NCBI RefSeq assembly: GCF_014495685.1 | Contig: NZ_JACTVI010000010.1 | Span: forward strand, 62,001-126,000 | Direction: 5' to 3' | From: Streptomyces sp. TRM68367 | GTDB taxonomy: Bacteria; Actinomycetota; Actinomycetes; Streptomycetales; Streptomycetaceae | DNA: 64,000 nucleotides | Shown: in pieces, positions 1 to 64,000 of the stretch | Position numbering within the stretch: the stretch's first letter is position 1 | Layout of the letters: each line of letters opens with the position of its first letter | The notes under the pieces: model-generated | What the model was told of the DNA's origin: nothing | The model's database searches: none | Seen by the model: the letters and a program-made list of their open reading frames with translations, nothing else | Translations under genes and position numbers: made by a program

Positions 1-1
1 C

Positions 2-79
2 GCCGACTGGACGGCGGGGCAGGGGGCCGCCGGGCGGATCGCCGAGCAGAGCGCCACCTCTCCCCGTCGCCGCGGATAA
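2..79 (+). CDS. 3' end of an unidentified protein (cut by window edge)
   Basis: The second forward frame is open from the window edge to a TAA at 77-79 and encodes a 25-residue tail ending SPRRRG. The tail is alanine/glycine rich with an amphipathic stretch (GRIAEQSATS), consistent with a real C-terminus, but the fragment is too short to name. It lies just upstream of the lipoprotein gene on the same strand. It could also be chance coding in GC-rich DNA. Confidence 0.3.
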   Translation, partial: ADWTAGQGAAGRIAEQSATSPRRRG

Positions 80-169
80 CGCTGCCCGGACCCACCCGGT
101 ACGCAAAAAGGACTTCCCTACGAATAAGGTGTACGCGGCCACCACCCGTACCCCGCCCCCTGGAGCCCC

Positions 170-970
170 GTGCCCGCGCCCCGCCCCCGCCGCGCAGCCC
201 GCGCCGCCCGTACGGCCGCCGCCGTCGCCGTGCTGCTGGCGGCCGCCGTCGGCTGCGGTGACGCCGGCGGGCTCCAGGGCGCGGGGGCGACGCCGACCGC
301 GGTCAGCCCGGCGCGGCTGTGGCCCGAGCTGCCGCCGGCGTCCAGTCCGGCCTTCGATGTCGGCGAGGTGAAGACGCACGCGGTGAAAGGGGTCGCCGTC
401 CCCGGCGACGACATCCGCAGGGTGAACCCGGTCGGCATCGTCCGCGCCGAGATCGCCGCGAGTCCGGGCGACTACGACGGCGCCAAGGCGCCGTACCGCG
501 ACACGGCCCGCCGGATGGCCGACTGCGGCGAGGGCGCCGGCCGCGGCGCGTGCCCGGTGCTCCGGCCGTACTACCGGGATGTGACCGGCGACGGGCGGGA
601 CGATCTGACGCTGGGCTTCCGGCTGCTGCCGGAGGGCCTGACCGCCGTACGCGTGTACACCGTCGAGAAGCACCGGCTCATGGAGGTCATGTCCTGGGAG
701 GACGCGCTCAGCGGCGTCGAGCTGGCCGGGCGGTCGGTGATCCTGCGCTCGCCGTCCGAGGTCGCGGGCTACGAGTACCGCCTGCAGTGGACCTGGGACC
801 CGGACCAGCGCGCGATGCTCCTCACCCACGACGAGATGCTGCGCACCGGGCCGCGCGGGCACTCGCACGCGCCCCGCTCTTCGAAGTCCCCCGCGCAGCC
901 CTCCGCGTCCCCGTCGGCCTCCCCCTCAGCCCCCTCTTCCCCAGCCCCCTCTTCGGCGAGCACCGGATGA
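170..970 (+). CDS. Predicted secreted lipoprotein, function unknown
   Basis: 266 residues from a GTG start. The N-terminus is arginine-rich (PRPRRAARAAR), then a hydrophobic stretch ends in a lipobox-like AVGC with Cys near residue 29. This predicts Sec export and lipidation, so the mature protein should sit on the outer face of the membrane. The middle contains a repeat-like 'YYRDVTGDGRDDLTLGF' stretch resembling calcium-binding VCBS/FG-GAP loops. The last 30 residues are a Ser/Pro/Ala-rich linker-like tail. The stop codon overlaps the ATG of the following histidine kinase gene (ATGA at 967-970), so the two are translationally coupled and the lipoprotein may assist extracytoplasmic sensing by that kinase. 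That role is inference; the family itself is not characterised to my knowledge. Confidence 0.75.
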   Translation: MPAPRPRRAARAARTAAAVAVLLAAAVGCGDAGGLQGAGATPTAVSPARLWPELPPASSPAFDVGEVKTHAVKGVAVPGDDIRRVNPVGIVRAEIAASPGDYDGAKAPYRDTARRMADCGEGAGRGACPVLRPYYRDVTGDGRDDLTLGFRLLPEGLTAVRVYTVEKHRLMEVMSWEDALSGVELAGRSVILRSPSEVAGYEYRLQWTWDPDQRAMLLTHDEMLRTGPRGHSHAPRSSKSPAQPSASPSASPSAPSSPAPSSASTG

Positions 971-2259
971 GCCCGCTCAGACGCACGCCCTCAGGACGGC
1001 GGTCCCCCGGCATCACCACGCGCCGCGTCCTCGGGCTCGCCCCGCAGTGGGCCGGCGCGCTCGCCGTGAAGGCCGCCGTGTTCATCACTGTGATGTGCTG
1101 CGCCCTCGCCGCGCTGCTCGGCATCCTCGTGCACGTCCAGGTGACGAACCAGACCGTCGGCCAGGCCCGTGACCAGGCGCTGCAGCGGCTGACCGAGGCG
1201 ACGGCGGCGTTCGAGGCCGGGGACCCGCTGCGGCCGGGCGCGCGCCTGGATCCGCCGGAGCTGCCCGGGCCGCTGCGGACGCTGGCGGTCGCCGGGGACC
1301 GCGGCACGATGGTCGGCGAGCGCCGGGGGCGCCCCACGATGTGGGCGGCGGGCCCGGCGGACGGGAACCGGGCGCTGGCCGTGCAGGTCGACTACTCGCA
1401 GCAGGCGCGCACCATCGAGGGGCTCGACCGGGCGATCCTGTGGTCGTCGGGCCTGGCCATCGGGGCGACGCTGCTGGTGGGCGCGTTCGCGGTGACGCGG
1501 GTGACGCGGCGGCTGCACGCCACGGCGCTGGTGGCCCGGCGGATCAGCGCGGGCGACCTGGACGCGCGCGTCGACGATCCGCGTACGGAGGATCCGAGCC
1601 GGCCGCAGGACGAGGTGGCCGCGGTCGCCGTCGCGCTGGACACCATGGCGTCCTCGCTGCAGAGCAAGCTGCTGGCCGAGCAGCGGTTCACCGCGGACGT
1701 GGCGCATGAGCTGCGCACACCGTTGACCGGGTTGCACGCGGCGGCGGAGCTGCTGCCGCCGGGACGGCCGACCGAGCTGGTGCGGGACCGGGTGGCGGCG
1801 TTGCGCACGCTGACCGAGGATCTGCTGGAGATCTCCCGGCTGGAGACCGGGCGGGAGCGGGTGGAGCCGGACGTCGAGCGGCTGGGGGCGCTGGCGGAGC
1901 GGGTGGTGCGGGCGTCGGGGACGGACACGGAGGTCGTCGTCGTACGGGACGCCGTTGTGGAGACGGATCGGCGGCGGCTGGAGCGGGTGCTGGGGAATCT
2001 TGTCGCGAACGCACATCGGCATGGGCGGGGGCCCGTGCGGCTGACCGTCGTCGGTCCGGTTGTCACCGTGCGGGATCACGGGGACGGGTATCCGGAGTAT
2101 CTGCTGGCGCATGGGCCGCAGCGGTTTCGTACGGAGGGGGGTGCGAAGGGGCATGGGCTTGGGTTGACCATCGCGTTGGGGCAGGCGGAGGTGTTGGGGG
2201 CGCGGTTGTCGTTCGCCAATGCGGTGGACGGTGGAGCGGTGGCTGTTTTGCGGCTATGA
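967..2259 (+). CDS. Sensor histidine kinase (HAMP, HisKA, HATPase)
   Basis: 430 residues. I chose the ATG at 967 because it overlaps the upstream stop by 4 bp; the same frame is open far upstream but overlaps the lipoprotein gene. Two membrane segments (about residues 35-58 and 158-180) flank a short extracytoplasmic sensor. A HAMP region follows, then an H-box (FTADVAHELRTPLTGL) holding the phospho-accepting His, an N-box (RVLGNLVANAHRHG), and G-boxes (RDHGDGYP, GHGLGLTIA). It should autophosphorylate and pass phosphate to a response regulator, but no regulator gene lies next to it inside the window. The partner may be upstream of position 1 or elsewhere. The HATPase part is short compared with well-studied kinases. 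Confidence 0.85.
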   Translation: MSPLRRTPSGRRSPGITTRRVLGLAPQWAGALAVKAAVFITVMCCALAALLGILVHVQVTNQTVGQARDQALQRLTEATAAFEAGDPLRPGARLDPPELPGPLRTLAVAGDRGTMVGERRGRPTMWAAGPADGNRALAVQVDYSQQARTIEGLDRAILWSSGLAIGATLLVGAFAVTRVTRRLHATALVARRISAGDLDARVDDPRTEDPSRPQDEVAAVAVALDTMASSLQSKLLAEQRFTADVAHELRTPLTGLHAAAELLPPGRPTELVRDRVAALRTLTEDLLEISRLETGRERVEPDVERLGALAERVVRASGTDTEVVVVRDAVVETDRRRLERVLGNLVANAHRHGRGPVRLTVVGPVVTVRDHGDGYPEYLLAHGPQRFRTEGGAKGHGLGLTIALGQAEVLGARLSFANAVDGGAVAVLRL

Positions 2260-2283
2260 GCTCGGGGGGTTGTGGCGTGTTGC

Positions 2284-2345
2284 CGGGTGCGGGTTGTTGT
2301 TGGTGGCTGGTCGCGCGGTTCCCTGCGCCACTCTGGGGCGCTTCC
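2284..2345 (+). repeat. Divergent copy of a common Streptomyces intergenic repeat
   Basis: The 210-bp gap between the kinase and ftsW contains a stretch with the core GTGGCTGGTCGCGCGGTTCC, followed by a GCGCC...GGGGCGC hairpin-like end. I recognise this, from memory, as a widespread Streptomyces intergenic repeat. A better copy lies inverted at 38061-38162 and another at 17284-17360. Its placement after a gene and its hairpin suggest a transcription-attenuating or processing role. I see no gene in the rest of the gap. Confidence 0.5.
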
Positions 2346-2469
2346 CTTCAGGAACCGGGGCTCGCGTCATTCGCCCACAAGGGCGATATCGTCGACAACA
2401 TCGGGCCCGCGCCACGCTGGTGCTGACGGCAGAAGCGAACAAGCAGCCCCATTTGGTTAAGTTCCGGAC

Positions 2470-3831
2470 ATGAGCAAGGCCGGAATCACCCTGGCGACCG
2501 CGGACCCGCCCCCGCCCGCCGTCCGCCTTCCCCGGCGCCGTGGCATCGAACTCGCCCTCATCGTGCTGGCCGTTCTGCTGTCCGTGTACGGCTACTGCGC
2601 CGTGGGCCTGGCCAGGAACGGCACCGTCCCGCCCGGCGCCGCCGGTTACGGCGCCGGGCTCGGCGTGCTCGCGCTGCTGGCGCATCTCGCGGTGCGGCTG
2701 CGGGCGTCGTACGCCGATCCGCTGCTGCTGCCGATCGGGGTGCTGCTCAACGGCCTCGGGCTCGTGCTCATCTACCGGCTGGACCTGCAGACGCCGGGCG
2801 ACAGTGCGGCGCCCGCACAGCTCGTGTGGTCCACGCTGGGCGTCGCGCTGTTCATCGTGGTGGTTCTGCTGCTGCGCGATCACCGGGTGCTCCAGCGGTA
2901 CACGTATGTCTGCGTGGTCGCCGCGCTCGGGCTGCTCACGCTGCCGATCCTCTTCCCGGCCGTGAACGGCGCCCGCATCTGGATCCGGGTCGCCGGCCTC
3001 TCCTTCCAGCCGGGCGAGTTCGCGAAGGTGCTGCTGGCGGTGTTCTTCGCCGCGTATCTGGCCGCCAACCGCAACGCGCTGGCGTACACGGGCCGCCGGG
3101 TGTGGTTCGTGCAGCTGCCCACGGGCCGGGTGCTGGGGCCGATCCTCGCCGTGTGGCTGGTGAGTGTGGGTGTGCTGGTCCTGGAGCGGGACCTCGGGAC
3201 GTCTCTGCTGTTCTTCGGGCTCTTCGTCGTCCTGTTGTACGTCGCCACCGGCCGTACCGGCTGGATCGCCGTCGGGCTGCTGCTGGCGGTGCTCGGCGCG
3301 GTGGCCGTCGCCCGGCTCGAACCGCATGTGCACGGCCGGGTGGAGGACTGGCTGCACCCGTTCGCGTCGATCGAGGCGGGCCAGGGGCCGGGGCAGCTCG
3401 CGCAGTCGCTGTTCGCCTTCGCGGCGGGCGGGATGCTGGGCGCCGGGCTCGGGCTCGGGCACTCGGTCCTGATCGGCTTCGCGGCCAAGTCGGACTTCAT
3501 CCTGGCGACGGCCGGGGAGGAGCTGGGCCTGGCCGGGCTGTCCGCGATCTTCCTGCTGTACGGCCTGCTGGTGGAGCGCGGCTACCGGGCCGGGCTCGCG
3601 CTGCGCGACCCCTTCGGCCGGCTGCTCGCGGTCGGCCTCGCCTCGATCATCGCGCTCCAGGTGTTCGTGATCGCGGGCGGGGTGACCGGCCTGATCCCGC
3701 TGACCGGCATGGCGATGCCGTTCCTGGCGCAGGGCGGCTCGTCGGTGGTGACCAACTGGGCGATCGTGGCGCTGCTGACCCGGCTGAGCGACTCGGCCCG
3801 GCGCCAGGGCGAGCCGCGGGCCGCCGTATGA
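2470..3831 (+). CDS. FtsW/RodA/SpoVE-family SEDS peptidoglycan polymerase
   Basis: 453 residues with about ten predicted transmembrane helices. The C-terminal half has hallmark SEDS sequence: 'LERDLGTSLLFFGLF', 'AKSDFILATAGEELGLAGL' and 'TGLIPLTGMAMPFLAQGGSS'. SEDS proteins polymerise lipid II into glycan strands and work with a class B penicillin-binding protein. The next gene encodes such a PBP and overlaps this one by 4 bp (ATGA), so the pair forms a polymerase/transpeptidase unit. Streptomyces carry several FtsW/RodA paralogues; this two-gene context away from the dcw cluster suggests an accessory or sporulation role rather than the main ftsW, but the sequence cannot settle which. No convincing Shine-Dalgarno precedes the ATG. 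Confidence 0.92.
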   Translation: MSKAGITLATADPPPPAVRLPRRRGIELALIVLAVLLSVYGYCAVGLARNGTVPPGAAGYGAGLGVLALLAHLAVRLRASYADPLLLPIGVLLNGLGLVLIYRLDLQTPGDSAAPAQLVWSTLGVALFIVVVLLLRDHRVLQRYTYVCVVAALGLLTLPILFPAVNGARIWIRVAGLSFQPGEFAKVLLAVFFAAYLAANRNALAYTGRRVWFVQLPTGRVLGPILAVWLVSVGVLVLERDLGTSLLFFGLFVVLLYVATGRTGWIAVGLLLAVLGAVAVARLEPHVHGRVEDWLHPFASIEAGQGPGQLAQSLFAFAAGGMLGAGLGLGHSVLIGFAAKSDFILATAGEELGLAGLSAIFLLYGLLVERGYRAGLALRDPFGRLLAVGLASIIALQVFVIAGGVTGLIPLTGMAMPFLAQGGSSVVTNWAIVALLTRLSDSARRQGEPRAAV

Positions 3832-5312
3832 GCGCCATGACCCGGCACATCCGGCACGCCGCGGTGTTCTGCGCCCTGCTGCTGGTCGCGCTGCTGATGA
3901 ACGCCACCCGCGTCCAGGTCTTCCGGGCGGGGGCGTACGAGGACAACCCCGCCAACCGCCGCGAGGACATCGCCCGTTACCTCCAGCCGCGCGGCGACAT
4001 CCTGGTCGGCGGCCGGCCGGTGACCGGCTCCCGGGACAGCGGCGAGCAGCTGCGCTACGAGCGGACGTACGCCGACGGCCCGCTGTACGCGCCGGTCACC
4101 GGCTTCGCCTCGCAGCTGTACGGCACGTCGCTGCTGGAGCACGCCGAGGACGGCGTGCTGTCCGGCACGGACCCGATGCTCGCGCCGTTTCCGCTGTGGA
4201 ACGACTTCACGCGCGCCCGGAACCCGGGCGGGGACGTGGTGACCACGCTGCATCCGGGCGCGCAGCGGGCGGCGTTCGAGGGGCTGCGCGGGCGCAAGGG
4301 CGCGGTGGCGGCGGTGGAGCCGTCGACCGGGCGCATCCTGGCGCTGGTGTCCGCCCCGTCGTACGACCCGCAGGCGCTGTCCGGGAACGGGGCCGCGGCC
4401 GCCCGGTCCTGGGCGCGGCTGAACGCGGACGCGGACCGTCCGATGCTCAACCGGGCGGTGCGGCGGACGTATCCGCCGGGGTCGACGTTCAAGGTGGTGA
4501 CCGCGGCGGCGGCGCTGGACGCGGGCGTGGTCACCGACCTGGACGCGCACACCCGCTCCCCGGACCCCTACCGCCTGCCGGGCACGACGACCTCGCTGCG
4601 CAACGAGTCCGGCGGATGCGAGGACGCCTCGCTGCGGGAGGCGTTCACCTGGTCCTGCAACACGGTGTTCGCCAAGCTGGGCGCGGACGTGGGCGTGCGG
4701 GACATGGCGGCCACCGCGCGGGCGTTCGGCTTCAACGACACGCGGGTGCGGATCCCGTTCGCGGTCGCGCGGAGCACCTTCGACACGTCGGTCGACCGGG
4801 CGCAGCTGGCGCTGTCGTCCATCGGGCAGTACAACACGCGGGCGACGCCGCTGCAGATGGCGATGGTCGCGGCGGCGGTCGCGAACGGCGGCCAGGTGCG
4901 CACGCCGTATCTGGTGGAGCGTACGAAGCGGGCGGGCGGTGCCACCCTGGCGACCGCCGGGTCCCGTCCTCTGCGCCGGGCGATGCATCCCTCGACCGCC
5001 GTGCACATGAGGGAGCTGATGCGGGACGTGGTGGAGAAGGGCACCGGGCGGAACGCCGCGATCCCCGGCGCGACGGTCGGCGGCAAGACCGGCACCGCCC
5101 AGCACGGCATCGGCAACGAGGGCACGCCGTACGCCTGGTTCGTCTCCTGGGCGCAGGGCGAGAACGACGTGGAGCCCAAGGTGGCCGTGGCCGTGGTGGT
5201 GGAGGACGCGGCGCCGGACCGCGGCCACATCACCGGGGGCGGGGTGGCGGCGCCGGTCGCGCGGGCGGTGATGAAGGCGGTGTTGAAGTCATCGGCGGCC
5301 AGCGGTCGTTGA
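3828..5312 (+). CDS. Class B penicillin-binding protein (PbpA-like transpeptidase)
   Basis: 494 residues, translationally coupled to the SEDS gene by an ATGA overlap at 3828-3831; an in-frame ATG at 3837 is an alternative start. One N-terminal membrane anchor (about residues 9-26) is followed by a short PBP dimerisation region and the transpeptidase domain. The three active-site motifs are intact: SxxK as STFK (Ser219, Lys222), SxN as SCN in 'TWSCNTVFAKLG', and KTG in 'GGKTGTAQ'. It should cross-link peptidoglycan outside the membrane using strands made by the upstream FtsW-type protein. Length and N-terminus fit the short PbpA-like actinobacterial type rather than the long FtsI type. Confidence 0.92.
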   Translation: MSAMTRHIRHAAVFCALLLVALLMNATRVQVFRAGAYEDNPANRREDIARYLQPRGDILVGGRPVTGSRDSGEQLRYERTYADGPLYAPVTGFASQLYGTSLLEHAEDGVLSGTDPMLAPFPLWNDFTRARNPGGDVVTTLHPGAQRAAFEGLRGRKGAVAAVEPSTGRILALVSAPSYDPQALSGNGAAAARSWARLNADADRPMLNRAVRRTYPPGSTFKVVTAAAALDAGVVTDLDAHTRSPDPYRLPGTTTSLRNESGGCEDASLREAFTWSCNTVFAKLGADVGVRDMAATARAFGFNDTRVRIPFAVARSTFDTSVDRAQLALSSIGQYNTRATPLQMAMVAAAVANGGQVRTPYLVERTKRAGGATLATAGSRPLRRAMHPSTAVHMRELMRDVVEKGTGRNAAIPGATVGGKTGTAQHGIGNEGTPYAWFVSWAQGENDVEPKVAVAVVVEDAAPDRGHITGGGVAAPVARAVMKAVLKSSAASGR

Positions 5313-5371
5313 CGATGGCCATGCGGGCCGCGGGTCCGGCTGTGACAGGCGTCCATGTGCCCACGTACTGA

Positions 5372-5393
5372 GACGGGGTCTGGGAGCCCCGTC
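5372..5393 (+). terminator. Possible intrinsic terminator after the FtsW-PBP pair
   Basis: A GACGGGG ... CCCCGTC hairpin with a 7-bp perfect stem and 8-nt loop lies 60 bp after the PBP stop. It has no T-run, which is normal in Streptomyces. It also sits just upstream of the next gene, so it could instead be part of that gene's leader. Confidence 0.4.
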
Positions 5394-5416
5394 CCGCCCG
5401 ACCTATCGTTCGGTCC

Positions 5417-5932
5417 ATGACGACATCAGCCGCCACGGCCGCCTTCGAACTCGCCCAGGTCAACATCGCCCGCCTCAAGGCCCCGCTGGACTCCCCGCAG
5501 TTGAAGGACTTCGTCGACAACCTCGACCCCGTCAACGCCGACGCGGACGCCGCCGACGGCTTCGTCTGGCGACTCAAGGAGGACTCCGGCAACGCGACGG
5601 ACGTCCCCGTGCTCGGGGACGACTGGCTGATCGTCAACCTGACGGTGTGGCGGGACACCGACGCCCTGACGGCGTACATGTACCAGGGACGGCACCGGGA
5701 GATGCTGGCCCGCCGCAGGGAGTGGTTCGAGAAGCTCCAGGAGGCGGTGACCGCCCTGTGGTGGGTCCCCGCGGGCCACCGCCCGACGGTCGCGGAGGCG
5801 GAGGCACGGCTGCTGCACCTGCGGGCGCACGGGCCGACGCCGTACGCGTTCACGCTGCGGACGTCGTTCCCGCCGGGCGCGTCGGAGCCGGTGCTCGGCG
5901 AGGTGCCGGAGGGGCTGGGCTGCTCGGTCTAG
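5417..5932 (+). CDS. DUF3291 domain protein
   Basis: 171 residues. 'FELAQVNIARLKAPLDSPQLKDF' at the N-terminus and the 'SGNATDVP...LIVNLTVWRD...AYMYQGRHREMLARRREWFEK' region are typical of DUF3291, a small dimeric alpha-beta barrel fold related to antibiotic-biosynthesis monooxygenases. The biochemical function of the family is unknown. It is a single gene. Its TAG stop and the TAG of the convergent Uma2 gene share the palindrome CTAG at 5929-5932, leaving no spacer between the two genes. Confidence 0.85.
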   Translation: MTTSAATAAFELAQVNIARLKAPLDSPQLKDFVDNLDPVNADADAADGFVWRLKEDSGNATDVPVLGDDWLIVNLTVWRDTDALTAYMYQGRHREMLARRREWFEKLQEAVTALWWVPAGHRPTVAEAEARLLHLRAHGPTPYAFTLRTSFPPGASEPVLGEVPEGLGCSV

Positions 5933-6534
5933 CCGAAGCGGTTGACAGCGGTGAGATCGATCTCGATGGGGAACGGGACGGTCAGCCTGAGCTTGTCATG
6001 AAAGATGCCGGTGAGGCCGTAGGACTCTGTCGCCGGGTCGATTTCGTAGACGTACACCACCGGGAGACCCTGGTTTTCTTCGACGCGCCAGTAATGCGGA
6101 ATCCCCGCCTGTGCGTACTTCCGTGGTTTCACCTCCCGGTCTCGGTCCTCCGAGTCCGCCGAGACGACCTCGACAGCGATGACCACGTCCTCCGGCCGAC
6201 ACCAAGTCCGCTGCGAATCGGTGTCGGCGCTCGCACGGAGCACCAGGACATCGGGCTCCGGCCGATTGCGCTTGTTCAGCTTGACGGTCATCTCGTGGAT
6301 GACCTTCAGCCCTTCCGGCACCTGCTCCAGAAGGGCGTACGCCAGCAGGAGCATGGCACGTGCGTGGAAGAAGGTCTGCGGACTCACGAAGACGAGACTC
6401 CCGTCGATCAGCTCCGTGTGCGGAGGAAGGTTGGGAAGCTCGTCGAGGTCGTCCGCCGTCCAGCCACCCTCCGGCGGACGGACCCACTCATAGTCCTCGT
6501 CCAGGTCCAGCCCGTGGTCGCGTGCGGCGCTCAT
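5929..6534 (-). CDS. Uma2-family (DUF820) restriction-endonuclease-like protein
   Basis: 201 residues from the ATG at 6534, chosen because GGGAG lies 7 bp upstream; longer in-frame starts at 6546 and 6567 lack this. Family hallmarks are 'HTELIDGSLVFVSPQTFFHARA', 'RPEPDVLVL', 'DVVIAVEVVSADSEDRDREVKPRKYAQAGIPHYWRVE' and a final 'IDL'. These give the PD-(D/E)xK-like pattern (Asp in PDVLV, Glu-x-Val/Lys near 'VEVVS...KPRKY'). The fold is that of a nuclease, but most Uma2 proteins have no proven activity and occur in many stand-alone copies in Streptomyces and cyanobacteria. No toxin-antitoxin partner is visible here. Confidence 0.88.
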   Translation of the reverse strand: MSAARDHGLDLDEDYEWVRPPEGGWTADDLDELPNLPPHTELIDGSLVFVSPQTFFHARAMLLLAYALLEQVPEGLKVIHEMTVKLNKRNRPEPDVLVLRASADTDSQRTWCRPEDVVIAVEVVSADSEDRDREVKPRKYAQAGIPHYWRVEENQGLPVVYVYEIDPATESYGLTGIFHDKLRLTVPFPIEIDLTAVNRFG

Positions 6535-6712
6535 GATTGCTCCCATGTGACGGAGTCTGCCTGGCACAGTCAGCCTACCCGGGGGAATACGCCGATTCGC
6601 CCGACGATCGAGTGATCAACCCGCGAGGCATTGACCTTCCTCGATCGCCGGGGTCAACAAGTGGTGCGCGAGGGATTGACGGGCTTACTGACACGCAGTC
6701 TCATAAAGGGCC

Positions 6713-7151
6713 ATGACAACCCTCACCGAAGCCGACGCGCTCGGCGGGCTGCGCGATGCGCTCGGCATCGAGCCATAGGCGCTGGAGGCCGAGGTGATAC
6801 GGGCAGGCCCAGGGCCCCGACTCTCGCCCCGCGAGGTTGGGGCCCTCCCGTACCAGGCTGCACCCCCGCTGACCAGCAACAACGAGGACGTACTGGAGCG
6901 GCGTGCGCATCGTCCGCGTCCTTCTCACAGCCACGGACGCCACGACGCGGCAGCGCCTCCGACGCCGGGAACTCGGCTCCGAGCTGGAGCGGGAATGGGA
7001 GAGCAGTACCCGCAAGGCACGCTTGCTGGACCAGCGGGCTCCCGCGGACACCGTGCGCGTGATGACGGACGGGAGAACGGTCCCGGACATCGCCCGCGAG
7101 GTGACGTCCGCGACGGGCTGGGCGGAACGGCACCATGCGAGCCCACCGTGA
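6713..7151 (+). pseudogene. Probable remnants of one or two decayed genes
   Basis: The stretch 6535-7307 has no convincing intact gene. At 6713 an ATG opens a 21-codon frame (TTLTEADALGGLRDALGIEP) that hits TAG, yet the same frame continues in coding-like fashion (ALEAEVIRAG). At 6903-7151 another frame encodes 82 residues rich in charged helices with an HTH-like 'DGRTVPDIAREV'. The second piece could be a fragment of a homeodomain-type DNA-binding or transposase protein, but I cannot identify it. The frame changes and stops suggest decay rather than function. Confidence 0.3.
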
Positions 7152-7307
7152 GCGGGCCTGGGACATTCCTTCAGGGCGGCACGGGTGGGCGCAGCACCCC
7201 GCCAGTGGGGCAAGCGCGCACCAACCCCGCCCAGCCACAACACCGGGCACCCGGCAAGCGGCCCAGCCGACGCGGTCCCCCCGCCCCCAGCCGCTACCCT
7301 GCCCGGC

Positions 7308-7955
7308 ATGAGCTCCGCCACCCCCGCCTACCGTCGCCTCAGCGTCGAGGAACGCCGCAGGCAGCTGCTCGACGCCGCGCTCGCCCTCTTCGCTCACCGC
7401 ACCCCCGAGGACGTCTCCCTGGACGACGTGGCGGAGCAGGCCGGTGTCTCCCGCCCCCTCGTCTACCGGTACTTCCCGGGCGGCAAGCAGCAGTTGTACG
7501 AGGCCGCCCTCAGGTCCGCCGCCGAAGAGCTCCAGCAGTGCTTCGAGGAACCTCACGAGGGCCCCCTCCTGCGCCGCTTCTCCAGCGCCCTGGACCGCTA
7601 CCTCGCCTTCGTCGACCAGCACGACGCCGGTTTCAGCGCCCTCCTCCAGGGCGGCAGCGTCGTGGAGACCTCCCGTACGACCGCCATCGTGGACGGCGTA
7701 CGCCGGGCGGCAGCCGACAACATCCTCAGCCATCTCGAGGTGACCAGCCCCGGCCCCCGCCTCCGCATGACCGTCCGCATGTGGATCACGGCCGTCGAGG
7801 CGGCCTCCCTCATCTGGCTCGACGAGGACAAGCAGCCCCCCGCCATCGAACTGCGCGACTGGCTCGTCGAGCAGTTCGTGGCCGTCCTCTCGGTCACCGC
7901 ACGCCGCGACCCGCAGACCGACGAGCTGGTCCGGGTCCTCGCGGAAGATGTCTGA
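7308..7955 (+). CDS. TetR/AcrR-family transcriptional regulator
   Basis: 215 residues from the ATG at 7308; the upstream in-frame extension is proline-rich and unlike the family. The N-terminal HTH is clear: 'RRRQLLDAALALFAHRTPEDVSLDDVAEQAGVSRPLVYRYFPGGKQQLYEAAL', with the recognition helix around SRPLVYRYF. The C-terminal helical ligand-binding domain is of the type common in actinobacterial TetR proteins. No divergent transporter or enzyme flanks it, so its target is unknown. The next gene starts inside its last codons (8-bp overlap), implying co-transcription and probably a shared role. Confidence 0.9.
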   Translation: MSSATPAYRRLSVEERRRQLLDAALALFAHRTPEDVSLDDVAEQAGVSRPLVYRYFPGGKQQLYEAALRSAAEELQQCFEEPHEGPLLRRFSSALDRYLAFVDQHDAGFSALLQGGSVVETSRTTAIVDGVRRAAADNILSHLEVTSPGPRLRMTVRMWITAVEAASLIWLDEDKQPPAIELRDWLVEQFVAVLSVTARRDPQTDELVRVLAEDV

Positions 7956-8265
7956 CACTGGTGCGGTGAAGAGCGAAGACACCCCGTTCGAGGGCGGCCC
8001 CATGGACGGCCGGGTCCTGCCCCTCCTGCTGGGCCCGACCGGCCACCCGCCCAAGACGTACCGCATCCCGGTCCCGGACCCCGACGGCGGCCCGCCCACC
8101 GTCCTCGTCTACCGCCGCGTCCCGAGGGGGCAGGGCAAGCTCGGCCTCACCCGGCAGTGGAAGTACGAGTACGACCCCGAAGGCAAGCACGGCAGCCGAC
8201 TCAAGTGGCCCTGGTCGAAGCCAGACGCCACGCCGCCCGGCAAGCCGGACGACACCGACGTGTGA
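7948..8265 (+). CDS. Small conserved hypothetical protein, TetR partner
   Basis: 105 residues, starting within the end of the TetR gene (ATGTCTGA). It is rich in Pro, Gly and basic residues, with no membrane segment and no recognisable domain. Central features are 'GGPMDGRVLPLLLGPTGHPPKTYRIPVPD' and 'VLVYRRVPRG...LTRQWKYEYDPEGK'. I think this family accompanies the TetR gene in other streptomycetes, but I cannot assign a function. Overlap and same strand support translational coupling. Confidence 0.65.
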   Translation: MSDTGAVKSEDTPFEGGPMDGRVLPLLLGPTGHPPKTYRIPVPDPDGGPPTVLVYRRVPRGQGKLGLTRQWKYEYDPEGKHGSRLKWPWSKPDATPPGKPDDTDV

Positions 8266-8367
8266 CCGATTGCGCCGAACCGCGCACACCCGGCGCGCGC
8301 CCCGCGCGAGCACGTCTGATGCTCGCGGTGCGGAGCGGAGGAGCCGCCCGCTACCGGAGGTGATGAC

Positions 8368-9471
8368 GTGTCAGGAAGGGTTCTGCGCCTGGTCTGTACG
8401 GCGGCGATGGCGGCCGGCACCGCCCTCGCCCAGACGCCCGCGACCGCCGTACCTGAGCCCGGTGAGCGAACCGTGGCTGAGCTGCTGACGGACCTTCAGC
8501 GGCTGTACCGGCAAGCCGAGCGGGCCACCGAGGCCTACAACGCCACCGAGGAGAAGCTGCGGAGACAGCGCGCCGAGACCGCCCGCCTCGAGCGCGCCCT
8601 CGCCCGCGCCCGCCTCTCCCTGCTCGACAGCCGCGCCGCCGCCGCCCGGCTGGCCCGCCAGCAGTACCAGAACAGCACCGACATCTCCCCGTACGTACGC
8701 CTCCTGCTCGCCCGCGACCCGCAGCACGCCCTCGACCAGGGCCATGTGATCGGCCGGTTGGCGCGGGAGCGGGCCGCGACGGTCGGCCGCCTGACCGGCA
8801 CCGAACGCAGGGCCGACGACCTGGCCCGCAAGGCCCGCAAGGCCCTCGACGCCCAACTCGCCCTCACCGAGCGCCGCAAGAAGAACCGCGACGACGTCCG
8901 CAAGAGACTCCACGATGTCGAGGAACTCCTCGCCGCCCTCACCGCCGACCAGCTCACCGCACTCGCCGAGACCGAGCAGAACGACATCGCCGAGTCCCAG
9001 AAGAAGTTCATGGCCTCCGGCGCCCTCAGCAGCACCGCCCGGCCGTCCCGCCAGGGCGACCGCGCGGTGCGCTACGCCCTGCGGCAGCTGGGCAAACCGT
9101 ACGAGTGGGGCGCCGAGGGCCCGAAGTCGTACGACTGCTCCGGCCTGACCTCCGAGGCCTGGTCCCACGCCGGCACCCCCATCCCCCGCACCAGCCAGAC
9201 CCAGTGGGCCCAGCTCCCCCGCATTCCCCTGACCGACCTACGCCCGGGCGACCTGGTCATCTACTTTCCCGACGCCACCCACGTAGCGATCTACGCAGGT
9301 GAGGGCAGAGTCATCCACGCCCCCCGCCCGGGAGAGAAGGTCAAGCGCTCCCCCATCGCATCAAACCCGGTACTTGGCGCCGTGCGCCCGGACCAGCGCG
9401 CCCCAAAGAGCGGGCCCCTTACCCTCGCCCCACCTCATGCTCCCGCCCGTCGGCCCGCGGCAACGGCTTGA
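8368..9471 (+). CDS. Secreted NlpC/P60 peptidoglycan endopeptidase with coiled-coil domain
   Basis: 367 residues from a GTG with a strong GGAGGTGAT Shine-Dalgarno. A signal peptide (residues 1-27, ending near ALAQTPATA) is followed by a long charged coiled coil (about 30-215), as in RipA/PcsB-type hydrolases. The NlpC/P60 domain follows (about 225-345). The catalytic Cys lies in 'YDCSGLTSEAW', the His in 'ATHVAIYAG', and a polar third residue follows in 'VIHAPRPG'. It should cleave D-Glu-mDAP/LL-DAP linkages in stem peptides during growth or division. The C-terminal 25 residues are a Pro/Ala tail. Its 3' end overlaps the convergent Trypco2 gene by 53 bp. Confidence 0.9.
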   Translation: MSGRVLRLVCTAAMAAGTALAQTPATAVPEPGERTVAELLTDLQRLYRQAERATEAYNATEEKLRRQRAETARLERALARARLSLLDSRAAAARLARQQYQNSTDISPYVRLLLARDPQHALDQGHVIGRLARERAATVGRLTGTERRADDLARKARKALDAQLALTERRKKNRDDVRKRLHDVEELLAALTADQLTALAETEQNDIAESQKKFMASGALSSTARPSRQGDRAVRYALRQLGKPYEWGAEGPKSYDCSGLTSEAWSHAGTPIPRTSQTQWAQLPRIPLTDLRPGDLVIYFPDATHVAIYAGEGRVIHAPRPGEKVKRSPIASNPVLGAVRPDQRAPKSGPLTLAPPHAPARRPAATA

Positions 9472-9715
9472 GATCGACCTGAATCCGATGCGTGGAGTCC
9501 CGGCTCACCGAGCCACCCAAGCGCGCCTCGACGACACCCAGCCTCAGCCCCGCCCCGCCATCCCCGGCCCGATGAAACTGCACCGAGAACTCCAGGCTGA
9601 CCTGCTCCACACTGAACCGCCAGTCACTCGCCGCCCCCTCGGCCTGCGCGCGAGCCAACTCCGCCCGCACCGTGCCGATGGCCTCCGCAAGACCGACCGG
9701 TTCCGTATCCCCCAT
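9419..9715 (-). CDS. Trypco2-domain protein (trypsin co-occurring domain 2)
   Basis: 98 residues. 'GLAEAIGTVRAELARAQAEG...WRFSVEQVSLEFSVQFHRAGDGGAGLRLGVVEARLGGS...STHRIQVDLKP' matches the compact alpha/beta pattern of the trypsin-co-occurring domain 2: an N-terminal helix, then strands ending in HRI(K/Q)(V/L)xLxP. The domain was defined by its association with trypsin-like peptidases in NTP-dependent conflict systems. It is divergently transcribed from exactly such a peptidase gene (9806-11131) with a 90-bp shared upstream region. It probably acts as a substrate, adaptor or inhibitor of that peptidase; the role is unproven. Confidence 0.82.
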   Translation of the reverse strand: MGDTEPVGLAEAIGTVRAELARAQAEGAASDWRFSVEQVSLEFSVQFHRAGDGGAGLRLGVVEARLGGSVSRDSTHRIQVDLKPLPRADGREHEVGRG

Positions 9716-9805
9716 GCCAACTCACCACCGAATTCATCCGATTGGCCGATCCAATCTGGTACTGAGTCTAGGGACCCACCCGCTACCCGCGTAGTCTGAT
9801 GAGCC

Positions 9806-11131
9806 ATGGGGGAGCTACGTGCAGACTGGAGACTCAGGCTGCGGCGCGGCGACGCATCCGGCCCGGTCTGCGGCGCCGGCGTGCTCGTCGACCAGCACAC
9901 GGCACTGACCTGCGCCCACGTGGTGCGCGACCCGGACGCCGTCATGTGGCTGGAGTTCGCGGAGAACCGCGAGCTCCAACCGGTGGCCGCACGCGTCCTG
10001 CCCGGCGGCTGGCTGCAGGACGCCCACGGCGGCGAGGACGTCGCCGTACTGCGCCTGGACAGCCCGCGCCCGCAGGCCCGCCCCGCCCCGCTGGAGCCCA
10101 GGCTGTGGGGCGGCATGGAGGTGTCCGCGACCGGCTACGCGGAGGGCTTCGACACCGGCATGACTCTGTGGGGCCGGATCAGCGGGGCCAGTGGCGAGCG
10201 GGTGCAGCTCGACGCCGCGACCAAGGCGGAGGTGGTGCGCAAGGGCTTCAGCGGAGCCGCCGTGTGCACCCGGCCGGACGAGGGACGTCCCGCCCGCGTG
10301 GTCGGCCTCGTCGTCAGCTGGCGCGGCGACATGGGCGAGCTGCTGCCCGAGACCAACCGGCTCGCCTTCTCGTATCTGATCCCCGTCGACCGCATCGCCG
10401 AACTCTCCCCGGTCATCATGGAGCTGAGCAGCCCCGACGCCTGGGATCACGGCTTCGAGAGGCGGCTCGACCGATGGTTCGAGGACCCGGACGAAGACCC
10501 GGTCAAGATCACCGTAGTGCCCTCGGACAGCGGCCGGGACCGCTCGCTGCGCCACCGGCTGCACCGCGCCCACGTCGTCCACCGCGGCGGCGCCAGTCTG
10601 CCGGATCTCACCGGCCACGCCCTGGAGCACATCGCGTTCCCTCCCGGCCAGTTCCTGGCGTACTGGGACTGGCTGCGCGGCATCAAGCACCGCCCCCGGC
10701 AGGTCTCCGCCCTCGCGCCGGGCAGCCCGCCCACGGTCCTCGTCGACGGCCTCGACGCGGAACCCGATCCCGATCCCCTCATCGACCTCCTCGCCCGGCT
10801 GCGGGAGTGCGGCTTGCGGCTGCTGCTCGTCTTCCGGCACGCGGGCGGCACCGGCTGGAACGCCGCCTACGACAGGCTCCTGCGGCCTGCGCTCCGCAGC
10901 CACGCGGACACGCTGCTCGAGCGTCTACAGCGCGCGGAGTTCGACCGCGCGGTCCGCCTCGGCATCGTCGGCAGCGAGTCACTCGGCACCGCGACCGAGA
11001 CGGCCGACCGGCGCCAGGCCGAGCGGCGCCTGATCGGCGATCTGACCGACCCGCAGCAGCAACTCATCCAGCTGCGTGAGCTGATCGCCACGCTCCGCTG
11101 CGACCTGCGGCGCAACAGAGGCCGGGCATGA
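9806..11131 (+). CDS. Trypsin-like serine peptidase with C-terminal degenerate NTPase-like region
   Basis: 441 residues. The N-terminal S1-type domain (1-200) has the triad His in 'LTCAHVV', Asp in 'GEDVAVLRL' and Ser in 'RKGFSGAAV'. There is no signal peptide, so it acts in the cytosol, as expected for conflict-system peptidases. The C-terminal half contains 'PPTVLVDGLDAEPDPDPLIDLLARL', a Walker-B-like strand, without an obvious P-loop. This suggests an inactivated STAND/AAA-type module (inference). It lies 37 bp upstream of a PknG-like kinase gene and divergent from Trypco2. It may cleave a target on a signal relayed by the kinase/vWA proteins. Confidence 0.85.
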   Translation: MGELRADWRLRLRRGDASGPVCGAGVLVDQHTALTCAHVVRDPDAVMWLEFAENRELQPVAARVLPGGWLQDAHGGEDVAVLRLDSPRPQARPAPLEPRLWGGMEVSATGYAEGFDTGMTLWGRISGASGERVQLDAATKAEVVRKGFSGAAVCTRPDEGRPARVVGLVVSWRGDMGELLPETNRLAFSYLIPVDRIAELSPVIMELSSPDAWDHGFERRLDRWFEDPDEDPVKITVVPSDSGRDRSLRHRLHRAHVVHRGGASLPDLTGHALEHIAFPPGQFLAYWDWLRGIKHRPRQVSALAPGSPPTVLVDGLDAEPDPDPLIDLLARLRECGLRLLLVFRHAGGTGWNAAYDRLLRPALRSHADTLLERLQRAEFDRAVRLGIVGSESLGTATETADRRQAERRLIGDLTDPQQQLIQLRELIATLRCDLRRNRGRA

Positions 11132-11168
11132 GACGCCCGGCCGGGCAAGGGAGGAGGACGACGAGCGG

Positions 11169-13475
11169 ATGACGACCTGCCCGCACCGGCGCTTCACCGG
11201 AGCCCCCTGTGGCGGCACCGTCCTGCCCACCGGCTACTGCGCCGAGTGCGGCCGCCACGAGAAGGCCCCCGGGCTGCGCCCACTGCCCGACGACCCACGG
11301 GACCTCGGCCCTCAGGAGCTCCTCACGCTGCCCAAGCGCGAACCGCGCGCCGCCCGGACACGTCTCATCCCTCCCGATGCGCCGCTGCGCATCCGCATGG
11401 GCTGCTCGTCCCCCGAGTGCGGCATCACGTTCGCCCCGCCCTACACCGAGGGCCCGGTGCCGGTAGAGGGGCACTGCCCGGCCTGCGGCGAGCCCTACTC
11501 GTACCGGCCCGACCTCGCCAAGGGCGACGTGCTGCGCGACCAGTACCGGATCATGGGGCCGGTCGCGCACGGCGGCCAGGGCTGGGTCTATCTCGCCGAG
11601 GACACCCACCTCGGTGACATCGTCGCCGTCAAGGGGCTGCTGGACCGCTACAAGCGGGACGGTGCCCGGCTCGCCGACGTCGAGCGCCAGAACCTCGTCG
11701 GCATCCGCCACCCCCGCATCGTCCAGATCCGCGACTTCGTGGCGCGGCGCGACGACAGCGGCCGGGTCACCGGCGGCCACATCGTCATGGACGACGTCGG
11801 CGACGGCACGCTGAAGAAGGTCGTCGAGGAGACCCGGCGCGGGCAGTTCGACCTCGACATCGAGCACGTCGCGGCGTACGGCTGCGAGATCCTCGAAGCC
11901 CTCGGCCATCTGCACGCCGGCGGCAAGGAGGTCTACCTGTACGGGGACATGAAGCCCTCGAACGTCGTGCACCACGGGGACGGCGTCAAGGTCATCGACC
12001 TGGGCGGCATGCGCGAGGAGGGCCAGACGGAGCCGCCCGCCCATGTCACGCCCGGCTACATGGCGCCCGAGACCGAGTTTTCCGGCGTGCTCACCGTCGC
12101 CCACGACCTGCACACCGTCGGCGTCACCCTGCGCGAACTCGCCGGCTGGGCCGTCGACCGGGTGCCCGGCCTCGGCACCGCCTCCTTCTGGTGGGTCGTC
12201 GAGCGCGCCACCCGGCCCGCCCCGGGCCGGCGCTTCGCCGACGCCCGGGAGACGGCGAGCCAGCTGCGGGGCGCCCTGCGGGAGATCCGTGCCCTGCGCG
12301 GCAAGACCGACCCGCCCGAGCCGTCCGACTACTTCTGGCCGTCCCCGCAGCTGCTCGGCGCCCGGCTCGGCACGGTGCCGGGCATCGAGCACTGGCTCGG
12401 CCGCCCCCGCCGCGACCGGTACGACCCGCCCGTGGCCCCCGCCCTCGATCTCGGCTCCCCCACGCCCACCGAGATCGCCCGCTGTCTGCCGGTCCCGAAG
12501 CGCTATCCGAAGGATCCGCAGACCGCGCGGTTCGAGGTGAGCAGCGGCTACGACCCGGGCCAGCTCCTCGCCCAGGACGACGAGAAGCCGCCCTCGGTGG
12601 AGATCTGCCTGCACAACGTGCGTGTCCTGCTGGACCGGAACACGCGGGAGGACCTGGAGCTGGCCCAGGAGGAGCTCGACACCGCAGACGCCATTCCCGG
12701 TCCGCGGGCCGTGCGCCGGTGGCGGCTGGACTGGCACCGCGCACTGGTCGCGCTGCGCCGCGCCGGCCTCGACGCCGACCCGCGCCATGTCGCCCGGGCC
12801 AAGGGCCACTTCAAGGAGGTCATGCTCGACCTGCCCGGTGAGTACGCGCCCAAGCTGGCCCTCGCCTACTGCGGGGAGCGGCTCGGCGACGACCCGACGG
12901 GGCCCACCGCCAAGGAGCTGTACGAGGCCGTGTTCGCACGCAACCCCGCGCACGGCGGTGCCGCCCTCGGCCTGGCCCGGCTGGCGCTGTGCGCGGGCGA
13001 CCGCCGGGCGGCCCTCACGGTGCTCGAGCGGGTCCGCCCCGGCACCCTGGACCACACCGTCGCGCGCATCGCCTCGCTGCGCATCCGCGCGGCCCGGCTG
13101 CCCGGGAACGGCGACGCGCTGCCCGCGCCCGCCGAGGTCGACGCGGCGCTGGCCGAACTGCACGGCCTGGTCCGCCAGAAACCGGGCGCCGGCGAGCCGA
13201 GCCTGTCCGAGGACGAGGCGCTGCGCCTGAGCACCGAACTGCACGAGTGGAAGCTGGACGCGCTGCACAGCCGCAGCGACCGGCCCGGCCTCCCGGAAGG
13301 GGGTGCCAGGCGGCTCGACGCCCGCAGTCTGCGGCGCCTGAGCGCGCAGGAGCGGGAGCTGCGCGCCCAGATGGAGTCGCACTACCGGCAACTGGCCGCA
13401 CGCCACCGGGGGTCGGCCACCCACGAGTACCTCGTGGACCTCTCGCACGCGGTGCGGCCGCAGACCTTTGTCTGA
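11169..13475 (+). CDS. pknG: PknG-like Ser/Thr protein kinase (zinc ribbon, kinase, TPR)
   Basis: 768 residues with the three-part architecture of mycobacterial PknG. First come Cys pairs forming rubredoxin-like knuckles ('CAECGR', then 'CSSPECG' and 'CPACGEPY', about residues 3-115). The kinase domain (about 125-400) has a glycine loop 'AHGGQGWVYLAED', the ATP-binding Lys in 'VAVKGL', the catalytic Asp in 'YLYGDMKPSNVV' and a DFG equivalent 'IDLGG'. The C-terminal region has tandem helices fitting TPR/helical repeats. In mycobacteria and corynebacteria PknG phosphorylates the FHA protein GarA/OdhI that controls 2-oxoglutarate dehydrogenase. Downstream genes match the GlnX/GlnH sensing partners in type and order. 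The protein is soluble. Confidence 0.9.
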   Translation: MTTCPHRRFTGAPCGGTVLPTGYCAECGRHEKAPGLRPLPDDPRDLGPQELLTLPKREPRAARTRLIPPDAPLRIRMGCSSPECGITFAPPYTEGPVPVEGHCPACGEPYSYRPDLAKGDVLRDQYRIMGPVAHGGQGWVYLAEDTHLGDIVAVKGLLDRYKRDGARLADVERQNLVGIRHPRIVQIRDFVARRDDSGRVTGGHIVMDDVGDGTLKKVVEETRRGQFDLDIEHVAAYGCEILEALGHLHAGGKEVYLYGDMKPSNVVHHGDGVKVIDLGGMREEGQTEPPAHVTPGYMAPETEFSGVLTVAHDLHTVGVTLRELAGWAVDRVPGLGTASFWWVVERATRPAPGRRFADARETASQLRGALREIRALRGKTDPPEPSDYFWPSPQLLGARLGTVPGIEHWLGRPRRDRYDPPVAPALDLGSPTPTEIARCLPVPKRYPKDPQTARFEVSSGYDPGQLLAQDDEKPPSVEICLHNVRVLLDRNTREDLELAQEELDTADAIPGPRAVRRWRLDWHRALVALRRAGLDADPRHVARAKGHFKEVMLDLPGEYAPKLALAYCGERLGDDPTGPTAKELYEAVFARNPAHGGAALGLARLALCAGDRRAALTVLERVRPGTLDHTVARIASLRIRAARLPGNGDALPAPAEVDAALAELHGLVRQKPGAGEPSLSEDEALRLSTELHEWKLDALHSRSDRPGLPEGGARRLDARSLRRLSAQERELRAQMESHYRQLAARHRGSATHEYLVDLSHAVRPQTFV

Positions 13476-13542
13476 CCGCACGGCGACGACAGACCGGACG
13501 GCGGCCCAACGCCGTCCGCCCGGCGACGAAGGGGAAGGAGCG

Positions 13543-14952
13543 GTGACGTACGCCATGAGCAGCCGTACCCGGCAGCCGCAGCCCGGCATCCGGTTGCACG
13601 TCGACCTCGACGGCGACCTGCGCCCGCACCGCAGCGCGAAGATCGAGGCACATCTGCGGGTCGATGTCGCCGCCACCGGCGCCCCCGCCGAACTGCCCGC
13701 GGTCGAACTCGCCGTGATCATCGCGGTGGACGTGGCCGAGCGCCACCGGGCGGCGGTCCGGCACGCCCTGCCGTCCGCGCTGCGCGCCCTGCCCGACGAC
13801 ATCTCCTTCACCGTGCTCGGCAGCGGCCCGGAGCCGGTCCGGTGCTATCCGCGGGGCGCGCAGGAATGGGCCGTCGCCGACCAGCACGAGAAGCGCCGGG
13901 CCGCCTTCGCCGCGGGCGCGATCCCGCTGCACCGGGACGGCCCCCGCCCCGCCGGGTACGCCGCCTGGGCGGCCGGCTCACGTGCCCTGCTCGCCGGCCG
14001 CCCGCTGTCCGTACGGCATCTGCTGCTGATCACCGACGGCAGCAGCACCCCGGGCGAGAGCGGGCTGGAGGAGGAACTGGAGGCCTGCACCGGGCAGTTC
14101 ACCTGCGATGTGTTCGCCGTGGGCGCGGACTTTACTCCCGATCCCCTGCTGACCCTCGCCGAACGGCTGCACGGCACCGCCGAGTTCGTGGACGACGGCC
14201 TCGGCCGGGCGATCACCGCCGCCATCCAGCGGCTGCGCCGCGCGCACACTCCCCAGCTGCCGATCGAGGTGACCGTGCGGCCCTCCGTGCGGCAGATCGC
14301 GCTGCACGAGAAGGCGCCCCGGCCGCACCGCCTCGGCGGGCTGCCCCAGCCCCGCCTGCCGAACCGCTGGAGCTTCCCCACCTACCAGTGGGAGCAGGGC
14401 AGCCGCGACTACCTGCTCACGCTCGTCGCCGACGCCGACGCCGACCCGCTGGAGACCGAGCTGCAGTTCGCCATGGTCTCCGTCGGCGACGTCCACGCGC
14501 CGGTCACCGCCCGCTGGCACCGACCCGAGCAGTCGCCGCCACGCGCCTCGGCAGGCAGTTGCACCGTGCCCACCCTGAAGACCACCACCGTGATGCGGGA
14601 GGCCCTGCGCAGGGGACTCGTCGCGCTGCAGGAGCAGCAGTGGGACACCGCCGAACGCTACCTGGGTCAGGCCGCGATGCTGGCGGCCCGGCTCGGCGCG
14701 GAGTGGGTGCTGGAGGAGATCGGCGAGGTCGCCGAGATCGTGGACGCGGCCGCGGGACTGGTCCGGGTGCACACCGGTGTCAACACCGACACGCTCGGCT
14801 CGATGATCCTGCGCGCCGGATCCCGTCCGGGCGGACCCCTCACCGACATCGCCTACCCGTCTCCCGGCCCGCGCTGCAGGCACTGCGGAACCCCGGCCGG
14901 GAGCGAGGCCCGTTACTGCATCGGCATCCGCTGCGGGAAGAGGCTGCTGTGA
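13543..14952 (+). CDS. vWA-domain protein with C-terminal zinc ribbon
   Basis: 469 residues from a GTG preceded by GGGGAAG; an upstream in-frame TTG at 13468 would overlap pknG and lacks a ribosome site. The vWA-like domain begins with 'AVELAVIIAVDVAERHRAAV' (MIDAS-type DxxxR variant, so metal binding is uncertain) and continues through 'RHLLLITDGSSTPG' (the second acidic motif). A beta-rich middle domain and a helical region follow. The last 30 residues form a zinc ribbon 'CRHCGTPAGSEARYCIGIRCGKRLL'. vWA proteins usually scaffold protein complexes. It sits between the kinase and the four-TM protein and overlaps the latter by 4 bp (GTGA). A similar N-terminal Cys-pair module in the kinase hints that the two proteins interact. 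Confidence 0.82.
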   Translation: MTYAMSSRTRQPQPGIRLHVDLDGDLRPHRSAKIEAHLRVDVAATGAPAELPAVELAVIIAVDVAERHRAAVRHALPSALRALPDDISFTVLGSGPEPVRCYPRGAQEWAVADQHEKRRAAFAAGAIPLHRDGPRPAGYAAWAAGSRALLAGRPLSVRHLLLITDGSSTPGESGLEEELEACTGQFTCDVFAVGADFTPDPLLTLAERLHGTAEFVDDGLGRAITAAIQRLRRAHTPQLPIEVTVRPSVRQIALHEKAPRPHRLGGLPQPRLPNRWSFPTYQWEQGSRDYLLTLVADADADPLETELQFAMVSVGDVHAPVTARWHRPEQSPPRASAGSCTVPTLKTTTVMREALRRGLVALQEQQWDTAERYLGQAAMLAARLGAEWVLEEIGEVAEIVDAAAGLVRVHTGVNTDTLGSMILRAGSRPGGPLTDIAYPSPGPRCRHCGTPAGSEARYCIGIRCGKRLL

Positions 14953-16007
14953 CGACCCGACGCGCCGTCTCCTGGCGCACGTACTCCCCGGCCGCTCTCT
15001 GGCGCAGACGCCTGAGCCGCTTGCGGACCCGCCGGCTGCTGGAGGTGCACCTGCTGGTCCTGGCACTGTGCGCGGCCGTCGCGGTGAGTGCGCTGCTCCT
15101 GTCCTCCCGCCACACCCAGCAGAGCGCCCGGGACCTCACCTCGCGGGAGGCGCCCGCCGTGCAGGGTCTGGCCGCGGCCCGGCTCGCGGTGCTGCGTGCC
15201 CGCTGGGAGGCCACGGTCCTGGTGGACCTGGAGCTCGCCGACGTCGCGGGCTCGGGCGAGAACTACCGGGCACAGCTCTCCGCGGCCGACCAGGGGCTGT
15301 CCCGGATCGCGGACCGCACGGACCAGGACCTCGGCACCGTCAACGGCCTGCTCGCCTCCTACAGCCACTTGCTCACCCTCGGCACGGCCATGTACCGCGA
15401 CCAGCCGCTCATGCGGGAGCAGAAGCTCGCCGAGGCGGACTCGCTGCTCATCCGCCCGGGCGTCGGACTCGTACCCCGGCTCGACCAGCTCCAGCGGGAG
15501 CAGATGCGGCGGGCCGGGGACGTCGCCGGCATGGGGTGGGTGCAGCGCGGCGGCTGGTGGCTCGCCGAACTCGCGCTGGCAGCCCTGGCGCTGACCCTGC
15601 TCTCCGCGCTGTTCGTGCTGCGCGACCGCTGCGGCCGCGACTGGAACCCGTACCTGCTCGCGGCCTTCGCCCTCACCGTGCTGCTCGCGGTCGTCCCGCT
15701 GCTGACGGCGTCCTCCGCGCAGCACGACCTCGCCGGCGTGCGCGCGGATCTGCAGCAGATCACCACGATCTCCGAACAGCGCTGCTGCGACGCGGAGTCG
15801 GTCGAGCCGCGGAAGATGGTCACGGCGCTGACCGAGGCACAGCGGAAGGTCACGGCGAAGTCCGAGCACATCCGGCAGGAGCTGGCCGATGGCAGCTGGG
15901 CCGACAGGGCGTACCAGGGCACGCTGATCGGCGGCCTGCTGCTCGTCGTCCTGCCCGCGGTGGGGCTCGGTCTCCGGCTCGACAACGACTACTGGAGGCG
16001 ACGGTGA
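14949..16007 (+). CDS. Four-TM membrane sensor-like protein (GlnX-like position and topology)
   Basis: 352 residues. Membrane segments at about 30-52, 203-225, 236-257 and 322-344 place two helical extracytoplasmic regions outside: about 53-200, and 260-320 including a vicinal CC in 'SEQRCCDAES'. This four-helix-bundle topology is that of mycobacterial GlnX, which spans the membrane between the solute-binding protein GlnH and kinase PknG. Start GTG and stop codons overlap both neighbours by 4 bp, so stoichiometric production of sensor complex subunits is likely. There is no enzymatic domain. Function by analogy: relay ligand binding outside to the vWA/kinase inside. Sequence orthology to GlnX is not established here. 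Confidence 0.72.
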   Translation: MTTRRAVSWRTYSPAALWRRRLSRLRTRRLLEVHLLVLALCAAVAVSALLLSSRHTQQSARDLTSREAPAVQGLAAARLAVLRARWEATVLVDLELADVAGSGENYRAQLSAADQGLSRIADRTDQDLGTVNGLLASYSHLLTLGTAMYRDQPLMREQKLAEADSLLIRPGVGLVPRLDQLQREQMRRAGDVAGMGWVQRGGWWLAELALAALALTLLSALFVLRDRCGRDWNPYLLAAFALTVLLAVVPLLTASSAQHDLAGVRADLQQITTISEQRCCDAESVEPRKMVTALTEAQRKVTAKSEHIRQELADGSWADRAYQGTLIGGLLLVVLPAVGLGLRLDNDYWRRR

Positions 16008-17284
16008 CCCGGCCGTTCAAGCTGCTGGTGTTCCTCGTGGTGCTGCTGCTGGTCTCGGGCGGCAGCCTGGTCGCGGTCTGGGCGCAGCGCGACGACGAGA
16101 ACCCGGTGACCATCCTCGGGCCCTGGACGGACACCGAGGAGGAGCATTTCGAGGCCGTGCTGCGCGAGCTGGGCATCCCCTTCGACTACCAGGGCACGGC
16201 GGCCCAGCGCGAGGTGCTGCTCTCCAAGGTGCAGGCGGGCGAGCCCCCGGACATCGCGATCATGCCGGGCGTCGGCGAACTCGCCGAGTACGCCGGCCAA
16301 CGGCTCCTCCAGCCGCTGGACGACCTGGTCGACGAGGACGAGTACGGCTCCCCCTGGCAGTCGGTGAGCAGAACGTCCGACTACGTGTACTGGGTCCCGG
16401 TCAAGGCGGACCTGAAGAGCATCGTCTGGTACCGACCGGGCAACAAGCCCGCCGCCGCACCGGCACCGATGGAGAGCTGGTGCATCGGCATGGGGGACGC
16501 CGGCGCCTCCGGCTGGCCCGGCAGCGACTGGATCGAGGACCTCGTGCTGCAACGGGAGGGCCCGGACATCTACGGGAAGTGGGCGCTGGGCGACGAAAGG
16601 GTGCCGTGGACCGGGGATGCGGTGCGCACTGCCTGGGAGGCGTGGGCCGGTCTGCTCCGGCAGAACCGGAAGGCGACCGGGCACGCCCTGCGCACCGATC
16701 GCCGCGGCGACCCCGACGAGGACAGGAACGGGCTGCTGTTCTCGGGCCGGGGCGGGTGCACCCTGGAGCACCAGGGCTCCTTCGCACCAGCCTTCTACAA
16801 CGAGCATCCCGTGGGCCTGGCCGACTCCGCACCGCTGCTTCCCGGGGGCCCTTACCAGGTCCGCGCCCACGAGGTGACCGGCGACTTCGCCGCGCTGTTC
16901 AGCGACCGCGCCCCGGCCCGCAAGCTGATCGAGAAGCTCGCCTCCGCGGAGGGCCAACGCAAGTGGGCCGAGTTCCCGGACGTCTTCTCGGCCAACCGCC
17001 TGGTACAGCCGAAGAGCGGCCGGATCGGCGACGCGATCGCCGCCCGCCTCACCGGCAGGGGCCCCCGCTGCCTGGACGCCTCGGACGTGATGCCCCCCGC
17101 CCTACGGGACGCCTTCTACGAGGCCACCCTTCTGACCATGGCCAGAATCGCCGCCGGAGAGGACCCCGACATCCCCCACCTCCTGGCAGACCTCCAGAAC
17201 ATAAAGAGATCCCAGCCCACCAACAGCGCATCCCTGCGAACGGTATGCAGCAGCGCCTCGAAAGGGGCGCGGGGCTCTGCCTGA
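16004..17284 (+). CDS. Membrane-anchored extracellular solute-binding protein
   Basis: 426 residues, overlapping the previous gene by GTGA. An N-terminal hydrophobic anchor (about 6-27) has no lipobox cysteine, so it is either a signal anchor or a cleaved signal. The rest resembles family-1 ABC substrate-binding proteins: 'VTILGPWTDTEEEHFEAVLRELG', 'EVLLSKVQAGEPPDIAIMPGVGELAEYA', and a C-terminal 'ASAEGQRKWAE...GFVSANR'-type segment. There is no permease or ATPase gene nearby, so it is probably a sensor component rather than part of a transporter, as GlnH is for PknG in mycobacteria. GlnH belongs to a different (type 3) binding-protein class, so the ligand may not be an amino acid. Confidence 0.82.
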   Translation: MTRPFKLLVFLVVLLLVSGGSLVAVWAQRDDENPVTILGPWTDTEEEHFEAVLRELGIPFDYQGTAAQREVLLSKVQAGEPPDIAIMPGVGELAEYAGQRLLQPLDDLVDEDEYGSPWQSVSRTSDYVYWVPVKADLKSIVWYRPGNKPAAAPAPMESWCIGMGDAGASGWPGSDWIEDLVLQREGPDIYGKWALGDERVPWTGDAVRTAWEAWAGLLRQNRKATGHALRTDRRGDPDEDRNGLLFSGRGGCTLEHQGSFAPAFYNEHPVGLADSAPLLPGGPYQVRAHEVTGDFAALFSDRAPARKLIEKLASAEGQRKWAEFPDVFSANRLVQPKSGRIGDAIAARLTGRGPRCLDASDVMPPALRDAFYEATLLTMARIAAGEDPDIPHLLADLQNIKRSQPTNSASLRTVCSSASKGARGSA

Positions 17285-17360
17285 TATGCGGCTCCGCCGC
17301 GTGGGCGCGACAAGCCACAGACAACCCGCAGCCGCCAGCGCCCCCGCGCCCCTACGGCGA
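17284..17360 (+). repeat. Streptomyces intergenic repeat, second copy
   Basis: Directly at the 3' end of the solute-binding gene lies ATGCGGCTCCGCCGCGTGGG followed by a GCGCGAcAAGCCAC-type segment and a CCGCGCCCC end. It is the reverse-complement relative of the stretch at 38061-38162, and the family is common after Streptomyces genes (from memory). It abuts the MITE-like element that follows. Confidence 0.5.
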
Positions 17361-17528
17361 CTAGTGCCACGACAGGCAACGTTTGCGCGTCAAGGAGCGG
17401 CGTCCGGTGCGTGCTCTCGGCGTGCCGGCCGGAAGCCCTCGTACTGGACGCACTTGGGCTTTCGGCCGGTGCGGCGAGAGGGCGTGCCGGGCGTCGCGAC
17501 GGGGCGAACGTGCCTGCCGGGCCACTAG
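17361..17528. mobile_element. MITE-like element flanked by CTAG
   Basis: A 168-bp stretch begins CTAGTGCCACGACAGGCA and ends TGCCTGCCGGGCCACTAG, which are imperfect inverted repeats. The homology continues inward for nearly the whole length to a central hairpin (GAAGCCC...GGGCTTTC). CTAG occurs at both ends (17361-17364, 17525-17528) and looks like a target-site duplication of IS5-type transposases. It has no coding capacity. The right CTAG supplies the TAG stop codon of the flavin monooxygenase gene. Similar sequences are, to my memory, repeated in many Streptomyces genomes. Confidence 0.7.
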
Positions 17529-18778
17529 GCCCCCATAACCGACCCCAGATACGCCTCGGTCCTGGAGGGCTCGTAGAAGTACTCCTCAAAATCCGCCGGA
17601 TCATTGAACCCATTGGCGAAACGATCAGCCACCGGCTGAAGCTCTCCCGCCGCCCCCACAAGGTTCAGCACATGCTCCGGCGGCGGAGCCAGCATCGCGT
17701 TGGTCCACTTCGTCACATGCTGCGCGGTCTCCCAGTACCGCTCGAACGTCCCCCGCATCCACTCCTCGTCGAACGGCTTGTCCCCGTGCTCGAGAATCGA
17801 CGCGAGATACGCCGCCGCACACTTCGACGCCGAGTTGGACCCCTGCCCGGTGATCGGGTCGTTGGCCACCACCACGTCGGCGACACCGAGGACCAGACCG
17901 CCGCCCGGCAGCCGCCCGACAGGATTCCGCACGGTCGGGGCGTACCGCCCGGACAGCACACCCCCCGCGTCGGTCAGCTCCGCCTTCGTGGCCCGCGCGT
18001 ACTCCCACGGAGTGAACCGTTCCATGAGTTCCAGGGTCAGGGAGAGGTGCTCCGCCTGGTCCTTCACACCGTTGAAGACATCGAGCGGACCGCCAGGTAT
18101 GCCCTCCCAGAACAGGATGTCGGCCCGCCCGGACGTGGTCAGGCACGGCATCACGAACAGCTCACCGACGCCCGGCACCAGATTGCACCGCACGGCCTCC
18201 ATGTCCGGGTGCTCCGGCCGGGGCCCGAGCCCGTGCACGTACGACACGGCCAGCGCCCGCTGCGGCTCGCTGTACGGCGACCTCGACGCGTCGCGCCCGA
18301 ACATCTGCACCAGCTCGCCCTTGCCGGCCGACACCAGGACGAGGTCGTACGTACGGGAGAAGTAGTCGAGGTCGCCGACCGCCGCACCGTGGATGACCAG
18401 CTGGCCGCCGCGCTGGGCGAAGGTCTCCATCCAGCCGGCCATCTTCACCCGCTGGTCGACCGACTGCGCGTGCCCGTCGAGCGTGCCCACCCAGTCGATC
18501 GCGCGCGCCGCGGGGCCCTCGGCCCAGGAGCCGGGGGCGGCGACCGAGACGCCGAGTCCTTCGATCTTCGGGGCCTGGGACTCCCAGAAGTTCAGCTGGA
18601 GATCGCGCTCGTGCTGGAGGGCGGTGTGGAACATGCACTGCGTCGACATCACCCGGCCGGTACGGATCTCGTCCGCGGTCCGGTTGGACATCAGGGTTAC
18701 CTCGTACCCGTGCGACTGGAGGCCGAGGGCTATCTGGAGGCCGGACTGGCCGGCCCCGACGACGAGTATCTTCCGCAT
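17525..18778 (-). CDS. StyA-type FAD monooxygenase associated with the conservon
   Basis: 417 residues of the styrene/indole monooxygenase (StyA) oxygenase-like family. The N-terminus is an FAD-binding Rossmann motif 'ILVVGAGQSGLQIALGLQ'. Further family features are 'TQCMFHTALQHERDLQLNFWE' and 'ADVVVANDPITGQGSNSASKCAAAYLASIL', the second FAD-binding region. Such enzymes need a reductase partner to supply FADH2; none is adjacent. It lies 43 bp downstream of cvnD on the same strand, in the place where other conservons carry a cytochrome P450, so it is probably the output oxidoreductase of this conservon. The substrate is unknown. Its stop codon is formed by the flanking CTAG of the MITE. Confidence 0.88.
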   Translation of the reverse strand: MRKILVVGAGQSGLQIALGLQSHGYEVTLMSNRTADEIRTGRVMSTQCMFHTALQHERDLQLNFWESQAPKIEGLGVSVAAPGSWAEGPAARAIDWVGTLDGHAQSVDQRVKMAGWMETFAQRGGQLVIHGAAVGDLDYFSRTYDLVLVSAGKGELVQMFGRDASRSPYSEPQRALAVSYVHGLGPRPEHPDMEAVRCNLVPGVGELFVMPCLTTSGRADILFWEGIPGGPLDVFNGVKDQAEHLSLTLELMERFTPWEYARATKAELTDAGGVLSGRYAPTVRNPVGRLPGGGLVLGVADVVVANDPITGQGSNSASKCAAAYLASILEHGDKPFDEEWMRGTFERYWETAQHVTKWTNAMLAPPPEHVLNLVGAAGELQPVADRFANGFNDPADFEEYFYEPSRTEAYLGSVMGA

Positions 18779-18821
18779 ACGGGCTGTCTCCCCTGTTCTG
18801 GTTTTCCGGACTACGGCGTGC

Positions 18822-19472
18822 CTATTCGGGAGTTTCCTCCAGCGCGTGGGCCACGAGGGCCAGGAGGGTTTCGATCACCGAGATCCGGCGCCGCGCGTCC
18901 ATGATCATGACAGGTATGTGTGCGGGAATCGTGAGGGCCTCGCGCACGTCCTCCGGCTCGTACAGCTCGCTGCCGTCGAAGTGGTTGACCCCGACGACGT
19001 ACGGCAGCCCGCAGCTCTCGAAGTAGTCCAGCGCCGGGAAGCAGTCCTTCAGACGGCGCGTGTCCGCCAGGACGACCGCGCCGATCGCGCCGCGCACCAG
19101 GTCGTCCCACATGAACCAGAACCGCTGCTGGCCCGGCGTGCCGAACAGGTACAGCACCAGGTCGTCGTCGAGCGTGATGCGGCCGTAGTCCATGGCCACG
19201 GTGGTGGTGAGCTTGCCGGGCGTGGCGGTGAGGTCGTCGGTGCCCTCGCTCGCCTCGGTCATCAGCGCCTCGGTCTGCAGGGGCGTGATCTCCGAGACGG
19301 CGCCGACCAGCGTGGTCTTGCCCACGCCGAAGCCGCCGGCGACGACGATCTTCGTGGCGATCGGGGCGCGGGTGCGGTCCGTCTGCCACGATTTCAGGTC
19401 CTCGTCGGGCTCGGCGGCAGCGACGAGCGGGGAGACGCCACGACGAGCGGCATCAGAGACGACGGAGTCCAC
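18822..19472 (-). CDS. cvnD: Conservon small GTPase CvnD
   Basis: 216 residues from GTG. The P-loop GTPase has a G1 motif 'GGFGVGKTTLV', a switch region 'ATPGKLTTTVAMDYG', a G3-like 'FGTPGQQRF' (DxxG replaced by GTPG, typical of this family) and a G4-like 'VNHFDG' in place of NKxD. These proteins resemble MglA-type GTPases and are thought to act in a membrane-proximal complex with CvnA-C analogous to G-protein coupling. It overlaps cvnC by 20 bp. Confidence 0.95.
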   Translation of the reverse strand: MDSVVSDAARRGVSPLVAAAEPDEDLKSWQTDRTRAPIATKIVVAGGFGVGKTTLVGAVSEITPLQTEALMTEASEGTDDLTATPGKLTTTVAMDYGRITLDDDLVLYLFGTPGQQRFWFMWDDLVRGAIGAVVLADTRRLKDCFPALDYFESCGLPYVVGVNHFDGSELYEPEDVREALTIPAHIPVMIMDARRRISVIETLLALVAHALEETPE

Positions 19473-19872
19473 TCAGCACCCTTTCCAGCAGAGCGCGGTC
19501 CGGACGGCCGGTGCCGTGACCGGTCCCGGTGCCGTACACACGGATCTTTCCCTGGTCCGCGAGGTCGCTCAGGAGGACGCGGACCACGCCGAGCGGCATG
19601 TTCAGCAGCGCGGCGATCTCAGCCACCGTACGCATGCGGCGGCACAGTTCGACGATGGCCCGCATCTCCGGCATGACCGCCGACTTCAGCGCACCGTTCG
19701 TCAGTTCCCTGCGCTCCTCCGGGGCGTCCAGCGCCGCCACGAAGGTCTCCACGAGGAGGACGTGGCCGAAGCGGGTACGGCCACCGGTGAGCGAGTAGGG
19801 GCGTACGCGGGCGGGCTTGCGGTCGCCGCCGCGGACCGAGAGATGCGTTTTGTTGTTCGGTGCGCTGCTCAT
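19453..19872 (-). CDS. cvnC: Conservon DUF742 protein CvnC
   Basis: 139 residues. The DUF742 signature is present: 'RVRPYSLTGGRTR', then a winged-helix-like 'MRTVAEIAALLNMPLGVVRVLLSDLADQGKIRVY'. The family is an HTH-like adaptor within conservon complexes, binding CvnB/CvnD rather than acting as a proven DNA-binding regulator. It overlaps cvnB by 4 bp and cvnD by 20 bp, so the operon is translationally coupled throughout. Confidence 0.95.
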   Translation of the reverse strand: MSSAPNNKTHLSVRGGDRKPARVRPYSLTGGRTRFGHVLLVETFVAALDAPEERRELTNGALKSAVMPEMRAIVELCRRMRTVAEIAALLNMPLGVVRVLLSDLADQGKIRVYGTGTGHGTGRPDRALLERVLSGLRRL

Positions 19873-20378
19873 CGGACGCTCCCCGTCGACTCGGAATCCT
19901 CCAGGGATTTACGGAGCTCGTTGCGGAGTTCGGGCGTCAGGACGTGGCCGGCGCGGCCCACGAACAGGGCCATGTGGTACGCCACGACGCTCATGTCGCA
20001 GTCCGCGGCGCCGTGCACGCCGAGCAGCGAGCCGTCGCTGATCGACATGATGAACAGGCTGCCCTCGTCCATGGCGACCATGGTGTGTTTGGCCTTGCCG
20101 AACTCCATCAGCTTGGCGGCGCCGACGGTGAGGCTGCCGATGCCGGAGACGATGGTGGCGAGGTCGGCGGAGGAGCCGCGGGGGCCGGTGGGCTTTGCCG
20201 TGCCGGCCGCCTCGCGGGCCTCCGCGTGGCGCGAGGCGTCGGAGGAGAGCAGGAGCAGGCCGTCGGAGGAGACCACCGCGACCGACTGGATGCCCGGCAC
20301 CTCCTCGACGAGGTTGGTCAGCAGCCAGTGCAGGTTGCGGGCTTCACTGCTCAGTCCGAAGGTACTGGGCGCGGTCAA
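19869..20378 (-). CDS. cvnB: Conservon roadblock/LC7 protein CvnB
   Basis: 169 residues. The start is TTG at 20378 with GAGG upstream and a TTGA overlap with the cvnA stop; a rare start codon, but it is the one giving the family N-terminus. The roadblock fold includes 'LLTNLVEEVPGIQSVAVVSSDGLLLLSSDA', 'ATIVSGIGSLTVGAAKLMEFG' and 'MVAMDEGSLFIMSISDGSLLGVHGA'. Roadblock proteins bind and regulate MglA-type GTPases, here CvnD. Confidence 0.94.
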   Translation of the reverse strand: MTAPSTFGLSSEARNLHWLLTNLVEEVPGIQSVAVVSSDGLLLLSSDASRHAEAREAAGTAKPTGPRGSSADLATIVSGIGSLTVGAAKLMEFGKAKHTMVAMDEGSLFIMSISDGSLLGVHGAADCDMSVVAYHMALFVGRAGHVLTPELRNELRKSLEDSESTGSVR

Positions 20379-23122
20379 CTGCTTGCCTCCTCGACTGTGC
20401 CCCCCGTGGCTTCTTCGGATTCAGCGATCTCTGCTTCTGCGTCGCGGTAGCCGGCCTGCGCGCCGCTGCGGAAGCCGCCGAGGCGCTTGCGCAGGGCTTC
20501 GGCGTCGACGGAGGTCCGCTGGCGCGGGGCCGTCTGGGTGGGTTCAGTGATTTTCGGCGTGCGCTTGGGGAGGCCCTTGGCTGTGAGCTGCTCCTCGTCC
20601 GGGGTGCGCTGGTGTTCCGCCTCGGCTTCGCCTTCGGCGGGATTCTCGTTCCCACTCGCACCACCCGTGCGGGCATCGTCGGCGGGTGCGGGTGGCCCCT
20701 GTGGGGCAAAAGCAGCATCGGCGGGTGCGGGTGGTGGTCCCTGCGGTGCGAAAGCGCCGTCGGCGGGTGCGGGGGCCTTCTCCCGCTCCGGGGAGTCGTC
20801 CCTCTGGGACGGGAGCAGGAGTGCCATCGTGGTTTCGGGGTCGTCCTCGGGTGTTGCCGGCTCCGCCGCGCGGCGCACCGCCTTCTCCGCCAGGGTGACC
20901 AGGGGGTCGGCCGACTCCGAGCGGCCGTGGAGGACGTTGGAGTTGGCCTCGGCGTCGGCGCCGGGGAGGGTCATCGTGTCGGTGTGGGAGACGCGGGTCG
21001 TCGAGGTGGGGATCGCGGAGGGTGGGGCGGGGACCAGCAAGGTGGTGGGGAGGACCACCACCGCCGCTACGCCGCCCTGCTTCTGCTGGCGCAGCCGGAC
21101 GCGGGCGCCGTGGCGGTGGGCGAGGCGGGCCACGACGTACAGGCCGAGGCCCAGGCCGTCCTCGCCCTCCTGCTCGAAGGGGGTCTCCGGGTCGAACTCG
21201 GCGAGGCGGGTGTTGAGCCGGCTCATGCGGTCGGCGGCCATGCCGATGCCCTCGTCGTGGACGGAGAGCATGACCTCGCCGTTCTCCAGCAGCCAGCCGG
21301 AGACCTCGACGGGCAGGTCGGGCGGGGAGAACGAGGTGGCGTTCTCCATGAGTTCGGCCAGGAGGTGGGAGAGGTCGTCCGCAGCGAAGCCCGCCACGTG
21401 CGCGTGCGGGGGCAGGGCGGCGATGCGGACGCGCTCGTACCGCTCGATCTCGCTGACCGCGGCGCGCACGACGTCGACGAGCGGGACCGGTCCCGCGTGG
21501 TGCTGGACTTGCTCGGTGCCGGCGAGGACGAGGAGGTTCTCGCTGTGCCGGCGCATGACCGTGGCGAAGTGGTCGAGTTTGAAGAGAGTCGAGAGGCGCT
21601 CGGGGTCCTGTTCGCGCGCCTCCAGGCCCTCGATGACGGTGAGCTGACGCTCCACCAGGCCGAGGGTGCGCAGCGACAGGTTCACGAAGGTGTGGCCGAT
21701 GGTGGTGCGCAGCCGCTCCATCTGTGTCAGGGACTCGGCGAGTTCGGCGCGCAGCTGCTCGCGTGCGTCGGCCATCTTCTGCCGCTGCCCGACGAGGTGC
21801 TTGCGGTCGTCCTCCAGGGTGGTGACCCGCTCGGCGAGGGCGACGGCGTGCGTGTGCAGGGCGTTGACGGAGCGCACGACCTGGGCGAACTCGTCGTTGC
21901 GGCCGGTGAAGGTGACCGGCGCCTCGGCGACCGGGTCCGCGGCGTCGGCCAGCCGGGCCGTGCCCCGGCGCAGCACGGACAGCGGGCGGGTGAGCGTGCG
22001 GGCCAGGGCCGTGGCGATGCCGACGGCGAGCAGCACGAGGGCGCCGAGCAGGGCGATACGGATCTCCAGCGCGGTGACGTCGTCGTCGCGCAGGGACTCC
22101 AGGGACTTGGTGCGGCGGTCGTACAGCGCGGACTCGGCGCCGCGCATCCGGTCGACGCGGGCGGAGAGCGCGTTCGCCAGCTTGCCGGTGCTGGTGGCGA
22201 GGTCGCGGTCGGAGAGCGTCGGCTCGTCGGTGAGGGTGGCGAGGTACTGGTCGGCGGAGTTGACCTCGGGGCCGGTGACCGTGGAGTCGTAGCTCGTGCG
22301 GGCCGTCTTGGACGCGGTGTCGCGGAAGTCGGCGAGCGCGGCGTCGGAGCGCAGCCGGGCCTGCTGGGCGGCGGCGCTCAGGGCGTCGCGCTGCTTGGTG
22401 TCGGCCGAGGAGGAGGTGACGGTCTCGGTCGCCAGGCCGGTGACGGGGTCGATGACCGTCTCGGTGCGGGACGGCACGTTGAGCGCGGCGAGCAGCAGGC
22501 CGCGGGCGGCGGCCGCCTGCTGCACGGCGGAGTCCAGCTCGGCCAGGGCGTACGCGCCGGAGCCCGCGCGGGGCGGCGACTGCTGGGCCAGCTGCTCGGC
22601 GAGCCGGTGCAGTTCCGTGATCGCGGTGGAGTAGGCCTGGTGCGCTTCGAGAGCACTGCTCCGGCCGGTGAGCGCCGCCCGCCGGATGGCTGCGATGTCA
22701 TCGAGGTCGCCGCGCAGGGCGGGGGGCGTGTCCGAGTCGGCGCGCAGCTCCCGGACCTGCCGGTCGACGCGGGCGCTGTGCTGTTCGGAGGGCGCCTTGG
22801 ACTTGGGACGGCCGGCCGCGATGTACGACGTCACCTCGTCGCGCTCGTCGGCGAGCGCGTGGGACAGGGTGAGCGCTTCCTCGGTCTGCTGGGCGAGCGT
22901 CACCAGGTCCTGGGAGTCGCTGAGTTGGCCGGAGGCTGCGACGACGGAGGGAGTACCGGCCGCGGCGACGGCGGCGGCCACCACGGCGACAGCGATGATC
23001 AGCCGATTGCGTACGTGGGTCGGGCGGCCCTTGCCGGTGAGGGGCGTGTGCTCCGCGCCCCCCGTGGGGGGCGTCTGCTTGCCTGAGCGACGAGGCCGCA
23101 TCTTCTGCACCGGTGCTCGCAT
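20375..23122 (-). CDS. cvnA: Conservon sensor kinase-like protein CvnA
   Basis: About 915 residues from the ATG at 23122; ATG 23101 and TTG 23164 are alternatives and none has a strong ribosome site. TM1 (about residues 37-57, 'RLIIAVAVVAAAVAAAG') starts a nitrate/sulfonate-sensing type extracytoplasmic helical domain. TM2 lies near residue 350 ('LLGALVLLAVGIATALA'), then HAMP, a long coiled coil, and an HATPase_c domain with N-box 'HLLAELMENATSFSPP' and G-boxes 'HDEGIGMAADRM', 'DGLGLGLYVVARLA'. A canonical H-box HELR motif is absent, as usual for CvnA. The last about 230 residues are a disordered Pro/Ala/Glu tail, perhaps the docking region for CvnB-D. Confidence 0.92.
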   Translation of the reverse strand: MRAPVQKMRPRRSGKQTPPTGGAEHTPLTGKGRPTHVRNRLIIAVAVVAAAVAAAGTPSVVAASGQLSDSQDLVTLAQQTEEALTLSHALADERDEVTSYIAAGRPKSKAPSEQHSARVDRQVRELRADSDTPPALRGDLDDIAAIRRAALTGRSSALEAHQAYSTAITELHRLAEQLAQQSPPRAGSGAYALAELDSAVQQAAAARGLLLAALNVPSRTETVIDPVTGLATETVTSSSADTKQRDALSAAAQQARLRSDAALADFRDTASKTARTSYDSTVTGPEVNSADQYLATLTDEPTLSDRDLATSTGKLANALSARVDRMRGAESALYDRRTKSLESLRDDDVTALEIRIALLGALVLLAVGIATALARTLTRPLSVLRRGTARLADAADPVAEAPVTFTGRNDEFAQVVRSVNALHTHAVALAERVTTLEDDRKHLVGQRQKMADAREQLRAELAESLTQMERLRTTIGHTFVNLSLRTLGLVERQLTVIEGLEAREQDPERLSTLFKLDHFATVMRRHSENLLVLAGTEQVQHHAGPVPLVDVVRAAVSEIERYERVRIAALPPHAHVAGFAADDLSHLLAELMENATSFSPPDLPVEVSGWLLENGEVMLSVHDEGIGMAADRMSRLNTRLAEFDPETPFEQEGEDGLGLGLYVVARLAHRHGARVRLRQQKQGGVAAVVVLPTTLLVPAPPSAIPTSTTRVSHTDTMTLPGADAEANSNVLHGRSESADPLVTLAEKAVRRAAEPATPEDDPETTMALLLPSQRDDSPEREKAPAPADGAFAPQGPPPAPADAAFAPQGPPAPADDARTGGASGNENPAEGEAEAEHQRTPDEEQLTAKGLPKRTPKITEPTQTAPRQRTSVDAEALRKRLGGFRSGAQAGYRDAEAEIAESEEATGGTVEEASS

Positions 23123-23486
23123 TCCTGACTCGTGTACCCATGGGCCCGGGTGGCGCTCCGTCAACGGGGGCCGACAGACGCACGCTCCGTACAGCTCCCG
23201 ACCCTCCCAGTGCCGGTGGGCAGGGGGCGCGCATCATCCGACCCGCCACCCGAAGGAGTGAACATCGGACAGGAGTTGGGGGGCAAGTTCCCCTGGCGTG
23301 TGCATCCGCCTTGCCCGGCGCGCGGGTTGGACGTCCGCGGCGGGTGGTGACAGTATTCGCCACCACGTATGCCCGGAACGGATCATTCCACCGCAAACCT
23401 GGCTCCTGACCTGCGGGGCGGCGCCGAACCGGCAACGGATGCCAGCCTCTCGCGAACCTTGTGATGGGCTCGTGCAGACTGGCTGG
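23123..23486. other. Divergent upstream region of the conservon and PP2C genes
   Basis: About 360 bp without a convincing gene. It must hold the conservon promoter (leftward) and that of the PP2C-like gene (rightward). I see no strong repeat or hairpin. The frames open here are low-complexity and read through into neighbouring genes. Confidence 0.5.
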
Positions 23487-24275
23487 ATGCGCACGGAACT
23501 CGTCTCGGAACCCGGCGATCCGGGCCGCCCCAACGAGGACTTCGCGAGCGTCGGAGTTCCGGCCTGCGGACAGGGCGGTGCGCTCGTCGTGCTGGACGGG
23601 GTGACGCCGCCGGCGAGCGGAGCGGGCTGCCTGCATTCCGTCCCCTGGTTCACCGCACGGCTCGGCGGAGCCCTGACCGAACTGACCGTTTCACTCCCCG
23701 ATGTCCCCCTCGCCGAAGCCCTGTCCCGCGCCATCGCGCGTACCGCCGAAGCTCATCGCGCAACCTGTGACCTTTCTCACCCTCGCACCCCACAGGCAAC
23801 TGTGGTCCTGGCCCGCTGGTCCGCCGACACGGTCGAGTACCTGGTCCTGTCCGACTCGGCCCTGCTGGTTCAGGCCACGGACGGATCGGTCACGGCGCTC
23901 CTCGACGACCGCCTGTCCCGCGTCCCCCGCTCCGCCCTGGCCACGCACACCCTGGTCGACGCCACGGTCCGCAACAAGGAGGGCGGCTTCTTCACGGCCG
24001 CCGCGGACCCGTCGGCGGCGGCACGCGCGGTGACCGGCGCCCTGCCGCGCCGCGAGGTGCGCGCTCTGGCCGCCCTGACCGACGGGGCGACCCGGTGGGT
24101 GGAGACGTTCCGGGAGGGCGACTGGAGCGACTGCTTCCGGCTCGTGGGGAAGGGGGGCGCGCGGGCACTGGTGGACCGCGTACGGGACCTGGAGCGGGCC
24201 GACCGGGAGGAACGGGCGCACCTGGGGCGGGGCAAGACGCACGACGACGCGACGGTGGTGCACGTCGAGCTGTGA
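23487..24275 (+). CDS. PP2C-family-like protein phosphatase
   Basis: 262 residues from the ATG at 23487. The order of metal-binding acidic motifs fits PPM/PP2C: 'GRPNEDFASVG' near the N-terminus (Asp/Glu pair), 'GGALVVLDGVTPP' (DG motif), 'EYLVLSDSALLV', 'ALTDGATRWVE' and a final 'GKTHDDATVVHVEL' (DD motif). It should dephosphorylate Ser/Thr-phosphoproteins using Mn/Mg. It stands alone next to the conservon; a functional tie to the PknG-like kinase 10 kb upstream is possible but speculative. Confidence 0.8.
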   Translation: MRTELVSEPGDPGRPNEDFASVGVPACGQGGALVVLDGVTPPASGAGCLHSVPWFTARLGGALTELTVSLPDVPLAEALSRAIARTAEAHRATCDLSHPRTPQATVVLARWSADTVEYLVLSDSALLVQATDGSVTALLDDRLSRVPRSALATHTLVDATVRNKEGGFFTAAADPSAAARAVTGALPRREVRALAALTDGATRWVETFREGDWSDCFRLVGKGGARALVDRVRDLERADREERAHLGRGKTHDDATVVHVEL

Positions 24276-24406
24276 ACGGCGGGGCCCTCCGACTTCGCAA
24301 GCCGTTCCCGCTCCGTAAGGCCCACGATGACAATCCGGGCGTAACGTGACGAATACGCGCCAATGCCGATCGGTATGCCACGGCCGCCGCGCCGGAAGGA
24401 GTGATC

Positions 24407-25498
24407 ATGTCGAGTCCCGGAACACAGCAGACACCGCTGGATCCCGCACGGCAGGAGGCGTTCGCGGGCGAAGTGACGGACGTGCTCAACAAGGCCGCGC
24501 TCGCCCTGCTCACCAGCGTCGGCCACCAGTGCGGGCTGTTCGACACCCTGGCCGCCCTTCCGCCGTCGACCAGCGCCGGCCTCGCCAAGGCGGCGGACCT
24601 CGACGAACGCTACGTACGCGAGTGGCTGGGCGGCATGGTGGTCGGCGGGTTCGTGGTGTACGACCCGGACGAGCGGACCTACCGGCTGCCGCCCGAGCAC
24701 GCCGCCTCGCTGACCAGCGCGGCCGGACCGGACAACCTCGCCGGGATGATGCAGTACATCGCGCTGATGGGTGAGGTCGAGCAGCAGATCGTGCGCTGCT
24801 TCCACGAGGGCGGAGGCGTGCCGTACTCGGCCTATCCGCGCTTCCAGGCGCTCCAGGCCCAGGAGACCGCGCGGGTCTACGACCGGGTGCTGGTGAGCAC
24901 GATCGTGCCGCTCGTACCAGGCCTTGCCGAGCGGCTGCGGGACGGCATCGACGCCCTCGACGTGGGGACGGGGCAGGGGCACGCCCCGCTCGTGCTGGCG
25001 CGGGCCTTCCCGGCGAGCCGGTTCCACGGCCTGGACCAGTCGGAGGACGGCATCACGGCCGCGCGCGCCGAGGCGGACCGCGCCGGGCTCGGCAACGTGC
25101 GCTACACCGCGGCGGACTCGACCGCGATCACCGGCACGTACGACCTGATCACCGCCTTCGACGTGATCCACGACCTGGCACGGCCGGCCGAGACGCTGTC
25201 GGCGATCGCCGGGGCGCTGCGCGACGGCGGCACGTTCCTCATGGGCGACATCGCCGCCTCCAGCAGGCTGGAGCAGAACATCGGGCATCCCTTCGGGCCC
25301 GCGCTCTACGGCTTCTCCGTGTTCTACTGCATGACGACCTCGCTGAGCACCGGCGGAGCCGGCCTCGGCACCGCGTGGGGCCGGGAGACCGCCCTGCGGA
25401 TGCTCACCGAGGCGGGTTTCGGCCAGGTCGAGGTCAAGTCGGTGGAGGGCGACCCGATCAACGCCTACTACATCGCCACCAAGGGCGGCTCGTCGTGA
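24407..25498 (+). CDS. Class I SAM-dependent methyltransferase with N-terminal winged helix
   Basis: 363 residues from the ATG at 24407, placed 5 bp after GGAAGGAG; a GTG at 24401 is too close to that site. The N-terminal helical/winged domain (20-110) contains 'LDERYVREWLGGMVVGGFVVYD', as in the family typified by plant-like O-methyltransferases and mycobacterial Rv-type regulators. The Rossmann domain has motif I 'ALDVGTGQGHAPLVLARAFP', 'FHGLDQSEDGI', 'YDLITAFDVIHDLARP' and 'GGTFLMGDI'. The substrate is unknown. The gene is followed by a convergent aminotransferase-like gene with a 24-bp gap. Confidence 0.88.
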   Translation: MSSPGTQQTPLDPARQEAFAGEVTDVLNKAALALLTSVGHQCGLFDTLAALPPSTSAGLAKAADLDERYVREWLGGMVVGGFVVYDPDERTYRLPPEHAASLTSAAGPDNLAGMMQYIALMGEVEQQIVRCFHEGGGVPYSAYPRFQALQAQETARVYDRVLVSTIVPLVPGLAERLRDGIDALDVGTGQGHAPLVLARAFPASRFHGLDQSEDGITAARAEADRAGLGNVRYTAADSTAITGTYDLITAFDVIHDLARPAETLSAIAGALRDGGTFLMGDIAASSRLEQNIGHPFGPALYGFSVFYCMTTSLSTGGAGLGTAWGRETALRMLTEAGFGQVEVKSVEGDPINAYYIATKGGSS

Positions 25499-25522
25499 CC
25501 GGAGCCGTGCGGAACCACACGC

Positions 25523-26707
25523 TCAGTCCAGCGCCGCGGCCATCCGGCGGACCGCCTCGGTGATCAGCTCCGGCGAGGTGGCCAGGTTCATCCGGACGAA
25601 GCCCGCCCCGCCGGTGCCGAAGTGCGTCCCGCAGTTCAGGGCGACCCGGCCGCGCTCGAGGAACACGTCGGCCGGTGCGTCGCCGAGGCCCAGGTCCCGG
25701 CAGTCCACCCAGGCCAGGTAGGTGCCCTGGGCGGGCGTGTGCCGGACGGCGGGCAGGTGCTCGGCCAGCAGACCGGTCAGCAGCCGCCGGTTGGCGTCGA
25801 GGCCGGACAGCAGGGCGTCGAGCCAGTCGCCGCCGTCCCGCAGGGCCGCGGTGTGGGCGAGGATGCCGACGTGGCTGGGGCCGTGGCTGACCTCCTCGGG
25901 AAGGCGGGCCAGGTCCTCGGCCGCGTCGGGCCCGGCGATGGCGAGGGCGGCCTTGAGCCCGGCCAGGTTCCACGCCTTGGAAGCCGACATCAGGGACAGC
26001 CCGTTCTCCCCGCCGGGCACGCTCAGGTACGGCACGAAGGAGACGCCCGCGGCGACGAGCGGGGCGTGGATCTCGTCGGCCACGACGCGTACGCCGTACG
26101 TCCGGGCCAGCCGCGCGATGTCCGTCAGCTCGGCGGCGGTGTGCACGGTTCCGGTCGGGTTGTGCGGGCTGCACAGCAGGTACACCGGCCGCCCGGCACG
26201 CCGGGTGACCTGCCGGAACGCATCCTCCAGCACGGCGAGGTCGATCCGCCCGTCGGCGCCCAGCGGCGCCTCGGCTATGGGGCGGCCCAGGTTCCCGACG
26301 AACTGGTAGAAGGGCGGGTACACCGGGCAGTTCATGACGACGGGGTCGCCGGCCCCGGAGACCAGCTTCAGCATCTCGACGACGCCCAGCATCACGTCGG
26401 GCACGATCGCCGTGCGCTCCACGGCGAGCCCGTCCCAGCCCCACCGCGCGCGGGTGAACCCGGCCAGCGCCTCGGCGTACGCCGTCCCGGCCGGGTAGCC
26501 GGTGTCGCCGAGCGCCACCGCGTCGGTGACCGCCCGCGCCACGGGCTCGGCCAGCGGGACGTCCATCTCGGCCACCCACAGCGGCAGCACATCCTCGGGG
26601 TAGGTCCGCCACTTCATGCTCGTACGGCGCCGGAGCTGCTCCAGGGACAGCTGGGACAGGGGGTTGGCGCCGGGGGATGCGGAGGTGTCGCGCGGCATGG
26701 TGTCCAT
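25523..26707 (-). CDS. MalY/PatB-type PLP-dependent aminotransferase / cystathionine beta-lyase
   Basis: 394 residues from ATG 26707 (ATG 26698 is possible; neither has a clear ribosome site, so it may be leaderless). Fold-type I signatures are '[30 protein letters not shown]' at the N-terminus, '[18 protein letters not shown]', '[13 protein letters not shown]' (Asp that pairs with the PLP nitrogen) and the Schiff-base lysine in '[14 protein letters not shown]'. The C-terminus has '[14 protein letters not shown]' with the carboxylate-binding Arg. MalY/PatB enzymes cleave C-S bonds of cystathionine or cysteine. It faces lon divergently across a 148-bp region. Confidence 0.9.
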
Positions 26708-26789
26708 CGGCACAAGGTAAACGGCCCCGGCTGCAGCCCGTTGGTCCCTTCGGCCCACCGCCTGGATCGCTCAGAGCGAACATCCCCTG

Positions 26790-26816
26790 GGGAACATTCG
26801 ACCGCCGTCGTGCATT
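26790..26816 (+). promoter_or_regulatory. SigR-type promoter of lon
   Basis: GGGAAC at 26790-26795, 17 bp, then CATT at 26813-26816. This closely fits the SigR consensus (GGGAAT, 16-17 bp, cGTT) used in the Streptomyces thiol-oxidative stress response. I recall that S. coelicolor lon belongs to the SigR regulon. The -10 element runs into the HAIR site, so HspR binding would block it. Confidence 0.65.
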
Positions 26817-26833
26817 GAGTCGGCATAACTCAA
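26815..26833. promoter_or_regulatory. HspR operator (HAIR box) upstream of lon
   Basis: TTGAGT, 7 bp, ACTCAA: a perfect 6+6 inverted repeat with the exact spacing of the HAIR element (CTTGAGT-N7-ACTCAAG), 22 bp before the lon ATG. HspR represses dnaK, clpB and lon in Streptomyces; heat shock lifts repression. Confidence 0.88.
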
Positions 26834-26855
26834 CTTGACTGCCGAAGGGGAGATC

Positions 26856-29279
<2,424 letters not shown>

Positions 29280-29325
29280 CGGCGTAGTCCATCAGCGGGC
29301 TCCGCCCGCGGGCACCGGATGAAGG

Positions 29326-29362
29326 GAAGGCCCCGGTTTTCGTGAGGGAGGCCCGGGCCTTC
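29326..29362 (+). terminator. Probable terminator after lon
   Basis: GAAGGCCCCGG and CCCGGGCCTTC form an 11-bp stem with one mismatch position around a 15-nt loop that includes TTTT, about 50 bp after the lon stop. Confidence 0.55.
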
Positions 29363-29474
29363 TCCGTGCCGTACGGCCGTGCCGGGGTCCGCAGGCTGCC
29401 GCTGGTCTGGGCCTGCGGAATACTTGCGGAGCTGCGGCGCAATGGTGAAGCAAAGAACCGAGGCAGGGGCTGAC

Positions 29475-29966
29475 GTGCACGAGGGCGGAAACGACGGGCG
29501 TCCGGACGACGCCGGGGAGCCGGGACGCGGCGTGGACCAGCCCGGGTTCCTGGCGCTGGAGCGGGAGCTGACCGTGCTGCTGCGCCGCGCCCGGGCCAAC
29601 CAGGGCGAGATGGCCCGGGAGGTCCACCCGGACCTCGAACCGTCCGCGTACGGCCTGCTGGTACGGCTGGACGAGTACGGCCGGCAGCGCGCCACCGAGC
29701 TCGCCGCCTACATCGGCGTCGGCAAGGCGACGATGTCCCGCCAGCTGCGCGCCCTGGAGCACCTCGGGCTCATCGCCCGCGAGCCCGACCCCGCCGACGG
29801 CCGCGCCTGGCTCGTCGCCCTCACCCAGGAGGGCCAGGACCGGGTCCGCAAGGTCCGCGAGGCCCGCCGCGCCCGCTACGCCCGCCGCCTCGCCGACTGG
29901 AACCCCGACGAGGTCACGGAACTGGCCCGGCTGCTGCACCAGCTGAACCGGGGCATGGAGAAGTAG
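29475..29966 (+). CDS. MarR-family transcriptional regulator
   Basis: 163 residues from GTG 29475, with GGGG upstream; ATG 29442 would add 11 residues. The winged helix is clear: 'LARANQGEMAREVHPDLEPSAYGLLVRL', 'QRATELAAYIGVGKATMSRQLRALEHLGLIAREPDPADGRAWLVALTQEGQ' (recognition helix and wing), then a dimerisation helix 'LLHQLNRGMEK'. No obvious target operon is adjacent. The final codons GAG AAG TAG are the first unit of the downstream tandem repeat. Confidence 0.9.
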   Translation: MHEGGNDGRPDDAGEPGRGVDQPGFLALERELTVLLRRARANQGEMAREVHPDLEPSAYGLLVRLDEYGRQRATELAAYIGVGKATMSRQLRALEHLGLIAREPDPADGRAWLVALTQEGQDRVRKVREARRARYARRLADWNPDEVTELARLLHQLNRGMEK

Positions 29967-30082
29967 CGTTACGCCCGGCACGGAGAGGTAGCCCTGCGCC
30001 GGGCACGGAAGGGCCGCCCCACGCCAGGCATGGGTGAAGCAGCCCCACGCCGGCCTGGAGAAGTAGCCCTACGCCGGTACGG
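29958..30082. repeat. Five tandem copies of a degenerate 25-bp repeat at convergent gene ends
   Basis: Units start at 29958, 29983, 30008, 30033 and 30058, exactly 25 bp apart, with a consensus near GAGAAGTAGCCCTACGCCGG plus GCACG. Unit 1 contains the last codons and stop of the MarR gene; unit 5 contains the stop and last codons of the convergent rhomboid-like gene. Units 1 and 5 share GAGAAGTAG exactly; the middle units have drifted. Confidence 0.85.
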
Positions 30083-31046
30083 CCGCCCGTGCCGTATCCG
30101 GCGACTGCCGCGCCCGCACTCGATGCCAGCGCCGGACCACCGGCCAGGTGGCGACGCCGATGGCCAGGGCGATCAGGTGGCCCCAGTTCGTCATCGGGTC
30201 CGTGAACGCGAGCAGGTCCTCGACGAGCAGCGCGCCGAACCCGGCCAGCACCGGCCAGCGCAGCAATGGCGTGAGCAGCCCGGCCAGCGCGCCGGTACTG
30301 GCGGCCACGCCGAAGCTGATGCCGTAGTCGAGCCGGTGCAGCGAACTGTCCGGCAGATCTCCGACCAGCACCCCGATCCCCACGAGCCCCTCGGTCGCGA
30401 GCGTCGCCAGCACATGCCCGAGCAGAAACACCCCGGCCGCCCGCACCCCGCCGACCCGCCGCTCCAACGCGGTCATCACCAGCAGAAACCCGACCGTATA
30501 CGGCGAGGTCACACCCGCGACCCACAACGCACTGGCCACCAGCACCGTCACCGGCATCCGCACGAGATGCGCCACATCGGTACTTGACCCCTGCAGCAAC
30601 GCATGTACCAGCCCCGGCGCACCGAACTCGGCCACCAACGAGGTCCCGACAAGCACCACCGCAAAGCCGAAGGTGAACGGCGTCCCGGCGGGCGTGGGCA
30701 ACAACCGCCGGACCCGAACCCCACAGCGAGCCGGTACGTCCCGCCTCCACCGAGCCGCACCCGGCAACGGCGCCCGGCCCTGCCGCAAGCCGGTGCGGAC
30801 CGGGGGTCGGGTGCGCGGGCGGGCGCTGCGGGGTGCCGCTGCGCCCACCCTTCCCCACGCTCGAACGAGTTCGCGCGGGGGGACCCCCATCGCCCCAGCG
30901 GCACGACTGCCCGCAGCTGCGCCGGAGCGCTTGGCCCCCGGCTCACCGGCATCCCGCTGCCGCGGCACCCCGTCCAACAGGTCCGGGACATCGGAGAGGG
31001 ACGTCGACGGAACCGTTTCGTCGGGCGGCGCGGTGCTTTGCTCCAC
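30069..31046 (-). CDS. Rhomboid-like multi-pass membrane protein
   Basis: 325 residues from GTG 31046 with AAGGAG 8 bp upstream; the frame extends further upstream without a ribosome site. Residues 1-115 are a long, low-complexity Pro/Arg/Ala-rich cytosolic tail. About six TM helices follow: 'TFGFAVVLVGTSLVA', 'MPVTVLVASALWVAG', 'TVGFLLVMTALERRVG', 'AAGVFLLGHVLATLATEG', 'ISFGVAASTGALAGLL' and 'GHLIALAIGVATWPVV'. The rhomboid GxSG motif is replaced by an AASTGA-like sequence, while the last-helix GH is kept. It is therefore probably an inactive rhomboid-like protein (inference). Confidence 0.75.
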   Translation of the reverse strand: MEQSTAPPDETVPSTSLSDVPDLLDGVPRQRDAGEPGAKRSGAAAGSRAAGAMGVPPRELVRAWGRVGAAAPRSARPRTRPPVRTGLRQGRAPLPGAARWRRDVPARCGVRVRRLLPTPAGTPFTFGFAVVLVGTSLVAEFGAPGLVHALLQGSSTDVAHLVRMPVTVLVASALWVAGVTSPYTVGFLLVMTALERRVGGVRAAGVFLLGHVLATLATEGLVGIGVLVGDLPDSSLHRLDYGISFGVAASTGALAGLLTPLLRWPVLAGFGALLVEDLLAFTDPMTNWGHLIALAIGVATWPVVRRWHRVRARQSPDTARAAVPA

Positions 31047-31204
31047 GGTGGGCGCTCCTTCCGTTCCGCCCCACCCTTCGCGCCCCCGCAGACCCCTGTC
31101 TGTGACCGGCGCCACGCAAGACCCGATTCTCAGCAACCTCTCAAACTCCCCGCGCCCCCGGAAATTCGCTCGGCCTTCCCCCGCCCACCTGCCAAGATGA
31201 CCGG

Positions 31205-31912
31205 ATGGCAGCCTCGTACGACACCCCCGAAGTCCTGGACCGTCGGGAGGGCCCGCACGGCGAGGTCGTACTGCGCCGGCACGGAACGTTGCTGCAGATC
31301 ATCGCGAACGGCTGCTTCCTGATGGACACCTCCGACGGCCGCTCCGAACGCCGCCTCGTCGACGCGGCCCTCGCGGCCCTGAACCCGACCGGCAGGACCC
31401 TGCCCCCGCCCACCGGTCACACCCGCCCCCGCCTGCTCCTCGGCGGCCTCGGCGTCGGCTTCTCCCTCGCGCACGCCGCCCAGAACCCGCACTGGGGCCA
31501 CATCACGGTCGTAGAACGCGAACGGGCCGTCATCGACTGGCATCTCGACGGCCCGCTGTCCGTGTTTTCCGCCCGGGCGATAAACGACCCACGCACCGAG
31601 ATCGTCGAATACGACCTGATCGCACACATCCGTGAGACATCCGACACGTATGACGCCCTGTGCCTCGACATCGACAACGGCCCCGGCTGGACTGTCACCG
31701 AGAACAACGACGGTCTGTACGCACCGGCCGGACTGGCAGCCTGCGCGCGCGTGTTGCGACCGGGCGGCGTTCTGGCCCTCTGGTCGGCCCAGCCCTCTCC
31801 GGAATTCGAACAAACCGTATGGAATGCCGGGTTCCAACAGGTGCGTACCGAAGAGATCCCGGTTGCCCGAGGCGTTCCCGACGTCGTTCATCTCGCCGTC
31901 CGACCTGGATAG
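31205..31912 (+). CDS. Spermidine synthase-like methyltransferase-fold protein
   Basis: 235 residues. The nucleotide-binding glycine motif 'RLLLGGLGVGFSLAHAAQN', the acidic 'ITVVERERAVIDWH' and 'YDALCLDIDNGPGW' follow the spermidine/spermine synthase order, as does the final 'VLRPGGVLALWSAQPS'. The usual polyamine-binding YxE/DDG gate is not evident, so the substrate is uncertain. Many such actinobacterial proteins have no known reaction. It is separated by 137 bp from the two-component operon on the same strand. Confidence 0.78.
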   Translation: MAASYDTPEVLDRREGPHGEVVLRRHGTLLQIIANGCFLMDTSDGRSERRLVDAALAALNPTGRTLPPPTGHTRPRLLLGGLGVGFSLAHAAQNPHWGHITVVERERAVIDWHLDGPLSVFSARAINDPRTEIVEYDLIAHIRETSDTYDALCLDIDNGPGWTVTENNDGLYAPAGLAACARVLRPGGVLALWSAQPSPEFEQTVWNAGFQQVRTEEIPVARGVPDVVHLAVRPG

Positions 31913-32049
31913 CAAAGGCGCGGTGACTCCCCGTACGCTGCATCCCTGACGCGGCTCATTCAAGCGTCAATCGCAAAGCATGCGCAGGCATGTGCCAGTC
32001 AACCGGATCACCCCACTGATTCCGGAAAGCACACCTTCAGGGGCGGGCG

Positions 32050-32790
32050 ATGGAGCAGACACACACCTCCCACAACGGCACGGCGACGGCTACCCCGGGC
32101 GCACAGCGCCGGGTCCTGGTGGTCGAGGACGACCCGACGATCGTGGACGCCATCGCGACCCGCCTGCGAGCCGAGGGATTCCTCGTGCAAACGGCGGGCG
32201 ACGGTCCGGCGGCGGTCGACACGGCCGAGGCCTGGCAGCCCGACCTGCTGATCCTCGACATCATGCTGCCCGGCTTCGACGGTCTGGAGGTCTGCCGGCG
32301 CGTGCAGGCCCAGCGGCCGGTGCCGGTGCTCATGCTGACCGCACGCGACGACGAGACCGACATGCTGGTCGGCCTCGGCGTCGGCGCCGACGACTACATG
32401 ACCAAGCCGTTCTCGATGCGGGAGCTGGCGGCACGCGTCCACGTGCTGCTGCGCCGCGTGGAGCGCGCGGCGCTGGCCGCGGCCACGCCCCGCTCGGGCA
32501 TCCTGAGGCTCGGCGAGCTGGAGATCGACCACGCGCAGCGGCGGGTCCGGGTGCGCAGCGAGGACGTGCACCTCACGCCGACCGAGTTCGACCTGCTCGT
32601 GTGCCTGGCGAACACGCCGCGCGCGGTGCTCTCACGCGAGCAGCTGCTCGCCGAGGTGTGGGACTGGGCGGACGCCTCCGGCACCCGCACGGTCGACAGC
32701 CACATCAAGGCGCTGCGCCGGAAGATCGGCGCCGAGCGGATCCGTACGGTGCACGGGGTCGGCTACGCGCTGGAGACGCCGACGCCATGA
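32050..32790 (+). CDS. OmpR/PhoB-type response regulator
   Basis: 246 residues. The receiver domain has the acidic pocket 'VLVVEDDPTI', phospho-acceptor Asp in 'LLILDIMLPGFDG', conserved Thr in 'VLMLTARDDE' and Lys in 'DDYMTKPFSMREL'. The C-terminal winged helix reads 'VHLTPTEFDLLVCLANTPRAVLSREQLLAEVW...RTVDSHIKALRRKIG...RIRTVHGVGYALE'. It forms an operon with the following kinase (ATGA overlap). Its place beside kgd matches S. coelicolor SCO5283, a system linked by others to carbon use and antibiotic production, as I recall. Confidence 0.95.
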   Translation: MEQTHTSHNGTATATPGAQRRVLVVEDDPTIVDAIATRLRAEGFLVQTAGDGPAAVDTAEAWQPDLLILDIMLPGFDGLEVCRRVQAQRPVPVLMLTARDDETDMLVGLGVGADDYMTKPFSMRELAARVHVLLRRVERAALAAATPRSGILRLGELEIDHAQRRVRVRSEDVHLTPTEFDLLVCLANTPRAVLSREQLLAEVWDWADASGTRTVDSHIKALRRKIGAERIRTVHGVGYALETPTP

Positions 32791-33893
32791 GTTCGGGGCC
32801 GGCCCCACGGAGAGGCCCCGGGGAACCCTGGGGCTCGGTGCGCCCGTTCTCGATCAAGACCAAGCTGGGCGCGCTCGTCGTCATCTCGGTACTGATCACG
32901 ACGGGCCTGTCGATGATCGCGGTGCAGACCAAGACGGAGCTGCGCTTCATCACGGTCTTCTCGATGATCGCCACCCTGCTCATTACGCAGTTCGTGGCGC
33001 ACTCGCTCACCGCGCCGCTGGACGACATGAACGCGGTCGCCCGGTCGATCTCGCACGGTGACTACACCCGCCGGGTGCGTGAGAACCGCCGGGACGAGCT
33101 GGGCGACCTGGCCCAGACGATCAACGTCATGGCCGACGAGCTGGAGGCGCAGGACCGCCAGCGCAAGGAGCTGGTGGCCAACGTCTCACACGAGCTGCGC
33201 ACCCCCATCGCCGGCCTGCGCGCGGTGCTGGAGAACATCGTCGACGGTGTCACCCAGGCCGACCAGGAGACGATGCGCACGGCCCTGAAGCAGACCGAGC
33301 GGCTGGGCCGGCTGGTGGAGACCCTGCTGGACCTGTCGCGCCTGGACAACGGGGTCATACCACTGAAGCAGCGGCGGTTCGAGGTGTGGCCGTACCTGTC
33401 GGGGGTGCTGAAGGAGGCCAACATGGTCGCCTCGGCGCGCGGCGGGATCGCCTCGGGCTCCGGCATCCACACCCGTACGGACGTCCATCTGCACCTGGAC
33501 GTCTCCCCGCCGGAGCTGACCGCGCACGCCGACCCGGAGCGCATCCACCAGGTGGTCGCCAACCTGATCGACAACGCGGTCAAGCACAGCCCGCCGCACG
33601 GCCGGGTGACGGTCAAGGCGCGGCGCGGGCCTCGGCCTGAGTCGCTGGAGCTGGAGGTCCTGGACGAGGGTCCGGGCATTCCGCGCTCGGAGTGGCACAA
33701 GGTGTTCGAGCGGTTCAACCGCGGTGCCGTCACCCGGCCGCACGGTCCGGACAGCGACGGCGGCACCGGACTGGGCCTGGCGATCGCCCGCTGGGCGGTG
33801 GATCTGCATGGCGGCCGGATCGGAGTGGCCGAATCCGAGCGGGGTTGCCGGATTCTCGTCACGCTTCCGGGACTGTCTTCTGTGCCAAGTTGA
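32787..33893 (+). CDS. Sensor histidine kinase, partner of the upstream regulator
   Basis: 368 residues, starting in the stop codon of the regulator gene. Two membrane helices (about 25-45 and 55-72) enclose only some ten residues, so there is almost no extracytoplasmic sensor; the signal may be sensed in the membrane or through HAMP. H-box '[16 protein letters not shown]', N-box '[15 protein letters not shown]', G1 '[11 protein letters not shown]' and G2 '[19 protein letters not shown]' are all intact. Confidence 0.95.
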
Positions 33894-34173
33894 CGTAAAG
33901 TTCGAAGCGAAGCCACAAGATCCATGTGCGTCCGCGCTGACGGACAGTGTGATCAGGCACAGGCCCGCGCCTTCGGCGTGCCGGGTCACGGTCGGCCTTT
34001 CCCTGATGAAGCGGAACCTGGCTTGTTTCCCGCCATTTCCAGCCCCGAAACACCCTCTGAGATGTGACTTACACGACGATGAACGGGCCCGGCCTGACCT
34101 TCTCGCTCTTGGAGGCGTAGCCTTAATTCCCGCTGTCCATCACCTTGTGAAGCGGAAGAGGGCGGTTGCCGCC
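33894..34173 (+). promoter_or_regulatory. Upstream region of kgd
   Basis: 280 bp between the kinase stop and the kgd start. No gene is visible. The frame is open upstream of kgd but its sequence is not family-like. It should hold the kgd promoter; I could not pick unambiguous -35/-10 elements. Confidence 0.45.
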
Positions 34174-37100
34174 GTGTCGCCACAGTCCCCCAGTAACGCA
34201 TCGAGCATCTCGACCGACGACCAAGCGGGCAAGAACCCCGCTGCCGCGTTCGGTCCCAATGAGTGGCTCGTCGACGAGATCTATCAGCAGTACCTCCAGG
34301 ACCCGAATTCGGTAGACCGCGCCTGGTGGGACTTCTTCGCCGACTACAAGCCGGGCGCGTCCGCCCCGGCTCCGGCGCGTACCGCGGCCGCGGGGGCCGC
34401 GGGGACCACCACGGCTCAGTCCGCCCAGGCCCAGGCGGCCCCGGCCGCGCACGCCCCCGCGGCTCCGGCGAAGCCCGCCGATGCGGCGCCCGCGGCCCCG
34501 AAGCCGGCCGCCGCTGCAGCCCCCGCCAAGCCCGCGACGCCGGCCGCTCAGGCCGCAAAGCCCGCGCAGGCGGCCAAGCCGAAGGCCGAGCCCGCCGCGC
34601 CGGCCGGTGCCGAGCAGGTGCCCCTGCGCGGCCCCGCCGCCGCCGTCGCGAAGAACATGAACGCCTCCCTGGAGCTGCCCACGGCCACCTCCGTGCGCGC
34701 GGTCCCGGTGAAGCTGCTGTTCGACAACCGCATCGTCATCAACAACCACCTCAAGCGCGCCCGCGGCGGGAAGATCTCCTTCACGCACATCATCGGGTAC
34801 GCGATGGTGCAGGCCATCAAGGCCATGCCGTCGATGAACTGGTCGTACGGCGAGAAGGACGGCAAGCCGATCCTGGTCAAGCCGGAGCACGTCAACCTCG
34901 GCCTCGCCATCGACCTGGTCAAGCCGAACGGCGACCGCCAGCTGGTCGTCGCGGCGATCAAGAAGGCCGAGACGCTGAACTTCTTCGAGTTCTGGCAGGC
35001 CTACGAGGACATCGTCCGTCGCGCCCGCGACAACAAGCTGACGATGGACGACTTCACCGGCGTCACGGTCTCCCTGACCAACCCGGGCGGCCTGGGCACC
35101 GTGCACTCCGTTCCGCGTCTGATGCCCGGCCAGTCGGTGATCATGGGCGTCGGCTCCATGGACTACCCGGCCGAGTTCCAGGGCACGAGCCAGGACACGC
35201 TGAACAAGCTCGGCATCTCCAAGGTCATGACGCTCACGTCGACGTATGACCACCGGGTGATCCAGGGCGCCGCCTCCGGCGAGTTCCTGCGCGCGGTCGC
35301 GAACCTCCTGCTCGGCGAGCAGAACTTCTACGACGAGATCTTCGAGGCGCTGCGCATCCCCTACGAGCCGGTCCGCTGGCTCAAGGACATCGACGCCAGC
35401 CACGACGACGACGTCACCAAGGCCGCCCGCGTCTTCGAGCTGATCCACTCCTACCGGGTCCGCGGCCACGTCATGGCCGACACCGACCCGCTGGAGTACC
35501 AGCAGCGCAAGCACCCCGACCTGGACGTCAACGAGCACGGCCTCACGCTGTGGGACCTGGAGCGCGAGTTCGCCGTCGGCGGCTTCGGCGGCAAGTCGAT
35601 GATGAAGCTGCGCGACATCCTCGGCGTGCTGCGTGACTCGTACTGCCGCACCACCGGCATCGAGTTCATGCACATCCAGGACCCCAAGCAGCGCAAGTGG
35701 ATCCAGGACCGGGTAGAGCGCCCGCACTCCCGCGTGGAGCGCGAGGAGCAGCTGCGCATCCTGCGCCGCCTGAACTCGGCCGAGGCCTTCGAGACCTTCC
35801 TGCAGACGAAGTACGTCGGCCAGAAGCGCTTCTCCCTGGAGGGCGGCGAGGCCGTCATCCCGCTGCTCGACGCCGTGCTGGACTCGGCCGCCGAGTCCCG
35901 CCTGGACGAGGTCGTCATCGGCATGGCCCACCGCGGCCGGCTGAACGTGCTGGCGAACATCGTCGGCAAGTCGTACGCGCAGATCTTCCGCGAGTTCGAG
36001 GGCAACCTCGACCCGAAGTCGATGCACGGCTCCGGCGACGTTAAGTACCACCTGGGCGCCGAGGGCACCTTCACCGGCCTGGACGGCGAGCAGATCAAGG
36101 TCAACCTGGTCGCGAACCCGTCCCACCTGGAGGCCGTGGACCCGGTCCTGGAGGGCGTCGCACGCGCCAAGCAGGACATCATCGGCAAGGGCGGCACGGA
36201 CTTCACGGTTCTGCCGATCGCGATCCACGGCGACGCGGCCTTCGCCGGCCAGGGTGTGGTGGCCGAGACCCTGAACATGTCGCAGCTGCGCGGCTACCGC
36301 ACCGGCGGCACGGTCCACGTCGTCATCAACAACCAGGTCGGCTTCACCGCCGCCCCGGAGTCCTCGCGCTCCTCGATGTACGCCACGGACGTGGCCCGCA
36401 TGATCGAGGCCCCGATCTTCCACGTGAACGGCGACGACCCGGAGGCCTGCGTCCGCGTGGCGCGGCTCGCCTTCGAGTTCCGCCAGGCCTTCAACAAGGA
36501 CGTGGTGATCGACCTCATCTGCTACCGCCGCCGCGGCCACAACGAGACCGACAACCCGGCCTTCACGCAGCCGCTGATGTACGACCTGATCGACAAGAAG
36601 CGCTCGGTGCGCAAGCTGTACACCGAGTCGCTGATCGGCCGGGGCGACATCACCCTGGAGGAGGCCGAGCAGGCCCTGCAGGACTACCAGGGCCAGCTGG
36701 AGAAGGTCTTCACGGAGGTCCGCGAGGCCACCGCGCATCCGGCGTCGGCGGAGCCGTCCGACCCGCAGGCCGAGTTCCCGGTCGCGGTCACCACGGCGGT
36801 CTCCACGGAGGTCGTCAAGCGGATCGCCGAGTCCCAGGTCAACATCCCCGACCACATCAGCGTCCACCCGCGGCTGCTGCCGCAGCTGCAGCGCCGGGCG
36901 TCGATGGTCGAGGACGGCACGATCGACTGGGGCATGGGCGAGACCCTCGCGGTCGGCTCGCTGCTGCTGGAGGGCATCCCGGTCCGGCTGTCCGGCCAGG
37001 ACTCCCAGCGCGGCACGTTCGGCCAGCGGCACGCGGTGATCATCGACCGCGAGACCGGCGAGGAGCGCACCCCGCTGCTCTACCTGTCCGAGGACCAGGC

Positions 37101-37986
37101 CCGCTACAACGTCTACAACTCCCTGCTGTCCGAGTACGCGGTGATGGGCTTCGAGTACGGCTACTCGCTGGCCCGCCCCGACGCACTCGTGATGTGGGAG
37201 GCGCAGTTCGGCGACTTCGTCAACGGCGCCCAGACGGTCGTGGACGAGTTCATCTCGTCGGCGGAGCAGAAGTGGGGCCAGACCTCCGGCGTCACCCTGC
37301 TCCTCCCGCACGGCTACGAGGGCCAGGGCCCGGACCACTCGTCCGCCCGCCCGGAGCGCTTCCTCCAGCTGTGCGCCCAGAACAACATGACGGTGGCCAT
37401 GCCCACGCTCCCGTCGAACTACTTCCACCTCCTGCGCTGGCAGGTGCACAACCCGCACCACAAGCCGCTGGTCGTCTTCACCCCGAAGTCGATGCTGCGG
37501 CTGAAGGCGGCGGCCTCGAAGGCGGAGGAGTTCACCACGGGCGGCTTCCGCCCGGTCATCGGCGACGACTCGGTCGACCCGGCCGCCGTCAAGAAGGTCG
37601 TCTTCTGCGCCGGCAAGGTCTACTACGACCTCGCCGCCGAGCGGCAGAAGCGCGGCGCGACGGACCCTGCGGCCGCCGAGACGGCGATCGTCCGCATCGA
37701 GCGCCTGTACCCGCTGCCGGGTGCCGAGCTCCAGGCGGAGATCAAGAAGTACCCGAACGCCGAGAAGTACCTGTGGGCTCAGGAGGAGCCGGCCAACCAG
37801 GGCGCCTGGCCGTTCATCGCCCTCAACCTGATCGACCACCTGGACCTGGCCGTCGGCGCCGACGTCCCGCACGGCGAGCGCCTGCGCCGCATCTCGCGCC
37901 CGCACAGCTCGTCCCCGGCCGTCGGTTCCGCCAAGCGGCACCAGGCCGAGCAGGAGCAGCTGGTGCGTGAGGTGTTCGAGGCGTAG
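34174..37986 (+). CDS. kgd: Multifunctional 2-oxoglutarate dehydrogenase / decarboxylase (E1o-E2o fusion)
   Basis: 1270 residues from GTG 34174, giving the family N-terminus 'SPQSPSN...[30 protein letters not shown]'; this length is normal for actinobacterial Kgd/SucA. An Ala/Pro/Lys-rich linker (about 65-150) replaces a lipoyl domain. Then comes a succinyltransferase (E2o) domain ending in '[16 protein letters not shown]' with the catalytic His, and a thiamine-diphosphate E1 domain with '[21 protein letters not shown]', '[18 protein letters not shown]' and the C-terminal transketolase-like part. It acts in the TCA cycle at the 2-oxoglutarate node. In relatives it is inhibited by the FHA protein GarA/OdhI, a PknG substrate. 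Confidence 0.97.
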
Positions 37987-38012
37987 TGCCTCCGGCGGTC
38001 AGCCGGACACAG

Positions 38013-38050
38013 GGGCCCGGTACCGAGTTCTTGCTCGGTACCGGGCCCTT
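38013..38050 (+). terminator. Strong intrinsic terminator of kgd
   Basis: A perfect 15-bp stem, GGGCCCGGTACCGAG paired with CTCGGTACCGGGCCC, around the 6-nt loop TTCTTG, followed by TTCG, 27 bp after the kgd stop. Confidence 0.9.
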
Positions 38051-38060
38051 CGCCTACCCG

Positions 38061-38162
38061 GTGGGTTGGTTTCGATCGTGCGCGGCTGCGAGCCGTCCGT
38101 GGTTGCTCGCGCCCACGCGGCGGAGCCGCATATCGATACGGCCCCGCGCCCCTTTGGGGCGC
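38061..38162 (-). repeat. Streptomyces intergenic repeat with terminal hairpin
   Basis: This stretch reads, in reverse, as the same family as 17284-17360 (GCGGCTCCGCCGCGTGGGCG core). It ends in a GCGCCCC-TTT-GGGGCGC hairpin at 38146-38162. It lies between the kgd terminator and the MITE-like element. Confidence 0.6.
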
Positions 38163-38163
38163 T

Positions 38164-38365
38164 TTAGGGGTCCTTGCACTATGAGCGCCCGATGAGGTCG
38201 CGTGGTCTGGTGCCGTGCATCGCAAGGCGCCGGAGAGCCCTCGATGGGGGTGCCCGCTCGAGCGGAGCCGAGAGTGGGGGAGGAGCTACTAGGGCTCTCC
38301 GGCAACGCGGCGAGGTGCGGTGCCAGGCCGCGCGACCCGGGCGGGCATAGTGCAAGGACCCCTTA
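38164..38365. mobile_element. MITE-like element with 18-bp terminal inverted repeats and TTA duplication
   Basis: The left end AGGGGTCCTTGCACTATG (38166-38183) is matched exactly in reverse complement at 38346-38363. Inverted homology continues inward, imperfectly, for about 75 bp per arm to a central CCGCTCGAGCGG palindrome. TTA flanks both sides (38164-38166 and 38363-38365). It has no coding capacity and is about 196 bp long. The right TTA is the TAA stop codon of the FxsT-like gene. One end of the same element recurs at 56238-56262 with one mismatch in 25. Confidence 0.8.
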
Positions 38366-41300
38366 GCCCAGGTAGGGTTCGAAGTCCCAGTAGGGGCGGG
38401 TGCGCTGACGGGCCGAGATGGTGTGCGGGTGCTGGGCGCCGAGGGTACGGGTGAGGGCCAGCAGCCCGTCCTCCTCCAGCTTCCCGGCCTCCTCCTGCTC
38501 CCGCGCGGCCCGCAGATCCGCGGCCAGCGCCACCTGGCAGGACAGCGTGAGCGGATGCTCGTCGCCCAGCACGTGCCGGGCCCGGCGCAGCGTGTCCCGG
38601 CTCAGCTCGACGGCGTCGGCGATACGGCCGTTGAAGTTCCGTCCGCTGGCCGCGTTGAGGGCACAGCCCAGCACCCAGGGGTGGTCCGGGCCGAGCGTGG
38701 CGGTGAGGCCGGCCAGCGCGGACTCGAACATCGACAGCGCCTCGGCGCGCTCACCGGCGGCCTGCATGACGAGGCCGGTGTTGGAGAGCATGCCGGTGGC
38801 GACGGGGTGGGCGGGACCGAGCAGGGCGCGGTAGCCGGCCTCGGCCTCGCCGATGAGGTCCCGGGCTTGGGCGAGCTCGCCGTGTTCGCGGAGGAAGTTG
38901 CCGTAGTTGGTGAGGAACGACAGCGTGTAGTAATGCTCGCGGCCGTGCAGTTGGACGAGCTGGTCCAGGAGGCTGGCCATCGACGGCCCCACCTCCGGCG
39001 CGGGACCGCTCTCGCGACGGCGGCACATGGCCAGCTCGGCCCGTGCCGCCAGGGTCTGCGGATGCTGCGGCCCGAGCACCTGCACATGCAGCCGCACCAC
39101 CGGCTCCTGCCGGGCGAGCGCGTCCCGGTAACGGCCCAGCAGGCGCAGGCTGTGCGCGACGGCGTTGCCCGAGTTGAGCGTGGAGATGTGCCGGGCACGC
39201 TGCACGCTCTCGCGCCGGGCGAGGGTTTCCAGGTCGAGCTCCAGCGCCTCCGCGTACCTGCCCAGCAGCCGCAGGACGACGCCGAGATTGTGCCGGGCGA
39301 CCAGGGTCTGGGGCTCCTCCGGCCCGAGCAGCTGTTCGTTGCCCTCGACCACCTCGCGCTGCAGGTCGCACGACTCCTCGTACCGCCCGAGGTGCCGCAG
39401 GCCGGCCGCGATGGCGCTCATGCTCACCAGCTCGGCGAGCGGGTTGCTCCCGGGCGCCGCCCGCAGTCTGTCCAGGATGCCGCGGTGCAGTTCGTAGGCC
39501 TCGCGGAACCTGCCGCTGGCCCGCATCATGTTGCCCTCGTGCGTGGCCAGGTCGAGCATGGGCTGGTCCACGGGCTCCATGAACCGGGCCCAGCGGTCGC
39601 GGACCCGCCGGGCCAGCTCGAGACCGCTGTTGTACTCCCCGCTGCGGACGCAGTACCGCAGGCAGTTCACGACCAGTGCCTGGACCCGGGGCTGCCGGCT
39701 CTCCAACGCCCCGGAGGGCTCCAGGTGGGGCAGCAGCTCGGCGTACGTCGGCCAGGTCCTGCTGTCGACAGGATTGCCGGGGTCGGCCTCCGCGAGGAGA
39801 GTGCGGACCGCCCTGCGGTGCAGGGCACGGCCGTCTTCGCTGGTCAGCTTGGAGACGATGTCGTGGACGAGCCGGTGCATCTGCACCGACTCCTGGTGCG
39901 GTCCCGTCTCGGCAGCGAGCGGCCCGCGGGACTCGCGGCTGAGCACCGAGTAGTTGACCAGCGTGTCCAGGGCACGGGTCCAGGCGGGCAGGTCCGTGGC
40001 CATCCACCGCAGCTCCTGCGGCAGCTCGGCCCGCGGGTAGGCGCGGATGAGGCCGAGCGGGATGCGCCCGGGCGCGAACGAGGTGCACAGGCTCAGGATG
40101 TCGATGGCCTGCGGCTGAGTGCGGCGGAGCCGGTTGAGCAGTATCGACCAGGAAGTGAGGGACGACTACGGGAAGCCCTCGCCGGTGGTGGCGGGCTCGT
40201 CGACGGTGGTCAGCTTGCCCTCGCGCACCATCTGCAGATACTCGGACACCTCCATGCCCGATTCACCGAGCCAGGAGGCGGCCTGCACCAGCGGCAGCGG
40301 GACGTCCCCGAACTCGGCGGCCACCTCGTCGGCTTCCTGTGCGGTGATGTGCGAGGCGCGGCGCATCAGGTAGCCGGTGGACTCCGGGCGGAGGAAGGAC
40401 GGGACCTCAAGGACGTCGGTGTGCTCGCTCCAGCCCCGGTTCCGGGAGGTGATCAGCACGTGTCCGGGGCCCTGTGGGAGCAGCGCCGCAGCGCCCTCGG
40501 TATCGTCCCAGCCATCGAAGACGATCAGCCAGTTGGCGTACGGCTCAGCGCGCCGCAGAGCGTTGCGCACGGCGCGGATGCGTTCGCCCGGCTCGTTGCC
40601 GATGCGGAGGCCGAGTTCCGCGGCGAGTTCGCCGAGACGGTCGCGCTGGATGTTGCGGTCGTCGCTGTTGACCCACCACACCAGGTCGTAGTCGGTGCTG
40701 AAGCGGTGCGCGTACTCGGCGGCCAGCTGCGTCTTGCCGATGCCGGACATGCCGACGAGCGTGCAGGCGGCGGCTCCGCGCTCGGCGTCGGCAAGGCGCT
40801 GGTGGATGACGTTGAGCAGGTCGTCGCGTCCCGTGAAGCGCGGGTTGCGGCGCGGCACCTCGCCCCAGATCTCACAGCGGGTGTCGGGGTAACGGACCCG
40901 GCCCGGCACGGCCCGTGGATTCCTCAGGCGCTCCAGCCCGAGCCGGCTCAGCAGCCGCTCCTCGGCGGCCTCCTCGTTCACTCCCCACAGGCTGGCCGGT
41001 TCGAGGACGGCGGTGGCCGGGAGCAACGGCCGGTTGGTGAGGTTGACGGCGGTGAAGCGGTCGGCGTGCGCGGCGACGAAGCCGCGCAGCACGTCGTTCC
41101 ATTCGCCCGCCGGGCGCGGACCCAGTTCGAAGAACCAGTCGTTGAGAACGAGGAGCACTCTCCCGCTGGCCAGCAGCAGGTCGCCGAGCGAGTCCTCCAG
41201 CGACACCTCGCGGGGCGGATCCCAGCGCTGCAGGGTGGCCCGGTGGCCTTGGCGCTCCAGGCAGTGGGCGATCCATGCCGCCCACGAGCGATGATACCCC

Positions 41301-41368
41301 GGGAAGACCACGAGGAAGTGCTCGGACACCGCCGCTCCGCCGCCGGCCGGCCTGCGCTGTTCCGCCAT
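38363..41368 (-). pseudogene. FxsT-like TIR/NB-ARC/TPR protein interrupted by an in-frame TAG
   Basis: One frame of about 1001 codons from ATG 41368 (GGGAG upstream) to TAA 38363, broken only by TAG at 40166-40168 (codon 401). Before it: a TIR-like domain (16-140; 'SEHFLVVFPGYHRSW', 'EWNDVL'), then NB-ARC with Walker A 'GMSGIGKT' (206-213), Walker B 'NWLIVFDGWDD', 'HVLITSRN' and a 'PLPLV' GLPL-like motif. After it, coding resumes without shift ('SSLTSWSILLNRLRR...IDILSLCTSFAPGRIPL') into winged-helix and kinesin-light-chain-type TPR repeats ('LGPQHPQTLAAR'). The intact architecture is that of the 'FxSxx-COOH system tetratricopeptide repeat protein'. The downstream part lacks its own ribosome site. 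A nonsense mutation (e.g. CAG to TAG), sequencing error or readthrough are options. Confidence 0.82.
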
Positions 41369-41449
41369 CGCCGCTCCCAGTTCCCGCGGCTGTCTCCCTG
41401 CCGGACAGCCACAAAACACAACGTAACGCAATTGGTCATCCGCGGAGAG

Positions 41450-42733
41450 TTACCCCACCTGGCAGGCCGCACCGCCGAGACTTCTGTGGTAAGTGGCCAT
41501 GTTATGGACGAACTCCCTTCCAGCAGAGGTCAGTTCATCGGATTCGCGCAGGATCGACAAGGCCTCCCCGACTCCCTCCCAGTGGGCCTCGAAACGCTCC
41601 TCGGCACGCCGCCGCCAGGCCGGCGAAGAGGCGGGAGCGACCCTGGCCCGCCGCCACAGGTCCAGCAGCGCCAGATGCGCGTACGCCCCTTGCAGCACTC
41701 CGGGGACGGGGCGTGGATCGCGCCGCCACGCCACCGGGTGCAGGGTGCCGCCGCCGGGCCGGCACAGCGGGGCCATCTCGTCGAAAGCGGCCAGCTTGGT
41801 GTGCTGTGTCTCGTGCACCAGCAGCTCCGCCAGGTCCCGCGGGTCGGCGGGCAGCTGGGCCAGCACGGCGCCGGGGGCGGTCCGCAGCGTGGCACTGGTC
41901 GGTACGCCGATGTGTACCGGGGACGCCAGCGGCACGACGGCGCGCACCAGCGCCGTGGTCTCGGCGGCGCGGCCGGGATCGGCCACCGCCAGGAGGGCCT
42001 GAGCCGTACGCCACCGCGCGGCCCAGGCGGGGTGGCCGGAGTGCGTGCGCTCGGCCGCGGGCAGGGCCGCCGGGCCGATCCCGCCCGGCGGCACCCGGTG
42101 GGGATCCAGGTCGTCGAGGACGGCTCCCCCGCCGGACAGCGCCCGCAGTCCCGTCCAGGACAGGGAGCCGTGCGGTCGGTTTCGCGGGTCGGCCCCCTCA
42201 GGCATCGCACGGGCCAGCGCGACACTGCCGCCCGCGTCGTCCGTGATCCGTACGGCCCTGGTGTCCCCGCTCAGCCGGATCCGGCGCGCGGGGCAGCGCA
42301 GCAGACCGAGGCCGGGCAGGGACAGGGTGTCCGACGGCAGCGTGCTCGTGATGTCGAACCGGCAGCCCGCGCGGACGGCGGCGGCGACGGCCACGCCGCC
42401 CAGCCGGGCGAGGTGCTCTTCGAAGAGCGGGCCGTCGGGCGCGGCAAGGGCCTCGGCCAGCCAGGCGCCCGTCATCGGGTAGTCGACGACGTCCCGGACC
42501 ACGGCGGCGTCGGTGTGTTCCGCCCGCTCCAGCAGAGTCCAGTCCGCCTCGAAGCGGCGGCGCACCACGGACTGCAGGGCGGTGCGCCGCCGTTCGACCC
42601 GGACGAGCAGGGACTTGAGCAGCAGCAGCCTGCGGGTGTGGAGCGCGGCCCGCAGTGCCGTGGTGGCCGCGGGCAGTGGCCGGGTGCGGGCCAGTTCCGT
42701 GAACACCTCGGTGGAGACGGGTACGGCGGTCAC
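41450..42733 (-). CDS. aKG-HExxH-type peptide beta-hydroxylase (HEXXH motif protein)
   Basis: 427 residues from GTG 42733, overlapping the precursor-like gene by GTGA. The hallmark 'ELLVHETQHTKL' (His307, Glu308, His311) and the downstream 'AWRRDPRPVPGVLQGAYAHLALLDLW' define the HEXXH/aKG-HExxH group found fused to or beside FxsB radical-SAM maturases. These enzymes are not zinc peptidases; the HExxH is thought to bind iron for 2-oxoglutarate-dependent side-chain hydroxylation of RiPP precursors. Here it is stand-alone. No radical-SAM gene is present in the window, so the peptide may be hydroxylated only, or the maturase is encoded elsewhere. Confidence 0.85.
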   Translation of the reverse strand: MTAVPVSTEVFTELARTRPLPAATTALRAALHTRRLLLLKSLLVRVERRRTALQSVVRRRFEADWTLLERAEHTDAAVVRDVVDYPMTGAWLAEALAAPDGPLFEEHLARLGGVAVAAAVRAGCRFDITSTLPSDTLSLPGLGLLRCPARRIRLSGDTRAVRITDDAGGSVALARAMPEGADPRNRPHGSLSWTGLRALSGGGAVLDDLDPHRVPPGGIGPAALPAAERTHSGHPAWAARWRTAQALLAVADPGRAAETTALVRAVVPLASPVHIGVPTSATLRTAPGAVLAQLPADPRDLAELLVHETQHTKLAAFDEMAPLCRPGGGTLHPVAWRRDPRPVPGVLQGAYAHLALLDLWRRARVAPASSPAWRRRAEERFEAHWEGVGEALSILRESDELTSAGREFVHNMATYHRSLGGAACQVG

Positions 42734-43005
42734 CTGCCGGAGCCCTGACCCCGTAAGGATCCTCCACGACCGGCCGAAAACGCATGCCTCGAGCGCCCTC
42801 CCTTCGAGTCGTCGGGCTCGGAGGGCCCGTACCAGACCTTCCGCAGCCCGTCGGCCTCCGCCAGTGTCCGCTCCACCGCCGCGATGAGTGCCGGGTCGTC
42901 CATGGCACGCAATGTCCGCAGGTCGACGTCGGCGAGGTCGGGCAGGGGCGCAGTCCGTCCGGCGTGCTCGCCAGGCCCGGACCCCCAGTTCCGCTGCTCC
43001 GCCAC
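42730..43005 (-). CDS. Small FxSxx-precursor-like peptide (candidate RiPP precursor)
   Basis: 91 residues from GTG 43005, with an excellent GGAGGAG ribosome site 6 bp upstream; a longer frame to 43098 has none. The middle 'APLPDLADVDLRTLRAMDD' followed by 'PALIAAVERTLAEADGLRKVWYG' matches the leader type of FxSxx-COOH precursors, as do its position before the hydroxylase and its size. The C-terminal core 'RSRHAFSAGRGGSLRGQGSGR' is basic and lacks the terminal FxSxx. Either the substrate class differs or the end has been altered. A one-base shift would give a different tail (MRFRPVVEDPYG...), so the true C-terminus deserves checking. Confidence 0.68.
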   Translation of the reverse strand: MAEQRNWGSGPGEHAGRTAPLPDLADVDLRTLRAMDDPALIAAVERTLAEADGLRKVWYGPSEPDDSKGGRSRHAFSAGRGGSLRGQGSGR

Positions 43006-43094
43006 CTCGGCTCCTCCCTGCCTACGCCTGCCCCGCACAGCCGCAACGGCTGCCCAGTTCTTCCCGAGAGCCCGGAAACAGAAACCCGACCAGA

Positions 43095-46000
43095 TCAACT
43101 CAGGTCAACATCGACCAAGTCGGGCCAACTCTGCGCCCACGCGTACCAAGGCGGCGCCATCCGCCTCCACGCCTCCTCCGGCAGCCCGCTCCCGGCGGGC
43201 GGCGAAGCCGGTTCGGCGTCGAGTTCCGCCACCCGGCGCCGCGTCAGCTCGACGTCCTGCCAGTCCACCTCCCGCAGCGCACCGCCGAGCCGCTGCCACT
43301 GGTCCTGGGCTGCTCGGTAGCTCGCGCGGGCCGCGCTGGGCCGCCCCAGGAGAACGAACACCGCGCCGCACCCGTGCCGCGCCCGTGCCGCCGTCACCGA
43401 CCCCGGCTCGTCACCGTACGCCTCCCGGGCCTCGCGCTCGGCGCTCTCGTAGGCCTGGAGCGCCTCGCCGAGCACCGGCGCGCCCGCCCGGTGCCACCCC
43501 TCCAGCCGTACCCGTCCCAGCTGCAGCCACGCCTCGGCCCGCACCCCGGCGTCCGCCGCCGCGCGCACCGCCTGGCCCAGCAGGTGCCGGCTCTCGAACA
43601 GGTCCGGCAGAAAGCCCACGTGCCGGAAGCGCTGCGCCAGCGCGCTGCCGACGAGCCCCTGCAGCCTGCCCCGCTGCGCGGACCGTGCGGGCAGGGCCTT
43701 CAGGGCTTCGCGCAGGACGTTCTCGGCCCGGTCGACCATCCGCGCGCCGTCCCGCCGTGAGGCGCGCCTGAGCAGGGACTCGCCCCAGGCGATGAGGAGG
43801 TCGCAGCGCCGGAGGCTGTCGGCCGGGGCGAGCATGGCGGCCGTCTCGTACGCCTCGTCGGCCTCCCGGGGCTCGCCCGTCGCGTCGTGGAAGGCCGCCC
43901 GGGCGGCGAGGCAGGGCAGTCTCAGGTCCGGATCGTCGCCCGCGGCCCGCTCCGCCCGCAGGAGCGCCTCGCGGGTCTCCGCCCCGTCCGCTCCGGCACC
44001 GCGCAGCGCCCGCGCCAGGTCCAGGAATGCCGGGCTGCGTATGGCGTCGGAGGTGTTGGAGGCGTCCAACAGCGCGCAGGCTTCCCGCAGTTCGGGAACC
44101 GACTCGCCCGGGCGGCCCAGGTCGAGCAGGAGCCGGCCGCGGCGCAGCAGCCGCGAGCGGTGGGCGGTGGCCCAGAGCTCCCCCGTCCGGTCCGCGTCAC
44201 GGTGGGCCCTGTCCTGGCCGCCGTCGTCCTGGCCTCGGGCGCCGCCGTCCTGCCCGCTGCCGTGTCCGCCGTGCCGGGGGACCTCGCCCCCGGTGCCGCC
44301 GCCGTGCCGCTCGCCAGGCCGGGCATCGCCCTCGATACCGCCCTGCCGTTCCCCGTAGGCCCCTGGCCCGTACGCCTCCCGGCCAGTGACGGCCGGCCAG
44401 GGCGGCGTGCCGGGGGCCAGGACGTCGAGCGCGGCCGTCAGCTGGTCCCGGTCACCGGTCAGCCGCCACACCTCGTGCCGGGCGGCGGCCAGTTCGAGCG
44501 CCGCCGCCGCCTGCTCGACGGTGTCGTCCGGTGCCGCGCGGTGGGCCGCGGCGAGTGCCTCGACGGCGGCCAGCAGCAGGTGCGCACGGCGGCCGCCGGC
44601 GCGGGCCGACGCAGTACCCGCCTCGGCGCGCAGCACCCGGCCGAGCACGAGGTGGGCCCGTACGCCGTCGTCCTCGGCCGGTGCTCGGCCGCGCACGGCG
44701 GCCTCGGCCTGTTGCCGCGCCCGGTGCAGCACCTCCGGATCGGCCAGGCTCTGCCACTGGCCGAGCAGCCGCTCCGCCTCCGCGAGGGGCTCGGGCGTCA
44801 CGAGGTCGGGCAGGTAGAAGCGCAGGACCCGGGCGGGGATGCGGGCGAAGAGTTCGGTCTCGACACCGCCGGCGCCCTGCGGGCCGGTGTCGTCGGTGAC
44901 CGGTCCGGGACCGGAGGCGGGGTCGTGGTCGGCGAGGCGGGCGGCGGCGAGCGCGGCGAAGTTGCGGGTGCTCTTGCCGAACCGGCGTTCGACATAGGCG
45001 GAGCAGTGCTTGAGGACCAGCCCGGCGGTGTCCTGGTCGAGGGAGCTGAGCAGCAGGTCCTGCACCCGGCCGGGGTAGGCGAAGCAGGGCTGCTCGTCCG
45101 TGCCGGGCAGTTGCCGCAGGAGGCCGCCGAGCAGCACCTCGGCCAGCTCCATGGGGCCGGTGTCCGGGAGCATGGCGCGCTGCACGAGCTGCATGACGGG
45201 CAGGGTCAGCGGGGCTGCCGCGAGGTACACGGCAAGGCGGAGCGCGCCGGGCGAGGCGGTCGCGCGGAAGGCTCGCAGCAGGTCGTCGTCGAGGCGCGGG
45301 GCCGCGGCGGCAGGCGCGGGGTTGAGGGGTGCGGCGCCGGGCACCGTCCAGGCGGCCCAGGCCCGCTCGCTGGTCGGGCCCGTCCCGGACAGCAGGCGTG
45401 CCCAGGTCTCGATTGCCTCCGGGGTCGGCTGGAGCACGGGCACGGGGCGGGCGCCGGTCGCCCGTCCGTCCCAGGGCTCCTCGTCGGGCAGGAAGCCGAC
45501 GCGGCCGCCCAGTTCGGCCGGCCGCACGAGCAGTCCGGGCTCGGCGGGCAGCGCCGTACGGCCCCACAGGCGGGGCGGCAGGGGCTGGACCACGGCCAGG
45601 GGCGAGGCGCGTGGCCAGTCGTGCAACAGCCGCTGGGCGGCGCCGCTCTGCCACAGAGGCCCCACGCAGTCGCTGATCACGAAGGTGAGGCAGCGCCCCG
45701 ACGGGTCGTGCAGTTCGTGGGGCGGGCGCCGCCGGGTGCGCCGGCCGGGCCCGGCGGTCGTGCCGACGACGGGGGCGCCCGACGCGTCGGCGTACAGGTG
45801 GTGGACCCGGACACTGGCGAACGCGCCCGACTGCTGGCAGGCCTGCCGCAGTTCCTCGACCATCTGGCCCCATACGGCCATGGCCGGGCCGGTGTCCATC
45901 AGCAGCTGGATGTCGCAGCGGTGGCGGCGGCCGGCGCCCGGAACGGGCAGGACGATCCCGCTCGCGGCGGCCCGCTCGGCGGTCGCCTCCTCGTCGATCC

Positions 46001-46427
46001 GGTCGTCCGGTGGCGCCGTGGCGGTGACCCGGTAGCGGCCCAGCATGCGCAGGGCCTTCTCCAGGCCAAGCAGGCCGGGCAGTGCGGTGGCGGCGGGGGC
46101 CCGCACCGGAAAGGCGGCGTTGCCGCCGTCGCTGTGCGGGTGACCGGTGCCGCCCGGAATGTGCAGGGGTACGGCGCCGGCGGGAGGGCCCGCGACCGGC
46201 TGCGGCGCGCTGTCCGTGCCCCGCTCGACCGGGGGCTTCGGCCGGGCGTCGGACGGCTGCCCGGGCGGCGCTGCCGGGGCGGGCCCGGGCCGGCCAGGGG
46301 CCTGGTGCGGCCGTGCCGGGCCAATCCGCAGGGCGAGCCAGACCGCGTCCGCCAACTCCTCGGCGGTGAGGTCGAGGCCGGCCCGGCCCAGCCTGCGGAC
46401 CAGTTCGTCCAGCTGCCTGCCTCGCAT
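43095..46427 (-). CDS. SAV_2336-type vWA-like / TPR protein
   Basis: 1110 residues, 7 bp after the MoxR gene. The N-terminal 'LDELVRRLGRAGLDLTAEELADAVWLAL' is typical of SAV_2336 proteins, followed by a disordered Pro/Gly segment (38-115). Then comes a vWA-like region with 'HRCDIQLLMDTGPAMAVWGQMVEEL' and 'RCLTFVISDCVGPLW', a helical regulatory region, and C-terminal TPR-like repeats interrupted by a roughly 65-residue Gly/Asp/Arg/His-rich low-complexity insertion (around 770-835). The last residues, 'SWPDLVDVDLS', echo the 'LPDLADVDL' motif of the next gene's peptide. It is probably the vWA partner of the MoxR ATPase. Confidence 0.82.
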   Translation of the reverse strand: MRGRQLDELVRRLGRAGLDLTAEELADAVWLALRIGPARPHQAPGRPGPAPAAPPGQPSDARPKPPVERGTDSAPQPVAGPPAGAVPLHIPGGTGHPHSDGGNAAFPVRAPAATALPGLLGLEKALRMLGRYRVTATAPPDDRIDEEATAERAAASGIVLPVPGAGRRHRCDIQLLMDTGPAMAVWGQMVEELRQACQQSGAFASVRVHHLYADASGAPVVGTTAGPGRRTRRRPPHELHDPSGRCLTFVISDCVGPLWQSGAAQRLLHDWPRASPLAVVQPLPPRLWGRTALPAEPGLLVRPAELGGRVGFLPDEEPWDGRATGARPVPVLQPTPEAIETWARLLSGTGPTSERAWAAWTVPGAAPLNPAPAAAAPRLDDDLLRAFRATASPGALRLAVYLAAAPLTLPVMQLVQRAMLPDTGPMELAEVLLGGLLRQLPGTDEQPCFAYPGRVQDLLLSSLDQDTAGLVLKHCSAYVERRFGKSTRNFAALAAARLADHDPASGPGPVTDDTGPQGAGGVETELFARIPARVLRFYLPDLVTPEPLAEAERLLGQWQSLADPEVLHRARQQAEAAVRGRAPAEDDGVRAHLVLGRVLRAEAGTASARAGGRRAHLLLAAVEALAAAHRAAPDDTVEQAAAALELAAARHEVWRLTGDRDQLTAALDVLAPGTPPWPAVTGREAYGPGAYGERQGGIEGDARPGERHGGGTGGEVPRHGGHGSGQDGGARGQDDGGQDRAHRDADRTGELWATAHRSRLLRRGRLLLDLGRPGESVPELREACALLDASNTSDAIRSPAFLDLARALRGAGADGAETREALLRAERAAGDDPDLRLPCLAARAAFHDATGEPREADEAYETAAMLAPADSLRRCDLLIAWGESLLRRASRRDGARMVDRAENVLREALKALPARSAQRGRLQGLVGSALAQRFRHVGFLPDLFESRHLLGQAVRAAADAGVRAEAWLQLGRVRLEGWHRAGAPVLGEALQAYESAEREAREAYGDEPGSVTAARARHGCGAVFVLLGRPSAARASYRAAQDQWQRLGGALREVDWQDVELTRRRVAELDAEPASPPAGSGLPEEAWRRMAPPWYAWAQSWPDLVDVDLS

Positions 46428-46434
46428 CCGGTCC

Positions 46435-47445
46435 TCACCTCGGCCGGTCGAGCGGCTGCATGAGCATGTCCGCGATCCGCTCCCGGGTGAGGCGTTCCGC
46501 GTGGGGGGCGTGCTGGGTGAGGAAGAGCGCGTTGAGGAGCTGGTCGGCGGCGACGACCTCGCCCGGTTCCCGGTCGAGGAACCGGGCGATCAGATCGCGG
46601 CCCGCTTCGACCCCCTCAGCGCCGAGGTGCGCCTCGGCCATGGCGGTGAGCTGGTCCTCGCCGGGCGGTTCCAGTTCCAGCTGAATACAGCGCCTGAGGA
46701 GGGGAGCGGGGAAGTCGCGTTCGCCGTTGGACGTCAGGACGATCACAGGGAAGCTGGTGCAGGCGACGCGTCCGCCGTGCACGGCGACCCGCCCTCCGTC
46801 GTGGGTGAGCACCTCGACGACGGGCTCGCGGTCGGCGACGCGCTCCAGCTCCGGGATGCCGAACTCGCCTTCCTCCAGGGTGTTCAGCAGGTCGTTGGGC
46901 AGATCCAGGTCGCTCTTGTCGAGTTCGTCGATCAGCAGGACGCGGGGTGTCCGTGCGGGCAGCAGCGCGGTGCCGAGCGGCCCCAGCCGGACGTACGCCC
47001 CGATGCCGGCCGCGGCGCCCGGCTCGGCACCCTGGGCCCGCTCCAGCTGGACGTCCTGGAGGCGGCCGATGGCGTCGTAGCGGTACAGGCCGTCCTGCAG
47101 CGTGGTCCGGCTGACGATCGGCCAGCGCAGCACCCGGCCGAGACCCAGCTCGTGGGCGACCGCGTAAGCGAGGGTGGACTTCCCGGTGCCCGGGTTGCCG
47201 GTGACGAGGAGCGGGCGGCGCAGGTAGAGAGCGGCGTTGACGGCGTCGACCTCGGCGGGCCGGGGCGCGTAGTTCTCCACGAGGCGGCGCCGGACACCGA
47301 GCCGGCGGGCGCTGCTGGGATCCTCCGGCCCGATCTCCGGGCGATCCTGTGCCGCCGCGAAGTCCCGCCAGGGCGGCGGCGCGGGTAACCGCCGGACACC
47401 GTCGTGCGGCTGACCCACTCCGCGGTAGATCCGCCAGTCGTTCAC
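46435..47445 (-). CDS. MoxR-type AAA+ ATPase
   Basis: 336 residues from GTG 47445 with GGGAGGAG upstream. Walker A is 'LLVTGNPGTGKSTLAYAVA', Walker B 'RVLLIDELDKSDLDLPNDLLNTLEEGEFGIPEL', sensor 1 'FPVIVLTSNGERDFPAPLLRRCIQLELEP' with the arginine finger. MoxR ATPases act as chaperones that activate vWA-domain partners or metalloenzymes. The gene order with VMAP-C/trypsin upstream and SAV_2336 downstream matches the ternary vWA-MoxR-VMAP conflict systems described by Aravind and colleagues. Confidence 0.93.
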   Translation of the reverse strand: MNDWRIYRGVGQPHDGVRRLPAPPPWRDFAAAQDRPEIGPEDPSSARRLGVRRRLVENYAPRPAEVDAVNAALYLRRPLLVTGNPGTGKSTLAYAVAHELGLGRVLRWPIVSRTTLQDGLYRYDAIGRLQDVQLERAQGAEPGAAAGIGAYVRLGPLGTALLPARTPRVLLIDELDKSDLDLPNDLLNTLEEGEFGIPELERVADREPVVEVLTHDGGRVAVHGGRVACTSFPVIVLTSNGERDFPAPLLRRCIQLELEPPGEDQLTAMAEAHLGAEGVEAGRDLIARFLDREPGEVVAADQLLNALFLTQHAPHAERLTRERIADMLMQPLDRPR

Positions 47446-47601
47446 CTTGGGCTCCTCCCGGCTCTGGTGATCATGCAGCGGGCCCGGGCCGTTCGACGTA
47501 CGACGTTACCTCCCGGCAGCCGGGCCTGCCGAGTTTCAAGGGCGCCCGGCATCGCTTCCGGCCGACGAACGCCCGTCCTGGGAAGAAGGGTTGACAAGGC
47601 A

Positions 47602-49671
47602 TCAGGTGTCCGGTCCGGCCGGGAGGGGTGGCTGAATGGTCTCGGTCCCACGGGGCGGCCGGTCCGGCGGATCGCACATGACGGCGATCCGGCCCGTGAG
47701 GCCCTCGGCCCGGGCGGTCTCGGAGTCCCAGAGGCGCAGGCGCAGTTGGCGCACATGGTGATGCAGCTCCTCGGCGCGGTTCGCGAGCCCCAGCAAAGCA
47801 GTGGCCTGGCGGTGGAACGCGGAGCACTCCTCGTGATCGTGGCAGTCCCGGCGCCACAGCACCAAGGGGTGCCCGGCGGTGAGGGCGGCGGCCATCCCCT
47901 CCAGTCCCGCACCGCTGCCGACGGGGCCGCAGAAGACGGGTACGCATCCGTCGTCCGCCGCCGACAGCCGGCCCAGGACGGCGTACTTGCCCTCTCTGAG
48001 CGCGCCGGGCGGGTGGCCGTGCGCGGTCGCCTCGCCGCGCAGAGGTATGCCGGGCAGCGGACCGCGGGCGACGCCCTTCCAGCGCCGGCGCCATTCGGGG
48101 CTGGGCGGCCGGGAGTTGCGCCGCCGGTCGCGGATGAGGACGGGGCGGCGCAGCCCGAGCGGAAGGGCCTGTTCGTCGAGTTCGTCGTCCTCGGTGCCGT
48201 CGGAGGTGAGCTGCCATTCGTCGAGCGGCTCGTCGAACAGCGCGCGCGGCAGGAAGGCCTCGACCGTGGCCAGGTGTACGCCGTGGTCGCCCAGGCGCAG
48301 GGCCTCGGCCAGCGGCTCCTTCAGGCACTGGCGCAGTTCGTGGCGGCGCACGCCGAGGTCGTTGCTGTAGACCGGGGTCACGTCCCGGCCGTCGTAGAGG
48401 AGCCGGACGCTCAGCGGGTAGCGCTCGCCGTAGACGGGCTCGCCTATGTCGACGAGGACGTCGGCGCCGGCCCGGGGCGACACCTCTCGCGCCTGGACCG
48501 GCGGTGCGGGCCGTGGCGGAGACGTCGCGGTCAGGCCGTCCAGGAGGGCGTCGATGTCCTCGCGGATCGCCGGGTGGGCGTAGAGGGTGGCCTGCTCGCC
48601 GATCCACCGGGCGAGGGTGCGCAGCCGCTCCCGGTCCACGTCTGCGGGGTGGTCCCGGGCGGTCTGCCGGGCCACCTTCGCCGCGTACAGCAGGACCGCG
48701 TCGAGGTCGAGTTCGGGTCTGCCGCCCCGCTCGCCGAGGCCGCGCAGTCCGTGCAGGAGTCCCGCGCCCTCACGCCAGGTGCGCGGGTCGTGCACGATCG
48801 GCGAGCGGTAGTCCTCCTGGACCACCCGGGACTTGACCTGGTGGACCAGGTCGATGACCTCGCCGGGTCCGTCCGGCGGCGGAAGGTGGGCGAAGTGGCC
48901 GTAGAGGTGGACGCGCAGTGCGGGGGCGAGCCCGGTCGCTCCGGGGGCGCGCATCCGCGCCTGGGTGCGGGTCCAGGCCGGTTCCGTGCCGGGCGCGGTG
49001 AAGCGCGCGAGGTGGTGCAGGTCGTGCTCGCGCATGACGGTGTGCAGGATGCCGCCGCCGCGCAGGTCGTACAGCTCGTGCAGCGCGGTGATCGGGGCGG
49101 CGGCGCCCTCGTGCCGGCCGACCCCCTTGTTCATGGCGATGACGGCGCCGTACCGCAGGTCGACCACGGGGCCGCCCGAGACGCCCTCGACCGGCAGGCT
49201 GCCGGTGAGCAGCAGCGCCCTGGCGTCCAGGGCCCGGGCCTCGCCGACGCCGTGCCGCATGCCGAGGGTGCCGGTTGTCCGGGACCAGCCGTGCAGGCTG
49301 ATGGGGGCGGGGATGGACGGCGCCCGGTCGCTGAGCCAGACGCACCGCGCGTCCTCGGCGCCGTGCACCCGGACCAGCGCGATGTCCGGGAAGTTCCAGC
49401 GGCCGCCGGCCTCGTCAGCCGTGTCGGGCCGGGGCTTGGCGAGCACGACGTCGCCGGTGGTGGTGCCGCCCTGCCAGGTGACGCCCACGGCTCCCTCCGT
49501 CCGCCACACCGCCGCACCCCCCTTTCCCACTACATGGGCGCAGGTCAGCAACCAGCCCGGGGCGATGAAGAAACCCGATCCCCAGTACTCGTCACGGTCC
49601 GGTGCATACCCGTGACCCGGTGCCACGATGCGCGCCAGCGAGGGGCGCACCATTTCTTCCAGGGCGCTCAT
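47602..49671 (-). CDS. Trypsin-like peptidase with VMAP-C domain
   Basis: 689 residues from ATG 49671, in an ATGA overlap with the Trypco1 gene; upstream in-frame sequence is the antiframe of that gene. The N-terminal S1 domain (1-220) has the triad His in 'LLTCAHVVGKG', Asp in 'NFPDIALVRV' and Ser in 'VEGVSGGPVV', with no signal peptide, so it is cytosolic. A helical linker (about 260-400) leads to the VMAP-C domain, with 'YPLSVRLLYDGRDV...LRQCLKEPLAEALRLGDHGVHLATVEAFLPRALFDEPLDEW' and a final beta-rich part. VMAP is the effector/adaptor of vWA-MoxR systems. Processing of a target upon activation is the expected output. Confidence 0.88.
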   Translation of the reverse strand: MSALEEMVRPSLARIVAPGHGYAPDRDEYWGSGFFIAPGWLLTCAHVVGKGGAAVWRTEGAVGVTWQGGTTTGDVVLAKPRPDTADEAGGRWNFPDIALVRVHGAEDARCVWLSDRAPSIPAPISLHGWSRTTGTLGMRHGVGEARALDARALLLTGSLPVEGVSGGPVVDLRYGAVIAMNKGVGRHEGAAAPITALHELYDLRGGGILHTVMREHDLHHLARFTAPGTEPAWTRTQARMRAPGATGLAPALRVHLYGHFAHLPPPDGPGEVIDLVHQVKSRVVQEDYRSPIVHDPRTWREGAGLLHGLRGLGERGGRPELDLDAVLLYAAKVARQTARDHPADVDRERLRTLARWIGEQATLYAHPAIREDIDALLDGLTATSPPRPAPPVQAREVSPRAGADVLVDIGEPVYGERYPLSVRLLYDGRDVTPVYSNDLGVRRHELRQCLKEPLAEALRLGDHGVHLATVEAFLPRALFDEPLDEWQLTSDGTEDDELDEQALPLGLRRPVLIRDRRRNSRPPSPEWRRRWKGVARGPLPGIPLRGEATAHGHPPGALREGKYAVLGRLSAADDGCVPVFCGPVGSGAGLEGMAAALTAGHPLVLWRRDCHDHEECSAFHRQATALLGLANRAEELHHHVRQLRLRLWDSETARAEGLTGRIAVMCDPPDRPPRGTETIQPPLPAGPDT

Positions 49672-50078
49672 ACGGCGCCGGAAGCCGACGGTCCGGCAGG
49701 GGCGGTACGGCCCGCTTCCGGATCCGGCTCCGGCCCGTCGCCCTCCCGGGCGGGCTCGGTCCAGGTCAGGGACACCGACAGAGAAGCCTGTCCGCCGGCC
49801 CCCGCGATGGCGCTCACGATCCGGCCCGCCTGCGCCGACAGTTCGATGCCGAAGCTGACGGCGACCTCGACCTGCGCCGTGGTGTCCAGACCGGCGCGCA
49901 GGGAGCGCACGACACCACCGACCGTGTCGGCGAGACCGCCCGCCATACCGATGACGCGATCCCCCACCCCGGTGTCCCGGTAGCCGTCCCCTTCCAGCGC
50001 GGCCTCGTCTGCCCCGCCGATTCTGGCCCATACGACGGTTCCGTCGTCGAGCCGTATCCGTTCGATCCCTCCGCTCAC
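49668..50078 (-). CDS. Trypco1-domain (CU044_2847-type) protein
   Basis: 136 residues from GTG. 'IERIRLDDGTVVWARIGG' and 'TVGGVVRSLRAGLDTTAQVEVAVSFGIELSAQAGRIVSAIAGAGGQASLSVSLTW' match the CU044_2847/trypsin-co-occurring domain 1 family: a small beta-sandwich ending in SLxWxx. The C-terminal 25 residues are acidic and disordered. It overlaps the trypsin/VMAP-C gene by 4 bp, so the two are made together. It may be the cognate substrate or regulator of the peptidase. Confidence 0.87.
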   Translation of the reverse strand: MSGGIERIRLDDGTVVWARIGGADEAALEGDGYRDTGVGDRVIGMAGGLADTVGGVVRSLRAGLDTTAQVEVAVSFGIELSAQAGRIVSAIAGAGGQASLSVSLTWTEPAREGDGPEPDPEAGRTAPAGPSASGAV

Positions 50079-50209
50079 AGTGCCCCCGCTCGATCGCCCT
50101 CGGCTCCCCGCCTGACAGGGAACACCCCCTGTCGCAATGGGAGAAGAAGGCTAACTCCGGATGAAGCCCAGTGCGAGGGGCACCAATCCGGCCACGCCCG
50201 CCGTGCGAC

Positions 50210-50389
50210 CTATTCGTCGTCCTCGTCGTCCAGTCGCGCCAGCCAGGTGGCCAGCCGCTCCACCGGCACCTCGAAGTCCGGGTTGAGGTCCACGAACGTC
50301 CGCAGTTGCTCGGCCAGCCACTCGAAGGTGATCTCCTCCTCGCCGCGCCGCTTCTCCAGTTCCTCGATGCCGCGGTCGGTGAAGTACAT
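50210..50389 (-). CDS. DUF6104-family small protein
   Basis: 59 residues from ATG 50389. 'MYFTDRGIEELEKRRGEEEI' to 'FEVPVERLATWLARLDDEDDE' is an almost invariant small acidic helical protein in Streptomyces. Its function is unknown. It is on the same strand 131 bp upstream of the Trypco1 gene, but conservation in other contexts suggests it need not belong to the conflict system. Confidence 0.9.
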   Translation of the reverse strand: MYFTDRGIEELEKRRGEEEITFEWLAEQLRTFVDLNPDFEVPVERLATWLARLDDEDDE

Positions 50390-50727
50390 GGGGCTGCTCT
50401 CCTGCGTGCGTCCGTGTTCCGCTTCTGGACACAGCCTATGCAACGGGCCGCCGCGCACGGCCCGCGCACCGAGCGCGGGCACATGCGTCGGATGCGGGAG
50501 CGCGGGCACGGCTGCGCGGGCCTGTGCACCGCCCGGTCCCGGGCGGGTGTGCGCCACCCCGGAACGCGGGCTTCGGCCGCGGAAGGCACCGAGTCGGGCC
50601 GCCGCTGGAATGTGGCCGGGCAGTCTGGTCGTGCAGGGCGTCCGGGGCGCCTTGGGCACTGTCCGGAGCCCGGGCGGGACGTCTCAGTCGCGGAGGCGGG
50701 GCGTCTCAGTCGCGGAGGCGGGACGTC
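50390..50727. other. Gene-poor region upstream of DUF6104
   Basis: About 340 bp. It contains the presumed DUF6104 promoter on the left and the 22-bp tandem repeats on the right; frames open here are extensions of neighbours with arginine/alanine-rich, non-family sequence. Confidence 0.5.
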
Positions 50728-50744
50728 TCAGTCGCGGGGGCGGG
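50679..50744. repeat. Three tandem 22-bp repeats at a gene 3' end
   Basis: Units at 50679, 50701 and 50723 have the consensus (A/G)CGTCTCAGTCGCGGAGGC plus GGG, each 22 bp and differing by one or two bases. Each unit carries, on the minus strand, CGCGAC-TGA, the last codons and stop of the membrane protein gene ending at 50728. The gene's 3' end is therefore triplicated, and stops recur in more than one frame. Confidence 0.88.
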
Positions 50745-51606
50745 CCAGGTCGTAGGCCAGTCCCAGCGCGCCGTGCGCCAGCAGCAGGACGCCCGCCGCG
50801 GTCCAGCCGGCGCTGCGGCGGCGCAGGGCCCAGGCCGTGAGCGGGAGGCCGGCCGCCAGCTGGGCGAGGGCGAGGGTGCGGGCCCGGGGGTCGCCCGTGT
50901 GGGGCAGCCAGGGGCCGACGCGGTGTGCGGTACGGCGGATGCGGCTTCCGGTACGGCCGTGCTCCGCGGTGTCGGGTTCGGCGCGGACCGTACGGGGCCG
51001 ACCCGTCGCCTCGACGGGCTGGGCGTCGGACTGGACGCGGGCCACCTCGCGGAGGCGGTCGGCCGGTTCGCCGGGGGTGAGGCCGGGCGCCAGGGTGACT
51101 CCCGCGCGCGTGAGGACGCCGAGCAGGGCGCGCAGGCGGGCGCAGGCGTCGGCCGCGGGGTCGGGCCTGGTGAGCCGGTCGAGGACCGGCACGTCCAGGA
51201 CCGGGTCGAGGCCGAGGCGGGCGGCGAAGGTGCGCATGGCCTCGTCCTCGCCCGCCGGGGTGCCGTTGGCGAGCCAGACGTAGCCGACGGGGCGGCGGAA
51301 GCCGGCGGCGAGGGTGTAGCCGGCGCGGTCGGCGTCCCACCACAGGGCGAGGACGGGCCAGGGGGCACCGACGGCGAGTGCGGTGGCCCAGCCGGTGAGG
51401 ACGCGCTCGACCGGATCGTCGCCGTGCTGCCAGGGCTTGCCCTCGGGCACGAGGACGCTCCACCGCTCACCGGCGCCGGTGAGCAGCATGCGCTCGCGCA
51501 GCAGCTGGGCGACAGGGGCGACGGAGCCGGGTTCCGCAAGGCACAGCAGCAGGGCACCCGGGGCGGGGGCGGTCCGGCGACCGGCCCGGGGCTTATCCGT
51601 CGACAT
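50728..51606 (-). CDS. Hypothetical protein with C-terminal membrane helices
   Basis: 292 residues from ATG 51606 (GTG 51612 is equally possible; no ribosome site at either, perhaps leaderless). The N-terminal half has an alpha/beta pattern ('ALLLCLAEPGSVAPVAQLLRERMLL', 'PWPVLALWWDADRAGYTLAAGFRRPVGYVWL'). The middle is charged and likely disordered. The end has two hydrophobic helices ('ARTLALAQLAAGLPLTAWALRRR', 'AAGVLLLAHGALGLAYDLAR'). I recognise no family. It is divergent from the DUF4097-PadR operon and may share its operator region. Confidence 0.7.
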   Translation of the reverse strand: MSTDKPRAGRRTAPAPGALLLCLAEPGSVAPVAQLLRERMLLTGAGERWSVLVPEGKPWQHGDDPVERVLTGWATALAVGAPWPVLALWWDADRAGYTLAAGFRRPVGYVWLANGTPAGEDEAMRTFAARLGLDPVLDVPVLDRLTRPDPAADACARLRALLGVLTRAGVTLAPGLTPGEPADRLREVARVQSDAQPVEATGRPRTVRAEPDTAEHGRTGSRIRRTAHRVGPWLPHTGDPRARTLALAQLAAGLPLTAWALRRRSAGWTAAGVLLLAHGALGLAYDLARPRD

Positions 51607-51687
51607 GTTCACACGCTAGGCGGGTCCGTCATCTCCGGGCGCCCGTTGATCACCAGAACGAGTGTCTTGACTTCCGGAGGGCGCGAT

Positions 51688-51715
51688 ATATCGTGTTTCT
51701 TGGAAGACGCGATAT
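51688..51715. promoter_or_regulatory. Candidate PadR operator (imperfect dyad) with a TTGACT element nearby
   Basis: ATATCGTGTTTCT and GAAGACGCGATAT form an imperfect inverted repeat (9 of 13 positions pair) centred near 51701.5, with outer ATATCG/CGATAT half-sites exact. A perfect CGATATATCG lies at 51684-51693. TTGACT (51667-51672) sits just upstream and could be a -35. The site is 23 bp before the DUF4097 start, in an unusually AT-rich patch. It is suited to autoregulation by the PadR protein encoded downstream. Confidence 0.6.
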
Positions 51716-51738
51716 GGCGTGTCGAGGAGGTCTGCAGC

Positions 51739-52692
51739 ATGTCCGAGTGGTCCGTCGCGGAGCCGAAGAAGCTTACTTTCGACGAGCCCGTGCGCGAGCT
51801 CCACGTGCGCATCGTCAACGGAGCGGTGAACGTCGTGGGCACGGACGAGGGTTCCGCCCGACTGGAGGTCTCCGAGATCGAAGGGCCGCCACTGCTGGTC
51901 ACCCAGCAGGGCGGCACGCTGACGGTGGCGTACGAGGACCTACCCTGGAAGGGCTTCCTGAAATGGCTCGACCGCAAGGGCTGGCGGCGCAGCGCCGTCG
52001 TCTCCCTGGCCGTCCCGGCGGGCACCCGCGTGGAGGTGGGCGTGGTCAGCGCCCTGGCCATGGTCTCGGGCATCGACGGGAGCGCCGAGGTCAAGGGCGT
52101 CTCCGGGGACACGACACTCGTGGCGCTGGGCGGGCCGGTGCGCGCGGACACGGTGTCGGGAAACCTGGAGGCGCAGGCCCTCAGCGGCAACCTGCGCTTC
52201 AATTCGGTCTCCGGGGACCTGACCGTGGTGGACGGTGCCGGGCCCTCGGTGCGGGCGGACTCCGTGAGCGGTTCGATGATCGTCGACCTGGATCCGCCGG
52301 GGCGTGCCACCGACGTCAACCTGACCAGCGTCTCGGGCGAGATCGCCATCCGGCTGCCCCATCCGGGGGACACGGAGGTGGAGGCCAACACCGCGAGCGG
52401 CTCGGTCTCCAGCGCCTTCGAGGACCTCAGGGTGACCGGCCAGTGGGGCGCCAAGCGGATCACCGGCCGGCTCGGCGCGGGCAGCGGCCGGCTGAAGGCG
52501 ACCACCGTCTCCGGCTCCATCGCCCTGCTGCGCCGCCCCCCGGCCGAGGACGAGCCATGGGAGGCGGAGCCGCGGGAAACGGGACCGGTGACCGACCCGC
52601 AGAACACCTCGGGGGACAATTCCGTTTCCGGCCGGGGCGGTGACGCCACCAGCGACCCGGCCGACGGCACGACCGACAAGAAGGTGCTCTGA
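51739..52692 (+). CDS. DUF4097-family beta-solenoid protein
   Basis: 317 residues from ATG 51739 with GAGGAGG upstream. The core is a run of short beta repeats with an SVSGDL pattern: 'VSGIDGSAEVKGVSGDTTLVAL', 'ADTVSGNLEAQALSGNLRFNSVSGDLTVVDG', 'ADSVSGSMIVDL', 'TSVSGEIAIRLP' and 'ANTASGSVSSAF'. This is the parallel beta-helix expected for DUF4097 (putative adhesin-like). There is no signal peptide. The last 50 residues are acidic and disordered. The gene is directly followed, with 1 bp between, by a PadR regulator, a widespread pair in actinobacteria whose role is unknown though linked to envelope stress in some annotations. Confidence 0.88.
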   Translation: MSEWSVAEPKKLTFDEPVRELHVRIVNGAVNVVGTDEGSARLEVSEIEGPPLLVTQQGGTLTVAYEDLPWKGFLKWLDRKGWRRSAVVSLAVPAGTRVEVGVVSALAMVSGIDGSAEVKGVSGDTTLVALGGPVRADTVSGNLEAQALSGNLRFNSVSGDLTVVDGAGPSVRADSVSGSMIVDLDPPGRATDVNLTSVSGEIAIRLPHPGDTEVEANTASGSVSSAFEDLRVTGQWGAKRITGRLGAGSGRLKATTVSGSIALLRRPPAEDEPWEAEPRETGPVTDPQNTSGDNSVSGRGGDATSDPADGTTDKKVL

Positions 52693-52693
52693 C

Positions 52694-53752
52694 ATGCCTC
52701 CCGTCTTCGCCCACGGCCGCCTGCGCCTGTACCTCCTCAAACTGCTCGACGAGGCCCCGCGCCACGGGTACGAGGTGATCCGGCTCCTGGAGGAGCGCTT
52801 CCAGGGGCTGTACGCGCCGTCGGCAGGCACCGTCTATCCGCGCCTGGCCAAGCTGGCGGCCGAGGGGCTGGTCACGCACACCACCGAGGGCGGCCGCAAG
52901 GTGTACGCGATCACGGACGCGGGCCGCGCCGAACTGGCCGACCGCAGCGGTGAGCTGGCCGACCTGGAGCTGGAGATCCGGGAGTCGGTCGCGGAGCTGG
53001 CCGCCGAGATCCGGGCCGATGTGCGCGGTGCCGCGGGCGACCTGCGCCGCGAGATGCAGGCGGCGGCCAGCGAGGCCCGCCGGGGCGCCGGGACCAGGGG
53101 AGGCGTCGAACAGGACGGCACCTTCGGGGACTTCACGGGCCACGCCGACACCGAGGCCTGGCGCGCCGCCAAGGAGGAGATGCGGCGCGTGAAGCAGGAG
53201 TGGAAGGAGCAGGCCCGGCGCGCCAAGGACGAGAGCCGCCGCGCCCGCGAGGAGGCCCAGCGGGCCCGGCGCCAGGCCAAGGAGGCGCAGGAGCGGGCCC
53301 GGGCGCAGGCGCAGGAGGAGGTGCAGCGCATCGCGCGCCGCGTCCAGGAGCAGGTCCAGGACCACTTCTCGCGGGGCGACTGGCCGACCGGGGTGCGCGA
53401 GGGCCTGACCGAACTGGCCAAGGAGTTCGGCGACTTCGGGAGGGACTACGGCAGGGAGTTCGGCAAGGACTTCGGCTTCGGCCGGACCACCGCCGGCCGC
53501 CCGGCACCGGAGTACTCCGAGACCCCGGAGGACTTCCCGGCCGAGTACGCACCGTCCTGGGCCCACGAGGACACCGCGGACTCCACCGGCGACCCGGCCC
53601 GCGACCTGGACCGCCTCCTCGACCGCTTCCGCGACGACATCCGCGACGCGGCCAGGGACCACGGCATCACCCCCGGCCAACTCCGCGACGCCCGCCGCCA
53701 CCTGTCGACGGCGGCGGCCCATATCGGGGCGATACTGCGCCAGAGGAACTGA
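52694..53752 (+). CDS. PadR-family regulator with long coiled-coil extension
   Basis: 352 residues. The N-terminal winged helix is PadR: 'RLRLYLLKLLDEAPRHGYEVIRLLEERFQGLYAPSAGTVYPRLAKLAAEGLVTHTTEGGRKVYAITDAGRAEL'. Instead of the usual short dimerisation helix there is a roughly 130-residue, highly charged coiled coil ('EEMRRVKQEWKEQARRAKDE' onward) and then a partly disordered region with 'EFGDFGRDYGREFGKDFGFG' repeats. The C-terminus is another helix. Total length is about twice a typical PadR. It likely represses its own operon through the AT-rich dyad upstream and may sense a partner via the coiled coil. Confidence 0.9.
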   Translation: MPPVFAHGRLRLYLLKLLDEAPRHGYEVIRLLEERFQGLYAPSAGTVYPRLAKLAAEGLVTHTTEGGRKVYAITDAGRAELADRSGELADLELEIRESVAELAAEIRADVRGAAGDLRREMQAAASEARRGAGTRGGVEQDGTFGDFTGHADTEAWRAAKEEMRRVKQEWKEQARRAKDESRRAREEAQRARRQAKEAQERARAQAQEEVQRIARRVQEQVQDHFSRGDWPTGVREGLTELAKEFGDFGRDYGREFGKDFGFGRTTAGRPAPEYSETPEDFPAEYAPSWAHEDTADSTGDPARDLDRLLDRFRDDIRDAARDHGITPGQLRDARRHLSTAAAHIGAILRQRN

Positions 53753-54270
53753 GTACGGCGGTCGGGTAGGGCAGTCGGGTACGGCGCGCGGGCCCTTGGG
53801 CGGAGGCGCTAGGGCAGTCGGGTACGGCGGTGCGCGGGCCCTTGAGCGGAGGCGCACCGCCGGGACGGGGCGGACGCGGGGTGACCGGGGTCGGAGTGCC
53901 CGGGCGGGTGTGCTCGCCGGGGCGGCATCGCCGGGCACGGGTGGCCGGTGACAGGCGGCCGGTGCCAGATCGCCGGAGCCGGACGGCCCAGGCGGTCAGA
54001 GCCGGACGGCCCAGGTGGGCGCGCCCACCGAGACCTTGCCGCCACCCAGGCCGGGCCCCGCCGGTACCGGGCCGCCGGAGTGGAAGCACCGTCGGCCGCA
54101 GCATCCCCGCCGTGCAGACATCGCCCGCTGGCCCAGCCAGACGCGCGACCGAAGCCGGACCGATCACCCCCCGGGGGGCAGGGCCCACCCTTCGAACCGA
54201 GCCCCGGACAGGAGCACGACCACCGCTCGGCACTCCCGCGCCGGCGCCGGAGCCGCTGTCGTCGACGTGC
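53753..54270. repeat. Convergent intergenic region with direct repeats
   Basis: A 518-bp non-coding stretch between the ends of padR and the Clp-N gene. A roughly 43-bp direct repeat starts at 53768 and again at 53811 (AGGGCAGTCGGGTACGGCG, then GCGGGCCCTTG, G or A, GCGGAGGCGC). A partial third copy precedes it. The rest is GC-rich with fragments such as GGAGCCGGACGGCCCAGG repeated near 53972 and 53999. I see no gene. Confidence 0.7.
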
Positions 54271-54848
54271 TCAGCCGGCCTTCGCCTGGCCCTCGCCGTA
54301 GAGGAGACGGGTCAGGGATTCGTGCGTCACCCCGTGGTCGGCGAGGACCTCGGCCGGGACGCCGGGGCGGGCGGTCAGGGACAGCAGGATGTGCTCGTCG
54401 CCGACGTGCCGGTCGCGATGGGCGAGGGCGATACGCAGGGACTGCTCCAGGACGTCCTTGGCGCCCCGGGCGAAGGAGGGACGGCCGGCGGCACGGCGCC
54501 CCGACCACCAGCCCCGGTCCCTCCGGTCACCGGACATCGCGCCGGTGCCGTGCACCTCCTCCACGCGGGCGACGATCTCGGAGACGTCGATCCCCAGCCC
54601 GGCCAGCGCATCGGCCTCGGCCCGGGACAGCCCGGCCCGCCGCCGGGCCTCGCCCAGCGCCCGCCGTACCGACTCCCGCCGCACGGCGAGCCCCAGCGCG
54701 CTCAGTGCGAACGAGCCGCGGCTGGCCTCGCGGTCGAGCAACGCGAGCAGCAGATGCTCGGCGTCGACGCTCTGCGCACCGCCTTTTCGGCCTGTTCGAC
54801 CGCGCCCTTGACCACGGCACGGGCATCTTTGGTGAACCGCTCGAACAT
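54271..54848 (-). pseudogene. Clp N-terminal (Clp_N) domain protein with a 1-base frameshift
   Basis: Translation from ATG 54848 (GGGAGG upstream) begins with the Clp_N start 'MFERFTKDARAVVKGAVEQAEKA'. At that point the frame leaves the family sequence. The family sequence 'AQSVDAEHLLLALLDREAS' resumes in the next frame and continues to the stop at 54271 ('DVLEQSLRIALAHRDRHVGDEHILLSLTARPGVPAEVLADHGV', the second Clp_N repeat). A single missing G in a GCGGGTG context at about 54780 explains it. The repaired protein would be about 192 residues with no ATPase domain. Clp_N domains bind substrates for ClpC-type unfoldases. This could be a real mutation or an assembly error. Confidence 0.85.
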
Positions 54849-55057
54849 CAGCGCCTCCCGTACTTCTTGTGCACGGCCTGCCTGCTCACTCCGAGTTCCG
54901 CGGCGATCTCCTGCCACGACCAGCCCTGATTGCGCGCGCTGCGCACCTGTACGGCCTCCAGCGGCTCCAGCAGCCTGCGCAGCGCCGCGACGGCCCGCAG
55001 CCCGATCCGCGGATCACGGTCGCCCGCACGCTCGGCGAGCTCGGTTGCTTCACTCAT
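54848..55057 (-). CDS. Small HTH regulator coupled to the Clp-N gene
   Basis: 69 residues from ATG 55057. A C-terminal HTH is clear: 'VRSARNQGWSWQEIAAELGVSRQAVHKKYGRR', a sigma-70 region-4-like/homeodomain-type motif. The N-terminal 'TELAERAGDRDPRIGLRAVAALRRLLEPLEAVQ' is a dimerisation-type helix region. The stop overlaps the Clp-N start (TGATG). Two identical-pattern operators overlap its promoter, so autorepression is likely, and the Clp-N protein would be co-regulated. Confidence 0.88.
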   Translation of the reverse strand: MSEATELAERAGDRDPRIGLRAVAALRRLLEPLEAVQVRSARNQGWSWQEIAAELGVSRQAVHKKYGRR

Positions 55058-55060
55058 GCC

Positions 55061-55103
55061 GTCAACGTACATTGACAAACCCGGTACGTCAACCACAGTT
55101 GAC
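55061..55103 (-). promoter_or_regulatory. Promoter and two operator palindromes of the HTH/Clp-N operon
   Basis: GTCAACGTACATTGAC (55061-55076) and GTCAACCACAGTTGAC (55088-55103) share the pattern GTCAA-N6-TTGAC, starts 27 bp apart. On the minus strand the distal site supplies a -35 TTGACG; 17 bp later the proximal site supplies a -10 TACGTT, just before the ATG at 55057. Both promoter elements would be covered by the bound repressor. Confidence 0.82.
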
Positions 55104-55157
55104 AGACGAACGGCCGGCCCGGAGACCCGGACCGGCCGCCAGACAGGACCCTCCTCG

Positions 55158-56123
55158 TCAGGGAGTGGTCAGCACGATCTTCCCGAACTGCTCGCCGGAC
55201 TCCATCCGCTCGAAGGCCTCACGGGCCCGGTCGAGAGGCAGCACCTCGTCGATGACCGGACGCACACCGGTCGCGGAACAGAAGGACAGCAGATCCTCCA
55301 GCTCGTCCTTGGTGCCCATCGTGGAACCGACGATCCTGAGCTCCAGGAAGAAGACCCGGGTGAGCTCGGCGTTCGAGGGCCGGTCACCGCTCGTGGCACC
55401 GGAGATGACGAGCGTGCCGCCGGGCCGCAGGGACTTCACCGAGTGGGACCACGTGGCGGCCCCGACGGTCTCGATGACCGCGTCCACCCGCTGCGGCAGC
55501 CGCGCACCCGGCTCCACCGCCTCCACGGCCCCCAGCTGTACGGCACGCTTGCGCCTGGCCTCGTCCCGGCTGGTCGCGAAGACGCGCAGCCCCGCAGCCT
55601 TCCCGAGCACGATGGCGGCCGTGGCGACACCGCCGCCGGCGCCCTGGACAAGCACGGAGTCGCCGGGCCGGACGCCCGCGTTGGTGAACAGCATCCGGTA
55701 CGCCGTCAGCCAGGCGGTCGGCAGACAGGCGGCCTCCTCGAACGACAGCTCCTTCGGCTTGGGCAGGACGTTCCAGGTCGGTACGGCGACCTGCTCGGCG
55801 AAGGTGCCCTGGTAGCGCTCGGTGAGGATGGAACGGGGTTCCTTCGGGCCGACCCCGTGGCCGCTCTGGCCGATGACGGAGTGCAGGACGACCTCGTTGC
55901 CGTCCTCGTCGAAGCCGGCGGCATCGCAGCCGAGGATCATCGGGAGCTTGTCCTCTGCGAGGCCGACACCGCGCAGGGACCACAGGTCGTGGTGGTTGAG
56001 GGAGGCGGCCCTGACGTTGACCGTGCTCCAGCCGGGCCGGGCCTCGGGGGCGGGGCGCTCCCCCAACTCCAGGCCGGAGAGCGGCTGGTCGCGGTCGATT
56101 CGGGCGGCGTAGACAGCGAACAT
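55158..56123 (-). CDS. Zinc-type alcohol dehydrogenase / quinone oxidoreductase family protein
   Basis: 321 residues from ATG 56123. An MDR-superfamily enzyme with an N-terminal GroES-like fold ('GWSTVNVRAASLNHHDLWSLRGVG', 'LPMILGCDAAGFDEDGNEV') and a Rossmann domain 'GDSVLVQGAGGGVATAAIVLGKAAGLRVFATSRDEARR'. Catalytic zinc ligands of classic ADHs are not fully conserved, as in quinone oxidoreductases. It should use NADPH to reduce quinones or enones; the substrate is unknown. Stand-alone on the minus strand. Confidence 0.9.
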   Translation of the reverse strand: MFAVYAARIDRDQPLSGLELGERPAPEARPGWSTVNVRAASLNHHDLWSLRGVGLAEDKLPMILGCDAAGFDEDGNEVVLHSVIGQSGHGVGPKEPRSILTERYQGTFAEQVAVPTWNVLPKPKELSFEEAACLPTAWLTAYRMLFTNAGVRPGDSVLVQGAGGGVATAAIVLGKAAGLRVFATSRDEARRKRAVQLGAVEAVEPGARLPQRVDAVIETVGAATWSHSVKSLRPGGTLVISGATSGDRPSNAELTRVFFLELRIVGSTMGTKDELEDLLSFCSATGVRPVIDEVLPLDRAREAFERMESGEQFGKIVLTTP

Positions 56124-56190
56124 GGCCTCGACGATAGGTTCCCCACGACCAGTAAGGAACCGACGCCCCCTGTGACACATGCCCTCTTGT

Positions 56191-56231
56191 CACCGGGCGG
56201 TACGGCCGGCTGGCCGGCCGTCCGCCCGGTG
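56191..56231. terminator. Long GC hairpin downstream of malic enzyme
   Basis: CACCGGGCGG-T-ACGGCCGGC pairs with GCCGGCCGT-CCGCCCGGTG: a 19-bp stem with one bulged T and a 2-nt loop. It lies between the oxidoreductase start and the malic enzyme end, beyond the latter's proximal terminator, and may act as a second stop for leftward transcription. Confidence 0.55.
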
Positions 56232-56237
56232 ACCGTC

Positions 56238-56262
56238 GGGCGCTCACAGTGCAAGGACCCCT
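56238..56262. repeat. Solo end of the TTA-flanked MITE family
   Basis: The 25-bp stretch starting GGGCGCTCACAGTGCAAGG and ending ACCCCT matches the reverse complement of the left end of the 38164-38365 element at 24 of 25 positions. No second end is present nearby, so it is a remnant or a chance-retained terminus. Confidence 0.75.
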
Positions 56263-56330
56263 CAAGGCACTGAGGGAGGCACGCATCCCTATGTCAGATC
56301 CACCCGAACAGCCCACCCCCAGGCAAAGAA

Positions 56331-56358
56331 GTGACCCCGCCACCACCGGCGGGGCCAC
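56331..56358 (-). terminator. Intrinsic terminator of the malic enzyme gene
   Basis: GTGACCCCGCC and GGCGGGGCCAC form an 11-bp stem with one mismatch and a 6-nt loop, 20 bp after the malic enzyme stop. On the minus strand it is followed by TTCTTT. Confidence 0.75.
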
Positions 56359-56377
56359 CTCAACGCGTCCGTTCACC

Positions 56378-57610
56378 TCACCGGCGAGCGACGCCCTCCG
56401 CTCGGGCGGCCGCGGCCACCGCCGCGGTCACCGCCGGAGCGACCCGCTCGTCGAAGGGCGACGGAATGACGTAGTCTGCGGCGAGGTCGTCACCGACGAC
56501 CCCCGCCAGCGCCTCCGCCGCCGCCAGCTTCATCGCCTCGGTGATCTGAGACGCCCGCACCTGCAAGGCCCCGGCGAAGATCCCCGGAAACGCCAGCACG
56601 TTGTTGATCTGGTTCGGGAAGTCCGACCGCCCGGTCGCGACGACCGCCGCGTACTTGTGGGCGACATCCGGGTGCACCTCGGGGTTCGGGTTGGCCATGG
56701 CGAAGACGAAGGCCCCCTCCGCCATCGACGCCACCGCGGCCTCCGGCACCGTACCGCCGGACACCCCGATGAAGACGTCGGCACCCGCGAGCGCCGCCTC
56801 CAGCGACCCGGTCACCCCGGCCTTGTTCGTGAACCCGGCCAGCTCCCGCTTCACCGGCGTCAGATCGTACCGGTCGGCCGACACGACACCCTTGCGGTCG
56901 GCCACCGCGACATCCCCGATCCCGGCCTCGACCAGCATCTTCGCGATGGCGACACCCGCCGCCCCCGCCCCGGAGATCACGGCCCGCAGCTCCCCGAACT
57001 CCCGCCCGCTCAGCCGCGCGGCGTTCCGCAGCGCCGCCAGGGTCACGACCGCCGTACCGTGCTGGTCGTCATGGAAGACCGGAATGTCCAGCCGCTCCTG
57101 AAGCCGCCGCTCGATCTCGAAGCACCGCGGTGCCGAGATGTCCTCCAGGTTCACCCCCCCGAAGGAGGGCGCCAGTCGCACCACCGTCTCGACGATCTCG
57201 TCCACGTCCGTGCAGTCCAGCGCGATCGGCACGGCGTCGACGCCGCCGAACTGCTTGAACAGGATCGCCTTGCCCTCCATCACCGGAAGGGAGGCCTGCG
57301 GCCCGATGTCCCCGAGCCCCAGCACGGCCGTACCGTCCGTCACGACGGCAACCACCGACGACTTCCACGTGTAGTCGTGCACCAGCTCCGGCTGCTCGGC
57401 GATCGCGCTGCACACCTTCGCGACGCCGGGCGTGTACGCCAGGGACAGATCGTCCTTGTCACGGACCGGCACGGTGGCCTGCACGGTCATCTTGCCGCCG
57501 CGGTGCAGCGCGAACGCCGGATCGAAGGAATCGAGGGGCTCCGCACCGCCCTCCTGTCCGGTATGGTCCGCCGTGCTCTCGCTGCGAGGATTGACAATCT
57601 CCGCTGCCAC
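56378..57610 (-). CDS. NAD(P)-dependent malic enzyme
   Basis: 410 residues from GTG 57610, with AGGGG 11 bp upstream. Short bacterial malic enzyme without a phosphotransacetylase domain: '[17 protein letters not shown]' (active-site Tyr), '[42 protein letters not shown]' (catalytic Lys), the metal-binding '[18 protein letters not shown]', and the NAD-binding '[22 protein letters not shown]'. It decarboxylates malate to pyruvate, linking the TCA cycle to acetyl-CoA/NADPH supply. From memory its position fits the NAD-dependent enzyme of S. coelicolor (SCO5261). A 3-codon mini-ORF (ATG AAG ACT TAA) sits just before the ribosome site. Confidence 0.95.
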
Positions 57611-58275
57611 TTCGTTTTACCCCTTAAGTCTTCATGGTTTGAGGGTGTCCACTCCTGGTGAGGGGTGGGCGGGCACCGCGTACGGCCCGGGTCGGTGACG
57701 CGTACGGGATGACGTACGGGCACCTTTGGGCACGTACACGACGGGCGCGCCGCACACGCGCCCTGAGCCCCGGATGAGGGGTGTAAAGAACCTTCTTACC
57801 GGACGGACCGCTCCGCCGACGAGTCCATAACGCGCTGGGCCCATGACTCAGCGCAAGATCACACCCGGGATCCGAAGGCCACCCGAAGGTCACATGTCGG
57901 TGAAGCGGCTCGTAGCTGAATATCCGGACGGGTCATTGACAAACCCACGACCAGCACTCAAAAGACGCCGCGCACCGCCGAAGCATCGTCCGCATCCTGA
58001 GATTCACCGAAGATTTTCCGGCCGGAACGACAGATTCCCGAAAGAGTTCGGTGGGGATGTACCGACCTGGTGCGGTTCGAGGATCACCCGTTACCCGATT
58101 TTGACATGGCTGGCGCCCTGAATGGCGCCGTCCGAATGGCAAGATGCCGTAATCACACGAGGTCGCGACACTCGAAGACGCGTGCTCCCATCGACCCACA
58201 CGCCCACGGCGCTGCCGGAGCCATCGGCAGCGGCCTGCCCATCGGCAACTCCACCCATCCGCCGGAGGAACCACC
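57611..58275. promoter_or_regulatory. Long divergent upstream region of malic enzyme and the ABC importer
   Basis: 665 bp without a convincing gene. Local AT content is higher than elsewhere around 57990-58160. TTGACA occurs at 57936 and 58101, the latter about 170 bp before the importer start, but neither has a good -10 at 17 bp. GGCGCC-N6-GGCGCC lies at 58112-58129. The strong GGAGGA ribosome site for the importer is at its right end. Its length suggests regulated expression or an untranslated leader. Confidence 0.45.
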
Positions 58276-59238
58276 ATGACCGCAAGCACCAACCGTCGTC
58301 CGACCGCCGCGCACTCCCGGCTAGCAGCGGTCGGTGCGATCGCGGTCGCAGGCGCTCTGCTTCTCACCGGGTGCGGTGACCAGACAGACAAGGGCAGCGG
58401 CAGCGGCACCGCGGATGCGACCGCGACCGCCCCGCTCGCCGACAAGCTCCCCGAGGACATCCGCAAGGCGGGCGTCATCAAGGTGGGCTCCGACATCGCG
58501 TACCCGCCGGTCGAGTACATGCAGAGCGGCAAGGCCGTGGGCATCGACCCGGACCTCGCGGAAGCCCTCGGCAAGCAGCTGGGGGTGAAGTTCCAGTTCC
58601 AGAACGGTAAGTTCGACCAGCTCATCGTCGGTCTGCAGTCCAAGCGGTTCAACGTGATCATGTCCGCGATGAGCGACACGAAGGACCGCCAGAACGGCAT
58701 CGACTCCGACACCGGCAAGAAGGTCGGCGACGGCATCGACTTCGTCGACTACTTCACCGCCGGCACCTCGATCCTCGTCCAGAAGGGCAACCCCAAGGGG
58801 ATCAAGTCGCTGGACGACCTGTGCGGCCAGGTCGTGGCCCTGCAGCGCGGCACCACGTCCGAAGGGATCGCCAAGGAGCAGAGCAAGAAGTGCACGCAGG
58901 ACGGCAAGAAAGCCATCACACTGCAGCGCTTCGACACCGACCCGGAGGCTCTGCTCCGGCTCAAGCAGGGCGCGTCCGTCGCCGACCTGAACGACTTTCC
59001 GGTCGCGGCCTACAACGCCAAGACCTCGGGCGGCGGGAACGACTTCGAGGTGGTCGGTGAGCAGATCGAGGCCGGTCCGTACGGCATAGGCGTCAGCAAG
59101 GCGAACACCGAGCTGCGCGACGCGCTCCAGGCGGCCATGAACGCGATCATCAAGAACGGCGAGTACGAGAAGATCCTCAAGAAGTGGAACGTCACGGACG
59201 GCGCGGTGACCGAGGCGAAGATCAACGGCGGCTCCTGA
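58276..59238 (+). CDS. Polar amino-acid ABC importer, substrate-binding lipoprotein
   Basis: 320 residues with GGAGGAACC before the ATG. Signal peptide and lipobox 'AGALLLTGC' (Cys about 33) anchor it outside the membrane. Family-3 binding-protein hallmarks are 'GVIKVGSDIAYPPVEYMQSGKAVGIDPDLAEALGKQLGVKFQF', 'FDQLIVGLQSKRFNVIMSAMSDTKDRQ' and 'DFVDYFTAGTSILVQKGNP'. The ligand is likely glutamate or a related polar amino acid (inference from family). First gene of a three-gene import operon. Confidence 0.93.
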   Translation: MTASTNRRPTAAHSRLAAVGAIAVAGALLLTGCGDQTDKGSGSGTADATATAPLADKLPEDIRKAGVIKVGSDIAYPPVEYMQSGKAVGIDPDLAEALGKQLGVKFQFQNGKFDQLIVGLQSKRFNVIMSAMSDTKDRQNGIDSDTGKKVGDGIDFVDYFTAGTSILVQKGNPKGIKSLDDLCGQVVALQRGTTSEGIAKEQSKKCTQDGKKAITLQRFDTDPEALLRLKQGASVADLNDFPVAAYNAKTSGGGNDFEVVGEQIEAGPYGIGVSKANTELRDALQAAMNAIIKNGEYEKILKKWNVTDGAVTEAKINGGS

Positions 59239-59266
59239 ACCTCGGCAACACTGAAGGGCAGTCTCT

Positions 59267-60193
59267 GTGACTGACACGGTCGAGAAGTCTCCGGCGTCAG
59301 TGCCGCCGGAGCAGATCAAGGCGATCCCGGTGCGCCACTACGGCCGCTGGGTGGCAGGTGCGGTGGTCATCGCCGTGCTGGTGCTGATCGGGATCGCCTT
59401 CTCCAACGCGAAGATCAACTACAGCATCATCCCCGACTACCTCATGGACGGGACCATCCTGTCCGGCGCCTGGCACACGCTGTACATCTCCGTGCTCGCC
59501 ATGGTGCTCGGCCTCGTACTGGGTGTGGTCATCGCCGTGATGCGGATGTCGTCGAACCCGGTGACCAGCACGGTCGCCTGGTTCTACGTCTGGTTCTTCC
59601 GCGGCACTCCGGTCCTGGTCCAGCTGCTCATCTGGTACAACATCTCGCTCGTGTTCCCCATCCTCAACCTGGGGTTCTACAAGGACGAGATGAACCAGGT
59701 GATGACGCCGTTCCTGGCGGCTCTTCTGGGGCTCGGCCTGAACGAAGCCGCCTACATGTCGGAGATCGTCCGGGCCGGCATCCAGTCGGTCGACGAAGGC
59801 CAGACGGAGGCCTCGCACGCACTGGGCATGACCCGGGGCAAGACCCTGCGGCGCGTGGTCCTCCCGCAGGCGATGCGGGTGATCGTGCCGCCGACCGGCA
59901 ACGAGTACATCAACATGCTCAAGACGTCGTCCCTGGCGTACGCGGTGCAGTTCAACGAACTGATCAAGCGGTCCACGGACATCTCCAGCACCTCGCTCGC
60001 GGTCGTGGAGATGTACTTCGTCGCGTCGATCTGGTACCTGATCCTCACCAGCGTGTTCAGCATCGGCCAGTACTACCTGGAGCGCCGCTATGCCCGGGGC
60101 TCGACGCGCAACCTGCCGCCGACCCCGTTGCAGCGCCTGAAGAAGAACCTCCGCCTGTTCGGTACGTTCCGCCGCCCGGAGGTGGCCCGATGA
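59267..60193 (+). CDS. Amino-acid ABC transporter permease
   Basis: 308 residues from GTG. A single fused-type HisM/GlnP permease: five to six TM helices, '[29 protein letters not shown]', '[16 protein letters not shown]', and the ATPase-coupling EAA loop '[29 protein letters not shown]'. The C-terminal tail is basic. Only one permease gene is present, so it probably works as a homodimer. It overlaps the ATPase gene by 4 bp. Confidence 0.95.
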
Positions 60194-60987
60194 GCAGTCC
60201 CGGCAAGGGCATCGCGAAAGGCACCGGCGGCCCGATGGTCAAGGCCGAGGGCGTGCACAAGTCCTTCGGGCTCGCGCACATCCTCAAGGGCATCGACCTG
60301 GAAGTGAGATCGCGCGAGGTGTTCTGCCTGATCGGCCCGTCCGGGTCGGGCAAGTCGACCTTCCTGCGGTGCATCAACCACCTGGAGAAGATCAGCGCCG
60401 GGCGGCTCTCCGTCGACGGCGAGCTGGTCGGCTACCGGCAGAAGGGCGACAAGCTCTACGAGTTGAAGGAGAAGGAGGTCGCGGCGCAGCGACGGGACAT
60501 CGGCATGGTGTTCCAGCGCTTCAACCTCTTCCCGCACATGACGGCGCTGGAGAACGTCATGGAGGCCCCCGTCCAGGTCAAGCGCGAGTCCAAGGCCGTC
60601 GCCCGGGAACGGGCGCAGCGGCTGCTGGACCGGGTGGGGCTGGGCGACAAGGTCAGCCACTACCCGGCCCGGCTCTCCGGCGGTCAGCAGCAGCGTGTCG
60701 CCATCGCCCGTGCGCTGGCGATGGAGCCCAAGCTGATGCTCTTCGACGAGCCGACCTCGGCGCTCGACCCGGAGCTCGTCGGCGAGGTCCTCGACGTCAT
60801 GCGGGACCTCGCGGAGGACGGCATGACGATGATCGTCGTCACCCACGAGATGGGCTTCGCCCGCGAGGTCGGCGACTCGCTGGTGTTCATGGACGACGGC
60901 GTGGTCGTCGAGTCCGGCCATCCGCGCGAGGTCCTGACGAACCCCCAGCACGATCGGACGAAGTCCTTCCTCTCCAAGGTCCTCTGA
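60190..60987 (+). CDS. Amino-acid ABC transporter ATP-binding protein
   Basis: 265 residues. Walker A '[18 protein letters not shown]', Q-loop '[14 protein letters not shown]', signature '[15 protein letters not shown]', Walker B '[15 protein letters not shown]' and the H-loop '[14 protein letters not shown]' are all intact. The protein is of the GlnQ/PAAT class. An insertion '[20 protein letters not shown]' before the Q-loop is common in actinobacterial members. It powers the importer above. Confidence 0.96.
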
Positions 60988-61008
60988 AGGGAACGTCCGG
61001 CGTAGGGA

Positions 61009-61049
61009 AACGCCGATGCGGCAGGGAGTTCCCCCGCCGCATCGGCGTT
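61009..61049 (+). terminator. Strong intrinsic terminator of the ABC importer operon
   Basis: AACGCCGATGCGGC pairs perfectly with GCCGCATCGGCGTT (14 bp) around a 13-nt loop, followed by CTCGT, 22 bp after the ATPase stop. Confidence 0.9.
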
Positions 61050-61063
61050 CTCGTACACCGCGC

Positions 61064-61201
61064 TCAGTGCGAGTACGTCGTCCAGCCCTGGCCCGGCACC
61101 TTCACCTGGTGCCCGCGCTTCTCGATCTTGTCGTCCGGGTGGCACTTGGCCGTGCTGCAGCCGGTCCCGGAGAGCGTCGCCCCGTACTTCACTCCGGACA
61201 C
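61064..61201 (-). CDS. Possible small protein or 3' remnant, cysteine-containing
   Basis: A frame from GTG 61201 to TGA 61064 gives 45 residues including 'GATLSGTGCSTAKCHPDDKI' and ending 'VKVPGQGWTTYSH'. Composition (Lys, Cys pair, aromatic end) is unlike random GC-rich frames and looks like the end of a secreted or metal-binding protein. The frame is open upstream to a TAG near 61254, but no ribosome site is seen. It may be the surviving 3' end of a gene truncated by the adjacent methyltransferase gene. Confidence 0.35.
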   Translation of the reverse strand: MSGVKYGATLSGTGCSTAKCHPDDKIEKRGHQVKVPGQGWTTYSH

Positions 61202-61252
61202 GAATGAGGCGGCGCGAGTTGCGAGCGCCGCCCCGGTCGATCCCGCAGAGAA

Positions 61253-62026
61253 CTATTTCAACGCCAGCAACAAGGTGTCCGACGGCGAGCACCACACCGG
61301 CCGTGCCTCCCCGAATCCCTTCTCCCGCAGCACGCGCGCGTGCCACGCCGCGGACGGCTGGTCGCCGTCGGCGTGCTCGCCGTAGATCTCGAAACGGCGG
61401 GCGGTCGGCTCCGCCAGCACCGGGTCCTGGGCGGCGAGCTGCCACCACTCGGCCCAGTCCAGCACACCGCCCCGCTTGGCCCGATCCATACGCGCGTGCC
61501 GCAGGGCGCGCTCGGCTTCGTTGATCCGCGGCGTCGCGTCGTCGATCATGTGGTCCGCGTTCATGAAGACACCGCCGTCGCGGACCAGCCCCGCGATCTG
61601 GCCGTAGAGAACCGCGAGGGGTTCACTGTGCAGCCAGTGCAGAGCGGTGGCCGTCAGGACGGCGTCGTACGACTCGTGCGGCAGCTTCGCCGGCCAGTCG
61701 GGATCCTTGAGGTCGGCGGTGACGAAGGTGACCCGATCGTCGCCCACGAAGGTGCCCTCGGCGATGGCCAGGAGCGCCGGGTCGAGGTCGACGCCGGTGC
61801 TGGTGGCCTCCGGGAACCGGGCGAACAGCCGGGCCGTGACACTGCCCGTGCCGCACGCCAGGTCGAGCACGCGCGGTGCCCGGCCCACCAGGGCCTCGAC
61901 CATGTCCAGCATGATCCGGAAGCGTTCCTCGCGGTCCGGCATGTACCACTCCTGCTGGCGGTCCCAGCTCGTCTGCCAGGCGTGCCAGTCGGTCGTGGCC
62001 GTCGTGGTGGTGTCCGCGTCCGTCAT
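61253..62026 (-). CDS. Class I SAM-dependent methyltransferase
   Basis: 257 residues from ATG with GGGAGAG upstream. Motif I is 'RVLDLACGTGSVTARLFARFP', followed by 'STGVDLDPALLAIAEGTF', 'VTFVTADLKDPDW' and 'YDAVLTATALHWLHSEPLAVLYGQIAGLVRDGGVFMNADH'. It resembles trans-aconitate/ubiquinone-type small-molecule methyltransferases; the substrate is unknown. It is divergent from the CGNR regulator across 101 bp, so that regulator may control it. Confidence 0.88.
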   Translation of the reverse strand: MTDADTTTTATTDWHAWQTSWDRQQEWYMPDREERFRIMLDMVEALVGRAPRVLDLACGTGSVTARLFARFPEATSTGVDLDPALLAIAEGTFVGDDRVTFVTADLKDPDWPAKLPHESYDAVLTATALHWLHSEPLAVLYGQIAGLVRDGGVFMNADHMIDDATPRINEAERALRHARMDRAKRGGVLDWAEWWQLAAQDPVLAEPTARRFEIYGEHADGDQPSAAWHARVLREKGFGEARPVWCSPSDTLLLALK

Positions 62027-62127
62027 CGAGCTCTCTCCCTAACGCACGTCACGTAATACCCTGGAAGCACGATCAGTCATTACCTGACCGCAGGCACGAC
62101 CCTAAAGCCCCTTCGTAAGGACTACAA

Positions 62128-62766
62128 GTGGAACTGGCCTATTACTCGGATTACGCCGTGCGTCTCGTCAACACGGAGGAACCGGCCCGGAGCAAGGACG
62201 CGCTGACCTCGGTGGAGTCCGTCCGTGACCTGTTCGGCGTCAACCAGTCGGCGGCCCGCCGCGCCACCGACGCGGACGTGACGCGGTTCCGCTCCGTCCG
62301 GGCCCGACTGCGCGCGGTCTTCGAGGCAGCGGACGGCGGCGACGAGACCCTCGCCGTGGACCTGCTGAACTCCCTGCTCCTGGAGTTCCCGGTGAGCCCG
62401 CAGATCTCCGGCCACGACTTCCGGGACGACGACGGCCGCCCCCTGTGGCACATGCACCTGGCGGACCACCCGTCCAACGCGACCGCCGGCTACGCGGCGA
62501 TCGCGGCGATGGGCCTGGCCTTCCACCTGACCGAGTACGGCGTGGACCGCCTGGGCCTGTGCGAGGCGGCCCCATGCCGCAACGCCTACCTGGACACGTC
62601 CACGAACCGCTCCCGGCGCTACTGCTCCGACCGCTGCGCGACCCGCGCCAACGTGGCCGCCTACCGCGCCCGCAAGCGCCTGGAGGGGGCCCGGCCCGAC
62701 TTGCCCGCGAAGACCGGCCTGGCCGCCGACAGGGCCCAGCGCACCACCGCGAACGGCGAGCGCTGA
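62128..62766 (+). CDS. CGNR zinc-finger (ABATE-domain) regulator
   Basis: 212 residues from GTG with AAGGA upstream. The N-terminal ABATE-type domain ('YAVRLVNTEEPARSKDALTSVESVRDLFG') leads to a C-terminal CGNR finger 'LCEAAPCRNAYLDTSTNRSRRYCSDRCATRANVAAYRARKR', with four Cys and the RxYCSxxC pattern. It binds DNA; in some species these proteins control stress or sugar genes. GTAAT and ATTAC half-sites 21 bp apart in the upstream region are a possible operator. Its 3' end overlaps sodX by 106 bp tail to tail. Confidence 0.9.
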   Translation: MELAYYSDYAVRLVNTEEPARSKDALTSVESVRDLFGVNQSAARRATDADVTRFRSVRARLRAVFEAADGGDETLAVDLLNSLLLEFPVSPQISGHDFRDDDGRPLWHMHLADHPSNATAGYAAIAAMGLAFHLTEYGVDRLGLCEAAPCRNAYLDTSTNRSRRYCSDRCATRANVAAYRARKRLEGARPDLPAKTGLAADRAQRTTANGER

Positions 62767-63104
62767 CCGGGCCGCAGCGGCCGGTACCGGAAGCGGACCT
62801 TGCCGAGGACGAGTTCCTCGGGCACGGTGCCGTAGTCGGTGCTGTCGCCACCGGCGTACGCGTTGTCGCCCAGCACCCACCAGCCGCCCTCGCGCCGCTC
62901 CGCCGCCCGCTTGACGACCAGCAGGTCCTGCTGGAAGGGATGCCGCAGCACGATCACGTCACCGGGCCTGATCCTGGCGCCCCACTGCACCAGGAGCCGG
63001 TCCCCGTGGTACAGCGTGGGCACCATGGACGGCCCCGTCACCTCGGCCGGCCCGAACGGCAGCAGCGCCCTCGCGCGCTCGGTATCCTGCGACAGCTCCG
63101 GCAT
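62661..63104 (-). CDS. sodX: SodX, nickel-type superoxide dismutase maturation protease
   Basis: 147 residues from ATG 63104 with GGGAGGTG upstream. S26 signal-peptidase-like serine protease: catalytic Ser26 in 'VTGPSMVPTLYHGDRLLV' and Lys65 in 'DLLVVKRAAER', plus the 'GGWWVLGDNAYAGGDSTDYG' box. It lacks the usual TM anchor. It cleaves the SodN propeptide so that His1 and Cys2 of the mature enzyme can bind nickel. Divergent from sodN. The last 35 codons lie antisense to the CGNR gene; the C-terminal tail is basic. Confidence 0.95.
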   Translation of the reverse strand: MPELSQDTERARALLPFGPAEVTGPSMVPTLYHGDRLLVQWGARIRPGDVIVLRHPFQQDLLVVKRAAERREGGWWVLGDNAYAGGDSTDYGTVPEELVLGKVRFRYRPLRPGQRSPFAVVRWALSAARPVFAGKSGRAPSRRLRAR

Positions 63105-63249
63105 CACCCGGCACCTCCCCGGTTCTTCCTCCACCAGTCTCAGTCTCACCCCGGACTTTTGTCCTAAGCCCCCGGGGGCACTCGCGAAAACCCATCGCCC
63201 AGGGAGTAATGTCCCCCCTGAGAAGACGATCACGAGGAAGGAATGCTTC
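63105..63249. promoter_or_regulatory. sodX/sodN divergent control region
   Basis: 145 bp. A possible sodN -10, TAATGT, lies at 63207-63212; a CCCCCGGGGG palindrome is at about 63167-63176. The segment CACGAGGAAGGAATG before the sodN start includes the ribosome site. In S. coelicolor this mRNA 5' end is the target of the nickel-dependent s-SodF RNA (from memory), and nickel regulation through Nur acts via sodF. Confidence 0.5.
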
Positions 63250-63645
63250 ATGCTTTCCCGCCTGTTTGCCCCCAAGGTCAGCGTCAGCGCGCACTGCGAC
63301 CTGCCCTGTGGCGTGTACGACCCTGCCCAGGCCCGCATCGAGGCGGAGTCGGTGAAGGCCATCCAGGAGAAGATGGCCGGCAACGACGACCCGCACTTCC
63401 AGGCGCGTGCCACCACCATCAAGGAGCAGCGCGCGGAGCTCGCGAAGCACCACGTGTCCGTGCTCTGGAGCGACTACTTCAAGCCCCCGCACTTCGAGAA
63501 GTACCCGGAGCTGCACCAGCTGGTCAACGACACCCTGAAGGCCCTCTCGGCCGCCAAGGGCTCCACCGACCCGGCGACGGGCCAGAAGGCGCTCGACTAC
63601 ATCGCCCAGGTCGACAAGATCTTCTGGGAGACGAAGAAGGCCTGA
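63250..63645 (+). CDS. sodN: Nickel-dependent superoxide dismutase precursor
   Basis: 131 residues with GAGGAAGGA before the ATG, the normal length. The first 14 residues (MLSRLFAPKVSVSA) are the propeptide removed by SodX. The mature enzyme begins with the nickel hook 'HCDLPCGVYDPAQA', where His15, Cys16 and Cys20 of the precursor become His1, Cys2 and Cys6. The remainder is the four-helix bundle of the cytosolic homohexamer. It converts superoxide to oxygen and hydrogen peroxide. The sequence is nearly identical to S. coelicolor SodN. Confidence 0.99.
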   Translation: MLSRLFAPKVSVSAHCDLPCGVYDPAQARIEAESVKAIQEKMAGNDDPHFQARATTIKEQRAELAKHHVSVLWSDYFKPPHFEKYPELHQLVNDTLKALSAAKGSTDPATGQKALDYIAQVDKIFWETKKA

Positions 63646-63709
63646 CGACCAGTCGCCTGCCACCGCGGTCGGCGATCGGTGCACCATCGCGGACCATGGG
63701 CATCCTGAG

Positions 63710-63742
63710 GGGCCCGGCCGGACCATCGGCCGGGCCCTTCCT
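63710..63742 (+). terminator. Intrinsic terminator of sodN
   Basis: GGGCCCGGCCG pairs perfectly with CGGCCGGGCCC (11 bp) around the loop GACCAT, followed by TTCCTT, 64 bp after the sodN stop. Confidence 0.88.
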
Positions 63743-63826
63743 TGCTTCACCGCAGGGTCCGCCTCGGAGGCCGGCGGAGCGTCCTGGGAGATCTCTTCTA
63801 CCAGACGGCGGCCAGAGCGCTGCCTC

Positions 63827-64000
63827 TCAGCGGCGGCAGACGAGGATGCCACCCGGGCACCTGACCTTGAAGGCCCCGTGCCGGTCATTGTGCTCGGCGG
63901 GCGAAGTCATCCGCTTCCGTGTCAAGGCACCGACCTGGCTCACTCCCGAAACACCCGGGTGCTGGGCCACGGCCCGGCCGAGCTCATCCAGGTGCGATGA
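63827..64000 (-). CDS. Possible 3' end of a protein gene (cut by window edge)
   Basis: On the minus strand a frame is open from the window edge to TGA at 63827 (57 residues). It includes 'HLDELGRAVAQHPGVSGVSQ' and ends 'GAFKVRCPGGILVCRR'. The helix-like first half and Cys/Gly end look coding, but I do not recognise a family. It is convergent with sodN. Confidence 0.35.
   Translation of the reverse strand, partial: SSHLDELGRAVAQHPGVSGVSQVGALTRKRMTSPAEHNDRHGAFKVRCPGGILVCRR

Follow-up and report, generated by a model that had tools for sequence, protein, structure and literature searches.

A divergent PknG-GlnX-type cassette of Streptomyces that may place an intracellular protease under an external signal

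The window analysed here is a stretch of 64,000 nucleotides from Streptomyces sp. TRM68367, and positions 9419-17284 of it carry a six-gene cassette, probably a paralogue of the PknG-GlnX-GlnH system that has diverged from it and stands on its own. That is, a solute-binding protein (SBP) would signal through a GlnX-like receptor to a PknG-like kinase, and from there to a protease; an external molecule may therefore switch an intracellular protease. All six open reading frames (ORFs) are open across their coordinates, beyond chance. A divergent gene for a Trypco2 (trypsin-co-occurring domain 2) protein comes first, followed by genes for a trypsin-like protease, a PknG-type kinase, a vWA protein, a four-transmembrane (four-TM) protein and the SBP. 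The two divergent genes have in common an intergenic region of 90 bp (9716-9805). The vWA and glnX genes overlap by 4 bp (GTGA), as do glnX and the SBP gene, and the arrangement is thus operon-like. No sigma-70-like promoter or terminator was detected in 9000-17600, with a scan that says little for a high-GC actinomycete.

The cassette is conserved across Streptomyces and related soil bacteria: of 61 genomes of the genus that were sampled, 21 carry it, and it also occurs in four further named genera. Its distribution is patchy, and there are no conserved flanks (common to 1 of 82 loci). The set of 22 genomes and the set of 80 loci used below overlap in several genomes and are not additive; one later locus (L221) is apparently identical to another (L137), their contigs being equally long. 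Two weak four-TM matches (L022 and L023, in genomes G041 and G074) had no cassette gene beside them and were dropped as false positives. The kinase was found in 71 of the 80 loci, and in the remaining nine the DNA ahead of the SBP is shorter than 2.5 kb.

The kinase and the GlnX-like receptor

The kinase (11169-13475, plus strand) consists of two Cys pairs resembling a zinc knuckle or rubredoxin, a kinase domain with the motifs YGDMKPSN and DLG, and a TPR domain of the PknG type. Both Pkinase (PF00069, E 1.8e-18) and PknG_TPR (PF16918, E 3.3e-32) score above their cut-offs, in the order kinase domain then TPR that marks PknG. The closest solved structure is that of PknG itself (2pzi, E 3.3e-64). 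Both Cys pairs align with those of canonical PknG, with the rubredoxin-like zinc domain family PF16919 scoring 19.6 against a cut-off of 28.5, and a motif alignment shows the catalytic residues to be intact. The first-pass annotation had read this protein as a kinase with zinc knuckles and TPR, and the kinase and TPR domains are confirmed. In a tree computed in quick mode and containing long branches, a branch with an SH-aLRT support of 99 sets the cassette kinases apart.

The four-TM protein (14949-16007, plus strand) is, judging from profile comparison, homologous to GlnX. A profile-profile alignment (hhalign) with the whole profile of canonical GlnX (25 rows) gives E 1e-18 over 199 columns, with a probability of 99.1. 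The reversed canonical profile gives E 0.0025 (probability 11.7), showing that some weak signal can arise from TM composition by itself; a test with the first outside loop alone avoids this, and yields E 1.8e-9, the best of 100 column shuffles being 0.031. No match to canonical GlnX was obtained with a profile of the second loop. The NCBIfam GlnX model matches the window protein with E 1.1e-5 and 24.8 bits, below its curated subfamily cut-off of 250, and it matches 17 of 25 aligned GlnX-like proteins, the best at 3.1e-35. Pfam has no family above cut-off for the window protein, and for the 25 aligned proteins it returns only stray matches to three families, in one member each.

The window protein has four hydrophobic segments, as does the GlnX-like portion of every one of the 22 cassette proteins. 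The AlphaFold2 (AF2) model (pLDDT 89.3) shows the first outside domain as a helical bundle and the second outside loop, of about 71 residues, as a helical hairpin; the second loop of canonical GlnX spans 146-175 residues in the 23 of 25 rows where four segments were found. Thus, of the two outside four-helix-bundle domains expected of GlnX, the first is present and the second is reduced to a hairpin. An earlier description as a four-TM protein with two outside loops holds for the segments and the loops, but must be amended in that the second domain is degenerate. The outside bundle best matches LytS, a receptor read by an SBP: one chain of its complex with XylFII (5xsj) gives Z 16.4, at 1.6 A over 116 residues, and TorS from the complex with TorT also matches (Z 12.2). 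Foldseek with the whole model returned nothing at or below E 0.001, and many VIA rows are generic helical bundles. The authors of the GlnX paper report this fold match for GlnX as well (PMC9769921). The comparison of 14949-16007 with GlnX that had been proposed as a check thus comes out in favor of the assignment, in sequence profile as in top fold match.

The protease module and the canonical operon

The trypsin-like protease (9806-11131, plus strand; Trypsin_2, PF13365, E 6.1e-12) is predicted to be cytosolic, having no hydrophobic segment above 1.5. Its His-Asp-Ser triad is intact, as it is in 74 of 77 aligned rows drawn from two overlapping sets; in one exception Ser is replaced by Gly (L110), and in two rows no triad is visible (L117, L138). 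Its C-terminal region contains a Walker-B-like VDGLD, and no Walker A pattern occurs among the trypsin proteins. A phmmer search of the window protein against solved structures gave no match. The protease is present in 56 of 66 loci. In eight of the 66 it forms one ORF with PknG, a fusion that arose at least twice in a tree computed in quick mode and with long branches. These fusions, together with the conserved gene order, strengthen the case for the protease as a member of the pathway. A trypsin-less clade (10 of the 66 loci) retains the kinase, GlnX and the SBP, and the sensor part therefore does not require the protease.

The same genome also has a canonical operon, with the order glnX-glnH-coiled-coil-pknG-PP2C-vWA-FHA (contig C230, locus L079). 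Homologues of pknG, vWA and glnX are common to operon and cassette, and a piece of the coiled-coil subunit, whose gene precedes canonical pknG, persists in about half of the cassette trypsins: of 57 trypsin proteins, 28 have a C-terminus matching that of this subunit, and all 28 matches of the C-terminal profile in the 80 loci fall in trypsin ORFs. In the trypsin of the window itself this C-terminus was undetected (best E 0.01-0.03). The two differ in that the cassette kinase forms its own clade, and in that no PP2C, FHA or GlnH was found in the cassette, which has the trypsin and sometimes Trypco2. At the SBP loci, PP2C and FHA were found in 0 of 80 each, by single-sequence searches that recovered 3 and 5 of 6 canonical controls, respectively. 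One of the 22 cassettes (G047) adjoins an FHA gene, which is that of the canonical operon.

The vWA protein (13543-14952, plus strand; VWA_3, PF13768, E 1e-31) has a C-terminal zinc ribbon. Its preferred start is the GTG at 13543, with GGAAGGAG upstream, the alternative being the TTG at 13468. It is homologous by alignment to the vWA protein of the canonical operon, and its MIDAS motif DxSxS is lost, reading DVAER. Because a vWA gene belongs to the canonical Streptomyces pknG operon, and is found there in this very genome, the protein is ancestral and was not inserted, contrary to what had been claimed at first. A vWA protein accompanies a separate trypsin in 47 of 48 cases, a fused trypsin in 0 of 8 and a trypsin-less locus in 0 of 10; in independent contrasts (n=5) this rule has four for, none against and one tie, which is not significant (p 0.125). 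Because vWA also occurs without trypsin, in canonical operons and at two loci (L102/L231), docking of trypsin is not its ancestral job.

Trypco2 (9419-9715, minus strand; PF19631, E 2.8e-26) is the single match to this family in the whole genome. Of the 56 trypsin loci with upstream room, 28 have it in divergent orientation at a distance of 73-168 bp from the trypsin match. It is optional, being present in 8 of 22 cassette loci in a survey whose profiles include their own matches, so that its E-values are not independent. Both the peptidase and the co-occurring domain said to precede the kinase were thus found, the second as an optional companion.

These observations bear on two alternatives, both of which we regard as unlikely. 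The cassette could be a second PknG nutrient sensor, whose kinase still has as its substrate a GarA/OdhI-type FHA protein with a gene elsewhere, so that central metabolism is tuned to a sugar signal, with the trypsin an accessory that turns over components. The retained PknG TPR domain and catalytic residues, the canonical operon in the same genome and the existence of the trypsin-less clade all fit this reading, but the lack of detected FHA and PP2C genes at the 80 SBP loci, and the fact that the trypsin became joined to the kinase in two or more events and also to a portion of a canonical operon subunit, argue against it. Equally doubtful is a conflict or cell-death system with trypsin and Trypco2 as effector, in which the SBP senses released cell-wall or invader glycans and the kinase gates the protease. 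Trypco2 was defined beside trypsin-like peptidases of conflict systems (PMC7159879), and the patchy distribution without conserved flanks would suit such a role. However, PADLOC matches the kinase domain only and nothing in the other five proteins, Trypco2 has the limited occurrence given above, and the two MoxR-type (AAA_3) matches of the genome lie on contigs C267 and C24, whereas the window lies on C2.

The solute-binding protein and transport

The SBP (16004-17284, plus strand) has an N-terminal TM segment and lacks a lipobox Cys, so it does not classify as a lipoprotein; a Cys in a lipobox-like position was seen by eye in 17 of 25 aligned members. Along with 24 of the 25 members it belongs to SBP_bac_1 (PF01547, E 1.4e-10 in the window protein), the carbohydrate type, and not to the amino-acid type SBP_bac_3. 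Its AF2 model (pLDDT 86.4) matches AcbH with Z 35.2. A canonical GlnH query found 0 of the 80 SBP loci versus 6 of 6 controls. The proposal that the cassette follows the pknG-glnX-glnH logic thus survives for PknG and GlnX, both of which have homologues here, but not for GlnH, whose family is not that of this SBP.

A search of the 80 related loci, with a held-out recall of 26 of 30, showed no permease-like ORF next to the SBP on its strand, as an operon would have it. Two loci have such an ORF within 3 kb: in L154 it is a weak match on the strand of the SBP, about 2.5 kb away, and in the other locus it is on the opposite strand; on the window contig the nearest BPD_transp_1 match is about 42 kb away. 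The permease search, which bears on the finding that was to speak against a sensory role (a permease/ATPase partner), thus comes out in favor of the sensory reading. That the SBP serves an importer through a distant permease, its linkage to the kinase genes being incidental, is very improbable: it has the fold and family of importer SBPs and there are the two permease-like ORFs within 3 kb, but neither forms one operon with the SBP, 79 of 80 loci have a GlnX-like gene upstream of the SBP gene, with no more than 354 bp between the match ends, in 6 of the 80 the two form one ORF, through at least three events, and it is lower-scoring SBPs (L233-L236) that are without a neighbouring GlnX.

Proposed pathway and relation to known systems

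The reading that we favor is that of a paralogous pathway running from SBP to protease. A membrane-tethered, carbohydrate-type SBP would capture an external ligand and dock on the GlnX-like receptor, at the first of its outside domains, the helical bundle. From there the signal would pass through the four TM helices and reach the TPR domain in the kinase, which, with the vWA protein as adaptor, would control the cytosolic protease encoded just upstream; the protease would take the place of the PP2C/FHA output of the canonical operon. The anatomy of the cassette is established by the parts, their homology, gene order and fusions described above; we infer the class of ligand, the direction of signaling, the role of the protease as output and the targets of the protease, as well as the control of kinase or protease by the ligand. 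The more specific version, in which an external glycan operates a trypsin switch by way of SBP, GlnX-like receptor and PknG-type kinase, the protease having been grafted onto a subunit that the PknG complex already possessed, we put forward tentatively. If true, it would amount to outside-in control of proteolysis in actinobacteria, and with the protease as output this would be a form of transmembrane signaling that we did not find in the literature searched. No description of the cassette was found there, in searches on actinobacterial and Streptomyces PknG in connection with trypsin, vWA or SBPs, most subscription journals lying outside them; these searches brought up PMC6069109 and a survey of kinase architectures from 2005 (PMC1262709). 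The natural fusions of SBP with GlnX and of protease with PknG make contacts of the PknG pathway directly testable; those between GlnH and GlnX and between GlnX and PknG were assumed but undemonstrated as of 2022 (PMC9769921).

Among the closest known systems is PknG-GlnX-GlnH(-OdhI/GarA) of mycobacteria and corynebacteria, with which the cassette shares a kinase with the PknG TPR domain, a homologous four-TM GlnX, and an orphan membrane-tethered SBP within one operon. It differs in having SBP_bac_1 rather than SBP_bac_3, in the degenerate second outside domain of its GlnX, and in the added protease. MoxR-vWA (VMAP) ternary conflict systems also place an intracellular trypsin beside Trypco2, together with a vWA protein, but the cassette has no MoxR near the window, its vWA protein derives from the pknG operon, and its sensor is a transmembrane SBP-GlnX pair. 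XylFII-LytS and TorT-TorS, which are among the best structural matches, likewise have a helical-bundle receptor domain that is read by an SBP. TorS is a histidine kinase. LytS is one as well (PMC9769921), whereas the receptor of the cassette seems to pass its signal to a soluble Ser/Thr kinase that is a separate protein.

Layout and distribution of the cassette

Six ORFs fill positions 9419-17284 of a 9.67-Mb genome: a Trypco2 protein on the minus strand and then, on the plus strand, a trypsin-like protease (9806-11131), a PknG-like kinase, a vWA protein, a four-TM protein (14949-16007) and a solute-binding protein (SBP; 16004-17284). The peptidase and Trypco2 protein do precede the kinase, as in the first-pass annotation. 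A gap of 37 bp separates trypsin from kinase, and 4 bp overlaps join the last three ORFs. The neighbours upstream (NlpC/P60, TetR) and downstream (FAD monooxygenase, conservon-type cluster) are unrelated to the cassette. At 17525-23164 lies the conservon-type cluster (NIT-domain histidine-kinase-like protein, roadblock, DUF742 and GTPase), then a styrene-monooxygenase-like FAD protein. Homologues of the genes beside the window's cassette occur in only 1 of 82 loci; therefore, the conserved unit stops at the cassette ends.

When 100 relatives were searched with the four-TM protein, 12 genomes had matches, two of which were false, and second PknG copies led to 12 more. The cassette is thus found in 22 genomes, i.e., at least 21/61 of the genus and at least 1/15 of the same order. 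Kinase, GlnX-like protein and SBP are present in all 22, trypsin in 20, vWA in 16 and Trypco2 in 8. Scanning genome contigs with the SBP yielded at least 577 relatives. The best 80, which were analysed, come from Streptomyces (the closest named relatives among them), Amycolatopsis, Solihabitans, Streptoalloteichus, Streptosporangium and a Pseudonocardiales bin. At 79 of these 80 loci a GlnX-like protein lies upstream of the SBP, with matches no more than 354 bp apart; a kinase is found at 71, and in the remaining 9 less than 2.5 kb of sequence precedes the SBP. In a class-wide survey scoring up to four candidates per genome, the SBP reached 348 bits or more in at least 20 of 394 genomes, the next score being 250. 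A GlnX-like protein adjoins the SBP in 14 of 18 further fetched loci; none was found beside the SBP in L233 and in three loci of the lower-scoring group (L234-L236).

The GlnX-like protein and its binding protein

By sequence comparison, the four-TM protein is homologous to GlnX. The NCBIfam GlnX model matches it with an E-value of 1.1e-5, at a score far below the curated cut-off, and matches 17 of 25 aligned GlnX-like proteins (best E 3.1e-35). Aligning the GlnX-like profile to a profile of the 25 best canonical GlnX proteins gave E 1e-18 across 199 columns, against 0.18 or worse for the SBP, vWA, kinase and trypsin profiles and 0.0025 for the reversed whole profile. The first outside loop alone gave 1.8e-9, the best of 100 column shuffles 0.031 and the reversed loop 0.32. 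Two outside loops had been annotated; the first is indeed GlnX-like, but the second, with 71 residues here and 3 to 80 across the 22 cassettes, falls well short of the 146-175 in canonical rows and has no profile-profile match to canonical GlnX.

The AlphaFold2 model of this protein is all-helical (pLDDT 89.3, pTM 0.80). Its first outside domain best matches chain L of 5xsj, the XylFII-LytS complex (Z 16.4, 1.6 A, 116 residues), which we take to be LytS from its chain length of 122 residues; McpS, TorS (in the TorT complex) and Tar also match. In the report on C. glutamicum GlnX, LytS 5XSJ ranks with the most significant hits obtained for each outside domain (PMC9769921). The likening of 14949-16007 to GlnX is upheld by the sequence profiles and, for the first outside domain, by a fold match that GlnX shares.

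The cassette SBP is not GlnH. The window protein and 24/25 aligned members belong to family SBP_bac_1, and canonical GlnH as query matched none of the 80 SBP loci. The proposed pknG-glnX-glnH pattern thus holds for its position beside the GlnX-like protein and kinase, but not for its family. By profile, its solved relatives are mostly sugar-binding (AcbH top, E 2.5e-8), and its predicted model (pLDDT 86.4) matches AcbH (Z 35.2), a xylo-oligosaccharide SBP (33.8) and a glucose SBP (33.4). A sugar-type ligand is likely, but short of certain given the dinucleotide binders further down the same list. The check for a permease partner suggested at first pass, using a profile with held-out recall of 26/30, found none in one operon with the SBP at the 80 loci or the 22 cassette loci. 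Six of the 80 loci contain a permease-like ORF at any distance, and two have one no more than 3 kb from the SBP: in L175 it lies 867 bp away on the opposite strand, and in L154 it lies 2463 bp away on the same strand (E 1.4e-11). The permease-like ORFs in 3/22 cassette loci (G013, G036, G048) oppose the cassette strand, save one in G013 past the cassette's upstream end.

Protease, vWA protein and kinase

The window's genome also carries a canonical operon (G000:C230:100000-119500, locus L079, 6181-16965; glnX 517 bits) of apparently seven genes: glnX, glnH, coiled-coil, pknG, PP2C, vWA and FHA/zinc-ribbon, the PP2C, FHA and coiled-coil labels being assigned by reading the sequences. The PknG papers, in the parts available, name three operon genes. 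The cassette vWA protein aligns with the canonical one across most of its length, and so is not inserted, as had been supposed. MIDAS is intact in the canonical vWA; DxSxS is kept by 13/16 cassette vWA proteins and lost in the window and two relatives. All 22 cassette kinases retain the catalytic Lys, Asp, Asn and DFG-type Asp, and 15/22 the second Cys pair.

Among loci whose DNA extends 8.5 kb or more upstream of the SBP (the window and 65 of the 80), 56/66 have a trypsin. In 8/66 trypsin and kinase share a single ORF, which takes two or more events on the SBP tree; fusions of GlnX with SBP, seen in 6/80, take three or more. Because of its fusion to the kinase, and because no signal or TM segment was found in the trypsin protein, the protease is assigned to the cytosol. 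Its triad is intact in 74/77 rows; in L110 (Streptomyces calvus) the serine is aligned as glycine (GFGGA), possibly an inactive protease. The coiled-coil protein encoded immediately ahead of canonical pknG has a C-terminus that is matched by a C-terminal stretch (~60-160 residues) of 28/57 trypsin proteins (best single-sequence E 2.7e-12); a profile of that C-terminus has 28 matches in the 80 loci, every one within a trypsin ORF. The protease therefore appears to have been grafted on a pre-existing subunit, in the same slot; in the window trypsin, this tail is lost or diverged past detection. Residues about 170-440 of the latter hold a Walker-B-like VDGLD and an LLLVFR stretch with no Walker A; the C-terminal region is perhaps an inactive NTPase-like domain.

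A vWA protein is found in 47/48 loci with separate trypsin, 0/8 with fused trypsin and 0/10 without trypsin. Ten further loci agree (7 separate with vWA, 1 fused and 2 trypsin-less without), although one, L221, seems to repeat L137. This co-occurrence suggests that the cassette vWA couples protease to kinase. That reading is a lead only, since of just five independent contrasts 4 favour it and 1 is a tie (p 0.125), and vWA occurs without trypsin in canonical operons and in the hybrid loci L102 and L231.

Proposed pathway and relation to the canonical operon

In the pathway we propose, the ligand-loaded SBP would dock on the first bundle of the GlnX-like protein, whose helices would convey the signal inward across the membrane, to the kinase's PknG TPR domain; kinase and vWA would then set trypsin activity. 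SBP docking is discussed from the LytS 5XSJ match in PMC9769921. The cassette may instead be a conflict or cell-death system, which differs from the proposed pathway in purpose more than in mechanism. The kinase may also still serve an FHA protein encoded elsewhere, but single-sequence searches for the canonical partners PP2C and FHA, which detected them in 3/6 and 5/6 control loci, respectively, gave no hit at the 80 loci.

In a quick tree with long branches, one branch splits cassette kinases from the others (37 versus 24 rows, SH-aLRT 99). At L014 (G047; about 8340-17959, minus strand) the cassette directly adjoins the FHA and vWA end of a canonical pknG operon, and at L220 (8514-10736) and L221 (8103-10358), both plus strand, trypsin-less cassettes have another kinase-like ORF next to them in divergent orientation. 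Family f20 has up to 6 GlnX match segments in a single genome, and its loci L096-L100 and L103 hold extra GlnX/GlnH/PknG clusters with canonical-type SBPs; PknG sensor modules have therefore multiplied there. Outside the genus, L102 (about 3837-11156) and L231 (2498-9766) combine a canonical-kind coiled-coil protein, kinase and vWA with a cassette-type GlnX and SBP_bac_1 and no trypsin, and the L102 kinase clusters with the non-cassette kinases. Judging by these hybrid operons, the GlnX-SBP pair seems to travel as one sensor module.
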